A stretch of DNA of 60,477 nucleotides from an uncultured Eubacteriales bacterium (GTDB lineage: Bacteria > Bacillota > Clostridia > Christensenellales > CAG-314): the NCBI GenBank assembly GCA_949289125.1, contig CASEME010000029.1:1-60477 (forward strand). Reading direction: 5' to 3'. The stretch's first letter is position 1. Each line of letters opens with the position of its first letter. Below the pieces are notes generated by a model. The model was not told the origin of the DNA, searched no databases, and was given only the letters and a program-made list of their open reading frames with translations. This document shows, in pieces, positions 1-60,477 of this stretch. The position numbers and the translations under genes are program-made.

Positions 1-1392
1 ACAGACTATCAGCGTGAAGTAGTATTGAAGCGTAGCAAATTTGAGTTGGAAGAAGCCAAAGCACGTGCGCATATACTTGAAGGTCTGGTAATTGCTGTCA
101 ACAACATAGACGAAGTAGTGGCAATTATCAAAAAGGCAAGCGGCACATCGGACGCTAAGCAAAAATTGCGCGTACGCTTTGACCTGTCGGAAAAACAAGC
201 GCAGGCAATACTTGACTTGCGTTTGGCACGCCTTACACGATTGGAAGTAAACAAATTGATAAGCGAGTTGCAAGAGCTGGAGGCACGCATTGCTCGCTTG
301 CAGGTAATTATCAATAGCAAAAAGGAACAGATGAACCTCATCAAACAGGAAATGCTGTCCATCAAACGCAGTTACAAGAGCACACGCCGAAGCGATATTG
401 TAGGCTCGGTAACAGATACTTCTGTACCAAGCGAAACAGACGAAAAACCTATCGAAAACGTCATTGTGGCTATTGCTGCGGACAACACAATCAAACGCAT
501 ACCTATCAAAAACTTCAATATGAGCAACAAAGACGCTGTAGGTGCGTCCGATGGCGAAGTATTGTTGCACACCTGCGACACACTTACCAACAGCAAGGTA
601 ATGTTCTTTACCAACTACGGCAACTGTTATCAAACTGAAGTGTCCAAACTCAAAGAAACTCGTCTGCGCGACAGCGGTGTTGCACTGTCTACGGTGTTTA
701 GCGAGGCTACGCAGGGCGAAGTACCTGTTGCGCTGTTTGCTATGGGATTGGAAAGTATGCCCCAAGGCGAGCTTGTTATGTTTACAAGACAAGGTATGGT
801 AAAGCGCAGTAGTTGGAGCGAATATGCCTTGCTCAAAAGTGCATTCCAAGGCTATAAGGGCAAAGACGGCGACGAAATATTCCGCGTGGAGTGCGTCAAA
901 GAAGGCTCGCAAATATTCTATGTTACCAATAGAGGCGGTTGCACAAGGTTTAACACCGCAGAGATACCTTTGCAAGGCAGAGTGGCTGGTGGCGTAAGAG
1001 GCATTACTTTGGACGATGGCGAATACGTAGTGTTTGGCGGACAGGTAACGCCCGACAAAGGCGAAGTAGTGATGGTCACCAATAGCGGTTACCTCAAACG
1101 GCTGTCCATTGTCGATATAGCAAGGCATGCGCGCAACTGTAAGGGTGCAAAAGGTATTGAGTTTAGTGCGCTCAACGGTACGGCAGTTGTATTTGCCGAT
1201 TATGTCAACGACACGCATTACAACATAGCAATATACGATAAAGCCAACGTGTTGACAGTATATACAGGGGACGTTGCTGTAGAAAAGAAAAACACCAAAG
1301 GCAAGTTGCCTAAGGGCAAACGTGGCGCTATGTCCGTTGCTAAAGTTGTGCGTTACAAAACAAGTGCCGATTGTATATATAGGGACAAATAG
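1..1392 (+). CDS. parC: DNA topoisomerase IV subunit A, C-terminal part (5' end outside window)
   Basis: The reading frame is open from base 1, so the gene begins upstream and only about the last 463 residues are present. It starts in the breakage-reunion core (AKARAHILEGL, then FDLSEKQAQAILDLRLARLT and a coiled-coil arm), followed by the C-terminal beta-pinwheel that wraps DNA. The subunit pairs with ParE to decatenate daughter chromosomes. I favour ParC over GyrA for two reasons. The QRRGGKG-type GyrA box is absent where it should be (KRIPIKNFNMSNKDAVGAS). The local sequence (SNKDAVGASDGEVLL, then FFTNYGNCY) also resembles Gram-positive ParC. A GyrA with a lost box remains possible. It ends with TAG, and a strong terminator follows about 110 bases later. 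Confidence 0.8.
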   Translation, partial: TDYQREVVLKRSKFELEEAKARAHILEGLVIAVNNIDEVVAIIKKASGTSDAKQKLRVRFDLSEKQAQAILDLRLARLTRLEVNKLISELQELEARIARLQVIINSKKEQMNLIKQEMLSIKRSYKSTRRSDIVGSVTDTSVPSETDEKPIENVIVAIAADNTIKRIPIKNFNMSNKDAVGASDGEVLLHTCDTLTNSKVMFFTNYGNCYQTEVSKLKETRLRDSGVALSTVFSEATQGEVPVALFAMGLESMPQGELVMFTRQGMVKRSSWSEYALLKSAFQGYKGKDGDEIFRVECVKEGSQIFYVTNRGGCTRFNTAEIPLQGRVAGGVRGITLDDGEYVVFGGQVTPDKGEVVMVTNSGYLKRLSIVDIARHARNCKGAKGIEFSALNGTAVVFADYVNDTHYNIAIYDKANVLTVYTGDVAVEKKNTKGKLPKGKRGAMSVAKVVRYKTSADCIYRDK

Positions 1393-1502
1393 TATATTGA
1401 GCTAAAGAGAAAACTATTCTGACATTTAATTAGTATTGAGCTGTACAAGGTATAGTAAAATGTTCATTGGGACACTTTGACTTTTACAACTTAACATGTT
1501 TT

Positions 1503-1541
1503 AAGACGCTAAATTGCAAATTTGCAATTTAGCGTCTTTTT
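1503..1541 (+). terminator. Intrinsic terminator downstream of parC
   Basis: An 18-base arm (1503-1520) is immediately followed by its perfect reverse complement (1521-1538), so the element is a continuous palindrome. A short T tract follows on the plus strand. In RNA the central bases would form the loop. The rest of the roughly 300-base gap 1393-1692 shows no other gene. Confidence 0.7.
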
Positions 1542-1692
1542 GTTGCGGTTGTTGTTTGTGTTGACGTTCTAAACATTTTGCTGCTTTCATACAATGTAAC
1601 GAAAAAATGCAGTTAATGACAAAAGGTGCAATTTTTCGCACTTCGGAAAGTTGTACAATATTTGCGTTGGCTTGTGCAGTAAGGGGCGCATT

Positions 1693-2427
1693 ATGAACAA
1701 AATGATTACCTGTGTAGCGGTAGTGTTGGCTGCCGTACTGATACTTGCAAGCATGGGCGGCTATGCAGTGGTTGTAGCTAATTCGCGCAAGTTGCCAATT
1801 TATGGTGTGGACCGAACAGACAACAAAGTATCTATTAGTTTTGATGCGGCTTGGGGAGCAGACAAGACGCGCGAAATAATGGATATTTGCGACAGATTCA
1901 ATGTAAAAGCCACATTCTTTTTGGTAGGCTTTTGGATAGAAAAGTATCCCGACCTTGTGGCAGAGATAGCGGCGCGTGGCTTTGAGATAGGCACGCACAG
2001 TATGACGCATCCGCAACTATCCAAACAGTCGGAAAGTAAAATTAACAACGAACTGTCACAAAGTATGTCTATGATTACCAATATTACAGGGCAAGAGGTC
2101 AAGCTGTTTCGTCCGCCCTTTGGCGACTACAACAACAGCGTCATAAGCGTAGCCGAAAACCTTGGCTTGTACACAATACAGTGGAGTGTGGACAGTTTGG
2201 ATTGGAAAGGCTTGTCCGCGTCGGAAATTGCACAGCGTGTAGGTACTATGCAAAGCGGTGATATCATACTTTGCCACAACAACAGCGACCACATCACAGA
2301 GGCTTTGCCTTTGATATTTGCACAAGCGCAACTAAAAGGGTTGGAGTTTGTACCTATTGGTGAACTTATATATACCGATGGCTACACGATAGACAGCAAT
2401 GGCATACAACATTGTACCGATGGTTGA
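1693..2427 (+). CDS. Secreted/membrane-anchored polysaccharide deacetylase (PdaB-like)
   Basis: A 244-residue NodB-fold (CE4) protein, expected to remove acetyl groups from cell-wall or spore-cortex sugars outside the membrane. The start is ATG 1693, with AAGGGG at 1681-1686; an in-frame ATG 42 bases upstream lacks a ribosome binding site. Residues 5-30 form a hydrophobic signal or anchor segment. Visible motifs are ISFDAAWG (Asp51), HSMTH (His102, His106), RPPFGDY (140-146), SLDW near 168 and the late LCHN (His195). The second Asp of the usual TFDDGP motif, a metal ligand, is Ala here. That pattern is typical of PdaB-like sporulation proteins rather than standard chitin deacetylases. Deacetylase activity should therefore not be assumed. 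The next gene starts 42 bases later. Confidence 0.85.
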   Translation: MNKMITCVAVVLAAVLILASMGGYAVVVANSRKLPIYGVDRTDNKVSISFDAAWGADKTREIMDICDRFNVKATFFLVGFWIEKYPDLVAEIAARGFEIGTHSMTHPQLSKQSESKINNELSQSMSMITNITGQEVKLFRPPFGDYNNSVISVAENLGLYTIQWSVDSLDWKGLSASEIAQRVGTMQSGDIILCHNNSDHITEALPLIFAQAQLKGLEFVPIGELIYTDGYTIDSNGIQHCTDG

Positions 2428-2469
2428 GCCGCAAGGCTACCTCACAATATACATTTGAAGGAGAAAATT

Positions 2470-3138
2470 ATGAACGAACTAACTCAGACAAACTATGTAA
2501 CGCTTTCGGGCAAAGTTGCAAGCAGTCCGGTATTTTCGCACGAAGTGTACGGAGAAAAGTTTTACGAAATTATATTGGACGTCAAACGTTTGTCCGATAT
2601 GACGGACAGTATCCCCGTGTCTGTATCCGAGAGGCTTATGCTCAACGGCTTGTTTGATATTGGCAAGGAAATAACAGTCAACGGACAGTTTCGCAGTTAC
2701 AACAAAGTGGTGGAAAACAAAAGCAAATTGATGCTTACTGTATTTGTAAAGGACGCTATGCCTTTGCAAGACGGTGTACATGCCAATTCGATATACCTTG
2801 AGGGTTTTGTGTGCAAACCTACAGTGTTTCGTACAACGCCATTTAACAGAGAGATAGCCGACATTTTGCTTGCCGTCAATCGTCAGTACAACAAAAGCGA
2901 CTACATACCCTGTATTGCATGGGGTAGAAATGCACGCTATGTAAAAACATTGCCTGTAGGTACACATATAGCCGTCAATGGCAGAGTGCAGTCTCGTGCA
3001 TATCAAAAGCGTCTTGACAACCAAACAGTTGTTACTCGTACAGCCTACGAAGTTTCGGTTAGCAAAGTGACTGTTATTACCGATAGTCTCAATCTCAACA
3101 GCGAGCAAAGCGAACAACAGCGTTTGCGCGTGTTATAA
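2470..3138 (+). CDS. Single-stranded DNA-binding-like protein with two OB folds
   Basis: A 222-residue protein. ATG 2470 is chosen because AGGAG sits at 2459-2463; an in-frame TTG at 2455 overlaps that site. It has two consecutive OB-fold-like halves, about residues 1-98 (NYVTLSGKVASSPVFSHEVYGE) and 99-205 (SIYLEGFVCKPTVFRTTPFN, then a YIPCIAWGRNARYV segment typical of SSB). A short polar tail follows. There is no acidic DDDIPF-type tip, so it is probably not the main replicative SSB. Two-OB-fold SSB relatives are common in Clostridia, and the role here is inferred from fold only. Confidence 0.7.
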   Translation: MNELTQTNYVTLSGKVASSPVFSHEVYGEKFYEIILDVKRLSDMTDSIPVSVSERLMLNGLFDIGKEITVNGQFRSYNKVVENKSKLMLTVFVKDAMPLQDGVHANSIYLEGFVCKPTVFRTTPFNREIADILLAVNRQYNKSDYIPCIAWGRNARYVKTLPVGTHIAVNGRVQSRAYQKRLDNQTVVTRTAYEVSVSKVTVITDSLNLNSEQSEQQRLRVL

Positions 3139-3144
3139 ACAAAA

Positions 3145-3179
3145 AAAACGGCACTCACAATGCGAGGGAGTGCCGTTTT
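3145..3179. terminator. Bidirectional intrinsic terminator
   Basis: Arms AAAACGGCACTC (3145-3156) and GAGTGCCGTTTT (3168-3179), with A and T tracts on both sides. It can end the SSB-like transcript on the plus strand and the converging SH3 surface-protein transcript on the minus strand. Confidence 0.85.
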
Positions 3180-3213
3180 GTATTATCCATTTTTGATAAG
3201 CAGTGTTTGTCGC

Positions 3214-4995
3214 CTAAGTATTGGATTCTATATCTATTATCGGGTTGCGTTCACCCATTTTTTTGCGGCGCAGTATCACTACTACTGTAGTAATTGTTAG
3301 CGCAATAGCCACAGCAATAATTATCAGACCTACGACGGTATTTGTTGTGGGTGCATTGACGGCAATAAGATTGTCGTTGCTTACCCAGCCGTAGTAAAAT
3401 GTGCCGTTGTCGTTGACTACCTGCAAATAGCTGGAAAATGCGTTGCGCTCTATCACGTTGACGCGTGTACCCGAACTCAGCTTTATCACTTCACCGCTCT
3501 GTTGGTCTATTAACTGCTGGTCTTCTTCCAACGTTTCTGTCATGTACATTGCCGTGTTGTCCCACAATGTGCAATTAACTTTAAGATTGGGCGTATCTTT
3601 GTCCAAAGTCACTTCGTTGGTGGTGGAGGACGAATATATTGCCCCTACGTCAGTTGTCAGCACAAAGCCATAGTTGGTAGTCTGGTTGTGCGTATATTTT
3701 ACATAATACCACTTTGTACCGTCAGATGCGGTAAACTGTTGTAACAGTGTTACTTCGGCACGATTGTCCGTAGTCTGCGTAAATTTGGTACGTACAAACT
3801 TTTCCTTGTCGTTGACAGTGCAAGGCAAGTGGTACAAAAATACCGCATTGGCTGTTACAAAGTGCGATTTGTAGTTGATTACCGATGTGCCTACAGTGGT
3901 GTCGGTAATTTTTATTTTTTTGTCATCAGTTGCCTGTTGTGCGCTTTTCTTTATCCAGCCAAAAGCACCGTCTACAAATACATAGTAGTAGTTGTCTTCG
4001 CTATCTCCTTCATAACCCAATATAATAAAGGTTTTTTGTTGACCGTTGTCAATGAGGTTGGGTATGCTGTCTGCGCCTGTGGACTTGTAAATAATGTTGG
4101 CAGGGTAGGACAAAGCCGTTGCCTGTGTGTACGAAGTAATGTCGGACAAGTCGGGCGGCGTTAGCTGTACTGTGTCGCTACCTATCACGTAGTTGGCTTG
4201 CTTGAGATATTCTTCACCAACGGACGCTCTCGACCACTTCAGTACTTTGTTGTCACTAATTACATACAAATCGTTGCCGTTGGCTGTGATATCTCTTACA
4301 GGAGAGTTGTTTTCACTCACATCTATAGTTTTGTCACCAAGTGTAAATGAGCTTTCCGAGTAGGTAGCTATTTCTCCGCTTATATCCAATATACCTTTTG
4401 TAGTGGGATCAACCTCGGTGCGTGTGCCCAAACCATAGCTTGGATCGGTGTTGAAGTATTGATAATATCCGCTACCCAAAAAGTAACCTCTGTTGCCTAT
4501 AGCAATTATCGATATACCGCCACTAAATTGGTGCAGTGAGTTGTCTTGTTCGCCTATTACGTTGTACAGTCCTTCTGTCTTGATAATATACTGCGTGCCG
4601 TTGATAACAGTCATATCGATACGCGGTGAACTGATGGTGTGCGAGCTTACCGAGTAGCCTGCTGTTTCCATTGTCAGATACTTGTCTGTCTGCAATATAT
4701 ATATTGTGTCCTCTATGGTGTGCAACCTCAAAGTAGTGCCGCCAATGTCTACAGTCTGCACAAACTTTGGCTGTGCGCCGCTTACGTCAAATATATGTAT
4801 TACGCTTTCGTTGTCTGCAACGTTGTCAGCAATAAACACTTTGCCGTCATAGTAAATAATTTCTACAGGGTTAAGCAAATGTATATTTTCTTCCACTGTG
4901 GACAAAGTACTGCCCTCTGCAGCAAACGCATACATGGGTGCAACTGTAGCCACAGCCAAAACCAACAATATCAATGCAACGCTTATTTTTTTCAT
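3214..4995 (-). CDS. Large surface protein: signal peptide, propeller-like N-half, SH3-like repeats, C-terminal membrane anchor
   Basis: A 593-residue protein of unknown function. ATG 4995 is chosen because GTGAGGA lies just upstream and a classical signal peptide follows (MKKISVALILLVLAVATVAP). About residues 35-260 contain repeated short beta units (YYDGKVFIAD, DTIYILQ, NDLYVIS) suggestive of a propeller. The later part has repeated SH3b-like units (KWYYVKYTH then YGFVL; YYGWVSNDNL), as in wall- or ligand-binding proteins. A transmembrane helix near residues 553-577 precedes RRKK and a short cytoplasmic tail, so the bulk is outside the cell. The architecture resembles the protein at 5910-6692, and the two share a possible operator. 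Partner and ligand are unknown. Confidence 0.7.
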   Translation of the reverse strand: MKKISVALILLVLAVATVAPMYAFAAEGSTLSTVEENIHLLNPVEIIYYDGKVFIADNVADNESVIHIFDVSGAQPKFVQTVDIGGTTLRLHTIEDTIYILQTDKYLTMETAGYSVSSHTISSPRIDMTVINGTQYIIKTEGLYNVIGEQDNSLHQFSGGISIIAIGNRGYFLGSGYYQYFNTDPSYGLGTRTEVDPTTKGILDISGEIATYSESSFTLGDKTIDVSENNSPVRDITANGNDLYVISDNKVLKWSRASVGEEYLKQANYVIGSDTVQLTPPDLSDITSYTQATALSYPANIIYKSTGADSIPNLIDNGQQKTFIILGYEGDSEDNYYYVFVDGAFGWIKKSAQQATDDKKIKITDTTVGTSVINYKSHFVTANAVFLYHLPCTVNDKEKFVRTKFTQTTDNRAEVTLLQQFTASDGTKWYYVKYTHNQTTNYGFVLTTDVGAIYSSSTTNEVTLDKDTPNLKVNCTLWDNTAMYMTETLEEDQQLIDQQSGEVIKLSSGTRVNVIERNAFSSYLQVVNDNGTFYYGWVSNDNLIAVNAPTTNTVVGLIIIAVAIALTITTVVVILRRKKMGERNPIIDIESNT

Positions 4996-5014
4996 AAATA
5001 CGTCCTCACTAACA

Positions 5015-5033
5015 ACAGTACAGCGCGTACTGT
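5015..5033. promoter_or_regulatory. Palindromic operator candidate ACAGTAC-N5-GTACTGT
   Basis: A perfect 7-base inverted repeat with a 5-base spacer, lying between the predicted start of transcription (about 5040) and the ATG at 4995. Its core GTAC-N5-GTAC recurs at 6722-6734 upstream of the second SH3 surface protein. The position just downstream of the -10 box fits a repressor site. The regulator is unknown. Confidence 0.4.
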
Positions 5034-5046
5034 ATATACGTTTTTT

Positions 5047-5075
5047 ATTATACCAAACTTTGCGTGTTTTTTCAA
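5047..5075 (-). promoter_or_regulatory. Sigma-A-type promoter of the large surface protein
   Basis: On the minus strand, TTGAAA (5070-5075), a 17-base spacer and TATAAT (5047-5052), about 52 bases before the ATG at 4995. Apart from this promoter, the palindrome and the folded element at 5344-5383, the 432-base gap 4996-5427 shows only a weak inverted repeat near 5177-5205. Confidence 0.75.
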
Positions 5076-5343
5076 ACATTTTTTGCTACAATCGACATTT
5101 TTCGCAGACTTTGTGGTGGAGCGGCTAAAAAGTCCTGAGTATTCTGTTTGGCGGTCAAAAAGTAAAACAAAATAAAAATACGCCGACTAATATATCGACG
5201 TATTACAAACTTCTACATTTTTTTACAATCTTTGCGAACAAATGTTCTAAAATCTTGTCTCATATTGAATATATATGACATACAGTTGGCATATTTGCTG
5301 TGCTAATATGTTAGTGCAAAAAGCGATACAGCCCAAACATTTT

Positions 5344-5383
5344 TTCGCCCGTTATGAGGTAAAAATTACCGCAACAGGGCGAA
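5344..5383 (+). ncRNA. Structured 5' leader of the sigma-like gene (nested hairpin)
   Basis: Outer arms TTCGCCC (5344-5350) and GGGCGAA (5377-5383), extended by GTT/AAC, enclose an inner hairpin GGTAA-AAA-TTACC (5358-5370). TTCTTTT follows. It lies 44 bases before the ATG at 5428. It could be an attenuator or a protein-binding RNA hairpin; no known riboswitch class is recognised. Confidence 0.4.
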
Positions 5384-5427
5384 TTCTTTTGTGGCAAAAC
5401 AAACTTAAGTATCAAGGAGTCCAATAA

Positions 5428-5871
5428 ATGTATTATTACACCTTTTTGTTGCGTATTTTTGACAGTATCAACACCAAAAAAGATATGCTCGACAGAATAA
5501 TTATGCACAGGGCGGTAGTTACGCACAACTGCTATAGAGATAGTCTTGTGCGCACAACGTCCGAACAGATAACAGATATTGCACATCTTATTGCAGTCAA
5601 GTCCTCTCTTGAGTATCTAAGACAAAGCATAGTACAAGCTGTCAACTCTCTGTCCAAAAGCGACAGGCTGTTGCTTATTTTGTTGTACGTACGCAATGTG
5701 GACAAACAAAAGATATGCAAGTATTTTGGCTATTCGTTGCGTACCATGTACCGCAGAGCCAACAGCGCAGGCAATAGCTTTATGCTTGCTATGCAACACT
5801 TAGGCATAGACAAGCAATGGCTCAACGACAACGTGCGCTCAGCACTGATGAGCAAAATTATTGTGCGTTGA
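5428..5871 (+). CDS. Small sigma-70 region-4-like / helix-turn-helix protein
   Basis: A 147-residue protein; start ATG 5428 has AAGGAG at 5414-5419. Residues about 65-115 (LSKSDRLLLILLYV, KQKICKYFGYSLRTMYRRA) look like a sigma-70 region 4 or phage ArpU/RinA-type helix-turn-helix. There the LSKSDR stretch and the recognition helix YSLRTMYRRANSA are the main signals. No sigma region 2 is evident, so it is unlikely to be a complete sigma factor. Late-gene activators of phages often have this build. It lies between the two SH3 surface genes and one gene away from the phage cassette, so it may regulate either. That role is an inference from position. Confidence 0.5.
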   Translation: MYYYTFLLRIFDSINTKKDMLDRIIMHRAVVTHNCYRDSLVRTTSEQITDIAHLIAVKSSLEYLRQSIVQAVNSLSKSDRLLLILLYVRNVDKQKICKYFGYSLRTMYRRANSAGNSFMLAMQHLGIDKQWLNDNVRSALMSKIIVR

Positions 5872-5909
5872 CAGCGTGCAAGTTGGATGCCAACTAACAA
5901 TTTTTAACG

Positions 5910-6692
5910 TTACATATGTTTGTCGTAATAGCTTTCAGATGTGTTGCGTCTGATGTTGCCCGGCAAAAACATTGCTAATACCAGCCCTACGGCAAGCAGT
6001 ATTACAAATACGGTAAGCAGCACTTGTGCAAGCGTATCGTTTTCGGGTAGTTGGTCGGTCGGATCACCCGAATCATCGGGATTGATAGGTGTAGAGGGTT
6101 CATTTTCATCAGGCAGCGGAGTGGGGTGTAGCTGAATATCGGGTGCTGTGACGTCCGTACTCTCTACGTACCCAAATATATTGTTGTAGTACACATAGTA
6201 CCACACTTTGCCGCTACCGTTTATTTTGCCGTAATAGCTCATAGTTTGCGTATTGGTAGCAACTACCATTATCTCGGCATTATCGAGTGGGGAAAAACGC
6301 ACAGGTGCGCTGTTCTCCTTTACTTTGACGGTTTCTGTAGGATAGTAGGGATACTGCGGTGTGGAGTCTGCAACAGTTACTCTGTTTTTGAGTACGTACC
6401 CCGTTATTTTGGGGAAAAGCTCGGTGTTGCTCATCAACTCTACAAGATAGTAATCGGACTTTTCGTCTATCACTTTTACATAGTACGATTTTTCCAACAG
6501 GCAGGTAACTTTGAGTGTACTTGCATTGGTATACAGCTCGGTGTTGCCGTCAGTAATGCGCACCCACAAGTCGGTATCGTATTGTTGCTCATAGGCTTGC
6601 GCGGTGGTGTGCGGTGTACCAAGTAGCGTCATACAAACAATAGCAACAGCAAATATAGCAAGCGTTGCAGTAATAAGTTTTGCATTGTGCAT
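5910..6692 (-). CDS. Membrane-anchored surface protein with SH3-like repeats
   Basis: About 260 residues. ATG 6692 is preferred; GAGAGG lies 11 bases upstream, and an in-frame GTG at 6704 overlaps that site. It begins with a signal peptide (hydrophobic residues 6-24). Two SH3b-like units follow (TDGNTELYTNASTLKVTC; VWYYVYYNNIFGYVES). Next come a Pro/Asp/Glu-rich linker (PTPLPDENEPSTPINPDD), a transmembrane helix (LLTVFVILLAVGLVLAMFL) and a short basic tail. Topology is outside with a C-terminal anchor. It appears to be a shorter architectural relative of the 593-residue protein at 3214-4995. It is transcribed divergently from the terminase gene. Function unknown; wall or peptide binding is possible. 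Confidence 0.65.
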   Translation of the reverse strand: MHNAKLITATLAIFAVAIVCMTLLGTPHTTAQAYEQQYDTDLWVRITDGNTELYTNASTLKVTCLLEKSYYVKVIDEKSDYYLVELMSNTELFPKITGYVLKNRVTVADSTPQYPYYPTETVKVKENSAPVRFSPLDNAEIMVVATNTQTMSYYGKINGSGKVWYYVYYNNIFGYVESTDVTAPDIQLHPTPLPDENEPSTPINPDDSGDPTDQLPENDTLAQVLLTVFVILLAVGLVLAMFLPGNIRRNTSESYYDKHM

Positions 6693-6714
6693 ATCTTGTG
6701 ACACCTCTCTATTT

Positions 6715-6745
6715 GTATAGTGTACCTATTGTACAGCGTTAACTC
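6715..6745 (-). promoter_or_regulatory. Promoter with embedded TGTAC-N5-GTACA palindrome
   Basis: On the minus strand, TTAACG, a 17-base spacer and TATACA lie just upstream of the SH3 protein starting at 6692. The palindrome TGTAC-CTATT-GTACA (6721-6735) falls inside the promoter spacer, a classic position for a repressor. It shares GTAC-N5-GTAC with 5015-5033. It lies in the divergent gap before the phage cassette and could affect both directions. Confidence 0.35.
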
Positions 6746-6839
6746 GTGCGACTATTGACGAATTAGGTTTGAAGTTGGCTTATTTGCACTAAGGCGAACA
6801 ATATGTATTTTTAAGTTGCTAAAGGTGTTTATAAAAAAT

Positions 6840-8261
6840 ATGAAAGAGATTATTCAACGTATCAACTGTATAGAGCGCGAACAGCGTCGGCGCAAAGCTC
6901 AGCCTCTTGCTCGTTACAACAAAAGCAAAGTGCACAAAAAGCAGATGGCTTTTCACAAGTGCCTCAAAAACAACAGGTGGGTGTTTGGTGGCAACCGCAG
7001 TGGCAAAACGGAGTGTGGCGCAGTGGAAACGGTGTGGCTTGCACGAGGCATACACCCGTATAGAGCCAACAAAGACGACATCAGTTGTTGGGTGGTATCT
7101 CTTTCGCAACAGGTACAGCGCGACGTTGCTCAACAAAAGATACTGCATTACCTGGACAAAAATTGGATAAAAGAAGTGCGTATGTTGGAAGGCAGGCAGG
7201 ACAATCCATCGGGCGGGGTAATCGACTACATCATAATAGACAACATATTTGGCGGACAAAGCAAAATAGCTTTCAAAAGTTGTGAGGCAGGCAGAGAAAA
7301 ATTTCAGGGTGCTTCTCTCGACTTTGTATGGTTTGATGAAGAACCGCCTTTTGATATCTATCAGGAGTGTCGCATGCGTGTGTTGGACAGGTGCGGTCAC
7401 CTGTTTGGCACTATGACGCCGCTTAAAGGGCAAACGTGGGTATATGACGAGATATATCTCAACTGTCACAACAGCGACCAAGTGTGGTACGAGTTTATGG
7501 AGTGGGCTGACAACCCCTATTTGGACGGCGCAACGGTAACAAATATGTCGCAAAGTATGTCGGAGGACGAATTGGACAGCAGACGATACGGACACTTTAG
7601 AGCCAACAGCGGGCTGATATACGGTGAGTTTGATGCACAGGTACACGTTATCCAACCGTTTGACGTGCCTTACGAGTGGCAGGATTGCCTTTCTATCGAT
7701 CCCGGTCTCAACAATCCGTTGTCCTGTCATTGGTATGCGGTGGACGGTGACGGCAATGTGTACGTGGTGGCAGAGCATTATATGGCAAACAAAAGTTTGT
7801 CTTATCATGCCAACGCCATTATTGAGAAGTGTCGCCAACTTAATTGGCATACCGACAAATACGGTCGCATATCTGCCTACATCGATTCTGCCGCCAACCA
7901 ACGCACTTTGTCGGGCGTCAACAGCGTGGCAGAGTTGCTTTTTAAGGCGGGTATCAATGTCAACACCAAGGTCAACAAAGACGTGTGGGCAGGTATTAGC
8001 ATTGTAAAACAATATTTGCACGTGGTAGAGGGTAAGCCTAAGTTGTACATATTTTGCAACTGCGTCAATATGATACGCGAGTTTAAGACCTACTATTGGG
8101 GCAACAACGACGCACCTGTCAAACGTGACGACCACGCTATGGACGAGTTGAGATATTACCTTGCAACACGTAGACAAAGTGCAACAAGCTCAATGTCCAA
8201 AAGCGCAGTACAAAAGGACAAGGAACGACTGTATCGCAAATTGCATAACAGAGGTTATTGA
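6840..8261 (+). CDS. terL: Phage terminase large subunit
   Basis: A 473-residue DNA-packaging motor and nuclease. ATG 6840 is chosen with AAAGGTG at 6821-6827; an in-frame TTG at 6816 is less likely. The N-terminal ATPase has Walker A GGNRSGKT (50-57) and Walker B FVWFDEEPP (Asp166, Glu167). The C-terminal RNase-H-like nuclease keeps its acidic residues: SIDPG (Asp287), AYIDSAAN (Asp349) and DDHAMDEL (430-437). Nothing looks broken. It would translocate DNA into proheads through the portal encoded at 8819. It opens an unbroken plus-strand run of structural genes ending at 15710. Confidence 0.93.
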   Translation: MKEIIQRINCIEREQRRRKAQPLARYNKSKVHKKQMAFHKCLKNNRWVFGGNRSGKTECGAVETVWLARGIHPYRANKDDISCWVVSLSQQVQRDVAQQKILHYLDKNWIKEVRMLEGRQDNPSGGVIDYIIIDNIFGGQSKIAFKSCEAGREKFQGASLDFVWFDEEPPFDIYQECRMRVLDRCGHLFGTMTPLKGQTWVYDEIYLNCHNSDQVWYEFMEWADNPYLDGATVTNMSQSMSEDELDSRRYGHFRANSGLIYGEFDAQVHVIQPFDVPYEWQDCLSIDPGLNNPLSCHWYAVDGDGNVYVVAEHYMANKSLSYHANAIIEKCRQLNWHTDKYGRISAYIDSAANQRTLSGVNSVAELLFKAGINVNTKVNKDVWAGISIVKQYLHVVEGKPKLYIFCNCVNMIREFKTYYWGNNDAPVKRDDHAMDELRYYLATRRQSATSSMSKSAVQKDKERLYRKLHNRGY

Positions 8262-8280
8262 GGAGGGGATAGTACAATCA

Positions 8281-8598
8281 ATGCAGTTGAAAGCACTTAT
8301 CAACAAAATTCTCACCAAAAAGGCAAAAGGATATACAACGCGCGAAAAAACAGAGGACTATACGGTAAGCGACGGACAGGCTGTGCTTGTCAAACGAAAA
8401 ATTGTCACCAAGCACGTGCCTCCCGACATCAACGCAGTCAAAGCGTTGCTACAGCTATCGGATATAGACAACGGAGACGTGGACAGCATGACAGACGCGC
8501 AGTTGGAAGTGGAGCGCTTGCGCCTTATCGGTTTGTTGAAAGTATGCGATAGCGTAAGCCAAAGCCAAAACACAGAAAAGGAGAACAATAATGATTGA
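8281..8598 (+). CDS. Small packaging-cassette protein resembling the C-terminal tail of a terminase small subunit
   Basis: A 105-residue protein starting at ATG 8281, with GAGGAGGGG about 11 bases upstream. Its middle (TKHVPPDINAVKALLQL), preceded by a charged EDYTVSDGQAVLVKRK stretch, resembles the conserved C-terminal part of phage small terminase subunits, usually K.VPPDTTA..FWLKNR. The DNA-binding helix-turn-helix that normally precedes it is missing. It may be a reduced TerS or a packaging accessory. The last eight bases overlap the next gene. Confidence 0.5.
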   Translation: MQLKALINKILTKKAKGYTTREKTEDYTVSDGQAVLVKRKIVTKHVPPDINAVKALLQLSDIDNGDVDSMTDAQLEVERLRLIGLLKVCDSVSQSQNTEKENNND

Positions 8599-8815
8599 AA
8601 AAAACATTTACAAAGTAAGTTGCGACATCAAAAATTGCAAAAATGCGGCAAAGTATGTTTTGCCTATTAAGGGCAGGGCAAGCAGAATGTATATCTGCGA
8701 ACACTGCCTCAGAGCTATAGCGCAAGATTACAACCTAATGATAGTGCCCAAAAGTCCCAAAAACGCTATCAAAAAGCGTATGGACGAAAATGCTCAAAGC
8801 ATCAAGGGGGAATAA
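8591..8815 (+). CDS. Small four-cysteine (zinc-ribbon-like) protein
   Basis: A 74-residue protein with AAAGGAG just upstream of ATG 8591. Cys11, Cys16, Cys36 and Cys39 (CDIKNC and CEHC) could bind zinc. The tail is basic (KNAIKKRMDE). It overlaps the preceding gene by eight bases and the portal gene follows four bases later, so all three are translationally linked. No family is recognised. A role in DNA handling or head assembly is only suggested by position. Confidence 0.55.
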   Translation: MIEKNIYKVSCDIKNCKNAAKYVLPIKGRASRMYICEHCLRAIAQDYNLMIVPKSPKNAIKKRMDENAQSIKGE

Positions 8816-8818
8816 TGT

Positions 8819-10723
8819 ATGTCTAACAAAATTTCAACAACCAAAAAAGCAGTAACCGACGACCTTGCACGCAAGGCACAGCAGTTGCGCACAGAGGCAC
8901 TGGTCAACGATATACATAAGGACTTTGAACAAAGGCAGGCAATGCGCCGCCCTTATGAACTCAGTTGGCAACTCAACATGAACTTTATGATGGGCAACCA
9001 ATACTGTACGGTGTCGGGCAGAGGGGATATAGAGCAGGAAGATAAATACTTTTTTTGGCAGGAAAGACAGGTATTCAACCACATTGCCCCTATAGTAGAA
9101 ACGAGAGTGTCCAAACTGTCCAAAGTGCGTCCACGCCCTGTAGTGCGCCCCTTCAGCAATGCAGACAGCGACGTGTTTTCTGCCAAAATGTCTACCAAAA
9201 TATTGGACAGTACCACCGAGCGTCTTGCTTTGAGTACACTTATTCAGCAAGCCACAATGTGGAGCGAGGTGTGCGGCACAGTGTTTTACAAAGTGACGTG
9301 GGGCAGTGGAAAAACAATCAGTTACAACGGCAACAACATTGCGTTGGGTGACGTCAACATAACGGTGTGTCCGCCCTTTGAAATATATCCCGACAGCAAC
9401 GTCAATCAGAGCATTGCCGATTGTCAGTCGGTAATACACGCGCGTGCATACAGTGTGGAAGACATCAAACGGCTATGGGGTGTGGACATAGCAGGCGGTC
9501 GTGTGCGAGTGTTTGCAATAGACGGTACTTCAGTAATTGGCGGTTTGGGCTACAACAGCACAATAAGCGGAATTACTCACGAAACAAAAAACAACCATGC
9601 TTTGGTAATAGAGCGTTATACACGACCAAACAGTCAATATCCGCAAGGCAGATTGGAAATTGTAGCAGGCAATCAACTGCTGTACGAGGGCGATTTGCCC
9701 TACGTATTGGGTGAGGAAGGCGAGCGTGACTTTCCCTTTGTGCGCCAAATGGCGTTTGGACATGCAGGGTGTTTTTGGGGTAGCAGCGTAGTGGACAGGT
9801 GCATACCTGTTCAGCGTGCATACAATGCGCTCAAAAACCGCAAGCACGAATTTATCAACCGCTTGTCTATGGGTGTACTAACGGTAGAGGACGGCTCGGT
9901 AGACACCGACAACCTCGAGGAAGAAGGTTTGTCACCAGGCAAAATACTTGTGTACAGACAGGGCGCAACACCTCCTTGTATGATGGACTGTGGCAGTGTG
10001 CCTGTAGACTTTCAGTACGAAGAGGACAGATTGCTCAACGAATTTACCGCAGTATCGGGAGTGTCCGAATTTGCCTTTCAAAGCACTGCCCCTGCAAACA
10101 TCAATAGCGGTACGGCACTGCAACAGCTGTCCAATCAGGACGACAATCGTATGGCAGTATCTACCGACAGCATAAGAGAGGCGGTGAGAGTGATAGCCAA
10201 ATACGTATTGAGGCTGTACAAGCAGTATGCGCACTCGGGATACCTTGCCAAAATTGCCGACAACAAAGGCAATGTAGAAGCCTTTTACTTCAACAGCAAC
10301 GACATAGCAAGTACGGACGTGGTGTTTGAGACGGAAAACGAACTTGCCAACAGCATTACTCAACGCAGAAACTTAGTTATGGAACTGTTGTCCAAAGGCG
10401 TGTTGACAGATGCGGACGGCAATTTGCCACAAACAACCAAAGCACGCATTTTGGAAATGTTGGGATTAGGTAATTGGGAAAATGCGCAGGACATTACTCA
10501 GTTGCATATATCGCGCGCCCAGCAGGAAAACATAGCTATAGGCAGTGCAGACGTGTTGCCAATAGACGACCACAGATTGCACATAACAGAGCATACACGC
10601 TTTGTAATAGGCGGCGAGGCTTTCAAATTGGGACAGCAAGCCTATGTACAAAAAGTATTGCAACACATAGAACAGCATCAAAACACAATGGAGGCACAAA
10701 ATGGAAAAGGACAACAAATTTGA
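8819..10723 (+). CDS. Phage portal protein (P22/podovirus type)
   Basis: A 634-residue protein; ATG 8819 has AAGGGGG at 8804-8810. It forms the dodecameric DNA channel at one head vertex. Recognition rests on the P22-type N-terminus (RPYELSWQLNMNFMMGNQY), the following VFNHIAPIVETRVSKLSKVR segment, the length, and its place between terminase and scaffold/capsid. The mid-part contains ERYTRPNSQYPQGRLE and the conserved FPFVRQMAFGHAGCFWGSSV region. The C-terminus is Gln-rich. It overlaps the scaffold gene by 23 bases. The full length argues for selection or recent entry. An alternative family such as HK97 portal is unlikely given the motifs. Confidence 0.85.
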   Translation: MSNKISTTKKAVTDDLARKAQQLRTEALVNDIHKDFEQRQAMRRPYELSWQLNMNFMMGNQYCTVSGRGDIEQEDKYFFWQERQVFNHIAPIVETRVSKLSKVRPRPVVRPFSNADSDVFSAKMSTKILDSTTERLALSTLIQQATMWSEVCGTVFYKVTWGSGKTISYNGNNIALGDVNITVCPPFEIYPDSNVNQSIADCQSVIHARAYSVEDIKRLWGVDIAGGRVRVFAIDGTSVIGGLGYNSTISGITHETKNNHALVIERYTRPNSQYPQGRLEIVAGNQLLYEGDLPYVLGEEGERDFPFVRQMAFGHAGCFWGSSVVDRCIPVQRAYNALKNRKHEFINRLSMGVLTVEDGSVDTDNLEEEGLSPGKILVYRQGATPPCMMDCGSVPVDFQYEEDRLLNEFTAVSGVSEFAFQSTAPANINSGTALQQLSNQDDNRMAVSTDSIREAVRVIAKYVLRLYKQYAHSGYLAKIADNKGNVEAFYFNSNDIASTDVVFETENELANSITQRRNLVMELLSKGVLTDADGNLPQTTKARILEMLGLGNWENAQDITQLHISRAQQENIAIGSADVLPIDDHRLHITEHTRFVIGGEAFKLGQQAYVQKVLQHIEQHQNTMEAQNGKGQQI

Positions 10724-11231
10724 CAACTTTGAAAGTTTGCACAATTCCTATTGCGAGCTTGAAAAGAAATTCACACAAAAATGTCAACAGGCGGCAGAAT
10801 TGGAACGCCGTCTTGAACAGTACAACAATGAGAGCGGTACAAACGTGCAAACGTCACCGCAAACTACGGCAGAGCAATTTTACGAGCAGCACCCGTTAGC
10901 ACGTAATTTTAAGGAGCGCATAGACGAGGCAATGTCGAACCCCGAAGTACAAGCCACTTCGGACGCTATTAAGGCTTGCTACATAAATTGTCTTGAAAGC
11001 GATTACCGCACGCCGCAGCAGATGGCAGAGGACGAGCAATTTTTGCAACAATACATAGTCAACGACCGCAAAGTGCGTGATATGATACTGCAACAAATGC
11101 TTGCCCAAACTGCCGACACTCGTTACCCTGTCACAATCAGTGGCAACGGTGGCAATATGTCTTTGGCACAGCCAACGCGCCCTAAGACTTTAGAAGAAGC
11201 GTCCGTGTTGGCAAAAAATTACTTCAAATAA
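10701..11231 (+). CDS. Putative phage head scaffold protein
   Basis: A 176-residue, charged, largely helical protein located between portal and capsid, the usual scaffold position. The N-terminal half is coiled-coil-like (LHNSYCELEKKFTQKC, AAELERRLEQYNN). The C-terminus holds a short basic/aromatic end (LEEASVLAKNYFK), as in scaffolds that contact coat protein. Its start lies inside the end of the portal gene (23-base overlap). No protease is encoded nearby, so the scaffold would leave intact, as in P22. The assignment is by position and composition. Confidence 0.6.
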   Translation: MEKDNKFDNFESLHNSYCELEKKFTQKCQQAAELERRLEQYNNESGTNVQTSPQTTAEQFYEQHPLARNFKERIDEAMSNPEVQATSDAIKACYINCLESDYRTPQQMAEDEQFLQQYIVNDRKVRDMILQQMLAQTADTRYPVTISGNGGNMSLAQPTRPKTLEEASVLAKNYFK

Positions 11232-11244
11232 GGAGAACTAACAC

Positions 11245-12405
11245 ATGGTAACACTTACAAGTGCGGAAAACGCATTAAAAACACTGTATCTCGGAGTAGT
11301 GGCAGACCAGCTCAATACGGCGGTCAATCCGCTGTTGGCAAAGTTTAGCCAAACAACTTCGGACGTATGGGGCAAAGAAATTAGAAAACTTGCGCCCTTT
11401 GGCATCAACGGCGGTATAGGCGCAGGCACAGAGGACGGCGAATTGCCCAAAGCCTCACAAAACAACTATGCGCAGTTTGTGCTGACCTTGAAAAACTTGT
11501 ACGGCACAATAGAGATATCTGACAAAGCAATACGTGCCAGCCAAAACAACAGCGGTGCTTTTGTCAATCTGCTCAATGCAGAGATGGAAGGTCTTATAAA
11601 AGCAAGCAAATTCAACTTTGGTCGTATGTTGTTTGGGGACGGTAGCGGTACTTTGTGTACAGTAGTGTCTCAGTCGGGCAACGAAATTACAGTTGATAAC
11701 GTCAAAAATGTTATCGAAGGTATGGTAGTAGATATACTTGACGACAGCAACAAAGAAAAGTTGATTGAGGCTCACCGCATAGTATCGGTAGACCGCAAAG
11801 GCAAAAAAATTGTGTTGTCCGGCTCGGTATCTTCGGTAGCAAGCGCAGGCGACATTGTCACTGTGCAATCGAGTTACGACAAAGAGTTGACGGGCTTGGG
11901 CGCGATTTTTGGCGATAGCGAATATTTGTACGGGCTCAAACGTGCCGACAACAAATGGCTTACACCCTACAAAGCTACTTCTGCCGATATTACAGACGTT
12001 GTTATTCAGACAGCTATTGACAATCTCGAAGAAGTATCGGGCAGTATGGCAGACTTCATTGTGTGCTCAAGCGGTGTAAAACGCGCATACCAAAACTATC
12101 TTATTACCAACCGCACCAACATAGATATTATGAATTTGCAGGGCGGTTACAAAGCTATCAGCTACAACGGTATTCCTTTGGTAAGCGACAGATTTGCTCC
12201 CGAAGGCACTATGTACATACTCAATACCTCCGACTTCCATTTACACCAGTTGTGCGATTGGCGTTGGCTTGAGGGGGACGACGGCAGAGTAATAAAGCAA
12301 GTGGCAGGCAAACCCGTCTATACGGCAACACTTGTCAAATATGCCGACCTTATCTGCGACAGACCTATCGGTCAGGCAATGATTAGCGGCATTACCGAAG
12401 CATAA
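11245..12405 (+). CDS. Phage major capsid protein
   Basis: A 386-residue protein; ATG 11245 follows AAGGAG at 11229-11234. The N-terminal region (WGKEIRKLAPFGINGG, then LYGTIEISDKAIRAS) and the Gly-rich FGDGSG loop are typical of clostridial phage coat proteins with the HK97 fold. The gene follows directly after scaffold and portal. An inserted beta-rich stretch about residues 145-200 (EITVDNVKNVIEGMVVDIL, VLSGSVSSVASAGDIVTV) could be an insertion domain like that of P22-type coat proteins. The protein would form the icosahedral shell. The reading frame is intact. Confidence 0.85.
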   Translation: MVTLTSAENALKTLYLGVVADQLNTAVNPLLAKFSQTTSDVWGKEIRKLAPFGINGGIGAGTEDGELPKASQNNYAQFVLTLKNLYGTIEISDKAIRASQNNSGAFVNLLNAEMEGLIKASKFNFGRMLFGDGSGTLCTVVSQSGNEITVDNVKNVIEGMVVDILDDSNKEKLIEAHRIVSVDRKGKKIVLSGSVSSVASAGDIVTVQSSYDKELTGLGAIFGDSEYLYGLKRADNKWLTPYKATSADITDVVIQTAIDNLEEVSGSMADFIVCSSGVKRAYQNYLITNRTNIDIMNLQGGYKAISYNGIPLVSDRFAPEGTMYILNTSDFHLHQLCDWRWLEGDDGRVIKQVAGKPVYTATLVKYADLICDRPIGQAMISGITEA

Positions 12406-12419
12406 AAGGAGACAGATGT

Positions 12420-12722
12420 ATGAGTGCGGCGATTTGTGGCAAAGTAATTTGTTCGGACGTATTTGATATAGCACATAGGTTGAAGCAGATAGACAGCAGA
12501 TATTTTGTAGTGTACAACACAGTAAAACGCCGTTACGAAGTGCATAACAGCGGGCAAAAGGGCAACACCTTTTGCCTTGTTGTGCCTTATGACTGCTTGG
12601 ACGCGCGCACACTCGATTATGTGAGGCGTACACGTGTCAGCAACAGCAAAGAGCTTATTGAGCAGATTGAGGCGGACAACGCAAGGCTTCAACGTGAGAT
12701 ATTGCAAAGTAAGGCGCAATAG
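12420..12722 (+). CDS. Small conserved phage head-region protein
   Basis: A 100-residue protein with AAAAGGAG shortly before ATG 12420. The sequence (HRLKQIDSRYFVVYN, KRRYEVHNS, TLDYVRRTRV, then a helix ELIEQIEADNARL) resembles a short protein that often follows the capsid gene in clostridial phages. Its function is not known to me. Position suggests a head-completion or decoration role, inferred only. Confidence 0.55.
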   Translation: MSAAICGKVICSDVFDIAHRLKQIDSRYFVVYNTVKRRYEVHNSGQKGNTFCLVVPYDCLDARTLDYVRRTRVSNSKELIEQIEADNARLQREILQSKAQ

Positions 12723-12757
12723 TACATTAATCAAACATTGGACAAAGGAGGTGCAAT

Positions 12758-13333
12758 GTGACAGTAAGAGAAATATTGAGTGTAGTCAACGGTTTGCTCA
12801 ATTTGGGCATAGACCAGCAGTTGTTTTTGGCGCAAGCGGACAGTTCGTTGCGTTCGATAGTAGCAAACGACGGCACAATACCCAAGTTGTTGCAATGCCT
12901 CAACTGTGTTATTGACGAGCTTGCTTGCGACTATGCGCCCAATACTGTGCTAACTCACGTAGTAAGCAAAGATGGCAAAGTAAATTATAGCGATATAGAC
13001 AAGCCCTTGCTCGAAGTGGTGTCGCTTACCGACTCGTTTGGTAGTAATGTGCGTTTTCGCTACACGGTAGACGGACTGATGACAGAATGTAGCGGAAGAT
13101 TGGAGCTTGTGTATTCCACGCCATACGACAAAGTGGATTTTTGGAGCGAAGTCAATCTTTCCAATCACAAACTTACTCAGCGCACGCTTGCTTATGCTGT
13201 ATGTGCAGAATACTGTTTGACAATGGGCGACTATCAGGGTGTGGCGCTGTGGGACGAACGCTATCGCAACAATCTTGCGTTGGCAAGCGTCAAACGTTCG
13301 GAGATGCGTATGCGTGAGCGGAGGTGGCCGTGA
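12758..13333 (+). CDS. Putative head-tail connector (P22 gp4-like position)
   Basis: A 191-residue protein using GTG 12758; AAAGGAGGTG at 12744-12753 is an almost perfect ribosome binding site. The mostly helical N-terminus (VREILSVVNGLLNLGI) and later ERYRNNLALASVKRSEMRMR fit a portal-adjacent tail-completion protein such as P22 gp4, but similarity is weak. Its TGA overlaps the next ATG (TGATG at 13331-13335), so translation is coupled to the hub-like protein. Confidence 0.5.
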   Translation: MTVREILSVVNGLLNLGIDQQLFLAQADSSLRSIVANDGTIPKLLQCLNCVIDELACDYAPNTVLTHVVSKDGKVNYSDIDKPLLEVVSLTDSFGSNVRFRYTVDGLMTECSGRLELVYSTPYDKVDFWSEVNLSNHKLTQRTLAYAVCAEYCLTMGDYQGVALWDERYRNNLALASVKRSEMRMRERRWP

Positions 13334-14757
13334 TGACTTTTGCTCGTCCGCCATTGCCTGTTGGCAATACAAAAGTTAGCAGTGTGCGTTTGCGCTTTGA
13401 CGGCGGTATAGATATTGTATCCCAAAGTTGCGACCTAACGCTTGCTACTGCGCAGTTGTGCTACAACGTGATATGTGGCAAATACGGTGTCAAAAGCGGT
13501 TGGGGTATAGATTATCTCACCGACATCAAAGGCAACAAGTGGCAGTTTGGACAAAAGCTAAAAGGCTTTTGGTACGCAGGCGCAAGCAATGGAGGCAACT
13601 ACATAGCGCACCTTGAGGACAATAAGCTGTACTTTGTGGACGCCCAACAAGGCACGCTAAGCGCAGTGTCGCAAGACCAATTTGATACATACTTTCAGTC
13701 CTTTTTGTTTACCTTTGAAGAGGGCGAAGGATTGGTATTGACAGACGGTAGTAAGTGTATAGTGCTTGTCAACAATGCTATGCAACAGATAGCTGCCCCC
13801 TCGTTTTGTATAGGCGAGGTGCATAGTCGGCGATTGTTTGTAGCAAGTGGCAAGGACGACGTGTTGCATTTCTGCGCGCCTGCCAATGCAACAGATTGGA
13901 CAACGGACGGTTTTGGCGCAGGCAACATCACGCTTGCTAACGGCAAAGGCAACATTGTGGCTTTATCATCCTACAAAAACTATCTGTACATTTTTTGCCA
14001 AAGAGGGGTAACAAAAGCTGAGATACATGGCAATGCGTCCGAGTTTGAGTTGACTGAGTGCAATGTTAATTGTGGCACAATACATGGCAACACAGTAAAA
14101 GCGTGTGGCGAAAAAATTGTTTTTGTTGCGGACAACGGCTTGTACTCTTTTGACGGTACCAAGGCAGTGCAACTCTTAAGCGGCATAAGCAATTTGTTTG
14201 ATAAGCAAAGTTTTAGCAGTTGTGTTGCACAGTATCACAACGGCAAGTATATTTTGGCATTTCGAGCAAATTTTGGCGACAACAACAAGGTACTTTGCGA
14301 GTTCGGTCAGTATGTCAACAACGCATTGCTGATATACGACACAACGGATAGCAACTACAGCATTATGCGTGGTGCAGATGTTTGTGAGATGTATGTGTAC
14401 AACAGTAGTCTTTTGCTCAACGTGCGCTACAACAATAGTGTTGTTACAGGGTGTTTGTCGCAAAGTGGCAAATTGTTTGACAACAGTATGCCCAAGTTGC
14501 GTATAAGTGCGCCCTATCGCTTTGACAGCTTGGACAAAAAATTTGTGCGCTACGTGGAAGTGGGCAAAGTGTGCGGTGACGTGCAGTTGGTGGTAGTATC
14601 AGATGGCACAGTCAACTTGTATGCTGTCCAACGTAGCAACCTGCCTCAAAAGATAATGGTGCGTACACAAGCGCAGGAGTTTGCTATAGGTATAGTGGCT
14701 ACTTCTGCAACTTTTGAGGTGGACACATTGAACATTGTGTACACAACTTCGCAATAA
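13333..14757 (+). CDS. Putative beta-rich tail hub protein (P22 gp10-like position)
   Basis: A 474-residue protein. ATG 13333 is preferred; GAGG lies 8 bases upstream, and in-frame GTG codons at 13324 and 13330 are alternatives. It is rich in beta strands with repeated short propeller-like units (YIAHLEDNKLYFVDAQQG, NYLYIFCQRGVTKAEI, KIVFVADNGLYSFDG). This is as expected for the P22 gp10 or T7 gp12-type tail hub that docks onto the portal-connector. The family call is inferred from order, size and composition. The TGATG junction ties it to the connector-like gene. Confidence 0.55.
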   Translation: MTFARPPLPVGNTKVSSVRLRFDGGIDIVSQSCDLTLATAQLCYNVICGKYGVKSGWGIDYLTDIKGNKWQFGQKLKGFWYAGASNGGNYIAHLEDNKLYFVDAQQGTLSAVSQDQFDTYFQSFLFTFEEGEGLVLTDGSKCIVLVNNAMQQIAAPSFCIGEVHSRRLFVASGKDDVLHFCAPANATDWTTDGFGAGNITLANGKGNIVALSSYKNYLYIFCQRGVTKAEIHGNASEFELTECNVNCGTIHGNTVKACGEKIVFVADNGLYSFDGTKAVQLLSGISNLFDKQSFSSCVAQYHNGKYILAFRANFGDNNKVLCEFGQYVNNALLIYDTTDSNYSIMRGADVCEMYVYNSSLLLNVRYNNSVVTGCLSQSGKLFDNSMPKLRISAPYRFDSLDKKFVRYVEVGKVCGDVQLVVVSDGTVNLYAVQRSNLPQKIMVRTQAQEFAIGIVATSATFEVDTLNIVYTTSQ

Positions 14758-14774
14758 AAAGGGGGTGGGTAAAT

Positions 14775-15710
14775 ATGACAGACGAAATTACCACAGAGGC
14801 AAAAGCGGCTTCGTATGTGGAGCAAAAGCGCGACGAGCTGTTGGAAAAACTGCGCGAGATAGACCGCAAGTATAGCACAGAGTACCAAGATCCCGAGCTC
14901 AACCTGCCCGAAAGTCTTGGATTGGAAAAAATGACATTTACTATGCCCGATGCTGAGCAACTTACAAAGCGTGCACGTGAAAGCATAATTGCCGATTACA
15001 CAGACAAAAAGTACGATATACAAGAAGAAGCTCGTCAACAAACTTTCAATGCAGAACAGGAAAAAGAGCAAATCAACGTTGATGCCGACGAGGATATACA
15101 ACAACTCAACGAGCAGTACTGTGAGGACAGAAAAAAGTGTTGTGCCGACGCTTTAGACCAAGGTATTTTTACTTCTTCTGTTTATCAGGCAAAGTTAAGA
15201 CAGCTTGCCGACCAACTGAAGCAGTCGATAGCAGCAGTGGAAGCACAACGTACGCAAAAGTTGCAACAGCTTACCGACCAACTCACGCAAATTGCAGACA
15301 ATATGCAACAGCAACTTGCCAATTTGGACGATGTTTTTGAACATCAGTTGCAAGAGGCAATCAACGAGTGGACGGACGAAGCATACAAGCAACAACAAAC
15401 GGTGTTGAAGTACAACAACACCGTGCAGGAAAAAGAGCAAGAATATGTGCTTACTCGTGAAAAGACAACATTCAACGCATTTATGGACGAGGCAAGCAGA
15501 GCCATAGAGGCAAGCAATCTTATTGCTAATATTGGTTACACGGCTTTGTCTATGCTCATCAAACAAGAAAAGACAGACTTGTGCAAAAAGTTTTTTGGCG
15601 AAACAGGCAAAGCCAATGCTCTCGCTATCATCGATATATGCCCAGAGTTACAAGGGCATACAGGTGAATACTATGCTTATTTGTTGGACTACGTAGAGAA
15701 TATGGAATAA
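14775..15710 (+). CDS. Coiled-coil protein closing the phage cassette
   Basis: A 311-residue protein; ATG 14775 follows AGGGGGTGGG. About residues 10-240 are strongly helical and Gln/Glu/Lys-rich with long heptads (KLRQLADQLKQSIAAVEAQR, LQQLTDQLTQIADNMQQQL). The C-terminal 65 residues look globular (ASNLIANIGYTALSMLIK). It could be a tail needle, an internal ejection protein, or a host-specific fitting. None is proven. It has no transmembrane segment. It is the last gene before a large hairpin and the converging nadE. Confidence 0.5.
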   Translation: MTDEITTEAKAASYVEQKRDELLEKLREIDRKYSTEYQDPELNLPESLGLEKMTFTMPDAEQLTKRARESIIADYTDKKYDIQEEARQQTFNAEQEKEQINVDADEDIQQLNEQYCEDRKKCCADALDQGIFTSSVYQAKLRQLADQLKQSIAAVEAQRTQKLQQLTDQLTQIADNMQQQLANLDDVFEHQLQEAINEWTDEAYKQQQTVLKYNNTVQEKEQEYVLTREKTTFNAFMDEASRAIEASNLIANIGYTALSMLIKQEKTDLCKKFFGETGKANALAIIDICPELQGHTGEYYAYLLDYVENME

Positions 15711-15862
15711 AATGTATGCACATATGTATATGTGTTGTGTTTGCAAATGTTGAGGCGCAATTATCTGCAAATAAACATCAATTAGTCAAACTGCCTTAAT
15801 GCAAGCAAACAAATAGCACAAGCAGTAGTGTGGCATACCAACAATTTGATACAAAACAACAA

Positions 15863-15934
15863 CGCTCGACATACAGTACGGCAATGCAAAGCTAAATAGC
15901 CTTTGCTGATGTACTGATGCCGAGCGCTTTATTT
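15863..15934 (+). terminator. Long interrupted hairpin after the phage cassette
   Basis: Three paired blocks stack in register: CGCTCG/CGAGCG, CAGTAC/GTACTG and GCAAAG/CTTTGC, with a loop near 15892-15900. CTTTATTT follows on the plus strand. It probably ends the cassette transcript, though the T tract is broken and small bulges are present. The rest of 15711-15947 shows no gene. Confidence 0.5.
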
Positions 15935-15947
15935 GTGCTCGAAAAGT

Positions 15948-18101
15948 TTATTTTACCTCGTTGTCCAATGCGGCAAGCCACGTTGCTGCGCTTCCGTCCG
16001 AAGGCATACGCCAATCGCCTCTCGGTGATAGCGATACAGAACCAATTTTTATGCCGTCGGGCATGCAGTTGCGCTTAAACTGTTGTGCAAAAAATCTTTT
16101 TACAAATACATTTAGCCACTTTTTGATAGTTGCAAAGTCGTATTCGTCAAAGGTCTGTTGGGCAATATACAGTATTTTGTCGGGTGCAAAACCGTTGTGC
16201 AAAGTGTGGTACAGATAGAAGTCGTGCAGTTGGTATGGTCCTACTATGTCTTCCGTCTTTTGCACAATCTCGCCGTTGTTGTCTGGTAACAGTTCAGGAC
16301 TTACGGGGGTATCTGCAATGTCGTTCAATATATCGGCAACGTGTTTGGGAAATACCGTTGTTGCATAGCGTATAAGGTGACGAATAAGCGTTTTGGGTAC
16401 GGACGCATTGACGCCGTACATAGACATATGGTCGCCGTTGTATGTTGCCCAACCCAATGCCAACTCGCTGAGGTCGCCTGTGCCAATCACAAGCCCGTTG
16501 ACAGAATTGGCAATGTCCATCAATACTTGTGTGCGCTCGCGTGCCTGACTGTTTTCGTAGGTTACGTCATGAATATCTGCATTGTGCCCGATATCTTCAA
16601 AGTGCTGATTGACGGCCTTGGTAATATCAATTTTGTGCACAGTAGTGCCCAATGCCTGCGCAAGTGCTATGCTGTTGTTGAGCGTGCGTTGAGTAGTGCC
16701 AAAGCAAGGCATTGTTACCGATATTACATCGCTTAGCGGACGGTTGAGCAGTTGCAACGCTGTACAACATACAATCAATGCCCACGAGCTGTCCAAACCG
16801 CCCGATACGCCGAGTACCAACTTGTCGCACTTTGTGTGGCGAATGCGAGCTTTGAGGGCGTTTGCCTGAATATCGAGTATAAGTTTGAGACGTGCGTCCC
16901 TGTCTGCCTGAGGTACAAAGGGCAGTTTTTCGTATTTGCGGGTAAGCGGTGCGCGTTGGTCGTCCATTATAAAGTTGACGCGTGTATACTTGTTGTCTGT
17001 TTTCTCAGAATAGGAGTGAAACAGCTTTCTGCGCTGAAAATCAATGTACTGCACATCAATGTCGCTTATGGCAGATTGACAGCTAAACAGTGGTGTTTGA
17101 GCCAACACTCTGCCGTTTTCAGCAACAATGTTGTGCCCCGAAAATACTATGTCCGATGTGGATTCGCCCTCACCTGTAGAAGCATACACGTATGCGGCGG
17201 TCAACCTTGCGCTGTGCATCTTTACCAAGTTGGTGCGAAAAGATTCCTTGCCTATAGTTTCGTTGCTTGCAGATAGGTTGATTATTATTTGCGCGCCGTT
17301 TTGCACGTGGCGTTGAGAGGGCGGTGCAACTACCCACAAGTCCTCGCATATCTCGCAAGCAAAGCTAAAAGGCAGTGTGCCTTGCGAGCTGAAAATAATA
17401 TCTGTGCCAAATGGTACTTCGTATCCGTCAAACAACACAGTCTTGATTCCTTCAAATGCAGGAGTAAATTGGCGCATCTCATAAAACTCGTTGTAATTGG
17501 GCAAGTAACTTTTGGGTACAAAACCAAGTACTTTGCCTTTGTGCAGTATGGCTGCTACGTTGTACAGTCTGCCGTCATTGCTGTAGGGCAGTCCTACGGC
17601 TATTATGCTGTCATAGCTTTTGGTAAGTTGTGCAATGTATCTAAGTCCGTTTAATGCACCACAAAGCAGTGTGTTTTGAAAAAACAAATCGCCACAAGTA
17701 TAGCCTGTTATTGACAACTCGCCAAACACAATAAGTTTGACTCCGTTGTGTGCAAGTGCGGCTGCACGCTCGGCAATATTTGCCGCATTGCCCATACAGT
17801 CGGCAGGTTTTAGCGGTACTGTAGCTGCTGCCACTTTTACAAAGCCATAGCTTTGTGTGCCGTGCGCGCTTGTGGGTACATTAAGCGTGTCGGCGGTGTT
17901 GTCGCAATCCATAAGTTCGGTGGGTGCAACACCAAGTACGGAAGCAATAGCGGCAAGTTGCTCCGTCTTTATGCTTTTGATAGTACCGTTAAGCAATTTT
18001 GTAAGCGTACTGCGCGCTATGCCGCTCATCTGCGACAGGTTGATGATAGTTAGCTTTTTTTGACGCATCAATGCTTTTATGTTGTCTTTTACTGTGGTCA
18101 T
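15948..18101 (-). CDS. nadE: Glutamine-dependent NAD+ synthetase with N-terminal XRE helix-turn-helix domain
   Basis: A 717-residue three-domain fusion. ATG 18101 follows AAGGAG. Residues 3-64 form an XRE-type helix-turn-helix (IKALMRQKKLTIINLSQMSG, STLTKLLNGTIK, LGVAPTELM). Residues about 85-370 are the nitrilase-type glutaminase with Glu128 (FGELSITGY), Lys197 (VPKSYLPNYNEF) and Cys252 (CEICEDLW). Residues about 395-700 are the synthetase with the ATP loop SGGLDSS (433-439). The enzyme makes NAD+ from deamido-NAD+, ATP and glutamine. All catalytic residues are present. The family is usually about 640-680 residues, so the extra length equals the HTH. There is no frameshift or internal ribosome binding site separating the parts. 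The HTH may allow autoregulation by an NAD-pathway enzyme, which is inference. Confidence 0.93.
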   Translation of the reverse strand: MTTVKDNIKALMRQKKLTIINLSQMSGIARSTLTKLLNGTIKSIKTEQLAAIASVLGVAPTELMDCDNTADTLNVPTSAHGTQSYGFVKVAAATVPLKPADCMGNAANIAERAAALAHNGVKLIVFGELSITGYTCGDLFFQNTLLCGALNGLRYIAQLTKSYDSIIAVGLPYSNDGRLYNVAAILHKGKVLGFVPKSYLPNYNEFYEMRQFTPAFEGIKTVLFDGYEVPFGTDIIFSSQGTLPFSFACEICEDLWVVAPPSQRHVQNGAQIIINLSASNETIGKESFRTNLVKMHSARLTAAYVYASTGEGESTSDIVFSGHNIVAENGRVLAQTPLFSCQSAISDIDVQYIDFQRRKLFHSYSEKTDNKYTRVNFIMDDQRAPLTRKYEKLPFVPQADRDARLKLILDIQANALKARIRHTKCDKLVLGVSGGLDSSWALIVCCTALQLLNRPLSDVISVTMPCFGTTQRTLNNSIALAQALGTTVHKIDITKAVNQHFEDIGHNADIHDVTYENSQARERTQVLMDIANSVNGLVIGTGDLSELALGWATYNGDHMSMYGVNASVPKTLIRHLIRYATTVFPKHVADILNDIADTPVSPELLPDNNGEIVQKTEDIVGPYQLHDFYLYHTLHNGFAPDKILYIAQQTFDEYDFATIKKWLNVFVKRFFAQQFKRNCMPDGIKIGSVSLSPRGDWRMPSDGSAATWLAALDNEVK

Positions 18102-18103
18102 AA

Positions 18104-18158
18104 CAAAAAAACTCCTTGCACTTGTTGCAGTTATTATACCACAACAGGCGCAAGGAGT
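18104..18158 (-). promoter_or_regulatory. Terminator-like hairpin whose 3' arm carries the nadE ribosome binding site
   Basis: On the minus strand, a 17-base arm starting ACTCCTTGCGCC pairs with one ending GCAAGGAGT (15 Watson-Crick pairs, one G-U, one mismatch). Seven T follow directly, then GTTATG of nadE. Read-through RNA from the upstream FAD-dehydrogenase gene would fold this hairpin, stop, or hide the AAGGAG. The symmetric arms are also a candidate DNA site for the NadE HTH domain. Confidence 0.6.
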
Positions 18159-18161
18159 AAA
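18133..18161 (-). promoter_or_regulatory. nadE promoter placed inside the hairpin
   Basis: On the minus strand, TTTACT (18156-18161), a 17-base spacer and TATAAT (18133-18138). The -10 box is in the hairpin loop and the spacer covers the 5' arm. RNA starting near 18126 would lack the 5' arm and leave the nadE ribosome binding site free. Confidence 0.55.
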
Positions 18162-18225
18162 CAACAATTACCAATATTTATTCGTTTTGTATAAAATATG
18201 TTCATTAGTGGAGCAATTTTGCAAA

Positions 18226-19611
18226 TTATACAAGTTGTCTGCCCATCAATACGCCCATAACTGACGCCATCATCAGTCCTCTTGTCCAGCCGCTGCTATC
18301 TCCAAGACAATACAGATTGTTGACGCTCGTTTTGAGGTCTGCGCTCATTTTTACTCTGTTGGAGTAAAATTTTAGTTCGGGCGCATAGAGTAGTGTTTCG
18401 TCTGCCGCAAACCCCGGCACTACGTTGTCAACTGCTTTAATGAAGTTGATGATGTTTATCATAGTGCGGTAAGGTATGGCAGAAGTGATATCGCCAGCAA
18501 CTGCATCGGGCAAAGTAGGGCGCACATTGCTGCGGTCAAGTTCGTCCTGCCAAGTACGTTTGCCGTCCAATATATCTCCAAAGCGTTGCACAAGTATGCC
18601 GCCAGCACCCAACATGTTGGACAGTTCGCCTACTTTTTGAGCGTACGCAACAGGTTGGTTGAATGGTTCTCTAAAGTCGTGACTGCAAAGGATTGCAAGG
18701 TTGGTGTTGTTGGACTTGAGGTTTTTGTACGAGTGGCCGTTGACTACAGCAAGGTCGTTGTCATAGTTTTCCTGACTTACAAAGCCACCTGGGTTTTGAC
18801 AAAAAGTACGCACCTTATTTTTGAAAGGCTTGGGATAGCCTATCAGTTTGGATTCGTACAACACGTTGTTGATGTTTTCCATCACTTCGTTGCGTACTTC
18901 CACACGTACGCCTACGTCCACAGTGCCGGGAGTGTGAGCAATACCGTGTTCGTTGCACATTGTTTCCAGCCACTCTGTGCCACGTCTGCCCGTTGCCACA
19001 ACAATGGTGTTGGCATACAGGTTTTGCGTTTTGCCTTTTGCAGTTATTATCACGCCTTTTGCCGTGTTGTTTTCTATTATTATGTTGTCGCAGTTGGTGT
19101 CAAACAGTATTTCCACGCCGTTGTCTATGAGATATTTTTCTATGTCGTGGTACAACTGCTGTGCCTTTTCTGTACCGAGGTGACGAATAGGGCAGTCTAC
19201 CAATTTGAGACCTGCTTTTATTGCACGTTTGCGTATTTCTTTTACTTCGTCAGTATGTCCCAATCCCTCTATGTGAGTGTCAGCACCAAACTCAAGATAG
19301 ACAGTATCGGTGTAGTCAATCAGCTGTTGCGCATTGTCAACGCCTATTAGAGTGGGCAAGTCTCCGCCTACGTCACTACTCAGCGACAGTTTGCCGTCAG
19401 AAAAAGCTCCTGCTCCCGAAAAACCCGTTGTTATGTTGCACGGCTTGCAGTTGACGCACTTGCCTGTCTTGCTTTTGGGGCATACGCGTTTTTCTACAGG
19501 TTTACCTTTTTCAATCATTACGATATGCTTTTTTGTGCCTTTGCGCAGCATCTCAAGTGCGGTAAATATACCCGCAGGTCCGGCACCAACAATAATCACG
19601 TCTGTCTTCAT
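18226..19611 (-). CDS. FAD-dependent dehydrogenase (COG2509-like)
   Basis: A 461-residue flavoprotein; ATG 19611 is chosen since the dinucleotide fold begins at once (VIIVGAGPAGIFTALEML, FAD-binding GxGxxG). Further marks are CNITTGFSGAGAFSDGKLSL, VVATGRRGTEWL and the C-terminal CLGDSSGWTRGLMMAS with the flavin-contacting GD. A CPKSKTGKCVNCKPC segment (about residues 44-58) contains closely spaced cysteines. These proteins are described as uncharacterised FAD dehydrogenases; the substrate is unknown. It precedes nadE on the same strand, separated by the hairpin at 18104-18158. A partnership in redox or NAD metabolism is suggested only by adjacency. Confidence 0.85.
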   Translation of the reverse strand: MKTDVIIVGAGPAGIFTALEMLRKGTKKHIVMIEKGKPVEKRVCPKSKTGKCVNCKPCNITTGFSGAGAFSDGKLSLSSDVGGDLPTLIGVDNAQQLIDYTDTVYLEFGADTHIEGLGHTDEVKEIRKRAIKAGLKLVDCPIRHLGTEKAQQLYHDIEKYLIDNGVEILFDTNCDNIIIENNTAKGVIITAKGKTQNLYANTIVVATGRRGTEWLETMCNEHGIAHTPGTVDVGVRVEVRNEVMENINNVLYESKLIGYPKPFKNKVRTFCQNPGGFVSQENYDNDLAVVNGHSYKNLKSNNTNLAILCSHDFREPFNQPVAYAQKVGELSNMLGAGGILVQRFGDILDGKRTWQDELDRSNVRPTLPDAVAGDITSAIPYRTMINIINFIKAVDNVVPGFAADETLLYAPELKFYSNRVKMSADLKTSVNNLYCLGDSSGWTRGLMMASVMGVLMGRQLV

Positions 19612-19624
19612 AGTGTACCTCACA

Positions 19625-19700
19625 AAAAAAATATGCTTTGGAATATCAGCAGGCAGCCGCACCCAACAACGACTGTGCCGTTTTGCTCCAAAGCACTACG
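19625..19700 (-). promoter_or_regulatory. Attenuator-like hairpin in the leader of the FAD dehydrogenase
   Basis: In the minus-strand transcript, TGCTTTGGA and its perfect complement TCCAAAGCA lie about 45 bases apart and are followed by T-ATTTTTTTT just before the ribosome binding site. A shorter GC-rich fold lies within. This resembles an intrinsic terminator between promoter and gene. No known riboswitch or T-box consensus is seen. The gap 19612-19910 holds this leader, its promoter and the tRNA promoter. Confidence 0.4.
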
Positions 19701-19763
19701 GAAAAATGCGCAAACCTATGGTTGTACGCACAGTTGTTAAGTTACGAGCTACATACCTTGCAT

Positions 19764-19792
19764 ATTATACAGATGGTGTTGTGATGTGTCAA
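19764..19792 (-). promoter_or_regulatory. Consensus sigma-A promoter of the FAD dehydrogenase
   Basis: On the minus strand, TTGACA (19787-19792), a 17-base spacer and TATAAT (19764-19769): a perfect consensus. It implies a leader of about 145 bases. Confidence 0.85.
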
Positions 19793-19834
19793 GCAGTGTA
19801 GTCAAATTTTTTATACAAAATCTCATAAAATTCA

Positions 19835-19863
19835 TTGACAAAAAATTGTCATAGTGCTAATAT
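19835..19863 (+). promoter_or_regulatory. Promoter of tRNA-Asn
   Basis: TTGACA (19835-19840), a 17-base spacer and TAATAT (19858-19863), 48 bases before the tRNA. Confidence 0.6.
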
Positions 19864-19910
19864 TGTTAGGCAGTGACCAACAGAACAGTGTTTGTAGTCA
19901 CAACATATAT

Positions 19911-19986
19911 TCCTCTATAGCTCAGTCGGTAGAGCATGCGGCTGTTAACCGCAGGGTCGTTGGTTCGAGTCCAACTGGGGGAGCCA
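19911..19986 (+). tRNA. tRNA-Asn (anticodon GTT)
   Basis: A complete cloverleaf with encoded CCA. The acceptor stem TCCTCTA pairs with TGGGGGA (two G-U), the D arm contains AGCTCAGTCGGTAGAGC, the anticodon stem TGCGG/CCGCA encloses CTGTTAA, and the T arm is GTTGG-TTCGAGT-CCAAC. The GTT anticodon reads AAC/AAU. The last 21 bases are repeated downstream at 20134-20154. Confidence 0.95.
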
Positions 19987-20057
19987 TACAGGCATTAGCA
20001 CAAGCTATTGCCTGTTTTTTTGTATATGGACTCAAACCAACGACAAGTCGTTGGTGA
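19966..20057 (+). repeat. Direct repeat copy 1: tRNA-Asn 3' end plus terminator and flank
   Basis: 92 bases covering the 3' end of tRNA-Asn from CGAGTCC, a terminator hairpin (CAGGCATTAGC-ACAA-GCTATTGCCTG, 19989-20014, then seven T), and the perfect inverted repeat CCAACGAC-AA-GTCGTTGG (20037-20054). Bases 20028-20044 are an inverted 16-of-17 copy of the tRNA T-arm (19956-19972). Confidence 0.9.
19989..20021 (+). terminator. Terminator of tRNA-Asn
   Basis: Stem of 10 of 11 pairs with an ACAA loop, followed by seven T. An identical second copy with eight T lies at 20157-20190. Confidence 0.85.
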
Positions 20058-20133
20058 CGCTCGTGTTGAAGAAGGTCACCGTGAAACTTATTTTTTCGCA
20101 CTCGCTATTCCGTCCTCACTGTGTTCGTCCTTA

Positions 20134-20226
20134 CGAGTCCAACTGGGGGAGCCATACAGGCATTAGCACAAGCTATTGCCTGTTTTTTTTGTATATGGAC
20201 TCAAACCAACGACAAGTCGTTGGTGA
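20134..20226 (+). repeat. Direct repeat copy 2 (att-like duplication)
   Basis: Identical to 19966-20057 except for one extra T in the T tract, offset 168 bases. It contains a tRNA-Asn 3' end including CCA but no 5' part. The 76 bases between the copies show no gene. The 357-base gap 19987-20343 consists of this repeat pair, that spacer and the methyltransferase promoter. Confidence 0.9.
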
Positions 20227-20289
20227 TGTTACTTACTTGTCTTACTTCAACAAAATTTCAAATTTTGTAATATTTGTTTGTTAAGCATA

Positions 20290-20317
20290 TTGCGATATTT
20301 TACGCGTGTGATACAAT
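20290..20317 (+). promoter_or_regulatory. Promoter of the methyltransferase gene
   Basis: TTGCGA (20290-20295), a 16-base spacer and TACAAT (20312-20317), 26 bases before the ATG. Confidence 0.5.
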
Positions 20318-20343
20318 ATTTTTAATATAAGGCGGTGTGAGAT

Positions 20344-20949
20344 ATGTCAAACAAAGAAGTGCAAATGGCATATAACAATATTTGTGAACAGTGGAACGAT
20401 TTCTGTCTTGGTAGAGATATTAACAAATGTATAGTCGATTTTGAACGTAGCCTTGATAGACATAGCAAAATTTTGGATATAGGTTGTGGAACAGGTTATC
20501 CGATAGCTAAATATCTCGCTTATTGTGGACATATAGTTACCGGTATCGACATTTCTGAGAATATGATACAAAAAGCAAAACAGCTAAATTTGCCCAATGC
20601 AAATTTTTTCAAAACAGATTTTTTTGATTTTCATACTGACAAAAAGTTTGATGCAGTAATTGCTTTTGATTCTATGTGGCATATGCGATACTGTCAGCAA
20701 AGGCAAATTTATGGGAAAGTGGCAAAATTGCTTGTCAAAGGCGGACAATTTTTGTTTACGCATGGTTTGAGTGACGGCGAAAGCTATGGAGAAATGTACG
20801 GACAACAGTTTTATTATAGCTCAATAGCTTTTGAAGAATTGCAAAGAATACTTTTGGAAACTAATTTTCAAATTGTACAAACTTACAAAAATTACGTTGA
20901 AGCCACTACGGGTAGTAGAGACTTGCTTATGATTGTCAAAAAAAAGTAA
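20344..20949 (+). CDS. Class I SAM-dependent methyltransferase
   Basis: A 201-residue Rossmann methyltransferase; ATG 20344 follows AAGGCGG. Motif I ILDIGCGTGYPIAKYL (about residues 40-55) binds S-adenosylmethionine, followed by GIDISENMIQKAK and DAVIAFDSMWHM. The substrate cannot be told; the family methylates small molecules as well as macromolecules. The gene is clearly richer in A+T than the genes before it and lies just beyond the tRNA-Asn repeats, so it may have arrived by transfer. Confidence 0.85.
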   Translation: MSNKEVQMAYNNICEQWNDFCLGRDINKCIVDFERSLDRHSKILDIGCGTGYPIAKYLAYCGHIVTGIDISENMIQKAKQLNLPNANFFKTDFFDFHTDKKFDAVIAFDSMWHMRYCQQRQIYGKVAKLLVKGGQFLFTHGLSDGESYGEMYGQQFYYSSIAFEELQRILLETNFQIVQTYKNYVEATTGSRDLLMIVKKK

Positions 20950-21119
20950 ACTTTATATCCATTTTCGCAACCATTTTTTAAGCCAATATTAGTCAAAAGT
21001 TTGAACTTACTTTGTAGTGTATTTTTGATGATTTGGCAGTAGTTTTTGGTACATAGACAACCAATTTGCTTGAAAAATTTGTATGTACCAAATTACAGGA
21101 GAAAAATAAGGAGGATATT

Positions 21120-21779
21120 ATGGAAAGAACAATAAAGGTTAACGGAAGTGCAAAATTATCGGTAAAGCCTGACATCATTGTAGTGTTTGCTACTGTAAGA
21201 ACATGCGATATTGAATACGCCAAAGCCATTAGCGATGTTAATAGCAAAATAGAAAAGCTAAGAAAAAGCCTTGTTAAAATAGGCTTTGAAAAAGACACGC
21301 TCCAAACAACAGACTTCAATGTTCAAAGCAGATACGACAATGAAAAGACAGCAGACGGCAGTTACAAAAGGGTGTTTGCAGGGTTCAACGTCACCCACTC
21401 GCTAAAATTAGAATTTGCGTTTGACACAGACAAGTTGTCGCAAGTTGTGTCTGTAATAACCAATAGCAAAACCGAAACCGAGTTTTCTATAGCTTTTTCT
21501 ATAAAAGATGAACAAATTTACAAAAAACAGGTTATCGCACAAGCTGTCAAGGATGCTACAGAAAAAGCAACTATAATTGCAGAGGCAGCAGGTGTTCAAC
21601 TCAAAGAAATTGTTGCTGTCAACTATGACGTAGCAGATATCAATATTTATTCACCTACAAGGTATTGTGCCAATGACGGTATGGCAAGAGCAGTGGCTTT
21701 GAGCGCATCCCACACAGATATTGTCCCCGAAGACGTACAAATCAAAGACACCGTATCTGTAGTGTGGAATATAGCATAG
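21120..21779 (+). CDS. SIMPL domain (DUF541) protein
   Basis: A 219-residue protein; ATG 21120 follows AAGGAGG. The N-terminus (IKVNGSAKLSVKPDIIVVFA) and the C-terminal AVKDATEKATIIAEAAGVQL with a final VQIKDTVSVVW strand match the SIMPL/DUF541 fold. Members are often exported oligomeric proteins, but no signal peptide is present here, so it is probably cytoplasmic. The precise role is unknown. It stands alone with about 100-170 bases of AT-rich DNA on each side. Confidence 0.8.
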   Translation: MERTIKVNGSAKLSVKPDIIVVFATVRTCDIEYAKAISDVNSKIEKLRKSLVKIGFEKDTLQTTDFNVQSRYDNEKTADGSYKRVFAGFNVTHSLKLEFAFDTDKLSQVVSVITNSKTETEFSIAFSIKDEQIYKKQVIAQAVKDATEKATIIAEAAGVQLKEIVAVNYDVADINIYSPTRYCANDGMARAVALSASHTDIVPEDVQIKDTVSVVWNIA

Positions 21780-21886
21780 GTTCATTTGCACGTTGGGGCA
21801 ATATTGGGCAGACTACATAAAAAAAGCAATACACAATCAACGAAAAAATATTATGAAGCAAATTGTGGTAAATAAAGGAGAAAGCA

Positions 21887-22864
21887 ATGAAGTGGTACAC
21901 TAAAATACTATATCTTTTGTTGTTTATAATTTTTTTGCCCATTATTATCCCTGTACTTATAGTGTTATGGTTGTGCACTCCCTTTGTACAAATATCGAAG
22001 ATAGTAAAATACAAGAAATCTTTTTACTACAAAGACTTTAAGGTGGCTTATAAAAACAAAATTACCTATAGTCCTCAGTATAGGTTTTACAATGCTATCA
22101 AAGCAGACGGTACAGACCAAAGATTGAATATACAATACAATCACCAACGTAATTATAAGTCCGATTACTTCGTGTATCAAAATGTAGTGTATTTGTTCCC
22201 AAACTTTGATGCAATTCAATACAACAAAGCAAACGATGAATGGCAAATAATTTACAGAAAGTACTCGGAGGAGAGTTGTTGCGAGCTCGATAAGTATATT
22301 GAGATCAACAAGCCATTGCCAGATACTACGCAAAGCAGTTTGCCAACAAAAATAATTGTGGAAAGGTCTGCTATCGAAGTAAGCAAGTTGGACAAAGCTA
22401 CGTTGCCAGACTGTTTGTATGTGGTGTCTAAGTATGAAAATGCTTTTGATACGGTAGATTGGCAAATACTTTCTATTATTCCGCAAACAGCAACCGAACT
22501 ATATCAAATGGTGCAACTAACTCCCAATCTTTGCGGTCAATTTTGTCTTGTTGACGACAACGCAATAACGTGGACTTTGGATACGCTATATGCAACTATA
22601 GAGTTTGACTTGGGTACTTGTACAATAAGTATCAGTCAAATGCACAAAGACGGCAAACAAAAACAATATTTTACTCATTGGCATGTGGACACACAATACA
22701 TATATGATGAGGTTTGCCAAATGTCACAAAAAGGTAATGTGTTGGTAATTAAAATTTTTTTGGGAACAAGCCAAGTAAAATATTTGGGTGACAAAAAATA
22801 TTGCAAGTACAAAAAACACAAAAAAAGTATTTGCTCCAAGATACATTATTTTGAAATAGAATAA
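21887..22864 (+). CDS. Hypothetical protein with N-terminal membrane segment
   Basis: A 325-residue protein; AAAGGAG precedes ATG 21887. Residues 5-35 are strongly hydrophobic (ILYLLLFIIFLPIIIPVLIV). The rest is polar, rich in Tyr, Lys and Gln, and ends with a basic KKYCKYKKHKKSICSK tail. No domain is recognised. It belongs to the AT-rich stretch next to the tRNA-Asn repeats. Confidence 0.6.
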   Translation: MKWYTKILYLLLFIIFLPIIIPVLIVLWLCTPFVQISKIVKYKKSFYYKDFKVAYKNKITYSPQYRFYNAIKADGTDQRLNIQYNHQRNYKSDYFVYQNVVYLFPNFDAIQYNKANDEWQIIYRKYSEESCCELDKYIEINKPLPDTTQSSLPTKIIVERSAIEVSKLDKATLPDCLYVVSKYENAFDTVDWQILSIIPQTATELYQMVQLTPNLCGQFCLVDDNAITWTLDTLYATIEFDLGTCTISISQMHKDGKQKQYFTHWHVDTQYIYDEVCQMSQKGNVLVIKIFLGTSQVKYLGDKKYCKYKKHKKSICSKIHYFEIE

Positions 22865-22898
22865 AAACAATTTTAGTTTCAGTTTAAGGGGTGTGCGT

Positions 22899-23519
22899 AT
22901 GTTTGGTAGACCATATTATGCAGAATTGTGTTATTGCAATCAATATTATATAGCGGATATAGATGTTTTGAACGACAACGGGTGCAGGCAGTTGGTCAAA
23001 ACAAAAAACATCACACTCAGCTTTTTGGATAAAAGCATACCTTACAGAAAGGTTGACAACGCACAAATTTTTCGTATTTGTGTAGGTACAAAACATTTTT
23101 GTATTGCACTAAAGCAACTTGCGCCCTCTGTTTATCTTATTGCCTATCTTACGCGACGTGACTTTGTTGTAAAAACTCAGGTGCAAAACAAAAGTAGTAG
23201 ACAGCGCAATGCTGATAATTTGCGCAAAGTTGTTTTGCACAACATAGTTAGCTCAGACGAGCGAGCTAATTGCAGCTATGTATATTCTGAAGACAGACTA
23301 CAGCGTTTTGAAATACGTCAGTGCGACAACTCGGTAAAAGTTGTACATCAACGTTTTGAGTTGGATCCTGATGCCGATATAGATTTTCCGCAAAGTTTGG
23401 ATACCAACTTTTATACACACTTGGGCGCGTACGAAAACTATTCGGGCGTGTCCGTATACAACAGTATGCAACAAGCCTACGACAATATCAACAAGGTAAT
23501 TGAGCAACACAAAGTATAG
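22899..23519 (+). CDS. Hypothetical protein
   Basis: A 206-residue soluble protein; ATG 22899 follows AAGGGG by 7 bases. Tyr-, Gln- and Asn-rich, without signal peptide or known motif. It lies 34 bases after the previous unknown gene and ahead of a terminator, so the two may be co-transcribed. No function can be proposed. Confidence 0.55.
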   Translation: MFGRPYYAELCYCNQYYIADIDVLNDNGCRQLVKTKNITLSFLDKSIPYRKVDNAQIFRICVGTKHFCIALKQLAPSVYLIAYLTRRDFVVKTQVQNKSSRQRNADNLRKVVLHNIVSSDERANCSYVYSEDRLQRFEIRQCDNSVKVVHQRFELDPDADIDFPQSLDTNFYTHLGAYENYSGVSVYNSMQQAYDNINKVIEQHKV

Positions 23520-23575
23520 TTGTTTTGCGCACTTTACGTAGTTAGTTGTGGAAATACAGTTTGCCTAATATCAAT

Positions 23576-23617
23576 GCGACAAGGATAGTTGAGCTGTCTT
23601 TGTCGCTGCTTTTTTTT
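23576..23617 (+). terminator. Intrinsic terminator
   Basis: Arm GCGACAAGGATAG pairs with CTGTCTTTGTCGC (two G-U), followed by a run of eight T at 23610-23617. It ends the unknown-gene unit. Confidence 0.8.
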
Positions 23618-23675
23618 GTTTGTGTAAAAGACTACGATTTGCGCATTTTGACGCAAAATTTTTTGATTAGATAGC

Positions 23676-23704
23676 TTGTTATTGTAGTATCAATTTGCTA
23701 TAAT
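23676..23704 (+). promoter_or_regulatory. Promoter of the NYN/LOTUS gene
   Basis: TTGTTA (23676-23681), a 17-base spacer and TATAAT (23699-23704), 47 bases before ATG 23752. Confidence 0.7.
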
Positions 23705-23751
23705 CTACTCAATGGCGCACACTGCGCAAAGGTAGTATACGAGGAGAATTT

Positions 23752-24555
23752 ATGGACAACGGCAACATCACATACAAAAACATTGCTGTGCTTGTGGACG
23801 GAGACAACACACAATACAGCAAAATGCAATCGGTGATACAAAAGATATCCACTTACGGCAGAATAGTGGTAAAAAGAGTGTACGGCAATTGGAAGAAGGA
23901 AGGACTGAAAAATTGGGAAAACGAAATAAAAAGCCTTGCCTTCAAAGCACAGCAACAGTTTGACTACGTAACGGACAAAAATGCCACCGACATGGCACTT
24001 ACTATAGATGCAATGGATTTGTTGTACACAGGTACTTACGATGCATTTGTAATAGTATCAAGCGATAGCGACTATACGCCGCTCAATATCCGTCTTAAGG
24101 AAGCAGGTATTTTTGTAATAGGCGTAGGCAAGCAAAATGCGTCTGAGGCGTTCAAGCGTTCGTGCGACGACTTTATTGAGATAGAAAGTTTAGACGATGA
24201 TGACAGTGCTATCAATACACCTGCAGTACAGAAAACTCAAAAACAGAGTAACAGCAAATTGTCTAACAAAAAGGTTGACATAGATAGTGAGCAATCGGAA
24301 ACAACTATGACACCTAACGAATTGCACAGATTGTTGAGAGTGGCAGCAGATACAGAAGCCTATCAGGACGAAGATGGCTTTGTTAATGTCAGTTCTGCAG
24401 GTACATACATAAAACGTGTGCGTCCCGACTTTGATATAAAAAAGTTTGGCTGCAAAAAATTGCCTGAGTTTATCAAAAAGTATGACAATATGTACGAAGT
24501 TAAAAAGTACAAAGGTAAAGGTAAAGTATATATCATAGCGTATAAATGCAAATAA
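23752..24555 (+). CDS. NYN-domain nuclease-like protein with C-terminal OST-HTH/LOTUS domain
   Basis: A 267-residue protein; GAGGAG precedes ATG 23752. Residues about 8-150 form a NYN (PIN-like, metal-dependent RNase) domain. Asp residues sit in the expected places: VLVDGDNTQ (near 17-20), NATDMALTIDAMDL, and VSSDSDYTPL with EAGIFVIGVG after it. A polar Ser/Lys linker leads to a LOTUS/OST-HTH-like domain (about 185-265: ELHRLLRVAADTEAYQDEDG, CKKLPEFIKKYDN), thought to bind RNA. It is probably an RNA-processing or quality-control nuclease. Its target is unknown and it has its own promoter. Confidence 0.85.
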   Translation: MDNGNITYKNIAVLVDGDNTQYSKMQSVIQKISTYGRIVVKRVYGNWKKEGLKNWENEIKSLAFKAQQQFDYVTDKNATDMALTIDAMDLLYTGTYDAFVIVSSDSDYTPLNIRLKEAGIFVIGVGKQNASEAFKRSCDDFIEIESLDDDDSAINTPAVQKTQKQSNSKLSNKKVDIDSEQSETTMTPNELHRLLRVAADTEAYQDEDGFVNVSSAGTYIKRVRPDFDIKKFGCKKLPEFIKKYDNMYEVKKYKGKGKVYIIAYKCK

Positions 24556-24606
24556 CAGAATTACCAATTAGTTAGCAGTTGAAAATAATTTTAACAAGGT
24601 GTTGAA

Positions 24607-25968
24607 ATGAAAGACATAACAATTAGCTCGGTACAAAACTACATACAACAAGCGCAAAAGACGCTCAATATTGAGTACAGACATCAGTATCACCTTATGC
24701 CAACAGTAGGCTGGATGAACGATCCCAACGGACTTATCTACTACAAGGGTAAGTATCATTTGTTTTATCAATACAACCCGTTTGATGCAAAACCTGGTAC
24801 TATGCTATGGGGGCATGCGGTGTCTGATGACCTTGTTACTTTTACCGATTTGCCTGTAGCAATAGTGCCCTCAACACCGCACGTCAGTACATTTTCGGGC
24901 GGTGCAGTGGAAGCGGACGGCAAACTCGTTGCCGTGTACACCGAGCATTACGAACACAACGGCGAGCGTCGCGAGGATATATATGCCTCATATTCGAGTG
25001 ATGGTGTGATGTTTGGCAACAGACAGCTATTGTTTGACAACAGCCGTTTACCCGACAATATCAGCCGTGCAGATTTTCGCGATCCATATCCTGTAAAGTT
25101 CAACGGCAAGTATTATGTGTTTGTTGGTGGCAAGGACCTCAACACCAACAAAGGCGTAATAATTGTATTGTGCGGTGACAAGCTGGACAATCTGGATTAC
25201 AGTTTTACAATAGGCAGTTTTTACGAGTTGGGGGATATGGCAGAGTGCCCTTCTTGGTACAGACAGGACGGACAAGACATCATGTTGGTGTCGGGGTGCA
25301 ACGTCCCACAACGTGGCAATGACTTCAACAATATACATTGCAGTGTGGCAATAGTGGGCAATCTCAATTTTGACAAAGGTACTTTTGACGTTCAATTTAT
25401 CAAAGAGTTGGACAAAGGCGATTGCTTTTATGCGCCTCAGCTAATCAACAACGCAGACAATGCAATTATGATAGGCTGGCAGGAAATGTGGGGCAAACCC
25501 TATCCTACACAGCAAATGGGACACGGTTGGGTAGGTTCGTTCAATATACCTCGCAAATTGACGGTAAAGGACGGAGAGCTTTATACTACGCCTGTGGACG
25601 GTTTGCAACGCTACGCAAAGCCATACAGCGGAAAGGATATACCGCAAAGCAGTATTGTGGACTTGCTATTTGAGGGCGATAGCAAGTTGACTATTGGCAA
25701 TGACAATGGAAGTGTCATTGTCGGTATGGAGCAAGGTAGAGTATATCTTGATAGCACAGCCTCCAACAACGGCAATGGTTGCGTAAGATATACCAACAAT
25801 CAGTACGCAACGTGCAATGTGCGTGTTTTGTTGGACGTAAGCGGTATAGAAGTATTTGTAGACAACGGCAGAGAAGTCATAAGCAGTCGTATGTATATTG
25901 AAGGCAAACTTATGCCCACAGTGCAAGGCAAAGCAAAAATTGTTGCCGTCAATAAGGTGCAATTATGA
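24607..25968 (+). CDS. scrB: Glycoside hydrolase family 32 beta-fructosidase (sucrose / sucrose-6-phosphate hydrolase)
   Basis: A 453-residue cytoplasmic enzyme without signal peptide. Catalytic marks are WMNDPNG (nucleophile Asp39), FRDP (Asp159, transition-state stabiliser) and AECPSW (acid/base Glu213), in a five-blade propeller. A beta-sandwich module follows. It splits sucrose or its 6-phosphate to release fructose. The stop overlaps the start of the fructokinase gene (ATGA at 25965-25968), which completes the pathway. A PTS is not in view, so whether the substrate is phosphorylated is open. Confidence 0.92.
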   Translation: MKDITISSVQNYIQQAQKTLNIEYRHQYHLMPTVGWMNDPNGLIYYKGKYHLFYQYNPFDAKPGTMLWGHAVSDDLVTFTDLPVAIVPSTPHVSTFSGGAVEADGKLVAVYTEHYEHNGERREDIYASYSSDGVMFGNRQLLFDNSRLPDNISRADFRDPYPVKFNGKYYVFVGGKDLNTNKGVIIVLCGDKLDNLDYSFTIGSFYELGDMAECPSWYRQDGQDIMLVSGCNVPQRGNDFNNIHCSVAIVGNLNFDKGTFDVQFIKELDKGDCFYAPQLINNADNAIMIGWQEMWGKPYPTQQMGHGWVGSFNIPRKLTVKDGELYTTPVDGLQRYAKPYSGKDIPQSSIVDLLFEGDSKLTIGNDNGSVIVGMEQGRVYLDSTASNNGNGCVRYTNNQYATCNVRVLLDVSGIEVFVDNGREVISSRMYIEGKLMPTVQGKAKIVAVNKVQL

Positions 25969-26915
25969 GTAAACTGTATAGTATAGGCGAGCTTTTGATA
26001 GACTTTCAGTCCGTTGGCACAGGCAGTCTCAAAGATACAAAGCAATTTGTCAAAAACGCAGGTGGTGCGCCTGCCAATGTGTGTGTACAGGTGTCAAAAC
26101 TTGGCCACAAAGCGTGTTATCTTAGCAAAGTAGGTAAGGACGGCTTTGGTGACTTTTTGATACAAACGCTAAAAGACGAGGGCGTAGACGTAAGCAATAT
26201 ATCGCAGACAGACATTTGCGACACATCGCTTGCTTTTGTCAGCTTTGGCAAAGATGGCGAACGAGAGTTCAGCTTTTACCGCAGAACGGCTGCCGACTTG
26301 GCTTTTACCGAGCAAGATTTTGCAACAATTCGTTTTTGCGCAGGCGATATTTTGGAGTTTGGGAGCGTAGCACTCAAAACAGACGTTGCCAAGTCAACGC
26401 ACAAGTATCTTATTGACAAGGCAATACAAAGCGGCGCACTTGTATGCTTTGATCCCAATTTGCGGTTCAACCTTTGGGAAGACAAAGAGCAGTTGCGTAG
26501 TGTTGTCAACGAGTTTTTGCCCTATGCGCACGTCATTAAGTTGGGTGCGGACGAGTTGCAGTTTATATGCGGTACAGACCAACCCGATATGGCTAAATTG
26601 TTTTGTGGCAATGTGCAGGAGCTGTTGGTGACCGACGGTAGCAGGGGTGCAACACTGTACACCAAAGAGGGCAAGCAGTATAACTGCCGTGGCTACAAGG
26701 TAAAAGCAGTGGATACCACAGGTGCAGGCGACAGCTTTTTTGGTGCGTTTATTGCAGGGCTTTTGGATAGCAATGCAACACCACAAACGCTGTTACATGA
26801 CGACTATCAAACAATGTTAAACTTTGCCTGCAAGTGCGGTGCTTACACAACTACAGGCTACGGCGCAATACCGGCTATGGGCGACCGCCACACTGTGGAA
26901 ACAGCAATAAAGTAG
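25965..26915 (+). CDS. scrK: PfkB-family fructokinase
   Basis: A 316-residue ribokinase-fold sugar kinase. The N-terminal SIGELLIDFQ with the NAGGAPANVCVQVSKLG sugar-binding region and the C-terminal DTTGAGDSFFGAFIAGLL (anion hole, catalytic Asp) are typical. It phosphorylates fructose freed by the upstream GH32 enzyme, feeding glycolysis. Start and stop codons overlap with GH32, indicating coupled translation. Confidence 0.92.
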   Translation: MSKLYSIGELLIDFQSVGTGSLKDTKQFVKNAGGAPANVCVQVSKLGHKACYLSKVGKDGFGDFLIQTLKDEGVDVSNISQTDICDTSLAFVSFGKDGEREFSFYRRTAADLAFTEQDFATIRFCAGDILEFGSVALKTDVAKSTHKYLIDKAIQSGALVCFDPNLRFNLWEDKEQLRSVVNEFLPYAHVIKLGADELQFICGTDQPDMAKLFCGNVQELLVTDGSRGATLYTKEGKQYNCRGYKVKAVDTTGAGDSFFGAFIAGLLDSNATPQTLLHDDYQTMLNFACKCGAYTTTGYGAIPAMGDRHTVETAIK

Positions 26916-26962
26916 TGTGACAAAATTAAGAGTGATATTAGTAGTAAAGGGGTGTGTGCTAA

Positions 26963-27322
26963 ATGTCTATTTGGGGTACAAAAAATACGCATAAAGGCAG
27001 TTTGTCAAAATACATAAAACAGCAGTTTGTCTTTTTGTTGCAAAGAGGGTACAAGCTCACTTGCTATACTCGTTCGGTAGAGGAGGAATACGTATTTGAA
27101 AGCCCAAGGGTTGCTATCAACTTGTGCAAAGTGTGTGACAATATGGGAGTTACCGTTTATGACGCAGACGACGCTTGGCGTGCACACGGAATATCATTGA
27201 ACGACTTGTTGGAGTTGCAACCCCAAGATGACCGCTTGAGCGACCTTTTTCAGCAGACAGACTATTTTGCCGAGCTTGTGCAAAATAACATTGACAAAAT
27301 AGAAAATTATTTTTGCAACTAA
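26963..27322 (+). CDS. Hypothetical protein
   Basis: A 119-residue protein; AAAGGGG precedes ATG 26963. Acidic C-terminal part (DDRLSDLFQQTDYFAELV), no membrane segment, no known motif. It lies 47 bases after fructokinase and could be co-transcribed, but shows no sign of a sugar-related function. Confidence 0.55.
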   Translation: MSIWGTKNTHKGSLSKYIKQQFVFLLQRGYKLTCYTRSVEEEYVFESPRVAINLCKVCDNMGVTVYDADDAWRAHGISLNDLLELQPQDDRLSDLFQQTDYFAELVQNNIDKIENYFCN

Positions 27323-27400
27323 ACGTAAAATGTGTCACATACATTTATACTGACGAAAAAATACCGCACATTACAAATTTTTCATATTAGCAGGTGGCTT

Positions 27401-27703
27401 ATGAACTTTTGTACCAGATGCAATTTGGCAACACAATCGGATACTTGTCCCAAATGCGGTGCACAAAATTTGAGACAAGCGCAGGAGGGCGATTTTTGCT
27501 TTGTGGCAGAGCTTGATTTGCTGTATGCAAAGATGTTGCAAAATACATTGCAACAGCAGTCGGTGCCTTGTGTGTTGCAACCTATGGGTAGCACGGCTAT
27601 TGCTTTGTATTCAATAAGTGCACAAAAAGCACGTATATATGTGCCATATGAGTATTACGATATAGCAATGGAACTAAAAGATACATATTATTCAATAGAT
27701 TAG
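27401..27703 (+). CDS. Small zinc-ribbon protein with DUF2007-like domain
   Basis: A 100-residue protein starting at ATG 27401 (AGGTGG upstream). Two CxxC pairs (CTRC at 3-6, CPKC near 15-18) form a zinc ribbon. The rest (FVAELDLLYAKMLQNTLQQQ, then VYVPYEYYDIAMEL-like end) resembles the DUF2007 putative signal-transducing fold, where a ligand or protein may bind. Function unknown. Confidence 0.6.
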   Translation: MNFCTRCNLATQSDTCPKCGAQNLRQAQEGDFCFVAELDLLYAKMLQNTLQQQSVPCVLQPMGSTAIALYSISAQKARIYVPYEYYDIAMELKDTYYSID

Positions 27704-27740
27704 CAACGCACGTTTGGCCACGTGGTACATTAAGCAAAAC

Positions 27741-27777
27741 AAAAATGCAGGTAGTGTATTCTGCCTGCATTTTTTTG
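27741..27777 (+). terminator. Intrinsic terminator
   Basis: Arms AAAAATGCAGG and CCTGCATTTTT (27764 onward) with a T tract of seven. Confidence 0.85.
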
Positions 27778-27877
27778 TTTGTCTATTACTATCAGTTAAA
27801 ATATAAGTAAGCATAAACAAGAAGTTACCCACAAAAGTAGATACATCGCAATGTCCACACTATGGCTTATCCACTTC

Positions 27878-28468
27878 TTAGTTATCAATGTCGTTGGTAG
27901 CGTTGTTTTCTGTATGTTCAGTTGAATATTGTTGGGCAAGTTTGGCAATCAGTGCACTTTCTTCTTGGTGCATTTTGGCAGTACTTTTATTGGCAATAAG
28001 TAGTGCAATAATCAAAAAAACTAAACAACATACCGACCAAAAAGTATCGGGAAAAATTAGCCCCACAAGTATAGAGCTTACAAGCGTAACAAGATACATA
28101 GAAAAAATTATCAATCTTTGCTTGCAAACATACTTGGCGTATAGTTTGTATAGCGCAAGTGTAAGTTCATGCGCCTTACTGTCTTTGAGGCGTTGTTTTT
28201 GTTCTTTTTCTATTTTTTTGAGGTCGTTACCTGCTATTGATGCGCCAATCACTATGCCTACAGCAAGTATTGCCAAAAATATGGAGCAAGCATATCCGTA
28301 AAGGTTGAGGTCAAAAAATATATTTGTACACAACAGTAGTACTGTCAAAGCACTTACTGCAAAGCTAACTATATCGGTAATTAGTATGCCTTTGTTATAT
28401 TTGGCATGTGCGACTACTGCTTTGTTGTACAAATCTTTGTCGGGAAATAAATATTGTATCGCTTTCAT
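27878..28468 (-). CDS. Membrane protein of unknown function
   Basis: A 196-residue protein; AAAAGGAG precedes its ATG at 28468. Four hydrophobic segments in two pairs (about 28-47, 57-78, 118-138, 143-160) are separated by a basic helical loop (KKIEKEQKQRLKDSKAHE). The end is acidic and Asn-rich (HTENNATNDIDN). No family recognised. The 368-base gap on its upstream side (28469-28836) shows no gene, only the plus-strand promoter at 28763-28791. Confidence 0.6.
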   Translation of the reverse strand: MKAIQYLFPDKDLYNKAVVAHAKYNKGILITDIVSFAVSALTVLLLCTNIFFDLNLYGYACSIFLAILAVGIVIGASIAGNDLKKIEKEQKQRLKDSKAHELTLALYKLYAKYVCKQRLIIFSMYLVTLVSSILVGLIFPDTFWSVCCLVFLIIALLIANKSTAKMHQEESALIAKLAQQYSTEHTENNATNDIDN

Positions 28469-28762
28469 AGCTTCTTTCTCCTTTTGTAACTCAGTATCTT
28501 CCCTTCTTCCTTCAATATTGTTTATCTTATGTGCTACATTCGCGCCTTTTAACTTTAGTTTGACAGTTTCGTTTTGTCGTTGTCATCAATACAGGCACGC
28601 AACCATAATTACTATCATTATCATATAAATTGCGATAAGGGCATTTTATTGAATATATTGTAAATAAAATAAATAAAACAAGTACAAAAGTCAATGGGTA
28701 ATTTGTACTACTTTGACATGGTCACACAAACAGTTAATTTGCCTATTATTTATATTTGGGTA

Positions 28763-28791
28763 TTGACATAGCATTAGTAAAATGATATAAT
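28763..28791 (+). promoter_or_regulatory. Consensus sigma-A promoter
   Basis: TTGACA (28763-28768), a 17-base spacer and TATAAT (28786-28791), 45 bases before ATG 28837. Perfect match to consensus. Confidence 0.85.
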
Positions 28792-28836
28792 AACAAAAAT
28801 AAGGTTGTATAAAATTCATTTATGAGGAGGTAATGT

Positions 28837-29301
28837 ATGACGCGACAACTTGTATTTAGTCAGCTATTGGACAGAGCGTGCGGTACAATGCTAAGGCTTA
28901 ATTGGCTTATCGCGCTACTGTCGCTTATACCGTTGTTGTTTGCCTTGCTTGCTTTAGTGGCAGCGTCAATGGTGGTAGTTTATCTACTTATAATGATGGT
29001 GCTTGTCATTCTTTCTTTTGGCTTGCTGTTGTTGTCCGACCAATTCAGAGCAATGTTCAACGCCGATGGGCTCGAACAAATACAGCCTATGGTCAACGGT
29101 GTAATCAACGCCTACCGTTCTGCAATGCCTGTAATTATTGTGTTGTCGGTAGTGTTTTGTGCACTGTCTATAGCAATAGTTATGCTTCGCAAGCAATCCC
29201 GAGGCAAAACAAGCAGCATTGTATCGGCAACGCTTGCTTTGATAGTGGTAGTAATTGCCGCTTGCATTTATTACGGATATGTAAGGCAGGTGACATTATG
29301 A
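28837..29301 (+). CDS. Small multi-pass membrane protein
   Basis: A 154-residue protein; GAGGAGG precedes ATG 28837. Hydrophobic stretches at about 23-45, 46-68, 97-115 and 128-147 (LIALLSLIPLLFALLALVA, ALIVVVIAACIYYGYV) predict four helices. No domain recognised. Its stop overlaps the start of the next membrane protein (ATGA at 29298-29301), so the two are made together. Confidence 0.65.
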   Translation: MTRQLVFSQLLDRACGTMLRLNWLIALLSLIPLLFALLALVAASMVVVYLLIMMVLVILSFGLLLLSDQFRAMFNADGLEQIQPMVNGVINAYRSAMPVIIVLSVVFCALSIAIVMLRKQSRGKTSSIVSATLALIVVVIAACIYYGYVRQVTL

Positions 29302-29810
29302 GAGTATATTTGATAGATAGATATGACGTGCAAGTATTTCAAAACGACCAACGCCTCAAAGTGTTCAGTGAAAATGGCAGAGAATATGTAGAACCCCAAA
29401 TGGATGCTGACGGCACTGCTCAGTTGCGCTTTGTACGTACGCACGAGCTTTGCGCGCCGTTGTGGTGGCTTAGCGCATTGATATTTTGGATATTGGGCAT
29501 AACAGGGCTTTTTACGCCAAGATATTCTACCTTTTACTATTCGCTTGATTGCACTGTAAGGGTGTCGTCCGATTACAACGGCGTACAGCTAAAGTTTTGC
29601 AAACAGTACAAAAACAACAAGTACAACAACGTCACCGAAGTGTGTGTAGTGGGCGATGGCAGGGCACAGATTGTTAACGGTAGTTATCAGTTCGACGAAA
29701 AAGCAGCCAAACGCCGCAAGACATACAAGTTGCTGTCTTGGCTTATGCGCATAGTGGTTATAGTAGTTGTGGTGATAGTTGTTATATACAGAATTGTGGA
29801 AGGTGGCTAA
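29298..29810 (+). CDS. Membrane protein translated with the preceding gene
   Basis: A 170-residue protein starting at ATG 29298, overlapping the preceding stop. A soluble N-terminal part (RVYLIDRYDVQVFQ) is followed by one helix (LWWLSALIFWILGITGLF), a beta-rich middle and a final helix (MRIVVIVVVVIVVIYRIV). Function unknown; the pair may form a small complex. Confidence 0.6.
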   Translation: MRVYLIDRYDVQVFQNDQRLKVFSENGREYVEPQMDADGTAQLRFVRTHELCAPLWWLSALIFWILGITGLFTPRYSTFYYSLDCTVRVSSDYNGVQLKFCKQYKNNKYNNVTEVCVVGDGRAQIVNGSYQFDEKAAKRRKTYKLLSWLMRIVVIVVVVIVVIYRIVEGG

Positions 29811-29891
29811 TATATGGTACAGCTATGTGCAATGTCCTTTGACGTTCAAAGTGCGATATACGTAGTTGTGCAATAGCTTTTTTCAATCAAC

Positions 29892-29928
29892 AAAAACGGA
29901 TAGTGTTGCGCTATCCGTTTTTTATTTT
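29892..29928. terminator. Intrinsic terminator
   Basis: AAAAACGGATAG (29892-29903) pairs with CTATCCGTTTTT (29911-29922), followed by TATTTTT. Confidence 0.85.
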
Positions 29929-29988
29929 TATCAAAATTTTTTTGCGCTCAATGTTGTGCTTTTTTTGTTAGTTTTTATGTTACACACA

Positions 29989-30016
29989 TTGACATTGTAT
30001 GTATTTATGTTATAAT
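29989..30016 (+). promoter_or_regulatory. Promoter of the GH31 gene
   Basis: TTGACA (29989-29994), a 16-base spacer and TATAAT (30011-30016), about 62 bases before ATG 30078. Confidence 0.75.
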
Positions 30017-30077
30017 TTTTTTTGATGTCAATAGTTGTTGGTTGACAAAAAATATATGTATAACACAGAGGTGTATT

Positions 30078-32432
30078 ATGCAACGTTTTGTGGTAAACAC
30101 AACTTCTACAACAGACTCATCGTGCGTCATAGCGGCAGGCGATTGCAGAGTAAGCGTATTATCCGACCGTCTTATACGTGTGGAAAAAGGTGCTTTTTGC
30201 GACCATGCCACGCAGACAGTGTGGTACAGAGATTTTGACCGTCCGCACTTTTGGTATGACCAACAGGGCAAAACAATCACTGTCAAAACGGACAAATGCG
30301 TATTTGTAGTAGATAGCGGCAAAGGCAAGGTGGTCTCTGTTACGTTGGAAAACGGTGCAGTAGTTACCGACTTCAAAAAAGGTAATCTCAAAGGAACATG
30401 TCGCACATTGGACGGCGTCAATGGCAAAACTGCGCTTCAAGACGGACTGCTATCCTTAAACGGCGCTACAGTTGTGGACGACTCTGCATCACTTATCCTC
30501 AACGGCGACAAAATAGAACAGCGTCCCGACAAAAAACACACCGACTTGTATTACTTTGCATACGGCAATGATTACCGTGCTTGCATTTATGACTTTTACA
30601 GACTTACAGGCTTTACGCCACTAATACCCAAGTACACTTTGGGCAACTGGTGGAGCAGATACAAGGCATACACTCAGGAAGAATACCGTTCGCTCATGCA
30701 ACGCTTTATTGACGAACAAATACCTGTTACCGTTGCTACCATTGATATGGATTGGCATTGGGTGGATGTAATTGAGCGCTTTGGCGAAAAGGCTCGCCCC
30801 GTGCCTACAGACAACGATATAGACAGAGATATTTTCTGCAAATATCTGCCTGGTTGGACAGGATACAGTTGGAATACCGAGCTTTTCCCCGATTACAGAG
30901 AGTTGCTTAATTGGCTGCATGCCAACAACTTTGCAGTTACGCTCAACGTTCACCCCTCGCACGGCGTAAGGTTTTTTGAAGACCAATACAAAGCCGTATG
31001 TGAGACAATGGGCGTTGATCCCTCAACCGAGCAGCCTATTTTATTTAAGTTGGGCGACGAAAAGTTTTTGAAAGCATATTTTGATATACTTCATCACCCA
31101 TACGAAAAAGAAGGCGTAGATTTTTGGTGGCTCGATTGGCAACAGGGCGAAAACAGCGATGTCAAAAACCTTGATCCCCTGTGGGCACTCAATCATTATC
31201 ACTCAATGGACATTGCCAATAGTGGCAAACGTCCGCTTATATTGTCACGCTATGCTGGTCTTGGTAGTCACCGTTATCCGTTGGGCTTTAGCGGCGATAC
31301 CTACACAACGTGGGCAAGTCTCAAATTTCAGCCTTACTTTACCAACAATGCCGCTAATGTCGGTTACAGCTGGTGGAGTCACGACATAGGCGGACACCAA
31401 AAGGGCACTAAGGACGACGAGCTGTATTTGAGATGGATACAGTACGGCGTGTTCAGTCCTATCAACAGACTTCACTCTTGTTCCAACGAGTTTATGGGCA
31501 AAGAGCCTTGGAAAGTTCGCGGATATATAGGAGAGCTTGCAACAAGATACTTGCGTCTGCGTCACCGCCTTGTACCCTATTTGTATTCGTGCAACTATAT
31601 GACGCATACAGAGGGCAGAGCATTGTGCGAGCCGATGTATTATTCTTACAAAGAAGATGCGGCATGCCAATGTCCCAATCAGTATATGTTTGGTACACAG
31701 CTTATGGTGTGTCCTATTACAGACAAGACAGATCCCAAAACTGCGCTTGCTAAGCAAGATTTGTGGGTACCGCAAGGCAGATATACCGACATATTCAACG
31801 GTAGAATTTATCACGGTGGACACTATACTGTGTTCCGTGGTGTAGAGACTTTGCCCGTGCTTGCCCGTGAAGGCGCAATAATACCGTTGTATCACAACGA
31901 CACAACCAACGATTTGTCTTTGAGCCAACCTTTGGATATATGGATATACAGAGGCAACGGCAGTTTTGATATGTACGAAGACGACGGCGTAAGCAACGAT
32001 TATCAACATGGCAAATATTTTATCAGTCATATGAGCGTTGCAGAAAATGGCAATACGCTTACATTTACTATCAACACAGATGGCGACAAGTCCATACTGC
32101 CTGCAACACGCACGCTGTATTTGTGCTTTAGAGATGTACAAAGTGCGCAAGTTACTGTCAATGGCGAACACAAAGGCGATTACAAAGACAGCATAGAAGT
32201 GCAGTGGGACAACGGACAACTTGGAGTTGTATTGACCGATGTAGTGGCACGCACAAACAAGCCTTATCGCGAGGCATGTATAGACCTTATCTCGTCCTAT
32301 CAGACAGAGAGCGAACCAAAAGCTGACGTGTTTAAGGGCGTTATAGACAGTTTGGACAGCGAGCTCAATGTTGAGGACAGATACAAGTTGCCTATACAGG
32401 AGTTGCGCGATTTAGCTAAGCGTCAACAATAG
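30078..32432 (+). CDS. Glycoside hydrolase family 31 alpha-glycosidase
   Basis: A 784-residue cytoplasmic enzyme; ATG 30078 follows AGAGGTG. An N-terminal beta-sandwich (about 1-185) precedes the TIM barrel. There TIDMDWHW (222-228), the nucleophile Asp353 in WWLDWQQ and the acid/base Asp407 in SGDTYTTW are visible. A C-terminal beta domain (VETLPVLAREGAIIPLY, MYEDDG) follows. GH31 covers alpha-glucosidases, alpha-xylosidases and relatives, so the sugar is not certain. There is no signal peptide, so it probably acts on imported oligosaccharides, with the GH3 enzyme next door. Confidence 0.88.
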   Translation: MQRFVVNTTSTTDSSCVIAAGDCRVSVLSDRLIRVEKGAFCDHATQTVWYRDFDRPHFWYDQQGKTITVKTDKCVFVVDSGKGKVVSVTLENGAVVTDFKKGNLKGTCRTLDGVNGKTALQDGLLSLNGATVVDDSASLILNGDKIEQRPDKKHTDLYYFAYGNDYRACIYDFYRLTGFTPLIPKYTLGNWWSRYKAYTQEEYRSLMQRFIDEQIPVTVATIDMDWHWVDVIERFGEKARPVPTDNDIDRDIFCKYLPGWTGYSWNTELFPDYRELLNWLHANNFAVTLNVHPSHGVRFFEDQYKAVCETMGVDPSTEQPILFKLGDEKFLKAYFDILHHPYEKEGVDFWWLDWQQGENSDVKNLDPLWALNHYHSMDIANSGKRPLILSRYAGLGSHRYPLGFSGDTYTTWASLKFQPYFTNNAANVGYSWWSHDIGGHQKGTKDDELYLRWIQYGVFSPINRLHSCSNEFMGKEPWKVRGYIGELATRYLRLRHRLVPYLYSCNYMTHTEGRALCEPMYYSYKEDAACQCPNQYMFGTQLMVCPITDKTDPKTALAKQDLWVPQGRYTDIFNGRIYHGGHYTVFRGVETLPVLAREGAIIPLYHNDTTNDLSLSQPLDIWIYRGNGSFDMYEDDGVSNDYQHGKYFISHMSVAENGNTLTFTINTDGDKSILPATRTLYLCFRDVQSAQVTVNGEHKGDYKDSIEVQWDNGQLGVVLTDVVARTNKPYREACIDLISSYQTESEPKADVFKGVIDSLDSELNVEDRYKLPIQELRDLAKRQQ

Positions 32433-32542
32433 GGGTGTACAAACACTTACAATCACAGTACTACACCTTATGTGCAATGCAAATAGCTAAAAGTTGCACA
32501 TATATGTCAATATTGCAAAACAAACAAATATAGAGGGTAATT

Positions 32543-34990
32543 ATGGGAGCAATATCACGTTACTTCAATCAACTGATAGAAAAGATACGCAAGAAGAGAA
32601 GCGGTGAGTTGGAGCAGGAACTCAACTTGCCCGAAGGCGAGCGTCATATTACTGACGGCATACCGCAACTTGCAAGACAGTGCGCTGCAGAAGGTATGGT
32701 CTTGTTGGAAAACGACGGCGTGTTGCCTTTTGCAAAAAGTACCAAAGTGGCAGTATTTGGCAGATGTCAGTACGACTACTTTTATGTAGGCTACGGCAGT
32801 GGCGGCGACGTTCATCCGCCTTACAAGGTAAGTCCTATGGACGCACTCAAAAAGGCAAGTGACAAAGGCGATATAGTGTTGGATGAAAGACTTGCCAATA
32901 TCTACAGCAAGTGGAGCAAAAAGCCTGCCAACATTCCCGACAACGGCAGATGGGGACATTGGCCCACCAACTACAGCGAAATGCGAGTAAGTAAAACGCT
33001 TGCAAAGTCTGTTGCCAAAGACAACGACGTTGCGTTGGTAATAATAGGCAGAGCGGCAGGTGAGGACAGAGAAAACAAACTTTCGCGCGGTAGTTTTTAT
33101 CTTACCAAAGCAGAGGAGAAGTTGCTCAAAACGGTAACTTCCGCCTTTAACAAAACGGTAGTATTGATGGACTGCGGCAACATAGTGGATATGTCGTGGC
33201 GCAAAAGATACGGCAACAAAATATCCGCATTGTTGTACGCATGGCAAGGCGGTATGGAAAGCGGCAACGCTATTGCAGACGTTTTGTGCGGCACAACCAA
33301 TCCGAGTGGCAAACTTACCGATACCGTTGTTGCAAAGTACATTTACTATCCGTCTTCCGATTGCTTTGGATGCAAAGAGTTTAACAACTATCAGGAAGAT
33401 ATATTTGTAGGCTACAGATATTTTGAAACTTTTGCACAAGGCAAAGTGTTGTATCCTTTTGGCTTTGGATTGAGTTATACAACGTTTGATATCAAAGCAG
33501 ATAGCGTTCAGCTCAACAATAGCACCTTTACTCTCAAAACTACTGTGACCAACACAGGTAGCAGAGCAGGTAAAGAAGTAGTACAAGTATATGTACATTG
33601 TCCGCAAGGCAAATTGGGCAAGCCTGACAAAGTGCTTGTAGCTTTTGCTAAGACCAACGAGCTCAAACCTCAACAAAGCCAAACGCTAACTCTTACTTTT
33701 GACAAGTACGATTTTGCAAGTTTTGACGATTACGGCACAAGTGGCAACAAATCTTGCTACGTATTGGAAGAAGGCGAGTACACTGTATATGTGGGCAACA
33801 GTGTGCGCAATGTTGTCAAGGCGCATAGTTTTACAATAAATAAGTGCGAAGTAGTTGCTACTGCTCACGGCGCTTGCAATGTGCAGTTTGGTTTTTATCG
33901 ACTTGTTGCGCAAGAGGGCAAAGAGGGCATAAAGCCTACTAAGGGTGTAGTAGTGCCCACCGATTACGACTTGCGTCAGCGTATTTTGGACAATTTGCCT
34001 ACGGCAGTAGAGTACACGGGCGACAAGGGTATTACTCTTGCAGACGTCAAGCAAGGCAAGCACAGTTTGGACAGCTTTGTTGCGCAGTTGACCGATGCAG
34101 AGTTGGAAGCACTTACTCGTGGCATAGGCAGAATGAACAGCGACTTGGGCGTCAAAGGCAATGCCGGTGCTTATGGCGGTATTTTGCCATCGTTACGCGA
34201 CAAAGGCGTGTTGCCTGTTATTACTACAGACGGACCTGCAGGCATACGTATAAGCAATTACACATCGCTATTGCCATGTGGTACAGCGCTTGCAAGCAGT
34301 TGGAACACCCAACTTGTGCAACAACTGTATGCAAAAGTGGGTGAAGAAATGAAATACTATGGCAGTGACGTATTGCTTGCCCCTGGTATGAATATTCACC
34401 GCAATCCGCTTTGTGGCAGAAACTTCGAATATTTTTCCGAAGATCCTGTTGTTAGCGGTCTAATAGCAAGTGCGGTAGTCAGTGGACTTCAAAGTCAAGG
34501 CGTTGGAGCATGTCCTAAGCACTTTGCGTGCAACAACCAAGAGGTCAACCGCAACTATAACGACAGCCGTCTGTCCGAGCGTGCATTGAGAGAAATTTAT
34601 CTCAAAGGCTTTGAGCTGTGCGTCAAACGTGCCAACCCTGCGCATATCATGACCAGCTACAACAAACTCAACGGCGTGTGGAGTCATTACAACTATGACT
34701 TGGCTACTACTATATTGCGTGAGGAGTGGGGATATCAAGGGTTGGTAATTACCGATTGGTGGATGCGTTCTTCCAAGAGTCCCGAGTTTCCCAATTTGCA
34801 GGACAACGCTTACCGTGTGCGCGCACAGGTAGACGTACTTATGCCCGGTGGCAAAACATTTGCCGAGCTGGAATATGTGTCTGACGGCACATTGCTGGCT
34901 ACATTGGGACAAAATGACGGTATTACGAGAGGGGAAATAGTGCGTTCGGCAAAAAATACACTCAATGCCGTTCTCAAACTTAAGTATTGA
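32543..34990 (+). CDS. Glycoside hydrolase family 3 beta-glycosidase with reversed domain order
   Basis: An 815-residue cytoplasmic enzyme; GAGGGTA precedes ATG 32543. The usual C-terminal alpha/beta sandwich comes first (about 40-300: EGMVLLENDGVLPF, YAWQGGMESGNAIADVL). A fibronectin-III-like module follows (about 335-430: VTNTGSRAGKEVVQVYV). The catalytic barrel is last (about 510-790: LLAPGMNIHRNPLCGRNFEY, KHFACNNQE, nucleophile Asp738 in ITDWW). This order is known in some Ruminococcus and Butyrivibrio beta-glucosidases. It probably cleaves beta-linked oligosaccharides. It is 110 bases after GH31 with no terminator between, so an operon is likely. Confidence 0.88.
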   Translation: MGAISRYFNQLIEKIRKKRSGELEQELNLPEGERHITDGIPQLARQCAAEGMVLLENDGVLPFAKSTKVAVFGRCQYDYFYVGYGSGGDVHPPYKVSPMDALKKASDKGDIVLDERLANIYSKWSKKPANIPDNGRWGHWPTNYSEMRVSKTLAKSVAKDNDVALVIIGRAAGEDRENKLSRGSFYLTKAEEKLLKTVTSAFNKTVVLMDCGNIVDMSWRKRYGNKISALLYAWQGGMESGNAIADVLCGTTNPSGKLTDTVVAKYIYYPSSDCFGCKEFNNYQEDIFVGYRYFETFAQGKVLYPFGFGLSYTTFDIKADSVQLNNSTFTLKTTVTNTGSRAGKEVVQVYVHCPQGKLGKPDKVLVAFAKTNELKPQQSQTLTLTFDKYDFASFDDYGTSGNKSCYVLEEGEYTVYVGNSVRNVVKAHSFTINKCEVVATAHGACNVQFGFYRLVAQEGKEGIKPTKGVVVPTDYDLRQRILDNLPTAVEYTGDKGITLADVKQGKHSLDSFVAQLTDAELEALTRGIGRMNSDLGVKGNAGAYGGILPSLRDKGVLPVITTDGPAGIRISNYTSLLPCGTALASSWNTQLVQQLYAKVGEEMKYYGSDVLLAPGMNIHRNPLCGRNFEYFSEDPVVSGLIASAVVSGLQSQGVGACPKHFACNNQEVNRNYNDSRLSERALREIYLKGFELCVKRANPAHIMTSYNKLNGVWSHYNYDLATTILREEWGYQGLVITDWWMRSSKSPEFPNLQDNAYRVRAQVDVLMPGGKTFAELEYVSDGTLLATLGQNDGITRGEIVRSAKNTLNAVLKLKY

Positions 34991-35132
34991 GGCAAACTGT
35001 ATTGAGCAAAAATTGTTTGCGCAAACTTTAGTTGTATTTGGCAAAAATACTTATTGCTATACCATTATTTATTTGTATAGTATCTCAATTCCACAGTGCG
35101 GATATATTACTAACAATTTACATTTGCAATTT

Positions 35133-35165
35133 ACCACCGAGGTTTAGCTTCGGTGGTATTTTTGT
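35133..35165 (+). terminator. Intrinsic terminator after GH3
   Basis: ACCACCGA (35133-35140) pairs with TCGGTGGT (35150-35157), followed by ATTTTTG. Confidence 0.7.
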
Positions 35166-35182
35166 TGTCTGTTTGGTGCATA

Positions 35183-35248
35183 TTTACAAAAAACTTACAA
35201 AACTTTGACTTTATATAGATAGTTGAAATTTGCAAAAACAAATATAAT
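35183..35248 (+). promoter_or_regulatory. Pho-box-like repeats and -10 of the pst-pho operon
   Basis: TTTACA (35183-35188), CTTACA (35194-35199) and TTGACT (35205-35210) lie exactly 11 bases apart. This matches the TT(A/C/T)ACA-N5 tandem layout bound by PhoP in Bacillus. TATAAT follows at 35243-35248, 32 bases before ATG 35280. The operon encodes its own PhoP and PhoR, so phosphate-starvation autoactivation is likely. Confidence 0.6.
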
Positions 35249-35279
35249 GCTTTCGATAACCAAACAGGAGGAAAATGAA

Positions 35280-36161
35280 ATGGTTAAAAAGATTGTTGCA
35301 ATCGTACTTATGATTGTACTTGGCGTAACAGCCGTATTTGTATTGACAGCATGCGGCGGCGAAAAGAATATTGCTGTTATCGGTCGTGAGGCTGGTAGTG
35401 GTACTCGTAGCGCTTATGAAGAACTTATCAAAAATGCTGACGGCGAAGAACTTGGAGATGTCGGTATGGTAAAGACAGCAGAAGAACTTCCCAAGACTTC
35501 TGACGTATTGACTAAGGTATCTACATTGCCCACAGCAATCGGATATGTATCTTTGGGTTCTGTCAATGACACTGTCAAAAAGTTGAGCGTCAATGGTGTA
35601 GAAGCTACTTCGAAAAATGTAATTAATGGCACATACAAACTTGCTCGTCCCTTTGTAATTATGACCAACAAAGCAATGGAAGGCAAGATGCAAGCACTTA
35701 CAGCAGACTTTATCAGCTTCCTTCAAAGCAGACAGGCTCAGGAAATTGTAGTTCAAGAAGGTTATGTAACAGTTGCAAGTGATACAGATTACTCAGCACC
35801 CGACGTAAAACCTGCTGGAGACGCTATAGTAATTAAAGGTAGCACATCTGTTGATCCTCTTATGGATAAGCTTATTGCTAAGTATCTCGAACTCAACGGA
35901 ACAGTATCTCAAAAGGATTTCAACAAAGACTGTCAAGGTAGTTCCGCTGGTAAAGAAGCAGCAAAGAACGACAAAACGGGCAACGTAATCGGATTGTCTT
36001 CCGCAGCAGTAACTGACGCAGCTCTTGCTACTTTCAACATTGCTCAGGACGCTATCGCAGTAATTGTCAATACCAACAACACATTGACCGATATCACAAT
36101 CGAACAGTTGTTTGATGTATATTCAGGCGCTGTACTCAAATTCAGTGAGTTGACTAAGTAA
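35280..36161 (+). CDS. pstS: Phosphate ABC transporter substrate-binding lipoprotein
   Basis: A 293-residue protein; ATG 35280 follows AGGAGG by 7 bases. It has a lipoprotein signal peptide with lipobox LTAC (Cys at about residue 23), then phosphate-binding segments REAGSGTRSAYEEL and KGSTSVDPLMDKL with DCQGSSAGKEAA. It captures phosphate outside the membrane and hands it to the fused PstCA permease. Only 13 bases separate it from the next gene. The order of the two lobes, with the GSGTRSA segment near the N-terminus and STSVDP mid-protein, looks shuffled relative to classic PstS. Confidence 0.9.
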   Translation: MVKKIVAIVLMIVLGVTAVFVLTACGGEKNIAVIGREAGSGTRSAYEELIKNADGEELGDVGMVKTAEELPKTSDVLTKVSTLPTAIGYVSLGSVNDTVKKLSVNGVEATSKNVINGTYKLARPFVIMTNKAMEGKMQALTADFISFLQSRQAQEIVVQEGYVTVASDTDYSAPDVKPAGDAIVIKGSTSVDPLMDKLIAKYLELNGTVSQKDFNKDCQGSSAGKEAAKNDKTGNVIGLSSAAVTDAALATFNIAQDAIAVIVNTNNTLTDITIEQLFDVYSGAVLKFSELTK

Positions 36162-36174
36162 TAAGGTAAGTACT

Positions 36175-38004
36175 ATGTTGCACTCTAAGTTGAAAGAGCG
36201 TGCAGGTAAAGTCTTGTTTGCAGTGACAGCTTGTATATGTATACTTGCAGTAGTTGCAATATTTCTGTTCATAATCATCAAGTCAATACCTGCTCTCTCC
36301 AAAATCGGAGTGTTTAAGTTTATCTTCGGTACTACATGGAAGCCTGATACTTCCGACACCTATGTTGAGGCACTTACAGGACAATATGGTATCCTTACTA
36401 TGATAGTAGGTACTATATTCTCTACTGTGGGTGCTTTGGCGGTTGGTGGAAGTCTGGGTTACTTCACCGCAGTATATCTTGCATTTTTCTGCAAGGGTAA
36501 ACTTAAACAAATTTTCAATTTCGTAATCAATCTTCTTGCAGGCATACCTTCCGTTATCTATGGTTTCTTTGGTATGCGTGTAGTGTCCAAACTGTTTTAT
36601 TCTCTCTCACCCACAGGTAGTGGCTCAGGGCTTTTGCTCGTGTCCGTGGTATTGGGTATGATGATACTGCCAACGGTAGTTGCCCTCACCAAGACGTCGT
36701 TAGAAGCAGTACCCAACCCTTATTACGAAGGCGCAAGAGCATTGGGAGCAACGCACGAAAAGGCAGTGTTCCGCACAATGGTGCCGGCTGCACGTTCGGG
36801 TATCACAGCTGCAATGATATTGGGCATTGGTCGTGCACTTGGCGAAACAATGGCTGTCGTTATGCTTGCAGGCAACTCCCCCGTGTTCCCAACTGGCTTT
36901 TTCCAAAGCTTCCGTACACTGACTGCCAACATAGTGTTGGAGATGGGCTACGCAGGCGAAGTGCAGATGGGTGCGCTGTTTGCAACGGGCGGCGTTTTGT
37001 TAGTATTTGTTGCCATTATCAACCTTCTGCTTGGATTGGTAACCAATCAAAAGCTCAAAGAAAAGCGTAAGGAAAAAGCAAAAAAATCTCGTGACCTATT
37101 TGGTGTTTTGCATCAAAAAATCAACTTTGCAAAAGTCGGCAAGTATGCAAGTTTTGTTGCTACGGCGTTTGCAGGTGTATTTTTGGTGACGTTGGTACTG
37201 TTTGTACTTATCAATGGTCTGCCGCACATAACTTGGCAACTTCTGTTTGGCGAATTTGAGTTTGGTGGAGAAGTAACCATATTCCCTGCTATTGTGTCCA
37301 CTTTGATGGTGGTATTTATCTCGTTGATAGTGGCTATACCTTTGGGTATTGCAACGGCAATATTCCTCAACGAATATACCAAAAAAGGCAGCAAGCTTGT
37401 TGCAACTATCCGCAGTGCAATAGACATACTTAGCGGTGTGCCGTCCATTGTCTACGGACTGTTTGGCGCAATTACCTTTGTAGTGTTGACCAACAATCAG
37501 ATGACCATATTGGCAGGCGGACTGACAATCAGTCTTATGCTGTTGCCTACCGTTGTACGTTCTACCGAAGAAAGCTTGAAAGCCGTGCCTGACAGTTTCC
37601 GTGAAGGTTCGTTGGCACTGGGTGCCGGCAAATTGCGTACCATATTCCGTGTCGTATTGCCAAGTGCTTTCCCGGGTATAATGTCTGCTGTAATTTTGAG
37701 TATAGGCAGAGTAGTAAGCGAATCTGCGCCCTTTATGTTTACTATGGGCGCAAGTCTTAAACCTATGCCGGATGGCTTTTTGAGCGGTGGTACGTCACTT
37801 GCAGTGGCACTGTATGTGCTGGCAGGTGAAGGCTTGCACCTCAACGAAGCGTATGCAACTGCGGCTGTCCTTCTGATACTTGTAACAGGTATCAACTTGC
37901 TTGCTCAGTATGTGGGTGGCAAACTCAAAAGAGACGGCAAAAAGAAAAAAGTCAAAAAAGCAAAGAAAGCAAACTTAACACAAGGACAAGAACAAAATGT
38001 TTAG
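36175..38004 (+). CDS. pstCA: Phosphate ABC transporter permease, PstC-PstA fusion
   Basis: A 609-residue protein joining both permease subunits in one chain. The first half (about 1-300) is PstC-like, with PSVIYGFFG and the EAA-loop [21 protein letters not shown] Lys/Arg-rich linker (about 285-305) follows. The second half (about 320-585) is PstA-like, with [11 protein letters not shown] and the EAA-loop [20 protein letters not shown]. Both loops that dock to PstB are intact. About twelve membrane helices are expected. There is no stop or frameshift at the joint. Its end overlaps pstB by eight bases. Confidence 0.93.
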
Positions 38005-38800
38005 GAAGAAAAAGCAAACGTCCGAGCAACAAGTACAACTTAACTACGGACAAAACATATCTGTCAGCGACGTCAATCTTCATTACGGCGAATTTCACGC
38101 TCTCAAAAATATCAACATTGAGATACCCGAAAAACAGATAACGGCGTTTATCGGACCGTCCGGTTGCGGCAAATCCACATTGCTCAAATGTTTCAACCGC
38201 ATGAACGACCTTGTAGAAGGTTGCAAAATTGAAGGTAAATTTTTGATCGGCGAAGTGGATATTTATGCGCCGACCACTGACGTCAACGAACTGCGCAAAA
38301 ATGTGGGTATGGTTTTTCAAAAACCCAACCCCTTCCCTATGAGCGTGTACGACAATATTGCTTATGGTCCACGCACATTTGGTATACGCAACCGTGCTCA
38401 GCTGGACGAGATAGTGGAACGCACCTTGAAGCAGGCTGCAATGTGGGAAGAACTCAAAGACAGACTCAATAAGTCTGCTTTGGGACTTTCGGGCGGTCAG
38501 CAACAACGTCTGTGTATAGCCCGTGCGCTTGCCGTTCAGCCCAAAATAATACTTATGGACGAGCCTACCAGCGCTTTGGACCCAATATCTACAGCTAAGA
38601 TTGAGGAGTTGTGTATGGAACTGAAAAAGGATGTGACCGTTGTAATTGTTACACACAACATGCAACAGGCAGCTCGTATATCCGACAAGACAGGCTTTTT
38701 CCTGTTGGGTGAGCTTGTGGAATTCAACGACACGGATACTTTGTTCAGTTCACCTGCAAAAGAGGAGACCGAGCGCTACATTACCGGTAGATTCGGTTGA
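37997..38800 (+). CDS. pstB: Phosphate ABC transporter ATPase
   Basis: A 267-residue ABC ATPase. Walker [11 protein letters not shown]-loop [16 protein letters not shown] (typical PstB), signature LSGGQQQRL, Walker [13 protein letters not shown] and switch His in VTHNM are all present. A 20-residue polar extension precedes the domain. It drives phosphate uptake through PstCA and is translationally coupled to it by an eight-base overlap. Confidence 0.96.
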
Positions 38801-38825
38801 TATTGACGACTGATAGTGTTATAAT
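38797..38825 (+). promoter_or_regulatory. Internal promoter before phoU
   Basis: TTGATA (38797-38802), a 17-base spacer and TATAAT (38820-38825). The -35 box overlaps the pstB stop codon. It would allow phoU-phoP-phoR expression without the full operon. Confidence 0.6.
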
Positions 38826-38896
38826 TGCTACAAGCCAAGTATTGTGGCAATTGCAGATATCGTACAACTTGTGTTCTACAAAAATAAGGAGAAATT

Positions 38897-39547
38897 ATGA
38901 ACAAGGCAATACTTGACGAACAGCTGGAACAGCTCAACATAAAACTTGCTACAATGTGCCGTCTTGTCGAGAAGATGCTTCAAGACGCTGTCAATGCGTT
39001 GCGCACAGCGGACAAAAAGCTTGCCGACGAAGTAGTAAAGTCTGACGAAAAAGTAAACGCTGCGGAATTGGAAATAGAGCATACATGCTTGCAGTTGCTG
39101 CTTATGCAACATCCGTTTGCAAAGGACTTTCGTGAGCTGTCCACAATATTGAAAGTAATAACAGACATCGAACGTATAGGCGATCAGGCTGCCGACATAG
39201 CAGGACTTGTGGAAAACAACAGCAGTGCTATGGACTGGAACGCTACACATATACCGTCAATGTGTACGTTGGCAATCAAAATGGTGCATGACGCAGTAGA
39301 CTCGTTTTTGACACGAAACGAACAACTTGCCGATGCTACCGCCAAGCTTGACGACTCTATGGACACATACTTTACTACCGTGCGTACAGAGCTTGCCAAC
39401 CATTTGAGACAAAACGCCGATTGTGCGGAAGCGTGGTTGACGCTTTTGATGGTGGCTAAGTATTTTGAACGTGTAGGCGATCACGCAGTCAATATCTGCG
39501 AGTGGACGGATTATCAAGCCAGAGGAACACATACAAAATTCGAATGA
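38897..39547 (+). CDS. phoU: Phosphate signalling protein PhoU
   Basis: A 216-residue all-helical protein with two PhoU repeats (LVEKMLQDAVNAL and ITDIERIGDQAADIA; IKMVHDAVDSFL and AKYFERVGDHAVNICEW). The E.IGD/E.VGDHA metal-binding motifs are kept. It links PstB transport state to the PhoR kinase and limits uptake. AAGGAG precedes ATG 38897. Its stop overlaps the phoP start (ATGA at 39544-39547). Confidence 0.95.
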   Translation: MNKAILDEQLEQLNIKLATMCRLVEKMLQDAVNALRTADKKLADEVVKSDEKVNAAELEIEHTCLQLLLMQHPFAKDFRELSTILKVITDIERIGDQAADIAGLVENNSSAMDWNATHIPSMCTLAIKMVHDAVDSFLTRNEQLADATAKLDDSMDTYFTTVRTELANHLRQNADCAEAWLTLLMVAKYFERVGDHAVNICEWTDYQARGTHTKFE

Positions 39548-40206
39548 AAGACGTAATTTACATCATTGAAGACGACGAAGGTATAAGAGATTTGTACGAG
39601 TGTGCGTTGTCGCAACAGTACGATTTGCAAATGTTTGAAAGTGGCAGTGCGTTTTTTGCTCGTTACGACGAGACAAAACCGGACATGCTTATCATCGACA
39701 TTATGTTACCCGACATGGACGGCTACGAAATACTGACAAAGATAAGAGAGCGTGACGAACGTATCCCTATACTTATGGTGTCTGCAAAGTCAGACGAAAT
39801 GAGTTCGGTCAAAGGTTTGTCCAAGGGTGCGGACGACTATATTACCAAGCCGTTTTCTGTAATGGACTTGTTGGCACGTGTCAAAGCGTGTCTGCGTCGA
39901 GCAAAGTTGTATGTCAAGACGCAAAACGCTTTTACTATAGACAATGCCAACTTTGCAATCTTTTACAAAGGCGTCGACTTGCAGTTGACAGTAAAAGAAT
40001 TTAAGCTCATGCGTTTTCTGCTGAGCAATGCGGGACGTACGCTCACCCGTGACGAGCTTTTCAAAGAGCTGTGGGGTGACGAAAACTATGTGGAGAGTCG
40101 TGCGCTGGATATGCACATATCTGAGCTTCGTGACAAACTTCGCAACGCAGGCGCAGAAAACGTAATTACTACCGCACGCGGCATAGGTTACCGCGTCAAT
40201 ATATGA
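39544..40206 (+). CDS. phoP: OmpR-family response regulator of the Pho system
   Basis: A 220-residue regulator; ATG 39544 overlaps the phoU stop, and no ribosome binding site supports the upstream in-frame ATG. The receiver has IIEDDEG (acidic pocket), the phospho-acceptor Asp in LIIDIMLPDMDG and the Lys of YITKPFS. The winged-helix DNA-binding domain (ELFKELWGDENYVESRALDM, ISELRDKLR) follows. It probably binds the Pho boxes at 35183-35210. Its stop overlaps the phoR start. Confidence 0.92.
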   Translation: MKDVIYIIEDDEGIRDLYECALSQQYDLQMFESGSAFFARYDETKPDMLIIDIMLPDMDGYEILTKIRERDERIPILMVSAKSDEMSSVKGLSKGADDYITKPFSVMDLLARVKACLRRAKLYVKTQNAFTIDNANFAIFYKGVDLQLTVKEFKLMRFLLSNAGRTLTRDELFKELWGDENYVESRALDMHISELRDKLRNAGAENVITTARGIGYRVNI

Positions 40207-41894
40207 AAAAGAAAATTATTTTGCGCTGTTGGCTTGTATCATTGCTGACGGCGTTGTTAGTTTTGGTATCAGTATTTGCAATAACTTACGGCGTTTCGGC
40301 AAGCAACGTGCGCAACAATCTGTCGTACGAGACCGATGTATATATCAAGTTGCTTGACGAGGACTTTGACGGCACGATTACTGCTTTGGAAAATGTAGTA
40401 AGGTGGAACGTGCGTTTGACTGTGTTTGATATAGAGGGCAATCCTCTGTTTGAAAGCGATACTTCGCTTGGTTTGTTGGACAATCATCTCGACAGACCGG
40501 AAATGCAGGGCGCACTTAACGGCAAACCTACCTATACGCAACGATATTCCAAGACGTTTGGACGCAATATGATGTATTATGCCAAACTTACAACAGACGA
40601 ACAGCATATAGTGCGTTTGGCAATGCCAACTTCCTCTGTTTCGTCAGTGATAGTGCAGAGTATTGCTCCCGTCATTGTAACTTTGGTGTTGGCGCTGTTT
40701 GTGTCATATTTGCTTGCCAACTGTACAGGCAAACAGGTTGCTTCTCGTATGCAGTCTATCTGCGACAGTCTTCACAGCCTCAACAGCGGCAACTACAAGC
40801 CGATTAAAGCATCTATGAACGATGGCGAAAGTTTTGCTGTATTGAGCGAGATTAACGATTTGTTTGTAAGATTGGACAGTCAGTACAAACAATCGGATTT
40901 TGAGCGCACACAATCGCAGTTTATACTTAACAGTATCTCGCAAGGCGTTGTAGCTTTCAACAGCGAGAGCAAGGTGGAGTTTATCAACAATTCGGCTGTC
41001 AATATGCTTGGCAGAGGACAGGTTGGCATGCCCTATGTAATTTTGCTCGATAGCCCCGAATTGTGCGAGTTTTACCAAAAGGCAATGAACGGAGGCGGTA
41101 CGGCAGAGTTTCAGTGCAACGGCAAACAAATTGCATTTAGCCTTACTTTGACAGATGGCGCATTGTCAGACCGTATGCCTTATCTGTTGATATTGAGCGA
41201 CGTGACAGCGGAAAAGCAGTGGATAAAGCAAAAAAATAGTTTCTTTTCCAATGCTTCACACGAACTCAAAACGCCATTGACGACTATACAAGGTCTTGCA
41301 GAGTCACTTGCCGCACAGGATACAGACGCACAAACGGCAAAATATTTGCAGCGTATTTATACAGAGAGTGTACGTATGAACAATCTTGTTATGGATATGT
41401 TGTATATTGACCGTTTGGAAAACGAAGCCAAAGCTGCAGACTGTGAAAATGTGCGTTTGTCCGATATTGTAGCTGATATTGTTGCCGAACACGAAAAAAC
41501 TATCAAACAAAAAGAACTTACAGTTGAGGTTAAAGGCGATATAACTGTCAAAGCCGATTACCGAGATATGTCCGAACTTGTTGGCAATATCTTTGGCAAT
41601 GCTGTCAATTACAACGTAAAGGACGGCAGTATCAAAGTGGATATGCACACCGACAAAGAGGGCAGAGCAGTGTTTGCCGTAGCAGACAGCGGTATAGGTA
41701 TTCCGTCACAGCACCTTCCACGTATTTGCGAACGCTTTTACAGAGTAGACAAAGGACGTTCCAACAAAACAGGTGGTACGGGCTTAGGCTTGTCTATAGT
41801 CAAACATATCTGTATACGTTACAATGCTGTGTTGGACATCAAAAGCCAAGAAACCAAAGGCACAACGGTAACCGTCACTTTACCAAAGGCTTGA
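40203..41894 (+). CDS. phoR: Sensor histidine kinase of the Pho system
   Basis: A 563-residue membrane kinase. Helices at about 9-30 and 152-178 flank an extracellular sensor region. HAMP-like and PAS regions follow (SISQGVVAFNSESKVEFINN). The HisKA box is NASHELKTPLTTIQGL, and the ATPase has N-box GNIFGNAVNYNVKD, DSGIGIP and GGTGLGLSIVKHI. It phosphorylates PhoP when phosphate is scarce, with input from PstB/PhoU. The start overlaps the phoP stop (ATGA). Confidence 0.92.
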   Translation: MKKKIILRCWLVSLLTALLVLVSVFAITYGVSASNVRNNLSYETDVYIKLLDEDFDGTITALENVVRWNVRLTVFDIEGNPLFESDTSLGLLDNHLDRPEMQGALNGKPTYTQRYSKTFGRNMMYYAKLTTDEQHIVRLAMPTSSVSSVIVQSIAPVIVTLVLALFVSYLLANCTGKQVASRMQSICDSLHSLNSGNYKPIKASMNDGESFAVLSEINDLFVRLDSQYKQSDFERTQSQFILNSISQGVVAFNSESKVEFINNSAVNMLGRGQVGMPYVILLDSPELCEFYQKAMNGGGTAEFQCNGKQIAFSLTLTDGALSDRMPYLLILSDVTAEKQWIKQKNSFFSNASHELKTPLTTIQGLAESLAAQDTDAQTAKYLQRIYTESVRMNNLVMDMLYIDRLENEAKAADCENVRLSDIVADIVAEHEKTIKQKELTVEVKGDITVKADYRDMSELVGNIFGNAVNYNVKDGSIKVDMHTDKEGRAVFAVADSGIGIPSQHLPRICERFYRVDKGRSNKTGGTGLGLSIVKHICIRYNAVLDIKSQETKGTTVTVTLPKA

Positions 41895-41966
41895 CAATGT
41901 GTCACAGTAAAACGCAGTTAAGGTAAAAAGTTTATTTGCGACAAATATAAGTTGCAACAAATAAAG

Positions 41967-42006
41967 CGAAAAAATAACCGCCCCAAAGTTTGTACCTTGG
42001 AGCGGT
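41967..42006 (-). terminator. Terminator between convergent phoR and fba
   Basis: On the minus strand, AACCGCTCCAAGG pairs with CTTTGGGGCGGTT (41976-42006), followed by ATTTTTTCG. It mainly ends the fba transcript; its plus-strand T tract is weak. Confidence 0.75.
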
Positions 42007-42030
42007 TGCTTTGTTGTAAATTGAAATAGA

Positions 42031-42954
42031 TTAAATCTTGTTGTTGCTACCCAAAACATCGATAATCTTGTGTTTTACCATATCTTTTATTGCTGCTCTT
42101 GCAGGAGTGAGATATTGGCGAGGATCGAAGTGGTCGGGGTGCTCTGCAAAATATTTTCTAATAGCAGCAGTGCAAGCCAAACGGATATCGCTGTCAATGT
42201 TAATTTTGCAAACAGCCATAGTTGCAGCTTTGCGCAACATATCTTCGGGCACGCCCTGTGCGCCTTTCATATTGCCGCCGTATTTGTTGATCTCAGCAAT
42301 AAACTCTTGCGGAACGCTGCTTGCGCCGTGAAGAACAATGGGGAAGTTGGGCAGACGTTTGCTTACTTCTTCCAAAATGTCAAATCTCAACTGCGGATTG
42401 CCGCTAAATTTGAAAGCACCGTGACTTGTACCGATGCTGATAGCCAAGCTGTCAACGCCTGTACGTTCTACAAATTCTTCTACCTGAGCAGGATCGGTGT
42501 AGTGGCCGTAAGCGTTGCTAACGTGTTCTTCCACACCTGCCAAAGTGCCAAGCTCAGCTTCCACAACGACGCCGTGAGCGTGCGCATACTCGGCAACTTG
42601 TTTGGAAAGTGCAATATTATCTTCAAAAGACTTGCTGCTTGCGTCTATCATAACAGACGTAAAGCCGTCATCTACGCACTGTTTGCACAACTCAAATGTA
42701 TCGCCGTGATCAAGGTGCATAGCAATAGGGAGATTGGTTTCGATAATAGCTGCTTCTATCAACTTTTTGAGATAAGTTATGTTAGCGTAGTTGCGAGCGC
42801 CTTTGCTTATTTGCAATATAAGCGGACTTTTTGTTTCTTTGCCGGCTTCTACAATACCTTGAATAACTTCCATATTGTTTACGTTAAATGCGCCGATAGC
42901 ATAACCGCCTTTGTACGCTTTTGCAAACATCTCTTTGGTTGTAACGAGTGCCAT
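42031..42954 (-). CDS. fba: Fructose-bisphosphate aldolase, class II
   Basis: A 307-residue glycolytic enzyme; ATG 42954 follows AGGAGG about 12 bases upstream. Zinc ligands are visible in MHLDHGDTF and HGASSVP, with the catalytic Asp in LDHGD and the phosphate loop SIGTSHGAFKF. It interconverts fructose-1,6-bisphosphate with two triose phosphates. It is transcribed divergently from gap, sharing a short control region. Confidence 0.95.
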   Translation of the reverse strand: MALVTTKEMFAKAYKGGYAIGAFNVNNMEVIQGIVEAGKETKSPLILQISKGARNYANITYLKKLIEAAIIETNLPIAMHLDHGDTFELCKQCVDDGFTSVMIDASSKSFEDNIALSKQVAEYAHAHGVVVEAELGTLAGVEEHVSNAYGHYTDPAQVEEFVERTGVDSLAISIGTSHGAFKFSGNPQLRFDILEEVSKRLPNFPIVLHGASSVPQEFIAEINKYGGNMKGAQGVPEDMLRKAATMAVCKINIDSDIRLACTAAIRKYFAEHPDHFDPRQYLTPARAAIKDMVKHKIIDVLGSNNKI

Positions 42955-43032
42955 AGTGTGTCTTTCCTCCTGCATAAAAAAAATATATGTTGTTAATGTT
43001 GTTTTTTTATAGCAAGGCTTTTATTTTAACAG

Positions 43033-43061
43033 TTGTCAAAACGTATGTGCTATGCTATAAT
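43033..43061 (+). promoter_or_regulatory. Promoter of gap
   Basis: TTGTCA (43033-43038), a 17-base spacer and TATAAT (43056-43061), about 82 bases before ATG 43143. Confidence 0.75.
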
Positions 43062-43142
43062 ACATACGGTATTATATCACACTAAATTTATTTAGTAAAG
43101 AGGAATACACAAACAGTCAAAATTTTTGGAGGTAAATTCAAA

Positions 43143-44168
43143 ATGGCAAAGAAAAACGTTAGAGTTGCAATCAACGGTTTTGGACGTATCGGACGTTTGG
43201 CATTTAGACAGATGTTTGGCGCAGAGGGCTACGACATTGTAGCAATCAACGACCTTACAGAACCTAAAATGTTGGCTCACTTGCTTAAGTACGACTCCGC
43301 ACAAGGCAGATATGCTTTGGCAGACAAAGTAGTAGCAGGCGAAGACTCCATCACAGTTGACGGACACGAGATCCGTATTTACAAGGAAAAAGACGCAGTC
43401 AACCTTCCTTGGAAAAAGTTGGATGTCGATGTAGTATTGGAGTGCACAGGTTTCTATTGCTCTAAGGAAAAATCTATGGCACACATCACTGCAGGCGCTA
43501 AGAAAGTAGTTATTTCCGCTCCCGCAGGCAACGACCTTCCTACTATCGTTTACGGCGTTAACGAAAAAACTTTGACCTCAAAAGATACAATCATTTCTGC
43601 TGCAAGCTGCACAACCAACTGCCTTGCTCCTATGGCTAATGCACTCAACAAAACAGCAGAGATCCAAAGCGGTATCATGATTACCGTTCACGCTTACACA
43701 GGCGACCAAATGGTATTGGACGGACCTCACCGCAAGGGTGACCTTCGTCGTGCAAGAGCTGCCGCTGTCAACATTGTTCCCAACAGCACAGGCGCAGCAA
43801 AAGCAATCGGTCTTGTTATCCCCGAACTCAACGGCAAACTTATCGGTAGTGCACAACGTGTACCCGTTCCTACCGGTTCTACAACATTGCTTGTTGCAGT
43901 AGTAAAAGGCGAATGGACAAAAGAACAAATCAACGAAGCTATGAAGAAGTTTGCTAATCCTTCTTTCGGTTACACCGAAGAACAACTTGTAAGTAGCGAC
44001 ATCATCGGTATCACATACGGCTCGTTGTTTGACGCTACACAAACAATGTGCAAGTACATCCCTGAGACCAACGAAACAGAAGTTCAGGTTGTTGCTTGGT
44101 ACGACAACGAAAACAGCTATACCACACAGATGGTAAGAACAATCAAATACTTTGCTGAGTTGAAGTAA
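43143..44168 (+). CDS. gapA: Glyceraldehyde-3-phosphate dehydrogenase
   Basis: A 341-residue enzyme; GGAGG precedes ATG 43143. The NAD fold starts [17 protein letters not shown]; the catalytic Cys is in [12 protein letters not shown] and the active-site His in TVHAYTGDQ. The C-terminal [15 protein letters not shown] is conserved. It oxidises glyceraldehyde-3-phosphate in glycolysis. Codons are cleaner and less AT-rich than in neighbours, as expected for a highly expressed gene. Confidence 0.97.
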
Positions 44169-44200
44169 TTTCTGCCAATTAAGTCAACAAAAAGTTTTGT

Positions 44201-44232
44201 CCGCCCAACGGTAATAGTTGGGCGGTTTTTTT
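44201..44232 (+). terminator. Terminator of gap
   Basis: CCGCCCAAC (44201-44209) pairs with GTTGGGCGG (44217-44225), then seven T. Confidence 0.9.
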
Positions 44233-44445
44233 GTGTGTTTTGAAAACAACAAGCATTGTTTGTATACCAACTTTCAACATAGTAAGCAACACTTGTCTTT
44301 GTGGCATTACCATTTTCAATACCCAAATACAAAAATTGCAAATCGGCTTATATCGACAAATAATGTCAGTATTTTTGCTAACTTTGTACTAACTATCTTT
44401 GTGCACGTCAATACTTGTTGCAAGATAATTTTTTGAGGTGCAAAA

Positions 44446-47118
44446 ATGAGTGCAATAGATTATGTGGTAAGCAATTTCAAATGGACATTTAGCAAACAAT
44501 TTTTTACTCGACTTTTGTGTCAGCCAATATCACAAGAAAGTTTGTGGATACTGCTCGAACGCAATTCGTCGATATGGAAAGACTACTGCGATTACAAAAA
44601 CGTGCAACTCAATTATACTGAGTTTTGTCTTAATGATATAGCGCTGTCAAGTGCACAAAACAAAGTTACACAAAGGCTCAAAATACTTTTTCCCAAGTTT
44701 TGGCAAGACTTTTTGCGCGTAAAAAACAGTCTTGGCAACAAGCGTATTACTTTTGCTGCTAAGCAACAGCCACGTATAGAAGAAGCTGTAGAGTTGTTTG
44801 TAACGGCTACACAACTCAATTACACTGAGGAAATGTGGAGCAAATACAAACAAGACTTATCAGCTTTTGTCAATTTGTCACAGCGTGAGATAAGCAACTT
44901 GGACAATATGTTGGCTTTGTGGTCTATCCGATACTATTGTGCATTGTACAGAGCGGCGCAGACGGACGAGGCCGAAGGTCAAAGATATATGTGCAATCTC
45001 ACCGACTGTGCAGAGCTATTGAGCGGTAGATACATTTGCAATGATTACTACAGCAAAACGGTATTTAACAATGGCAAACTGTTGTCGGTAGTGGACTGCT
45101 TGGGCAACAGTGCGGCAATCATCGGCAACAATCCACGCCCTGTGGCTTTGGGCATACGTGTACTATGTAATGGCAGAAATGTTTTTGATACTTTTTGCCA
45201 GCACAAGTATGGCAAAAATACTGCCAACTTTATGTCCGAAAATAACAGTGTCAGGATGTACGAGCAGTACTACCTGTTGGACAACTGCGAGGTGCGACAT
45301 TGTTATTTGGAAGGCGGTGTTAAGGACAAACGCGTCTACCGTGTAGAAGTGGACTTTCAAAGCAGTTTTGATACCGACCATGCGGAGCGTTTTTCCCTTG
45401 GCAACGTGCAGGCTATGGGGTGTGGAACTGCGGGTGGCTATATAGCGTTGTGCATTGTCAAAGACAATAGCATCGAGCCTGTGACCGTTACCGACTACAG
45501 CAACAACAAAAGTTGTCGTATGCGCTTGGCGGTGGACTACAAGTTGAAAAAAGGTCAGGCTGTCAAATTTGACGTCGTCACCATATATGCCGACAGTATA
45601 GAAGAGCTCAACCAAACTATAAGACGTCTTTGTTCTTTCGGGTATACCAAATGCCCCTATTGGGACGACAGCAATGTTACGGGTAGATTGTTTTCGCGCA
45701 AGACAGGTGTGGACAGCGCAAGCAATCTGTACGAGCGTTTTGAACGTTCGGCAGACAACAAAGTGTTTTCCTTCTGTTCGCGTTATGGCGAAAATGTAGC
45801 CACGCTTACCGACAGAGAGGGCAACGGCGCAACGCTTATCAACGGCTTTGCGTTTGGTATCGGTGGAGAAAAAGTTTTCGGTATCGCCAACAACAAGGTA
45901 ACTCAGCTCAACTGCGGTACGGCGTCTACAGACGGCTTGAGCCTTACAAGGAGTGTGTCTTGCGACAACAAAGTAACTCTTGTAGAACAGCACAACGGCT
46001 CAAAGCACTATAGTATCACTTCGGACAAACCGCAAAGAGTACTGTTTGTATTTCCGTTGGAAGAACAATCTACAATCACGCGTTTGGATTATAATTGCTT
46101 TGAAGTAGCAAGCCAAACACGCCGTTTCAAAGTAGAGTGTAAAGGTGTGGTGGAGAGCTTTACCACCAATGCCATAGAGTGCAATGTGCGCAGACTGCGT
46201 TACAAATTGTCCAACGATATAACTACAGGTACGGCATTGTCTATATGTTTTGCTTCTGGCAATTCGGCAGGTCTTACGCTCACCAATCTCAACTGTATCC
46301 CCCAATCGCGACCTACTATCAAAGAAAGCCTGTTGTCAACATACCTCAACTATGTCAATAGCAAAAACTTGTTTGGCATTGTCAATGGTCTTGAAAAAGC
46401 CGACGCACTAAAACTTGCATCGCTTGTATACACCAATCCCGACTATGTGCGCCAAGTAGTGCTCAATCCCTCTCACAGTGGGGGAGCAGAGTACTTCTAT
46501 TACAATGCCGACGGACAAAAGCATATATCGGACGACCGTATGGCATACGCTTTGGCTACTGTGTATTATGTTTGTATCACGGGTGACAAGTCTGTACTCA
46601 ACGACAATCGTCTGCGTTTACTAAAAGAAATACTATGGGCAGACCATCAAGGGCGCAACAAGTGTGTGCAGGCTTTGGCATTGAAGCGTTTTGTTAGTCT
46701 TAACATAGACAAAGTGGATACACTTATAAAATACGGTGAGCTGAAGCGTGCAATCTCTGCCGACAAAAATCTGTACGGCTATGCTCAGGCAATAGGCGCT
46801 ATGAGTATGCAAAGCCCGTCACGTCAACGGCTCAAAGACCTTTGCAACACATACAACATACCTAAGTGTTGGTACTATGTATCTCAGGTGGAAAACCTGT
46901 ATGGCATTCTTGTCAACGGTAGTGCCCTTACTGTAGTTCCCAACGTAATTCAGGACAACGTGTTGGAAAAAATGGTACTGTATGTGTGCAATCGTCGCAT
47001 AGAAACAGAGTTTGTAAAAAGCAATGTGCAGCAACTTGTCGTCAACGGCACGCCGTGTTACCGCACAGTAGACGCAAACGGTCTCAAAGATAACAACGTG
47101 CTTACAGTGCGTTATTAA
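44446..47118 (+). CDS. Large protein of unknown function, weakly GH94-like C-terminus
   Basis: An 890-residue cytoplasmic protein; TGAGGTG precedes ATG 44446. The N-terminal 150 residues are helical and without recognised homology. The middle (about 190-640) is beta-rich with segments like DCEVRHCYLEGGV and FSFCSRYGENVATLTDREG that recall the N-terminal sandwich of GH94/GH36-type phosphorylases. The C-terminus (NLYGILVNGSALTVVPNVIQ, then QQLVVNGTPCY) resembles the end of GH94 enzymes. The catalytic helical barrel appears shortened and no clear catalytic Asp is seen. It may be a degenerate or non-catalytic relative. This call is tentative; it stands alone between two terminators. Confidence 0.45.
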   Translation: MSAIDYVVSNFKWTFSKQFFTRLLCQPISQESLWILLERNSSIWKDYCDYKNVQLNYTEFCLNDIALSSAQNKVTQRLKILFPKFWQDFLRVKNSLGNKRITFAAKQQPRIEEAVELFVTATQLNYTEEMWSKYKQDLSAFVNLSQREISNLDNMLALWSIRYYCALYRAAQTDEAEGQRYMCNLTDCAELLSGRYICNDYYSKTVFNNGKLLSVVDCLGNSAAIIGNNPRPVALGIRVLCNGRNVFDTFCQHKYGKNTANFMSENNSVRMYEQYYLLDNCEVRHCYLEGGVKDKRVYRVEVDFQSSFDTDHAERFSLGNVQAMGCGTAGGYIALCIVKDNSIEPVTVTDYSNNKSCRMRLAVDYKLKKGQAVKFDVVTIYADSIEELNQTIRRLCSFGYTKCPYWDDSNVTGRLFSRKTGVDSASNLYERFERSADNKVFSFCSRYGENVATLTDREGNGATLINGFAFGIGGEKVFGIANNKVTQLNCGTASTDGLSLTRSVSCDNKVTLVEQHNGSKHYSITSDKPQRVLFVFPLEEQSTITRLDYNCFEVASQTRRFKVECKGVVESFTTNAIECNVRRLRYKLSNDITTGTALSICFASGNSAGLTLTNLNCIPQSRPTIKESLLSTYLNYVNSKNLFGIVNGLEKADALKLASLVYTNPDYVRQVVLNPSHSGGAEYFYYNADGQKHISDDRMAYALATVYYVCITGDKSVLNDNRLRLLKEILWADHQGRNKCVQALALKRFVSLNIDKVDTLIKYGELKRAISADKNLYGYAQAIGAMSMQSPSRQRLKDLCNTYNIPKCWYYVSQVENLYGILVNGSALTVVPNVIQDNVLEKMVLYVCNRRIETEFVKSNVQQLVVNGTPCYRTVDANGLKDNNVLTVRY

Positions 47119-47181
47119 CAAGTTTTGTGCAAAAGTTATTGCAAATAATTGACATTAAAATTTGATAATGCTATATTTAAG

Positions 47182-47218
47182 TGTCCTTTTTGAAAAGTAT
47201 TTCAAAAAGGGCATTTTT
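47182..47218 (+). terminator. Intrinsic terminator
   Basis: CCTTTTTGAAA pairs with TTTCAAAAAGG around an AGTA loop, followed by GCATTTTTG. It separates the 890-residue protein from the MATE gene. Confidence 0.7.
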
Positions 47219-47257
47219 GCACCAAATTTGCGTTAGGAAGGGAGTACAAACAACGTT

Positions 47258-48682
47258 ATGCACAAGTTAGTTGGCAACAGATTGTCGGCAGAAGAGCGAC
47301 TTAGCAAACAGTCGGTATGGAAAGCCGTATTGTATCTTGCAATACCGTCAATGTTGTCTCAGTTTGTCAATGTGGCTTACGGTATTGTGGATCGTATTTA
47401 TATAGGCAATATGGCAGAAGTAGGGCAAATAGCGCTTGCAGGCGTTGGCATTTGCGGACCAATTACTACGGTAGTCAGTTCGTTTGCCTATCTTATCGGT
47501 TTGGGCGGTGCGCCGCTGATGGCTATCAAGTTGGGTGAAGGTGACAAGACAAGTGCGCAAAAAATATTGTCTACTTCCTTTTATCTGTTGCTTATTGTTG
47601 CAGTTTTGCTTACAGCAATAGTAGCAATTTTTGGCGATGTTTTTCTTGTGTGGTTTGGCGCAGGCAAAAGCAGTATGCCCTATGCGCAGGAATACTTGCA
47701 TTACTACAATATAGGCACGCTGTTTGCTATTATGGCTGCCGGTCTCAACAGTTTTATAATAGCGCAGGGCAGAGCCAAGACAGGTATGCTGACGGGTTTG
47801 ATTGGTGCAATTACCAACATTGCTCTCGATCCATTGTTTATATTTGTATTTGGTATGGGAGTAGGCGGAGCTGCCATTGCTACCGTCATCTCTCAGGCAG
47901 CGTCGGCAATTTTTGCCTTTGTAATGCTTACTTTTGTCAAGTCAAGCAGTGTTGTTTTGCGTTTCAAAACATTTTCAAGGGCAATGGCATCACGAACTGT
48001 ACTTTTGGGATTGTCAGCCTTTCTTATCATCGCAACCGACAGTGTTATGTTGTTGGCACTCAACTCAGCCTTGCAGACGTACGGCGGTGACAAAGGAGAT
48101 ATGCTTATCTCTGCAGCAACCATTATGTTGTCTTTTATGCAGGTAATTACATTGCCTTTGGGCGGTATCACATCGGGCACTCAGCCCATACTAAGTTACA
48201 ACTATGGCAAAGGCGATATAGACAGAGTGCGTGTGTCGCAGTTTGCTATACTTATGCTGTCGCTTGGTTTTTGCATAGTGATGTTTATTTTGGCGCAGTT
48301 TTTTGCAGGCGGTTTTGTGTCCATTTTCACAACAGACAAACAACTGCAACAATATGCTATACAGTTTATCAGTGTTTACACTTTGGGAGTAATACCCCTT
48401 GCCTTTCAGTATGCGTATGTGGACGGACTTACCGCATTGGGCATAGCTCCGTTGGCAATTACATTGTCGCTGTTGCGTAAGTTGGGCATAATGTTGCCCC
48501 TTACTTTGTTGTTGCCAATATGGTATGGTGTGGATAGCGTAATTTTTGCCGAGCCTATAGCCGATATTGCAAGTGCAATAGCAAGTTGTGTGGTGTACTT
48601 ATGTTTGATTGGCAAAATTTTGCGCCGCAGACAGTTGCGCATAGAACATAGCAATGCGCTTTTGCAGCAACACAAAGACTGA
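47258..48682 (+). CDS. MATE family efflux transporter
   Basis: A 474-residue protein with about twelve membrane helices in two related halves. AGGAAGGGAG lies before ATG 47258. Typical signals are IPSMLSQFVNVAYGIVDRIY at the first helix, GVGICGPITTV, and GMGVGGAAIATVISQ. It probably exports drugs or metabolites using Na+ or H+. The substrate cannot be told. No regulator is adjacent. Confidence 0.92.
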   Translation: MHKLVGNRLSAEERLSKQSVWKAVLYLAIPSMLSQFVNVAYGIVDRIYIGNMAEVGQIALAGVGICGPITTVVSSFAYLIGLGGAPLMAIKLGEGDKTSAQKILSTSFYLLLIVAVLLTAIVAIFGDVFLVWFGAGKSSMPYAQEYLHYYNIGTLFAIMAAGLNSFIIAQGRAKTGMLTGLIGAITNIALDPLFIFVFGMGVGGAAIATVISQAASAIFAFVMLTFVKSSSVVLRFKTFSRAMASRTVLLGLSAFLIIATDSVMLLALNSALQTYGGDKGDMLISAATIMLSFMQVITLPLGGITSGTQPILSYNYGKGDIDRVRVSQFAILMLSLGFCIVMFILAQFFAGGFVSIFTTDKQLQQYAIQFISVYTLGVIPLAFQYAYVDGLTALGIAPLAITLSLLRKLGIMLPLTLLLPIWYGVDSVIFAEPIADIASAIASCVVYLCLIGKILRRRQLRIEHSNALLQQHKD

Positions 48683-48809
48683 CATCAACTCAAATGGTCT
48701 TATTACTTTAGTAACAAAAGCTATGTGCTAACGACTTTATTTTTTCACTAAGTTAATATTTAACAAATTAGTGCAGTTTGTCAAAGTACAATTAAAATTT
48801 CAGAAAATA

Positions 48810-48845
48810 TAAAAAAACAGACGTTCGGATTGTCCGAACGTCTGT
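48810..48845 (-). terminator. Terminator of the XRE membrane regulator
   Basis: On the minus strand, ACAGACGTTCGGA and TCCGAACGTCTGT form a 13-pair stem, followed by a T tract at 48810-48817. Confidence 0.85.
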
Positions 48846-48860
48846 TGCTATTTTAGCTAA

Positions 48861-49475
48861 TTACAATTTGCGTTTGTTCTTTTTGCGTACGTACTGCAAC
48901 AAGTACCACAGTATAATCAACGCTTGCATCACTGCGCCAATAATGTACACCAACCAACTGTTGCTAATTTGCAAAAACAGATGGAAGCACAGGCACAGCG
49001 TCCATACAAGTGCCGATACAATAAGTGCGCTTGCAAGCATTTTTCCCCATAGTGCATTGAATACCAATAATACAATAAATGTAACAGGTATGGCAGACAA
49101 ATATGCGTAGTAACCTATTGGCACTTCGGGAGCAAACAGTTTGACAAATACAACAATTACCGTTGCTACCAACCACACAAGCAGTGCGGACAACAAAGTA
49201 ATAAGCAGATGTTTGATGTTGCGCCTTTTTTGACTGTCCACAGTCTTTACTTGTTTCTCCTGCGGTATCTCTCTAAAAAAGTCATCAAGAGCAATACCGT
49301 ACAGGTCGGCTATTTGTTTTAGCACCAATACGTCCGGTATGGCTTCTCCGCGCTCCCATTTGCTCACTGCCTTGTCGGTATAGTTCAGCTTTTCAGCCAA
49401 CTCCTGCTGAGTGAGTTTTGCCTGTTTGCGATAGATTGTTAAGTTGTTGGCAATAACAATTTTGTAATCTGTCAT
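48861..49475 (-). CDS. XRE-family regulator with membrane domain
   Basis: A 204-residue protein. The HTH occupies residues about 6-62 (LTIYRKQAKLTQQELAEKLN, KAVSKWERGEAIPDV). After a basic linker, four hydrophobic segments follow (LLITLLSALLVWLVATVIVV; YYAYLSAIPVTFIVLLVF; ALIVSALVWTLCLCF; WLVYIIGAVMQALIILWYLL). Membrane-bound XRE regulators of this build are common in Firmicutes; the signal is unknown. ATG 49475 is chosen because a consensus promoter ends seven bases before it and no ribosome binding site is present. Confidence 0.8.
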   Translation of the reverse strand: MTDYKIVIANNLTIYRKQAKLTQQELAEKLNYTDKAVSKWERGEAIPDVLVLKQIADLYGIALDDFFREIPQEKQVKTVDSQKRRNIKHLLITLLSALLVWLVATVIVVFVKLFAPEVPIGYYAYLSAIPVTFIVLLVFNALWGKMLASALIVSALVWTLCLCFHLFLQISNSWLVYIIGAVMQALIILWYLLQYVRKKNKRKL

Positions 49476-49482
49476 ATATAGC

Positions 49483-49511
49483 ATTATACCAACAATCGCC
49501 CGTTTTTTCAA
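49483..49511 (-). promoter_or_regulatory. Promoter giving an apparently leaderless mRNA
   Basis: On the minus strand, TTGAAA (49506-49511), a 17-base spacer and TATAAT (49483-49488), then seven bases to ATG 49475. Transcription should begin at or next to the A of the start codon. The rest of the 319-base gap 49476-49794 has an isolated TATAAT at 49711-49716 for the SGNH gene and no other gene. Confidence 0.65.
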
Positions 49512-49794
49512 GCGTTGTAGCCAATTTTTTTATTTTAGCTATCATTCTACTCTCAGTAGAGTGCTGTTTTTTCTCTCTACTGCCTTGTAATCTAACAATT
49601 TATATTGCTACTGTAGTGTCTACTTTGCAGGCAATGCTTCTCTAAATGGCTAATACTCAACATTCTACATCTGTAAGTGCACAGTAGGGTGCATTGAGTG
49701 TTATCACGTGTATAATAGTGGCACAATCAACAACAGATAACGTAGCGCAGCACATACAACTATGCGCACAGACGCTTATTTTTGGAGGTGTTTT

Positions 49795-50520
49795 ATGATT
49801 AACAATTTGCAAAATTACAAAATTACTGTATTTGGCGATTCTGTATCAAAAGGCGTTTTTCTTGATAACAACCGTTTGCGCAAAACGGAAATAACGGCAG
49901 TGGACTTGTTAAAAAATCAATATGGCATAGACATAGACAACAGAAGCAATTTTGGTCAGACGCTTGCCCGTCTTTGCAACAAAGGCGAAGTGCAACGCTA
50001 TGTGCAGTCCATCACGGACGACCAACCCAATCTTGCAGTATTTTGCATAGGTGGCAATGACGCCGACTACGATTGGAAAAGCGTGGCGCTATCCCCCAAC
50101 GGCAACCACAGTGCCAATACCGATCTCGACGCTTTTGAAAATATGTTGCAAGATAACATCACTATGTTGCAAAACAAAGGCGTCACCGTAGCGCTTACTA
50201 CTTTGTTGCCTATCGATTCACAACGCTATTTTGACAACGTTATTTGCGCTCTTGCCGACGGCAAACAGGTTATGCGTTTTTTGAACGGTGACCTCAGCAA
50301 CATAAGCAGACATCAACAGTGTTACAACGACTGTATATTGCGTGTAGCAATGCGCAACAACTGCAAAATTATAGACCTAAGACGTGAGTTTTGTCTCAAA
50401 AACAACTACCTCGACTATATGTGTGAAGACGGCATTCACCCCAATGCACAAGGTCAAACGCTTATGGCTCAGGCAGTGGCACGCTATATCGACAGCTGCT
50501 CTTTTGCCGATATAGCATAA
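49795..50520 (+). CDS. SGNH/GDSL hydrolase
   Basis: A 241-residue cytoplasmic esterase-like protein; GGAGGTG precedes ATG 49795. Block I FGDSVSKGVF holds the nucleophile Ser; block III GGNDADYDW supplies the oxyanion Asn. Block V DGIHPNAQG carries the catalytic Asp and His. It likely removes acyl groups from lipids, sugars or other small molecules. No signal peptide, so the substrate is intracellular. It is monocistronic. Confidence 0.88.
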   Translation: MINNLQNYKITVFGDSVSKGVFLDNNRLRKTEITAVDLLKNQYGIDIDNRSNFGQTLARLCNKGEVQRYVQSITDDQPNLAVFCIGGNDADYDWKSVALSPNGNHSANTDLDAFENMLQDNITMLQNKGVTVALTTLLPIDSQRYFDNVICALADGKQVMRFLNGDLSNISRHQQCYNDCILRVAMRNNCKIIDLRREFCLKNNYLDYMCEDGIHPNAQGQTLMAQAVARYIDSCSFADIA

Positions 50521-50605
50521 AGCGTATCAAAGACTAACCTAAACAAATGCATACACACATTGTTTAACATCAGCAGTAGCCACATTCAATAGAAATTTAT
50601 TGTCA

Positions 50606-50656
50606 AACACCGACCGCATAGCACAACAGCACTTTGTGTGTCGGTGTTATTTTTTG
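50606..50656 (+). terminator. Terminator before the rnf operon
   Basis: AACACCGAC (50606-50614) pairs with GTCGGTGTT (50640-50648), then ATTTTTTG. The 312-base gap 50521-50832 contains this and the rnf promoter. Confidence 0.75.
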
Positions 50657-50735
50657 TATTGCAACAAAAACAGTATTATTTAATATTTTTATAGCTCTTT
50701 TTGTCTTACAACAAGTCAATTATTTTAGAAAACAG

Positions 50736-50764
50736 TTTACAACAAAATTTGTTTGTGATAAAAT
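50736..50764 (+). promoter_or_regulatory. Promoter of the rnf operon
   Basis: TTTACA (50736-50741), a 17-base spacer and TAAAAT (50759-50764), about 69 bases before ATG 50833. Confidence 0.65.
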
Positions 50765-50832
50765 ACCCTTGTATGCCGCAGATTGTTGCGGCGCACAATT
50801 TTTATACTAATTTAGGAGGCGTAGAACCTTAT

Positions 50833-52113
50833 ATGAAAACATTTAAGGGCGGGGTACATGTACCTGACAACAAGCACTTAACCGAAGCGCTTGCAATAGA
50901 GCAGATGCCGATTGTGCCCGAATACTATGTTGCGTTGTCGCAGCATATAGGCGCGCCTGCACAGCCCGTAGTCAAAGCGGGAGATAAGGTGAACGAAGGA
51001 CAGCTTATTGCAGAAGCTGCAAAAGGTTTGTCTGCCAACATTCACTCTCCTGTTTGTGGCGAAGTGGTGGGTATAGTATCTCGCAAAAATGCTCAGGGCG
51101 TTTTGAAAGAGTACATACACCTCAAAACAAGTGCGGAGCAGAAGTCTGTATCTATGAAGCCGCTTTCCGAGCAATGCACTGCGCAAGAAATTGTCAGCCG
51201 TATTGCCGAGGCAGGTATAGTAGGTCTTGGCGGTGCAGGTTTCCCTACTGCAGTCAAACTTCAGCCAAGTGAGCCTGTGGACACGTTGATTATCAACGGC
51301 GCAGAGTGCGAACCCTATCTCAACAGCGACAACAGATTGATGATAGAGCGTTCCGAAGAAGTTGTTCGCGGTATTCGATTGATTGCAAAAGCACTTGGTG
51401 TGCAGCGCATTGTAGTGGGTATCGAGGCTAACAAGCCCGAAGCTATTGCGCGTATGTCCGGTCACGAAGGCGTAGAGGTAGTTACTCTCAAAAAGAAGTA
51501 CCCTCAAGGCGCAGAAAAGATGCTTATTTGGGCTACAGTCAAACGCAAAGTACCTTGTGGCCAATTGCCTATGAACGCAGGCGTTGTTGTGGACAACATT
51601 GCTACAGCCTATGCTGTATACAATGCAGTTGTCAACGGTGTTGCGTTGTACAAAAAGGTTATGACTGTATCGGGTAGAGGTATTGCCACTCCCAAAAACA
51701 TCGAAGTGCGCGTAGGCACACCTTTGAGTGCAATAGTAGAGTATTGCGGTGGCCTTAGTCAGGATACTGTCAAAATGATTATGGGCGGACCTATGATGGG
51801 TGTTGCTATTGATAATCTCGACATTGCATTGACCAAGCCCGATGGCGGTTTCTTGGCATTGACCAACAAAGAAGCAGATACATTGTTGCCTGTCAACTGT
51901 ATCAAATGCGGTCGTTGTGTGGATCACTGCCCCATGTCGCTTATGCCTCTTTATATAGACTTTTACACTTCAGTTGGCGATTACCAAAATGCAGTAAAAT
52001 ACGGTGCGCTCAACTGTATGGAATGCGGCGTTTGCGCATATGTATGTCCTTCAAGACGTCCTATTGTGCAAAGCGTGCGTCTGGCAAAATTTAAGATAAA
52101 GGAGAAAAAATAA
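50833..52113 (+). CDS. rnfC: Rnf complex subunit C (ferredoxin:NAD+ oxidoreductase)
   Basis: A 426-residue subunit. ATG 50833 is chosen because KTFKGGVHVPDNKHLT is the conserved start; AGGAGG lies about 12 bases upstream, slightly far. It has a lipoyl-like N-domain, the NADH/FMN-binding GLGGAGFPTAVKL, and two [4Fe-4S] motifs, Cys356-359-362-366 (CIKCGRCVDHC) and Cys395-398-401-405. It is the NAD-facing subunit of the membrane complex. One base separates its stop from rnfD. Confidence 0.96.
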   Translation: MKTFKGGVHVPDNKHLTEALAIEQMPIVPEYYVALSQHIGAPAQPVVKAGDKVNEGQLIAEAAKGLSANIHSPVCGEVVGIVSRKNAQGVLKEYIHLKTSAEQKSVSMKPLSEQCTAQEIVSRIAEAGIVGLGGAGFPTAVKLQPSEPVDTLIINGAECEPYLNSDNRLMIERSEEVVRGIRLIAKALGVQRIVVGIEANKPEAIARMSGHEGVEVVTLKKKYPQGAEKMLIWATVKRKVPCGQLPMNAGVVVDNIATAYAVYNAVVNGVALYKKVMTVSGRGIATPKNIEVRVGTPLSAIVEYCGGLSQDTVKMIMGGPMMGVAIDNLDIALTKPDGGFLALTNKEADTLLPVNCIKCGRCVDHCPMSLMPLYIDFYTSVGDYQNAVKYGALNCMECGVCAYVCPSRRPIVQSVRLAKFKIKEKK

Positions 52114-52114
52114 T

Positions 52115-53101
52115 ATGGCAAAATTTGTATATTCGAGTTCTCCTCACGTCAAAACGCCGTTGACGACAAGACGCATAATGATAGAAGTAGCTATTGCCTT
52201 GTTGCCGGCGTGCATAGTGGGCATAGTGTATTTTGGCTTAGTTGCTTTGCTTACTTTGGCTATTGCAACACTTGCTGCAGTATTGTCCGAAGTAGTGTAC
52301 AGACTGTGCCAAAAAGTTCCTTTCAAAACTATACTCAAAGAATTTGACTTTACAAGTGTAGTTACAGGTCTTTTGGTAGGTATGAATATGCCTGCTAACA
52401 TTGCTTGGTATGTACCTTTGCTTGCGTCTATTTTTGCAATAGTAATTGTAAAAATGGTATTTGGCGGAACGGGCAGAAACATTGTCAACCCTGCTATTGC
52501 AGGCAGAGTATTTGCAATAATAAGCTTTGCAGGTCTTATGACTACTTATCCGTCAGCTAACGTAGGTAGCTTGTCGGGCGGCTTTATCTCCTCAGGTGCA
52601 ACGCCTTTGGGAGCATTGTACAATCCCGATTTGACTAACACTTTGACCAACCTCGATTTGTTCTTGGGTGTTGGTGTACCCGGTGTTATTGGCGAAACAT
52701 GCAAAGCAGCATTGCTTTTGGGCGGTATCTACCTTTGCGCAAGAGGCATTATCAATTTCCGTTGGCCTATTGTTTACATTGCTGTTACAGGTTTGTTTAC
52801 AGTGGCACTCAACGGTTTTGACTTCAACTACTTCCTGCCATCTATCTTGTCGGGCGGCTTGTTCCTCGGTGCAATATTTATGGCTACCGACTATGTAACA
52901 TCTCCTACAACCAAACTTGGCAACTACATCTACTTTGTATTGCTTGGTTTGCTTACAGCAGGTATGCGTCAGATAAAAGGTACCGAGATGGTAAGCTACT
53001 GCATACTGTTTATGAATTTGTTTGTACCTCTTATCGACAAGTACATTGTCAAAAGACCTTTCGGCTATCAAAAGCCCGTTAAGGTAAAGGAGGACAAGTA
53101 A
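52115..53101 (+). CDS. rnfD: Rnf complex subunit D
   Basis: A 328-residue membrane subunit starting at ATG 52115. It has about nine helices and a covalent-FMN type motif region near SSGATPLG (about residues 155-162, the SGAT Thr). It starts SSSPHVKTPLTTRRIM, as in Na+-NQR NqrB/RnfD. It holds flavin and forms the ion path with E and A. rnfG follows after one base. Confidence 0.93.
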   Translation: MAKFVYSSSPHVKTPLTTRRIMIEVAIALLPACIVGIVYFGLVALLTLAIATLAAVLSEVVYRLCQKVPFKTILKEFDFTSVVTGLLVGMNMPANIAWYVPLLASIFAIVIVKMVFGGTGRNIVNPAIAGRVFAIISFAGLMTTYPSANVGSLSGGFISSGATPLGALYNPDLTNTLTNLDLFLGVGVPGVIGETCKAALLLGGIYLCARGIINFRWPIVYIAVTGLFTVALNGFDFNYFLPSILSGGLFLGAIFMATDYVTSPTTKLGNYIYFVLLGLLTAGMRQIKGTEMVSYCILFMNLFVPLIDKYIVKRPFGYQKPVKVKEDK

Positions 53102-53102
53102 T

Positions 53103-54737
53103 ATGACAGCAAAACAATTTTTTAAGAGCACAGGTTTTCGCTCGGTAATAGTGTTGTTGTGCATAGCACTTATCTCTGCCTTTTTGCTTACCGTGCTTCA
53201 CTATTTGTGGCCGGCAGCAGACGTAACAATGGATATGAATATCGTATCCGAAATGTACGACAACAAATCCGCTTCCTTTACCGCAGTAGAGCTTGTGGAA
53301 GGTAGTACGGAAAACAGCGATTATGGCAATGTAATAGGCGTTGTTTCAGCTGATGACGGCGGATACGTAATTTTGGCTCATGGTACAGGTGGCTATGGCA
53401 ATTCGGGAGTAGGTATGTATGTAGCTATTCGCGAGGGTGCAATAGTATCTGTTGCCATTGGTGACAAAGGTGGCGAAACATATTGGGACAGAGTAGAAGG
53501 TTCGGACTTGTTGGCAAATTACAAAGGCAAAGAAATAAGTCAGGAAATACCTTTAACTGCTGATATCAATCTTCCTGCAGGTAACGCAGGTGCAAGCGCT
53601 CCTATGACTTCTGAGGCAATTTGGCGTGCAGTCAATATGGCAGCGTGGTACGCACGTGAAGTGCTTAAATTGGGTGAAAACATCGACGCTAAGTCACAAG
53701 AAGCTATCAAGGCTTTGGAAGGCTATCAAAATAGCGTATTGCAAACTGTACAGGCTTCCAACTATGACAGCGTAGCACTTGCAGTTGAAGGTGCAACATT
53801 TATGATGCTGTACACGGTTGACGGTAGCAAGGAAGCGTATGTTTACAAAGTAGGCGATGTATATTGCGCTTACATTGTTGACGGAACAACACGTCAGGTA
53901 CTTGCTAAGACAGCAGGTGTTGACAGCACTGTTGACACAGCTATCACAACATTGATAGCAGGTTTCAACACTTACGGAGCAACTGTTTCTAATGCAGCTG
54001 TTATTGTAAACGGTACAAGCTATGTTTACGAGCTTACCGCAAAGAGTGTATCTAACGGTATGCCCAACGATTACAGATTGCGCATTACTGTTACCGACGG
54101 TACTATTGCAGACTTTGAAGTCTTGGTAGATGGTGCTACGGAAGGTTATGGCAACAATACTATTTGGAACGGCAACGATGCTGTATTCGACGGCAAGGAC
54201 GAAGCAGGTCTTGACGGTATCAATATTTCTACAGGCGCAACCAACAGCAACAAGACTGTTATTAACGCTTTGAAGTATTGCTTGAAAGATTATGCTATAC
54301 ATCAGGCAACCGGCACAACTTCTGCCGTTGACGTCGCTTCCTATTACGATGTGGAAGATGCTACATTGACATTTGCAACACTAAGTAATTACAGCAACAG
54401 TTACGGTACTTATGTTTGGGGCGTTACAGCTTCGGACGGTGGATATATGTTTATGTCTGTTGGTAACGGTAGCTTTGGTGGCAAAGGTGTCAAAGTTGTT
54501 ACAATAGTACGTGAAGCTAAGATTGCAAAACTTACCGTGGTAAGTTATGAGGGCGAATCTTTCTGGGGCGATATTGTAGAGCCTTCTAAGATTTACGAAA
54601 AATATGTAGGTTTGTCAGTAAGTGCGCCTATAGCTTTGACGCCCGACTTGACAGCAACGGGTGCAACGTATTCCAGCATTTCGCTCAACAATGCAGTCAA
54701 TGTTGCCGTATATGCTTACGGTGATCTTACAAAATAA
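53103..54737 (+). CDS. rnfG: Rnf complex subunit G, enlarged with three FMN-binding-like domains
   Basis: A 544-residue protein, more than twice the usual size (about 180-220). One membrane anchor at about 13-38 places the rest outside. Three repeated FMN-binding-type domains follow. Domain 1 (about 55-190) has a degenerate motif GASAPMTSEA (163-172). Domain 2 (about 220-400) has STGATNSN (376-383), and domain 3 (about 410-544) has ATGATYSS (518-525). Motifs 2 and 3 fit S/T-x-GAT where Thr carries FMN (Thr380, Thr522); motif 1 lacks the Thr. The frame is continuous and translated between rnfD and rnfE. Confidence 0.88.
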   Translation: MTAKQFFKSTGFRSVIVLLCIALISAFLLTVLHYLWPAADVTMDMNIVSEMYDNKSASFTAVELVEGSTENSDYGNVIGVVSADDGGYVILAHGTGGYGNSGVGMYVAIREGAIVSVAIGDKGGETYWDRVEGSDLLANYKGKEISQEIPLTADINLPAGNAGASAPMTSEAIWRAVNMAAWYAREVLKLGENIDAKSQEAIKALEGYQNSVLQTVQASNYDSVALAVEGATFMMLYTVDGSKEAYVYKVGDVYCAYIVDGTTRQVLAKTAGVDSTVDTAITTLIAGFNTYGATVSNAAVIVNGTSYVYELTAKSVSNGMPNDYRLRITVTDGTIADFEVLVDGATEGYGNNTIWNGNDAVFDGKDEAGLDGINISTGATNSNKTVINALKYCLKDYAIHQATGTTSAVDVASYYDVEDATLTFATLSNYSNSYGTYVWGVTASDGGYMFMSVGNGSFGGKGVKVVTIVREAKIAKLTVVSYEGESFWGDIVEPSKIYEKYVGLSVSAPIALTPDLTATGATYSSISLNNAVNVAVYAYGDLTK

Positions 54738-54753
54738 GGAGGGGTTAGTTATT

Positions 54754-55392
54754 ATGAAGATAAAAGATATTGCTTTAGACGGCGTAGTAAGACAAAACCC
54801 CGTATTCAGACTTGTATTGGGTACTTGTCCTACATTGGCAGTTACTGCTACTGCATTGGGCGGTTTTTCAATGGGAATTGCCGTTACCTTTGTATTGGTA
54901 TGCAGCAACGTTATTATTTCGTTGTTGCGCAACGTTATCCCCGATAGAGTGCGTATTCCCGCCTTTATCGTTATCATTGCAACATTTGTTACAATAGTCA
55001 AAATGTTTTTGGAGTGCTACATTCCGTCCATTGCTCAGCTACTCGGAGCATTCCTGTCGCTGATAGTGGTCAACTGTATTGTGCTTGGCAGAGCAGAGAG
55101 TTTTGCTTCGCACAATCCCGTAGGCTATTCGGCACTTGACGGTTTGTTTATGGGCTTGGGCGTTACAGGCGCACTCACCTTTATGGGTATAGTAAGAGAA
55201 ATACTCGGCAACGGTTCTTTGTTCGGCGCACAGTTGTGGTCGTTCAAAATTACCTTCTTCACAACAGTAGGCGGTTCGTTTATCTCTTACGGATTGTTCA
55301 TTGCTCTGTTCAACTTCCTGTACAACGTTATAGACAGAAAGATGAGACACGTGCATGCCAACAAAGCATTGAGTAAGGAGGTACAAGCATGA
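54754..55392 (+). CDS. rnfE: Rnf complex subunit E
   Basis: A 212-residue protein with six membrane helices; ATG 54754 is selected because GGAGGGG precedes it and VRQNPVFRLVLGTCPTLAVT is the conserved start (the Cys near residue 24 can bind iron-sulfur with RnfA). It forms the ion-translocating core with RnfA and RnfD. Its end overlaps rnfA by four bases (ATGA at 55389-55392). Confidence 0.95.
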   Translation: MKIKDIALDGVVRQNPVFRLVLGTCPTLAVTATALGGFSMGIAVTFVLVCSNVIISLLRNVIPDRVRIPAFIVIIATFVTIVKMFLECYIPSIAQLLGAFLSLIVVNCIVLGRAESFASHNPVGYSALDGLFMGLGVTGALTFMGIVREILGNGSLFGAQLWSFKITFFTTVGGSFISYGLFIALFNFLYNVIDRKMRHVHANKALSKEVQA

Positions 55393-55976
55393 ATATCTTA
55401 GCTATAGTAGTTGCAGGTATTTTGAGTCAAAACTTTTTGCTTGTAAAAACAATGGGTATTTGTCCGTTCTTGGGCGTATCCAAAAAGACAGATGCATCTC
55501 TCGGTATGGGCATTGCGGTAACATTTGTTATGGTGTTGACCTGCTTGGTATGCTATCCGTTGTATGTTTGGGTGCTTGTTCCTACAGGTCTTGAATACCT
55601 CGAAATTATCGTATTCATTCTTGTTATAGCGTCTTTGGTGCAAATACTCGAGATGGTTTTGAAAAAGTTTATCCCCGGTCTGTATTCAGCAATGGGTATC
55701 TACCTTCCTCTTATCACCACCAACTGTGCTATTCTCGGTGTGGCAGAACTTGTCACTGTACAAGCGGCAGTTACTACTTATCTTGAAGCATTGGTGTATG
55801 GTCTTGCAAGCGGTATCGGCTTTACCCTCGTTATGATCATTATGTCCGGTTTGCGTGAAAGAGTGGACAGATACAATCTTGCCAAACCTCTCAAAGGTTT
55901 TCCCATCGTTTTGATCGTTGCAGGCTTTATGGCAATGGCTTTCTCGATGTTTACAGGCATCAACATCGGTGCGTAA
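55389..55976 (+). CDS. rnfA: Rnf complex subunit A
   Basis: A 195-residue protein with six helices, homologous to RnfE in inverted topology. The start overlaps rnfE. Conserved QNFLLVKTMGICPFLGVSKK contains the Cys that, with the RnfE Cys, can hold an intramembrane [2Fe-2S] cluster. TTNCAILG is the second half-site. Confidence 0.95.
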   Translation: MNILAIVVAGILSQNFLLVKTMGICPFLGVSKKTDASLGMGIAVTFVMVLTCLVCYPLYVWVLVPTGLEYLEIIVFILVIASLVQILEMVLKKFIPGLYSAMGIYLPLITTNCAILGVAELVTVQAAVTTYLEALVYGLASGIGFTLVMIIMSGLRERVDRYNLAKPLKGFPIVLIVAGFMAMAFSMFTGINIGA

Positions 55977-55985
55977 AAGGAGGGA

Positions 55986-56897
55986 ATGGCTATGAATATG
56001 TTTACATTATTCGGATTTGCTGACGTAACAATCGATTGGGCGGCTGTTGGTATCGGTGTAGGTATTTTGGTAGGCCTTGCATTGGTGCTGTCCTTGTTGA
56101 TAGTACTGATAAGCCGCTTTTGCGAAGTTAAGCAAGATCCTCGTATAGACGAAGTCAACGAGTTGCTTGCAGGTGCCAACTGTGGTGCGTGCGGTTACCC
56201 CGGTTGTAGCGGTTTTGCAAAAGCACTTGTGGAAGGCAAAGCAGATTTGTCCGCTTGCGGACAGACCAACGCTGCCAACAAAATAGAAATATCCAATATT
56301 TTGGGTGTTACGCTTGAGGGTAGTACCGAACCCACAATAGCAGTAGTTGCTTGTTCGGGCGGCAACAAGTGTACAGACAAGTACGAATATCAGGGCTATG
56401 GCGACTGTATAAGTCAAAATTTGCTTGCAGGTGGTAGAAAAGCCTGCGAAACAGGCTGTATGGGTAGCGGTAGTTGTGTTACTGTATGTCCGTACAACTG
56501 CATAGAGTGCTATGACGGTTATGCGCACATCGATCCCGATTTGTGCCGTTCGTGCGGTTTGTGTATCAAAACATGCCCCAAGACGCTTATCAAACGTGTG
56601 CCTGTATCGGCAAAAGTATATGTAGCTTGTTCTACTAATTGCCGTGGTAAAGACGTTACCACCAAGTGTCAGGCTGGCTGTATTTCGTGCGGTATATGTG
56701 AGCGTTCTTGTCCTACAGGTGCTATTCACCTTGTCAACAATGTGCCCATTATTGACTACAGCAAGTGTACGAATTGTGAAACTTGCCTTGTCAAGTGTCC
56801 TCGTCACGTTATTAAACACGTTCATCCTCAAGATGACGTAGTAGCAGTGGCCACAGACACAAAAGATACTAAGGCTACAGAACAACCCAAACAATAG
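55986..56897 (+). CDS. rnfB: Rnf complex subunit B (ferredoxin-facing)
   Basis: A 303-residue iron-sulfur protein; AAGGAGGG precedes ATG 55986. After one anchor helix (about 18-42) comes the Fe4-S4 motif Cys66-69-74 with Cys91 (CGACGYPGC). Three more ferredoxin-type CxxCxxC clusters follow toward the C-terminus (CRSCGLCIKTCP, CISCGICERSCP, CTNCETCLVKCP). It accepts electrons from reduced ferredoxin and starts the Rnf chain. It closes the rnf operon. Confidence 0.96.
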   Translation: MAMNMFTLFGFADVTIDWAAVGIGVGILVGLALVLSLLIVLISRFCEVKQDPRIDEVNELLAGANCGACGYPGCSGFAKALVEGKADLSACGQTNAANKIEISNILGVTLEGSTEPTIAVVACSGGNKCTDKYEYQGYGDCISQNLLAGGRKACETGCMGSGSCVTVCPYNCIECYDGYAHIDPDLCRSCGLCIKTCPKTLIKRVPVSAKVYVACSTNCRGKDVTTKCQAGCISCGICERSCPTGAIHLVNNVPIIDYSKCTNCETCLVKCPRHVIKHVHPQDDVVAVATDTKDTKATEQPKQ

Positions 56898-56975
56898 TAC
56901 AATTTGCATTTGGGCAATGATGTCTTAATAGCAAGTGTTTTGCTACACGGCAAAACAATCTACACAATTTGCAGC

Positions 56976-57012
56976 AATACCCCTCGTCATTGTGGCGAGG
57001 GGTATTTTTTAT
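56976..57012 (+). terminator. Terminator of the rnf operon
   Basis: AATACCCCTCG (56976-56986) pairs with CGAGGGGTATT (56996-57006), then six T. The 584-base gap 56898-57481 holds this terminator, a featureless AT-rich stretch, a promoter, the TPP riboswitch and its expression platform. Confidence 0.9.
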
Positions 57013-57255
57013 ACAGATTGTTTGCACAGTGTTCTAAGTATGTCAACCAAATATATTTATCATTGTCAACAACTTTGGGGTATGTGCGCCAACTTGCAGG
57101 CAATATTCCAACAACGCCATAGATTACTATTACTTTGTATGTATAGTTTGTGTTAGACGAGTATTTGACTATTGTACTGACACCATGTACGTAATTGTTA
57201 TATTATTTCGCGTAGTGTACAAAGCATTTTTCGCCGTTATACGCTTGCAAAACGG

Positions 57256-57285
57256 TTGACAACACATACAGTGCAGTGCTAACAT
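57256..57285 (+). promoter_or_regulatory. Promoter of the TPP riboswitch unit
   Basis: TTGACA (57256-57261), an 18-base spacer and TAACAT (57280-57285), directly upstream of the riboswitch. Confidence 0.6.
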
Positions 57286-57289
57286 ATTC

Positions 57290-57365
57290 ATGCTAGGGGT
57301 GCCGTATAACGGCTGAGAACAAACCCTTTGAACTTGGTCAAGTTAGGACTTGCGAAAGGAAGCCT
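57290..57365 (+). ncRNA. TPP (THI-box) riboswitch aptamer
   Basis: Contains the conserved AGGGGTGC, GGCTGAGA and ACCCTTTGAAC blocks, a variable P3 arm (GCCGTATAACGGC) and the closing GAAAGGAAGC segment. It binds thiamine pyrophosphate and turns off the thiamine-uptake gene downstream. Confidence 0.93.
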
Positions 57366-57452
57366 TTGTGTTGTATGTACAAAGTATTGCTTTGCCTGCG
57401 CACCTTGTGGTGTGTATGCGCTTATGCAACAATCAATCAACCTTCCGTATGT

Positions 57453-57481
57453 TCCTTTTGACTTCAAAAGGAGCTTTTTTT
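57453..57481 (+). promoter_or_regulatory. Riboswitch expression platform: terminator that also carries the thiT ribosome binding site
   Basis: TCCTTTTGA and TCAAAAGGA form a short hairpin followed by GC and seven T that run directly into the ATG at 57482. The AAAAGGAG in the 3' arm is the ribosome binding site. The same element could therefore act by termination and by hiding the ribosome binding site. Confidence 0.6.
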
Positions 57482-58405
57482 ATGTTTACATTTGACGAAA
57501 ACGGAGAAAATTTTCTCAAACTCGATTACACCGAAAGTGTAATGCTACTTGTCACAATATGTCTTGTAGCGGCACTTGCCATACTTTGCGTCACTATTTT
57601 TTTTGCACGTCGCAAGTATTTTGCAATATGCCTCAAAGTATCGTTGTGGACTATACTTGGTTATGCCGTTGCATTGATAATTACTAACGTTATCCTCAAC
57701 TGGTCGGACTTTTCTGAGTTGTATCAGTTGTACGTATTTGTAGGCTTGTTTATCATTGTGGCAGCCATAGTCATACTTGCAGTAATTCGCAAAAACAAGT
57801 CACAAGCCAACGCTTCCGAAGACGTAAGAGCAATAGCGTATGCCGCAATCTGCTTGGCTGTCAGCTTTGCATTGTCTTATGTCAAACTGTTCCGTATGCC
57901 GCAAGGCGGTTCGGTAACGTTAGGTTCGGTAGTGCTATTAGGAATGTATTCTTATATGTTTGGCGTGAAGCGCGGCGTATTGGCTTGCCTTGTGTACGGT
58001 ATATTGCAATCTTTGCAAGATCCGTGGATAGTCCATCCTTTGCAATACATACTCGACTATCCTTTGGCTTATACAATGTACGGCTTTGTAGGAGTGCTGA
58101 AAGGCAAACTCAACAAACCTCGTTTGGAATTGACCATAGGTTTTGCAATAGCAATAGTTTTGCGTTACCTCTGTCACTTCTTCTCAGGCTCTATATATTT
58201 TGGCGACGGTGGCGTAGAAATGGGCATACTCAACCCGTGGGCGTGGGGTGCTTTGTACAATCTCACTGTGCCCGTTGATGGTATCATTGCTTGCGTGTTG
58301 GCAGTGTGCGCTATGTCCTCGCGTCAGGTACGCAATATTGTGATGTCAGAGGGAAAAGTGAACGAAATGCCGCAAGAAACGGAAGTGGAAAATCAAACTA
58401 AATAA
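57482..58405 (+). CDS. thiT: ThiT-like thiamine ECF transporter S component with N-terminal membrane extension
   Basis: A 307-residue protein starting at ATG 57482. Residues about 120-290 match ThiT: AAICLAVSFALSYVKLFRMP, GGSVTLGSVVLLGMYSY, then LVYGILQSLQDPWIVHPLQY with the thiamine-binding aromatic residues, and WAWGALYNLTVPVDGI. The first 110 residues add about three extra helices (LLVTICLVAALAILCVTIFF) not found in usual ThiT (about 190 residues). The TPP riboswitch upstream fits thiamine uptake. The ECF energising module is not in view and would be shared. Confidence 0.9.
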   Translation: MFTFDENGENFLKLDYTESVMLLVTICLVAALAILCVTIFFARRKYFAICLKVSLWTILGYAVALIITNVILNWSDFSELYQLYVFVGLFIIVAAIVILAVIRKNKSQANASEDVRAIAYAAICLAVSFALSYVKLFRMPQGGSVTLGSVVLLGMYSYMFGVKRGVLACLVYGILQSLQDPWIVHPLQYILDYPLAYTMYGFVGVLKGKLNKPRLELTIGFAIAIVLRYLCHFFSGSIYFGDGGVEMGILNPWAWGALYNLTVPVDGIIACVLAVCAMSSRQVRNIVMSEGKVNEMPQETEVENQTK

Positions 58406-58457
58406 CACAAAAGTGTTATTCACCCTCATTTTTGATGCAAAAGTAGTAAAAATGCCT

Positions 58458-58504
58458 AATATTCGTCCAAAAATTATTCTTTTGGACGAATATTTTCTAT
58501 TTTT
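58458..58504 (+). terminator. Terminator of thiT
   Basis: A perfect 15-pair stem (58458-58472 with 58480-58494), followed by TTCTATTTTT. Confidence 0.85.
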
Positions 58505-58596
58505 CTAAAGTTTTTTCAAAAACCATCTATACAAGTATATTTATTTGTGCTATAATTAGGCGAGAATATCGATAATGCCTAATTTTGGGGGTAGTT

Positions 58597-60108
58597 ATGG
58601 AAAAAATTGCTTTGATAGACTTGGGCTCTAATACAGCAAGATTGGTAATTTACGATGTCTTGGAGGGCGGTCATTTCATTGTGTCCAACGAAGTACACGA
58701 GGCAGTGCGTTTGGGCGAGACAGAATCGGACGGCAATCTCAAGCAGACGCGTATCATGCAGGCTATCAGTACGCTAAAATCTTTCAAAAAGATATGCGCT
58801 ATCAACAATGTTGACAGAATAATTGCTATAGCAACGGCTGCAGTGCGCAGAGCCAACAACCAAAAGACCTTCTTGTCCGACGTTTTCAACGCAACAGGCA
58901 TACGTTTTACCATAGTTTCTGAGGAAGAAGAGGCAACATACGTTTATCAGGGCGTTATCAATTCTATGGAGATACCCCGTGGTATAATAATGGAGATAGG
59001 CGGTGGTTCTATCAAATTGGTGTACTACAACAGACGCAACATACTTCATACTAAGATATTTGAGTTTGGCGCTGTTACTCTTACCAATATGTTTATGTCC
59101 GAGGATCGCACTCCGGAGCAGTTTGTTGAAGCTATCGAGCAGTATATGAAAGAACAGTTTGAACAGCTCGAATGGCTCAAAGAGTTGGATCCCGATACGC
59201 AGTTTATTGGCGTTGGTGGCAGTTTCCGCAATCTTGCACGCATTATTCGCAAGGTAAAGAGATACCCGCTTGATATGGTGCACAATTTCCACATGCAGTT
59301 GCAGGACTTCCAATATGTGTATGATACAGTTAAGGTGTTGGAAGTGGACAAAGCACGCAAAATAAAAGGTCTTAGCTCGGCACGTGCTGATATTTTCCAA
59401 TCTGCTTTGGCTGTTATCAAAGCCTTTGTTGATTGCGTTGGCTTTACCAACATTATTTCTTCGGGTAGTGGTCTTAGAGAGGGCGTTATGTTCAATCATA
59501 ATGTACCGCAAACTTTGGAAAAACCCATTACCGACGTATTGGGACACAGCTTGCGCGGTATGATGCGCCACATGGGTGTCAACGAACAGCATGCTGAGCA
59601 ATGTTTCAATTTGTGCGTACAGTTGTTCAAACAGCTTAGAGTTTTGCACAAGTTTCCTCGTATGTACGTCAAGGTTTTGCGTATAGCGGCATTTATGCAC
59701 GATTGTGGCAAAACCTTCAAATATTACAACTATTCCAAACACACTGCATATATGATACTCAACAGCAATTTGTACGGTGTGTCACACAGAGATATTGTAC
59801 TTGCAGCCTATGTAACCGACGTGTACAACAAAGAAGATTTGGGTACAAGCGAGTGGGCAAAGTACAACGGAATACTATCTCCCGAGGACGTTGAGGCTGT
59901 CAAAAAATTGGCAGTTATCCTGCGTTTGGCAGTTGCGTTTGACGCAAGTATGAGCAACGTTGTCAATGAGATTAGTTGCGACGTATTGGGTGATAGTGTA
60001 ATACTCAAAACAGAAGTCAACGGCGATGCGTCACTTGAGATAAAGTACGCCAACCACGTGGCTTTGGAATTTAAGAAAGTGTTCAAAAAGAATTTGGAAA
60101 TACTCTAA
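58597..60108 (+). CDS. ppx: Ppx/GppA family exopolyphosphatase/pppGpp phosphohydrolase
   Basis: A 503-residue enzyme; ATG 58597 follows GGGGG, and an in-frame TTG lies 12 bases earlier. The N-terminal ASKHA domain pair has ALIDLGSNTARLVI, ATAAVRRANN and the phosphate loop IMEIGGGSIKLV. The C-terminal HD-like domain shows AAFMHDCGKTFKYYNYSKHT. It releases phosphate from polyphosphate or pppGpp. A link to phosphate starvation fits the Pho genes in the same region, though it has its own promoter (TATAAT near 58550). Confidence 0.92.
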   Translation: MEKIALIDLGSNTARLVIYDVLEGGHFIVSNEVHEAVRLGETESDGNLKQTRIMQAISTLKSFKKICAINNVDRIIAIATAAVRRANNQKTFLSDVFNATGIRFTIVSEEEEATYVYQGVINSMEIPRGIIMEIGGGSIKLVYYNRRNILHTKIFEFGAVTLTNMFMSEDRTPEQFVEAIEQYMKEQFEQLEWLKELDPDTQFIGVGGSFRNLARIIRKVKRYPLDMVHNFHMQLQDFQYVYDTVKVLEVDKARKIKGLSSARADIFQSALAVIKAFVDCVGFTNIISSGSGLREGVMFNHNVPQTLEKPITDVLGHSLRGMMRHMGVNEQHAEQCFNLCVQLFKQLRVLHKFPRMYVKVLRIAAFMHDCGKTFKYYNYSKHTAYMILNSNLYGVSHRDIVLAAYVTDVYNKEDLGTSEWAKYNGILSPEDVEAVKKLAVILRLAVAFDASMSNVVNEISCDVLGDSVILKTEVNGDASLEIKYANHVALEFKKVFKKNLEIL

Positions 60109-60122
60109 AAATATTTAATAAT

Positions 60123-60158
60123 AAAAACTGCTTCGCATTGCGCGAAGCAGTTTTTTTT
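60123..60158 (+). terminator. Terminator of ppx
   Basis: ACTGCTTCGC (60127-60136) pairs with GCGAAGCAGT (60142-60151), with A and T tracts on the two sides. Confidence 0.85.
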
Positions 60159-60330
60159 GTTTTGTGCCAAATATAGGGTATTATAGTGTTGTCAAAAGCT
60201 CGGTTTGCCAACAAATTTCTAATGATTAAGCAAAAGCTCACTGCGCTCAATATCAAAGCTAAAGAGGGAGTAAAAAATACAAACATTATAGTATTGTTTT
60301 AGTTGTATCAGTCTTAGGCAAATTTATGCA

Positions 60331-60369
60331 ACAAAAAAGCACCTTGCATAATACCTTAGCAAGGTGCTT
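60331..60369 (-). terminator. Terminator of tRNA-Leu
   Basis: On the minus strand, AAGCACCTTGC pairs with GCAAGGTGCTT, then a run of T, just after the tRNA 3' end. Confidence 0.85.
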
Positions 60370-60371
60370 TG

Positions 60372-60458
60372 TGGTGCCGAAGGTGGGACTTGAACCCACA
60401 CGTTGTCGCCAACATCGGATTTTGAGTCCGACGCGTCTGCCGATTCCACCACTTCGGC
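60372..60458 (-). tRNA. tRNA-Leu (anticodon CAA)
   Basis: An 87-base class II tRNA on the minus strand. The acceptor stem GCCGAAG pairs with CTTCGGC, the discriminator is A and CCA is encoded. The anticodon loop within CGGACTCAAAATCCG gives CAA, reading UUG. The long variable arm GTTGGCGACAAC precedes the T arm GTGGG-TTCAAGT-CCCAC. Confidence 0.95.
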
Positions 60459-60477
60459 ATTTTGTATTACAAATTGC

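Follow-up and report, generated by a model that had tools for sequence, protein, structure and literature searches.

What does a set of phage head genes do in a bacterial chromosome if the rest of the phage is missing? The question is raised by a stretch of 60,477 nt (hereafter the window) belonging to a 1.33 Mb, 29-contig, 92% complete genome. Between positions 6840 and 15710 it carries a phage head and DNA-packaging set of ten plus-strand genes, encoding large terminase (TerL), small terminase (TerS), zinc ribbon, P22-type portal, scaffold, capsid, a small protein, adaptor, hub and a coiled-coil protein (DUF7934). The set might be the remnant of a prophage, a satellite dependent on another phage, a weapon, or a structure that the host maintains for its own ends, including a particle resembling a gene transfer agent (GTA).

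Architecture of the locus

The features of the locus are given in Table 1. A first-pass annotation, made without database searches, had read here ten head and packaging genes on one strand, a TerL with all catalytic residues, good ribosome binding sites and host-like composition, and these readings are borne out. Family matches (phrog, Pfam) support the gene set; the Walker A (GGNRSGKT) and Walker B (VWFDEE) motifs and the nuclease acidic residues of TerL are all present and are kept in relatives; ribosome-binding-like sites occur at the cassette genes; and codon usage is that of the host (cassette vs host r=0.90; GC3 0.51 vs 0.48). The names given to scaffold and adaptor are supported by position and conservation alone, because neither has a direct match in family profile searches; for the adaptor neither a known-fold nor a family match was found. 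PDB sequence searches turned up nothing useful for the capsid, hub or adaptor profile, and with the portal profile they matched one phage portal.

Table 1. Genes of the cassette and of its upstream neighbourhood, in window coordinates.
Feature	Position	Strand	Support
parC	25-1392		Conserved upstream chromosomal context; Pfam; same order in many order-level loci
Polysaccharide deacetylase (pda) and SSB genes	1651..3138	+	Conserved upstream context with parC; Pfam
Large secreted SH3-like protein gene d, recurrent neighbour	3214..5079	-	SH3_3 0.00067; many loci have family d/d2 ahead of the cassette
Putative activator, phage late-activator / sigma region 4-like	5428..5871	+	phrog_248 4.5e-6; positionally conserved in 49 loci
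Signal-peptide/TM protein gene f, divergent from terL	5910..6704	-	Conserved in 53 loci; stays with TerL in split cassettes
Large terminase (TerL), ATPase and nuclease	6840..8261	+	phrog_2 1.8e-27; Terminase_6N/6C; catalytic motifs kept in 18-member alignment
Small terminase (TerS), predicted to lack an N-terminal DNA-binding domain	8281..8598	+	phrog_309; start 8272-8281 uncertain
Small zinc-ribbon-like protein	8591..8815	+	Sequence; homologues in cassettes of several lineages
P22-type portal protein	8819..10723	+	phrog_156 3.5e-34; P22_portal 1.3e-18
Scaffold-like protein	10701..11231	+	Lies between portal and capsid genes; family conserved across 61 loci
Major capsid protein	11245..12405	+	phrog_14242 8.1e-66; alignment with relatives
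Small conserved protein g7	12420..12722	+	Conserved family; phage relatives have g7 too
Head-completion/adaptor-like protein	12758..13333	+	Follows g7 and precedes hub; family conserved across 54 loci
Hub/virion structural protein	13324..14757	+	phrog_3287 9.2e-10
Long coiled-coil protein, DUF7934 (PF25588)	14775..15710	+	DUF7934 3.5e-23

No integrase, repressor or replication gene was found beside the cassette, whose neighbours are parC, the deacetylase, SSB, two secreted or membrane proteins (the product of gene f has no Pfam match) and nadE. The first-pass annotation had seen no integrase, replication or lysis genes; this stands for the window proteins scanned, none of which was recognised as a phage protein for integration, replication or lysis, although the cassettes of many relatives end in holins. 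The same annotation listed no regulator, a point on which it can now be amended: the gene just upstream of gene f resembles phage late activators and remains beside TerL where the cassette is split, and from its sequence its product is the probable regulator of the cassette. Elsewhere in the window, the product of 49762-50520 resembles proteins of the phage tail-fibre and lipase families (phrog_15641 8e-8, phrog_6102 8e-7) and is probably an esterase; that of 23752-24555, NYN/LabA-like by inspection, matches phrog_37744 at 4e-71.

The cassette TerS is short (about 105 residues) and, judged from its sequence and predicted model, is without an N-terminal DNA-binding domain. Of its relatives, 28 of 32 match phrog_309; the window protein itself reaches 0.0024-0.004, aligned at profile positions 202-242 of 319. 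The predicted model (mean pLDDT 90) consists of a helix, a beta hairpin and two helices. Among solved structures its best match, heading the list at a weak Z of 4.5, is the oligomerisation core of an SPP1-like TerS; a Foldseek search against the PDB returned nothing significant, and among viral models the top matches are terminase small subunits.

For the last gene, DUF7934 was found in 22 of 22 relatives. Its model (pLDDT 93) has helices of up to 119 residues and shows weak structural matches to podoviral internal virion proteins: the protein is perhaps an internal-virion or tail-tip component, a suggestion that depends on the model. The cassette yielded no gene for a tail fibre or a receptor-binding protein. 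A BhlA holin stands at the cassette end in several families, some of which add a phi-LC3-type holin; in the window's own genome, as far as it is assembled (92% complete), searches for BhlA and Phage_holin_1 gave nothing above the cut-off.

Distribution, inheritance and selection

Of the 41 genomes of the family, 40 have the portal, nearly always as a single copy, as in the window's own genome; the sole genome without it is 82% complete and lies in about 270 contigs. Across the order Christensenellales, 172 of 297 genomes carry it, spread over 63 of 125 genera and 17 of the 33 families sampled (sixteen show none); it is almost always a single copy with an open frame. Phylum-wide sampling gave matches to the portal at a stringent 1e-60 in only 6 of 398 genomes, the window's own among them. 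Carriers include Candidatus Borkfalkia, which NCBI taxonomy assigns to the Christensenellaceae, Christensenellales. The same taxonomy places Candidatus Fimimonas merdipullorum under Myxococcota, probably in error.

About 80 loci from different genomes share the order TerL-TerS-(zinc ribbon)-portal-scaffold-capsid-(g7)-adaptor-hub-coiled coil, and upstream of it the activator and the divergent membrane-protein gene recur. The first-pass annotation had named as its check a search of related genomes for the cassette at this locus, between parC/SSB-like genes and nadE, and held that a cassette missing here, or sitting elsewhere in a complete prophage, would refute its reading. The cassette is found at the equivalent locus in relatives and is not within a complete prophage. 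Of the proposed flanks, the parC-pda-ssb side is conserved in many loci, distant ones included; nadE is not a conserved neighbour. A minority clade lies in a different neighbourhood (L065, L066, L067, L115), and one locus differs again (L071). Two loci (L129 and L186, genome G128) have one cassette with two tandem, diverged major capsid genes, and IMG/VR files chromosomal contigs bearing the cassette as viruses (L280, L312 and others).

If the cassette is inherited with the host, its phylogeny should follow that of a host gene. Trees of portal plus capsid and of rpoB, compared for 27 genomes (with the rpoB of G083 left out), have 14 of 24 splits in common, including families represented by several genomes, where shuffled labels give at most 2; the Mantel correlation is 0.47 against a permutation maximum of 0.38. 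Some conflicts between the trees are supported (e.g. the placement of G058/G071), and the cassette may now and then have been transferred. The capsid tree gathers the order's cassettes into what is almost a single clade, separate from phage relatives and from family f71; one phage contig with a partial capsid row (L302) breaks it by nesting among them.

Pairwise dN/dS (NG86, close pairs only) ranges from 0.017 to 0.115 for TerL, 0.042 to 0.155 for portal and 0.045 to 0.179 for capsid; scaffold and hub evolve faster, yet remain below 0.45. Purifying selection on terL, portal and capsid is strong, and the values near 1 that would have contradicted the first-pass annotation are not seen. Its suggestion of an old resident element, GTA-like and kept for a purpose, is thus supported by the equivalent locus in relatives, the absence of a complete prophage and the strength of selection.

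Dispersal, decay and the choice between explanations

Several lineages have TerL 20-130 kb away from the remaining head genes. The f28 genomes, mostly of 0.8-1.3 Mb, keep activator, membrane-protein gene, TerL and large secreted protein together at one locus, and carry the TerS-to-hub block and holins on that contig too, but at a distance of tens of kb, about 106 kb at most; TerL is likewise apart from the portal in the genomes of L083, L087 and L120. In G616, 53 kb separate the portal from the scaffold-capsid pair. In f71, from another order of the same class, portal, TerL and a scaffold-capsid-hub block occupy three different contigs, and in all four genomes seen (L363, L364, L367, L374) the lone portal adjoins, on its 5' side, spoIIIAF-AG-AH-like genes, named by sequence inspection only. 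That the scattered parts are retained intact cannot be reconciled with an element that packages itself, and points to selection acting on the host. Other genes are found near the dispersed parts: MgtC-like and nicotinate-phosphoribosyltransferase-like genes come after the f71 lone portal, the lone portal of L368 (G616) is near topA- and dprA-like genes, and a secreted protein of 700-800 aa (cluster c42) follows TerL in L064, L082, L083, L087, L369 and L370, above all where TerL is separated.

Some sister lineages show real decay: in G054 (L375) TerL is truncated and DNA-methylase-like and HTH genes have been inserted, with adaptor and hub still there, G063 has a partial TerL and G204 a truncated portal. 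The window cassette shows none. A decayed prophage, which the first-pass annotation kept as the plain alternative and which these three genomes and the survival of head genes alone might suggest, is scarcely tenable: the genes are full-length, under strong purifying selection and retained across the order, so that for the window we regard decay as excluded. Nor are the head genes surrounded by the integrase, repressor, replication and lysis modules expected of a temperate prophage. The lack of lysis and replication genes in the cassette would suit a satellite or hitch-hiking element that uses another phage for both, an option raised at the outset. Such an element should be mobile, with an integrase and a patchy distribution independent of locus; instead there is no integrase, the chromosomal place is conserved, the phylogeny follows the host and the genes are split over several loci in sister lineages. 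We consider a satellite very unlikely, and largely excluded by the vertical inheritance, the conserved location and the dispersal.

Two further readings also involve retention by the host. The same gene evidence that fits a GTA-like particle fits a defective-phage weapon, packing host DNA without delivering it and retained because it kills relatives; among Gram-positives the classic example is PBSX, which does not inject the DNA it packs (PMC12946183). We think this improbable: the cassette has no tail sheath, tube, fibre or bacteriocin-type gene. A domesticated capsid might otherwise serve the cell in some way other than transfer, as a DNA-packing compartment or a development-linked structure, and the absence of a detected holin in the window's genome and the position of the f71 portal after spoIIIAF-AH-like genes speak for it; the intact TerL nuclease and the holins of many sister cassettes fit lytic release better, and the spo names have only inspection behind them. 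This too we hold to be unlikely, while leaving a small place for its broader form, in which an order-old domesticated capsid system, scattered in several lineages, now has a non-transfer function such as DNA packing or a development-linked role.

In our judgement the cassette is likely to be a GTA-like viriform that the host has domesticated and passes on vertically. It shows four genomic features of GTAs: structural genes derived from a Caudoviricete reside in the host chromosome; the cluster has no genes for autonomous replication or integration (window scans and relatives' loci); TerS is without a sequence-specific DNA-binding domain, as far as a weak structural match allows; and inheritance is vertical with the host, as judged from the splits shared with rpoB and the conserved location. 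Since particle content and transfer remain unproven, we call the cassette GTA-like and stop short of naming it a GTA. What is said here of particle production, random packaging, DNA delivery and regulation is inference, and no experiment shows particles, packaged DNA or transfer. Also weighing against this reading are the holin and tail-fibre genes not found for the window, the supported tree conflicts, the nested phage contig L302, the sixteen families lacking a portal and the three relics.

On this GTA-like reading, the upstream late-activator-like protein would switch on the operon, and scaffold and capsid would build a small head on the portal. A TerS without a DNA-binding domain would no longer pick a phage pac site, leaving TerL to fill heads with roughly random host DNA; adaptor and hub might then seal each head with a neck of minimal, perhaps podovirus-like, form. 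Particles could leave only by lysis, which holins at the cassette end could provide in many sister families and which in the window's genome would fall to an unidentified, unlinked gene. ComEC is present in the window's genome and in 272 of 297 genomes of the order; being nearly universal there, its co-occurrence with the cassette is uninformative, and its presence is only consistent with delivery of DNA to recipients.

Comparison with known systems

Few GTAs have been described outside Alphaproteobacteria, and if the cassette is one, GTAs would extend to an entire order of gut Clostridia that are abundant, for the most part uncultured and very small in genome (0.8-2 Mb). GTA-like packaging has been seen in Christensenellaceae, for which the main text of the report names no gene cluster (PMC12946183); NCBI includes Candidatus Borkfalkia, a carrier of the cassette, in that family, and the cassette could be the missing cluster behind the packaging reported for human faeces. 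The repeated break-up of the cassette with all parts kept offers a natural test for host-level selection, and an HTH-less TerS downstream of TerL, a parC-pda-ssb flank and a late-activator gene together provide a signature with which to search for such elements.

Homologous portals and capsids are found in the actinophages Shocker and Jasmine and their relatives (24-29% identity) and, at higher identity, in IMG/VR phages such as L286 and L323, the former also having relatives of scaffold, g7 and hub. These differ in being full phage genomes. On related phage contigs TerL is preceded by a TerS of HTH type and is itself mostly of another type, and additional tail genes are present. PBSX of Bacillus subtilis is likewise a resident phage-like element of a Gram-positive that packs host DNA, without injection (PMC12946183); it is a tailocin-like killer, whereas no tail genes were seen in the window cassette. 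With RcGTA (Rhodobacter capsulatus), to which no homology is established, the cassette has in common vertical inheritance and chromosomal phage head genes. The RcGTA tail is longer and siphovirus-like, and its function, unlike that of the window cassette, is experimentally proven. The RcGTA TerS is also without an N-terminal DNA-binding domain, proposed there as an explanation for random packaging (PMC6854486).

Among described systems FpGTA of Faecalibacterium (2026) comes nearest, although sequence homology with the window cassette is not established. FpGTA has a ten-gene, 10.5 kb operon, 40 nm capsids containing 8.4-8.9 kb of random host DNA and a second operon for tail and lysis (PMC12946183). 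The likeness to FpGTA I lies in a ten-gene head operon of about 10 kb with TerL, portal, scaffold, capsid and an HTH-less TerS (stated for FpGTA to be without a DNA-binding domain; PMC12946183), in the short-tailed type, in membership of the class Clostridia and in the absence of replication genes. The second operon occurs in several Faecalibacterium strains; none was found for the window cassette, whose own genome was searched for two holin families only. Gene order differs as well: the FpGTA TerS is upstream of TerL (CDS15 before CDS16), that of the window downstream. FpGTA I is near-universal in its genus; the window cassette, unlike FpGTA, spans an order and is split in several lineages.
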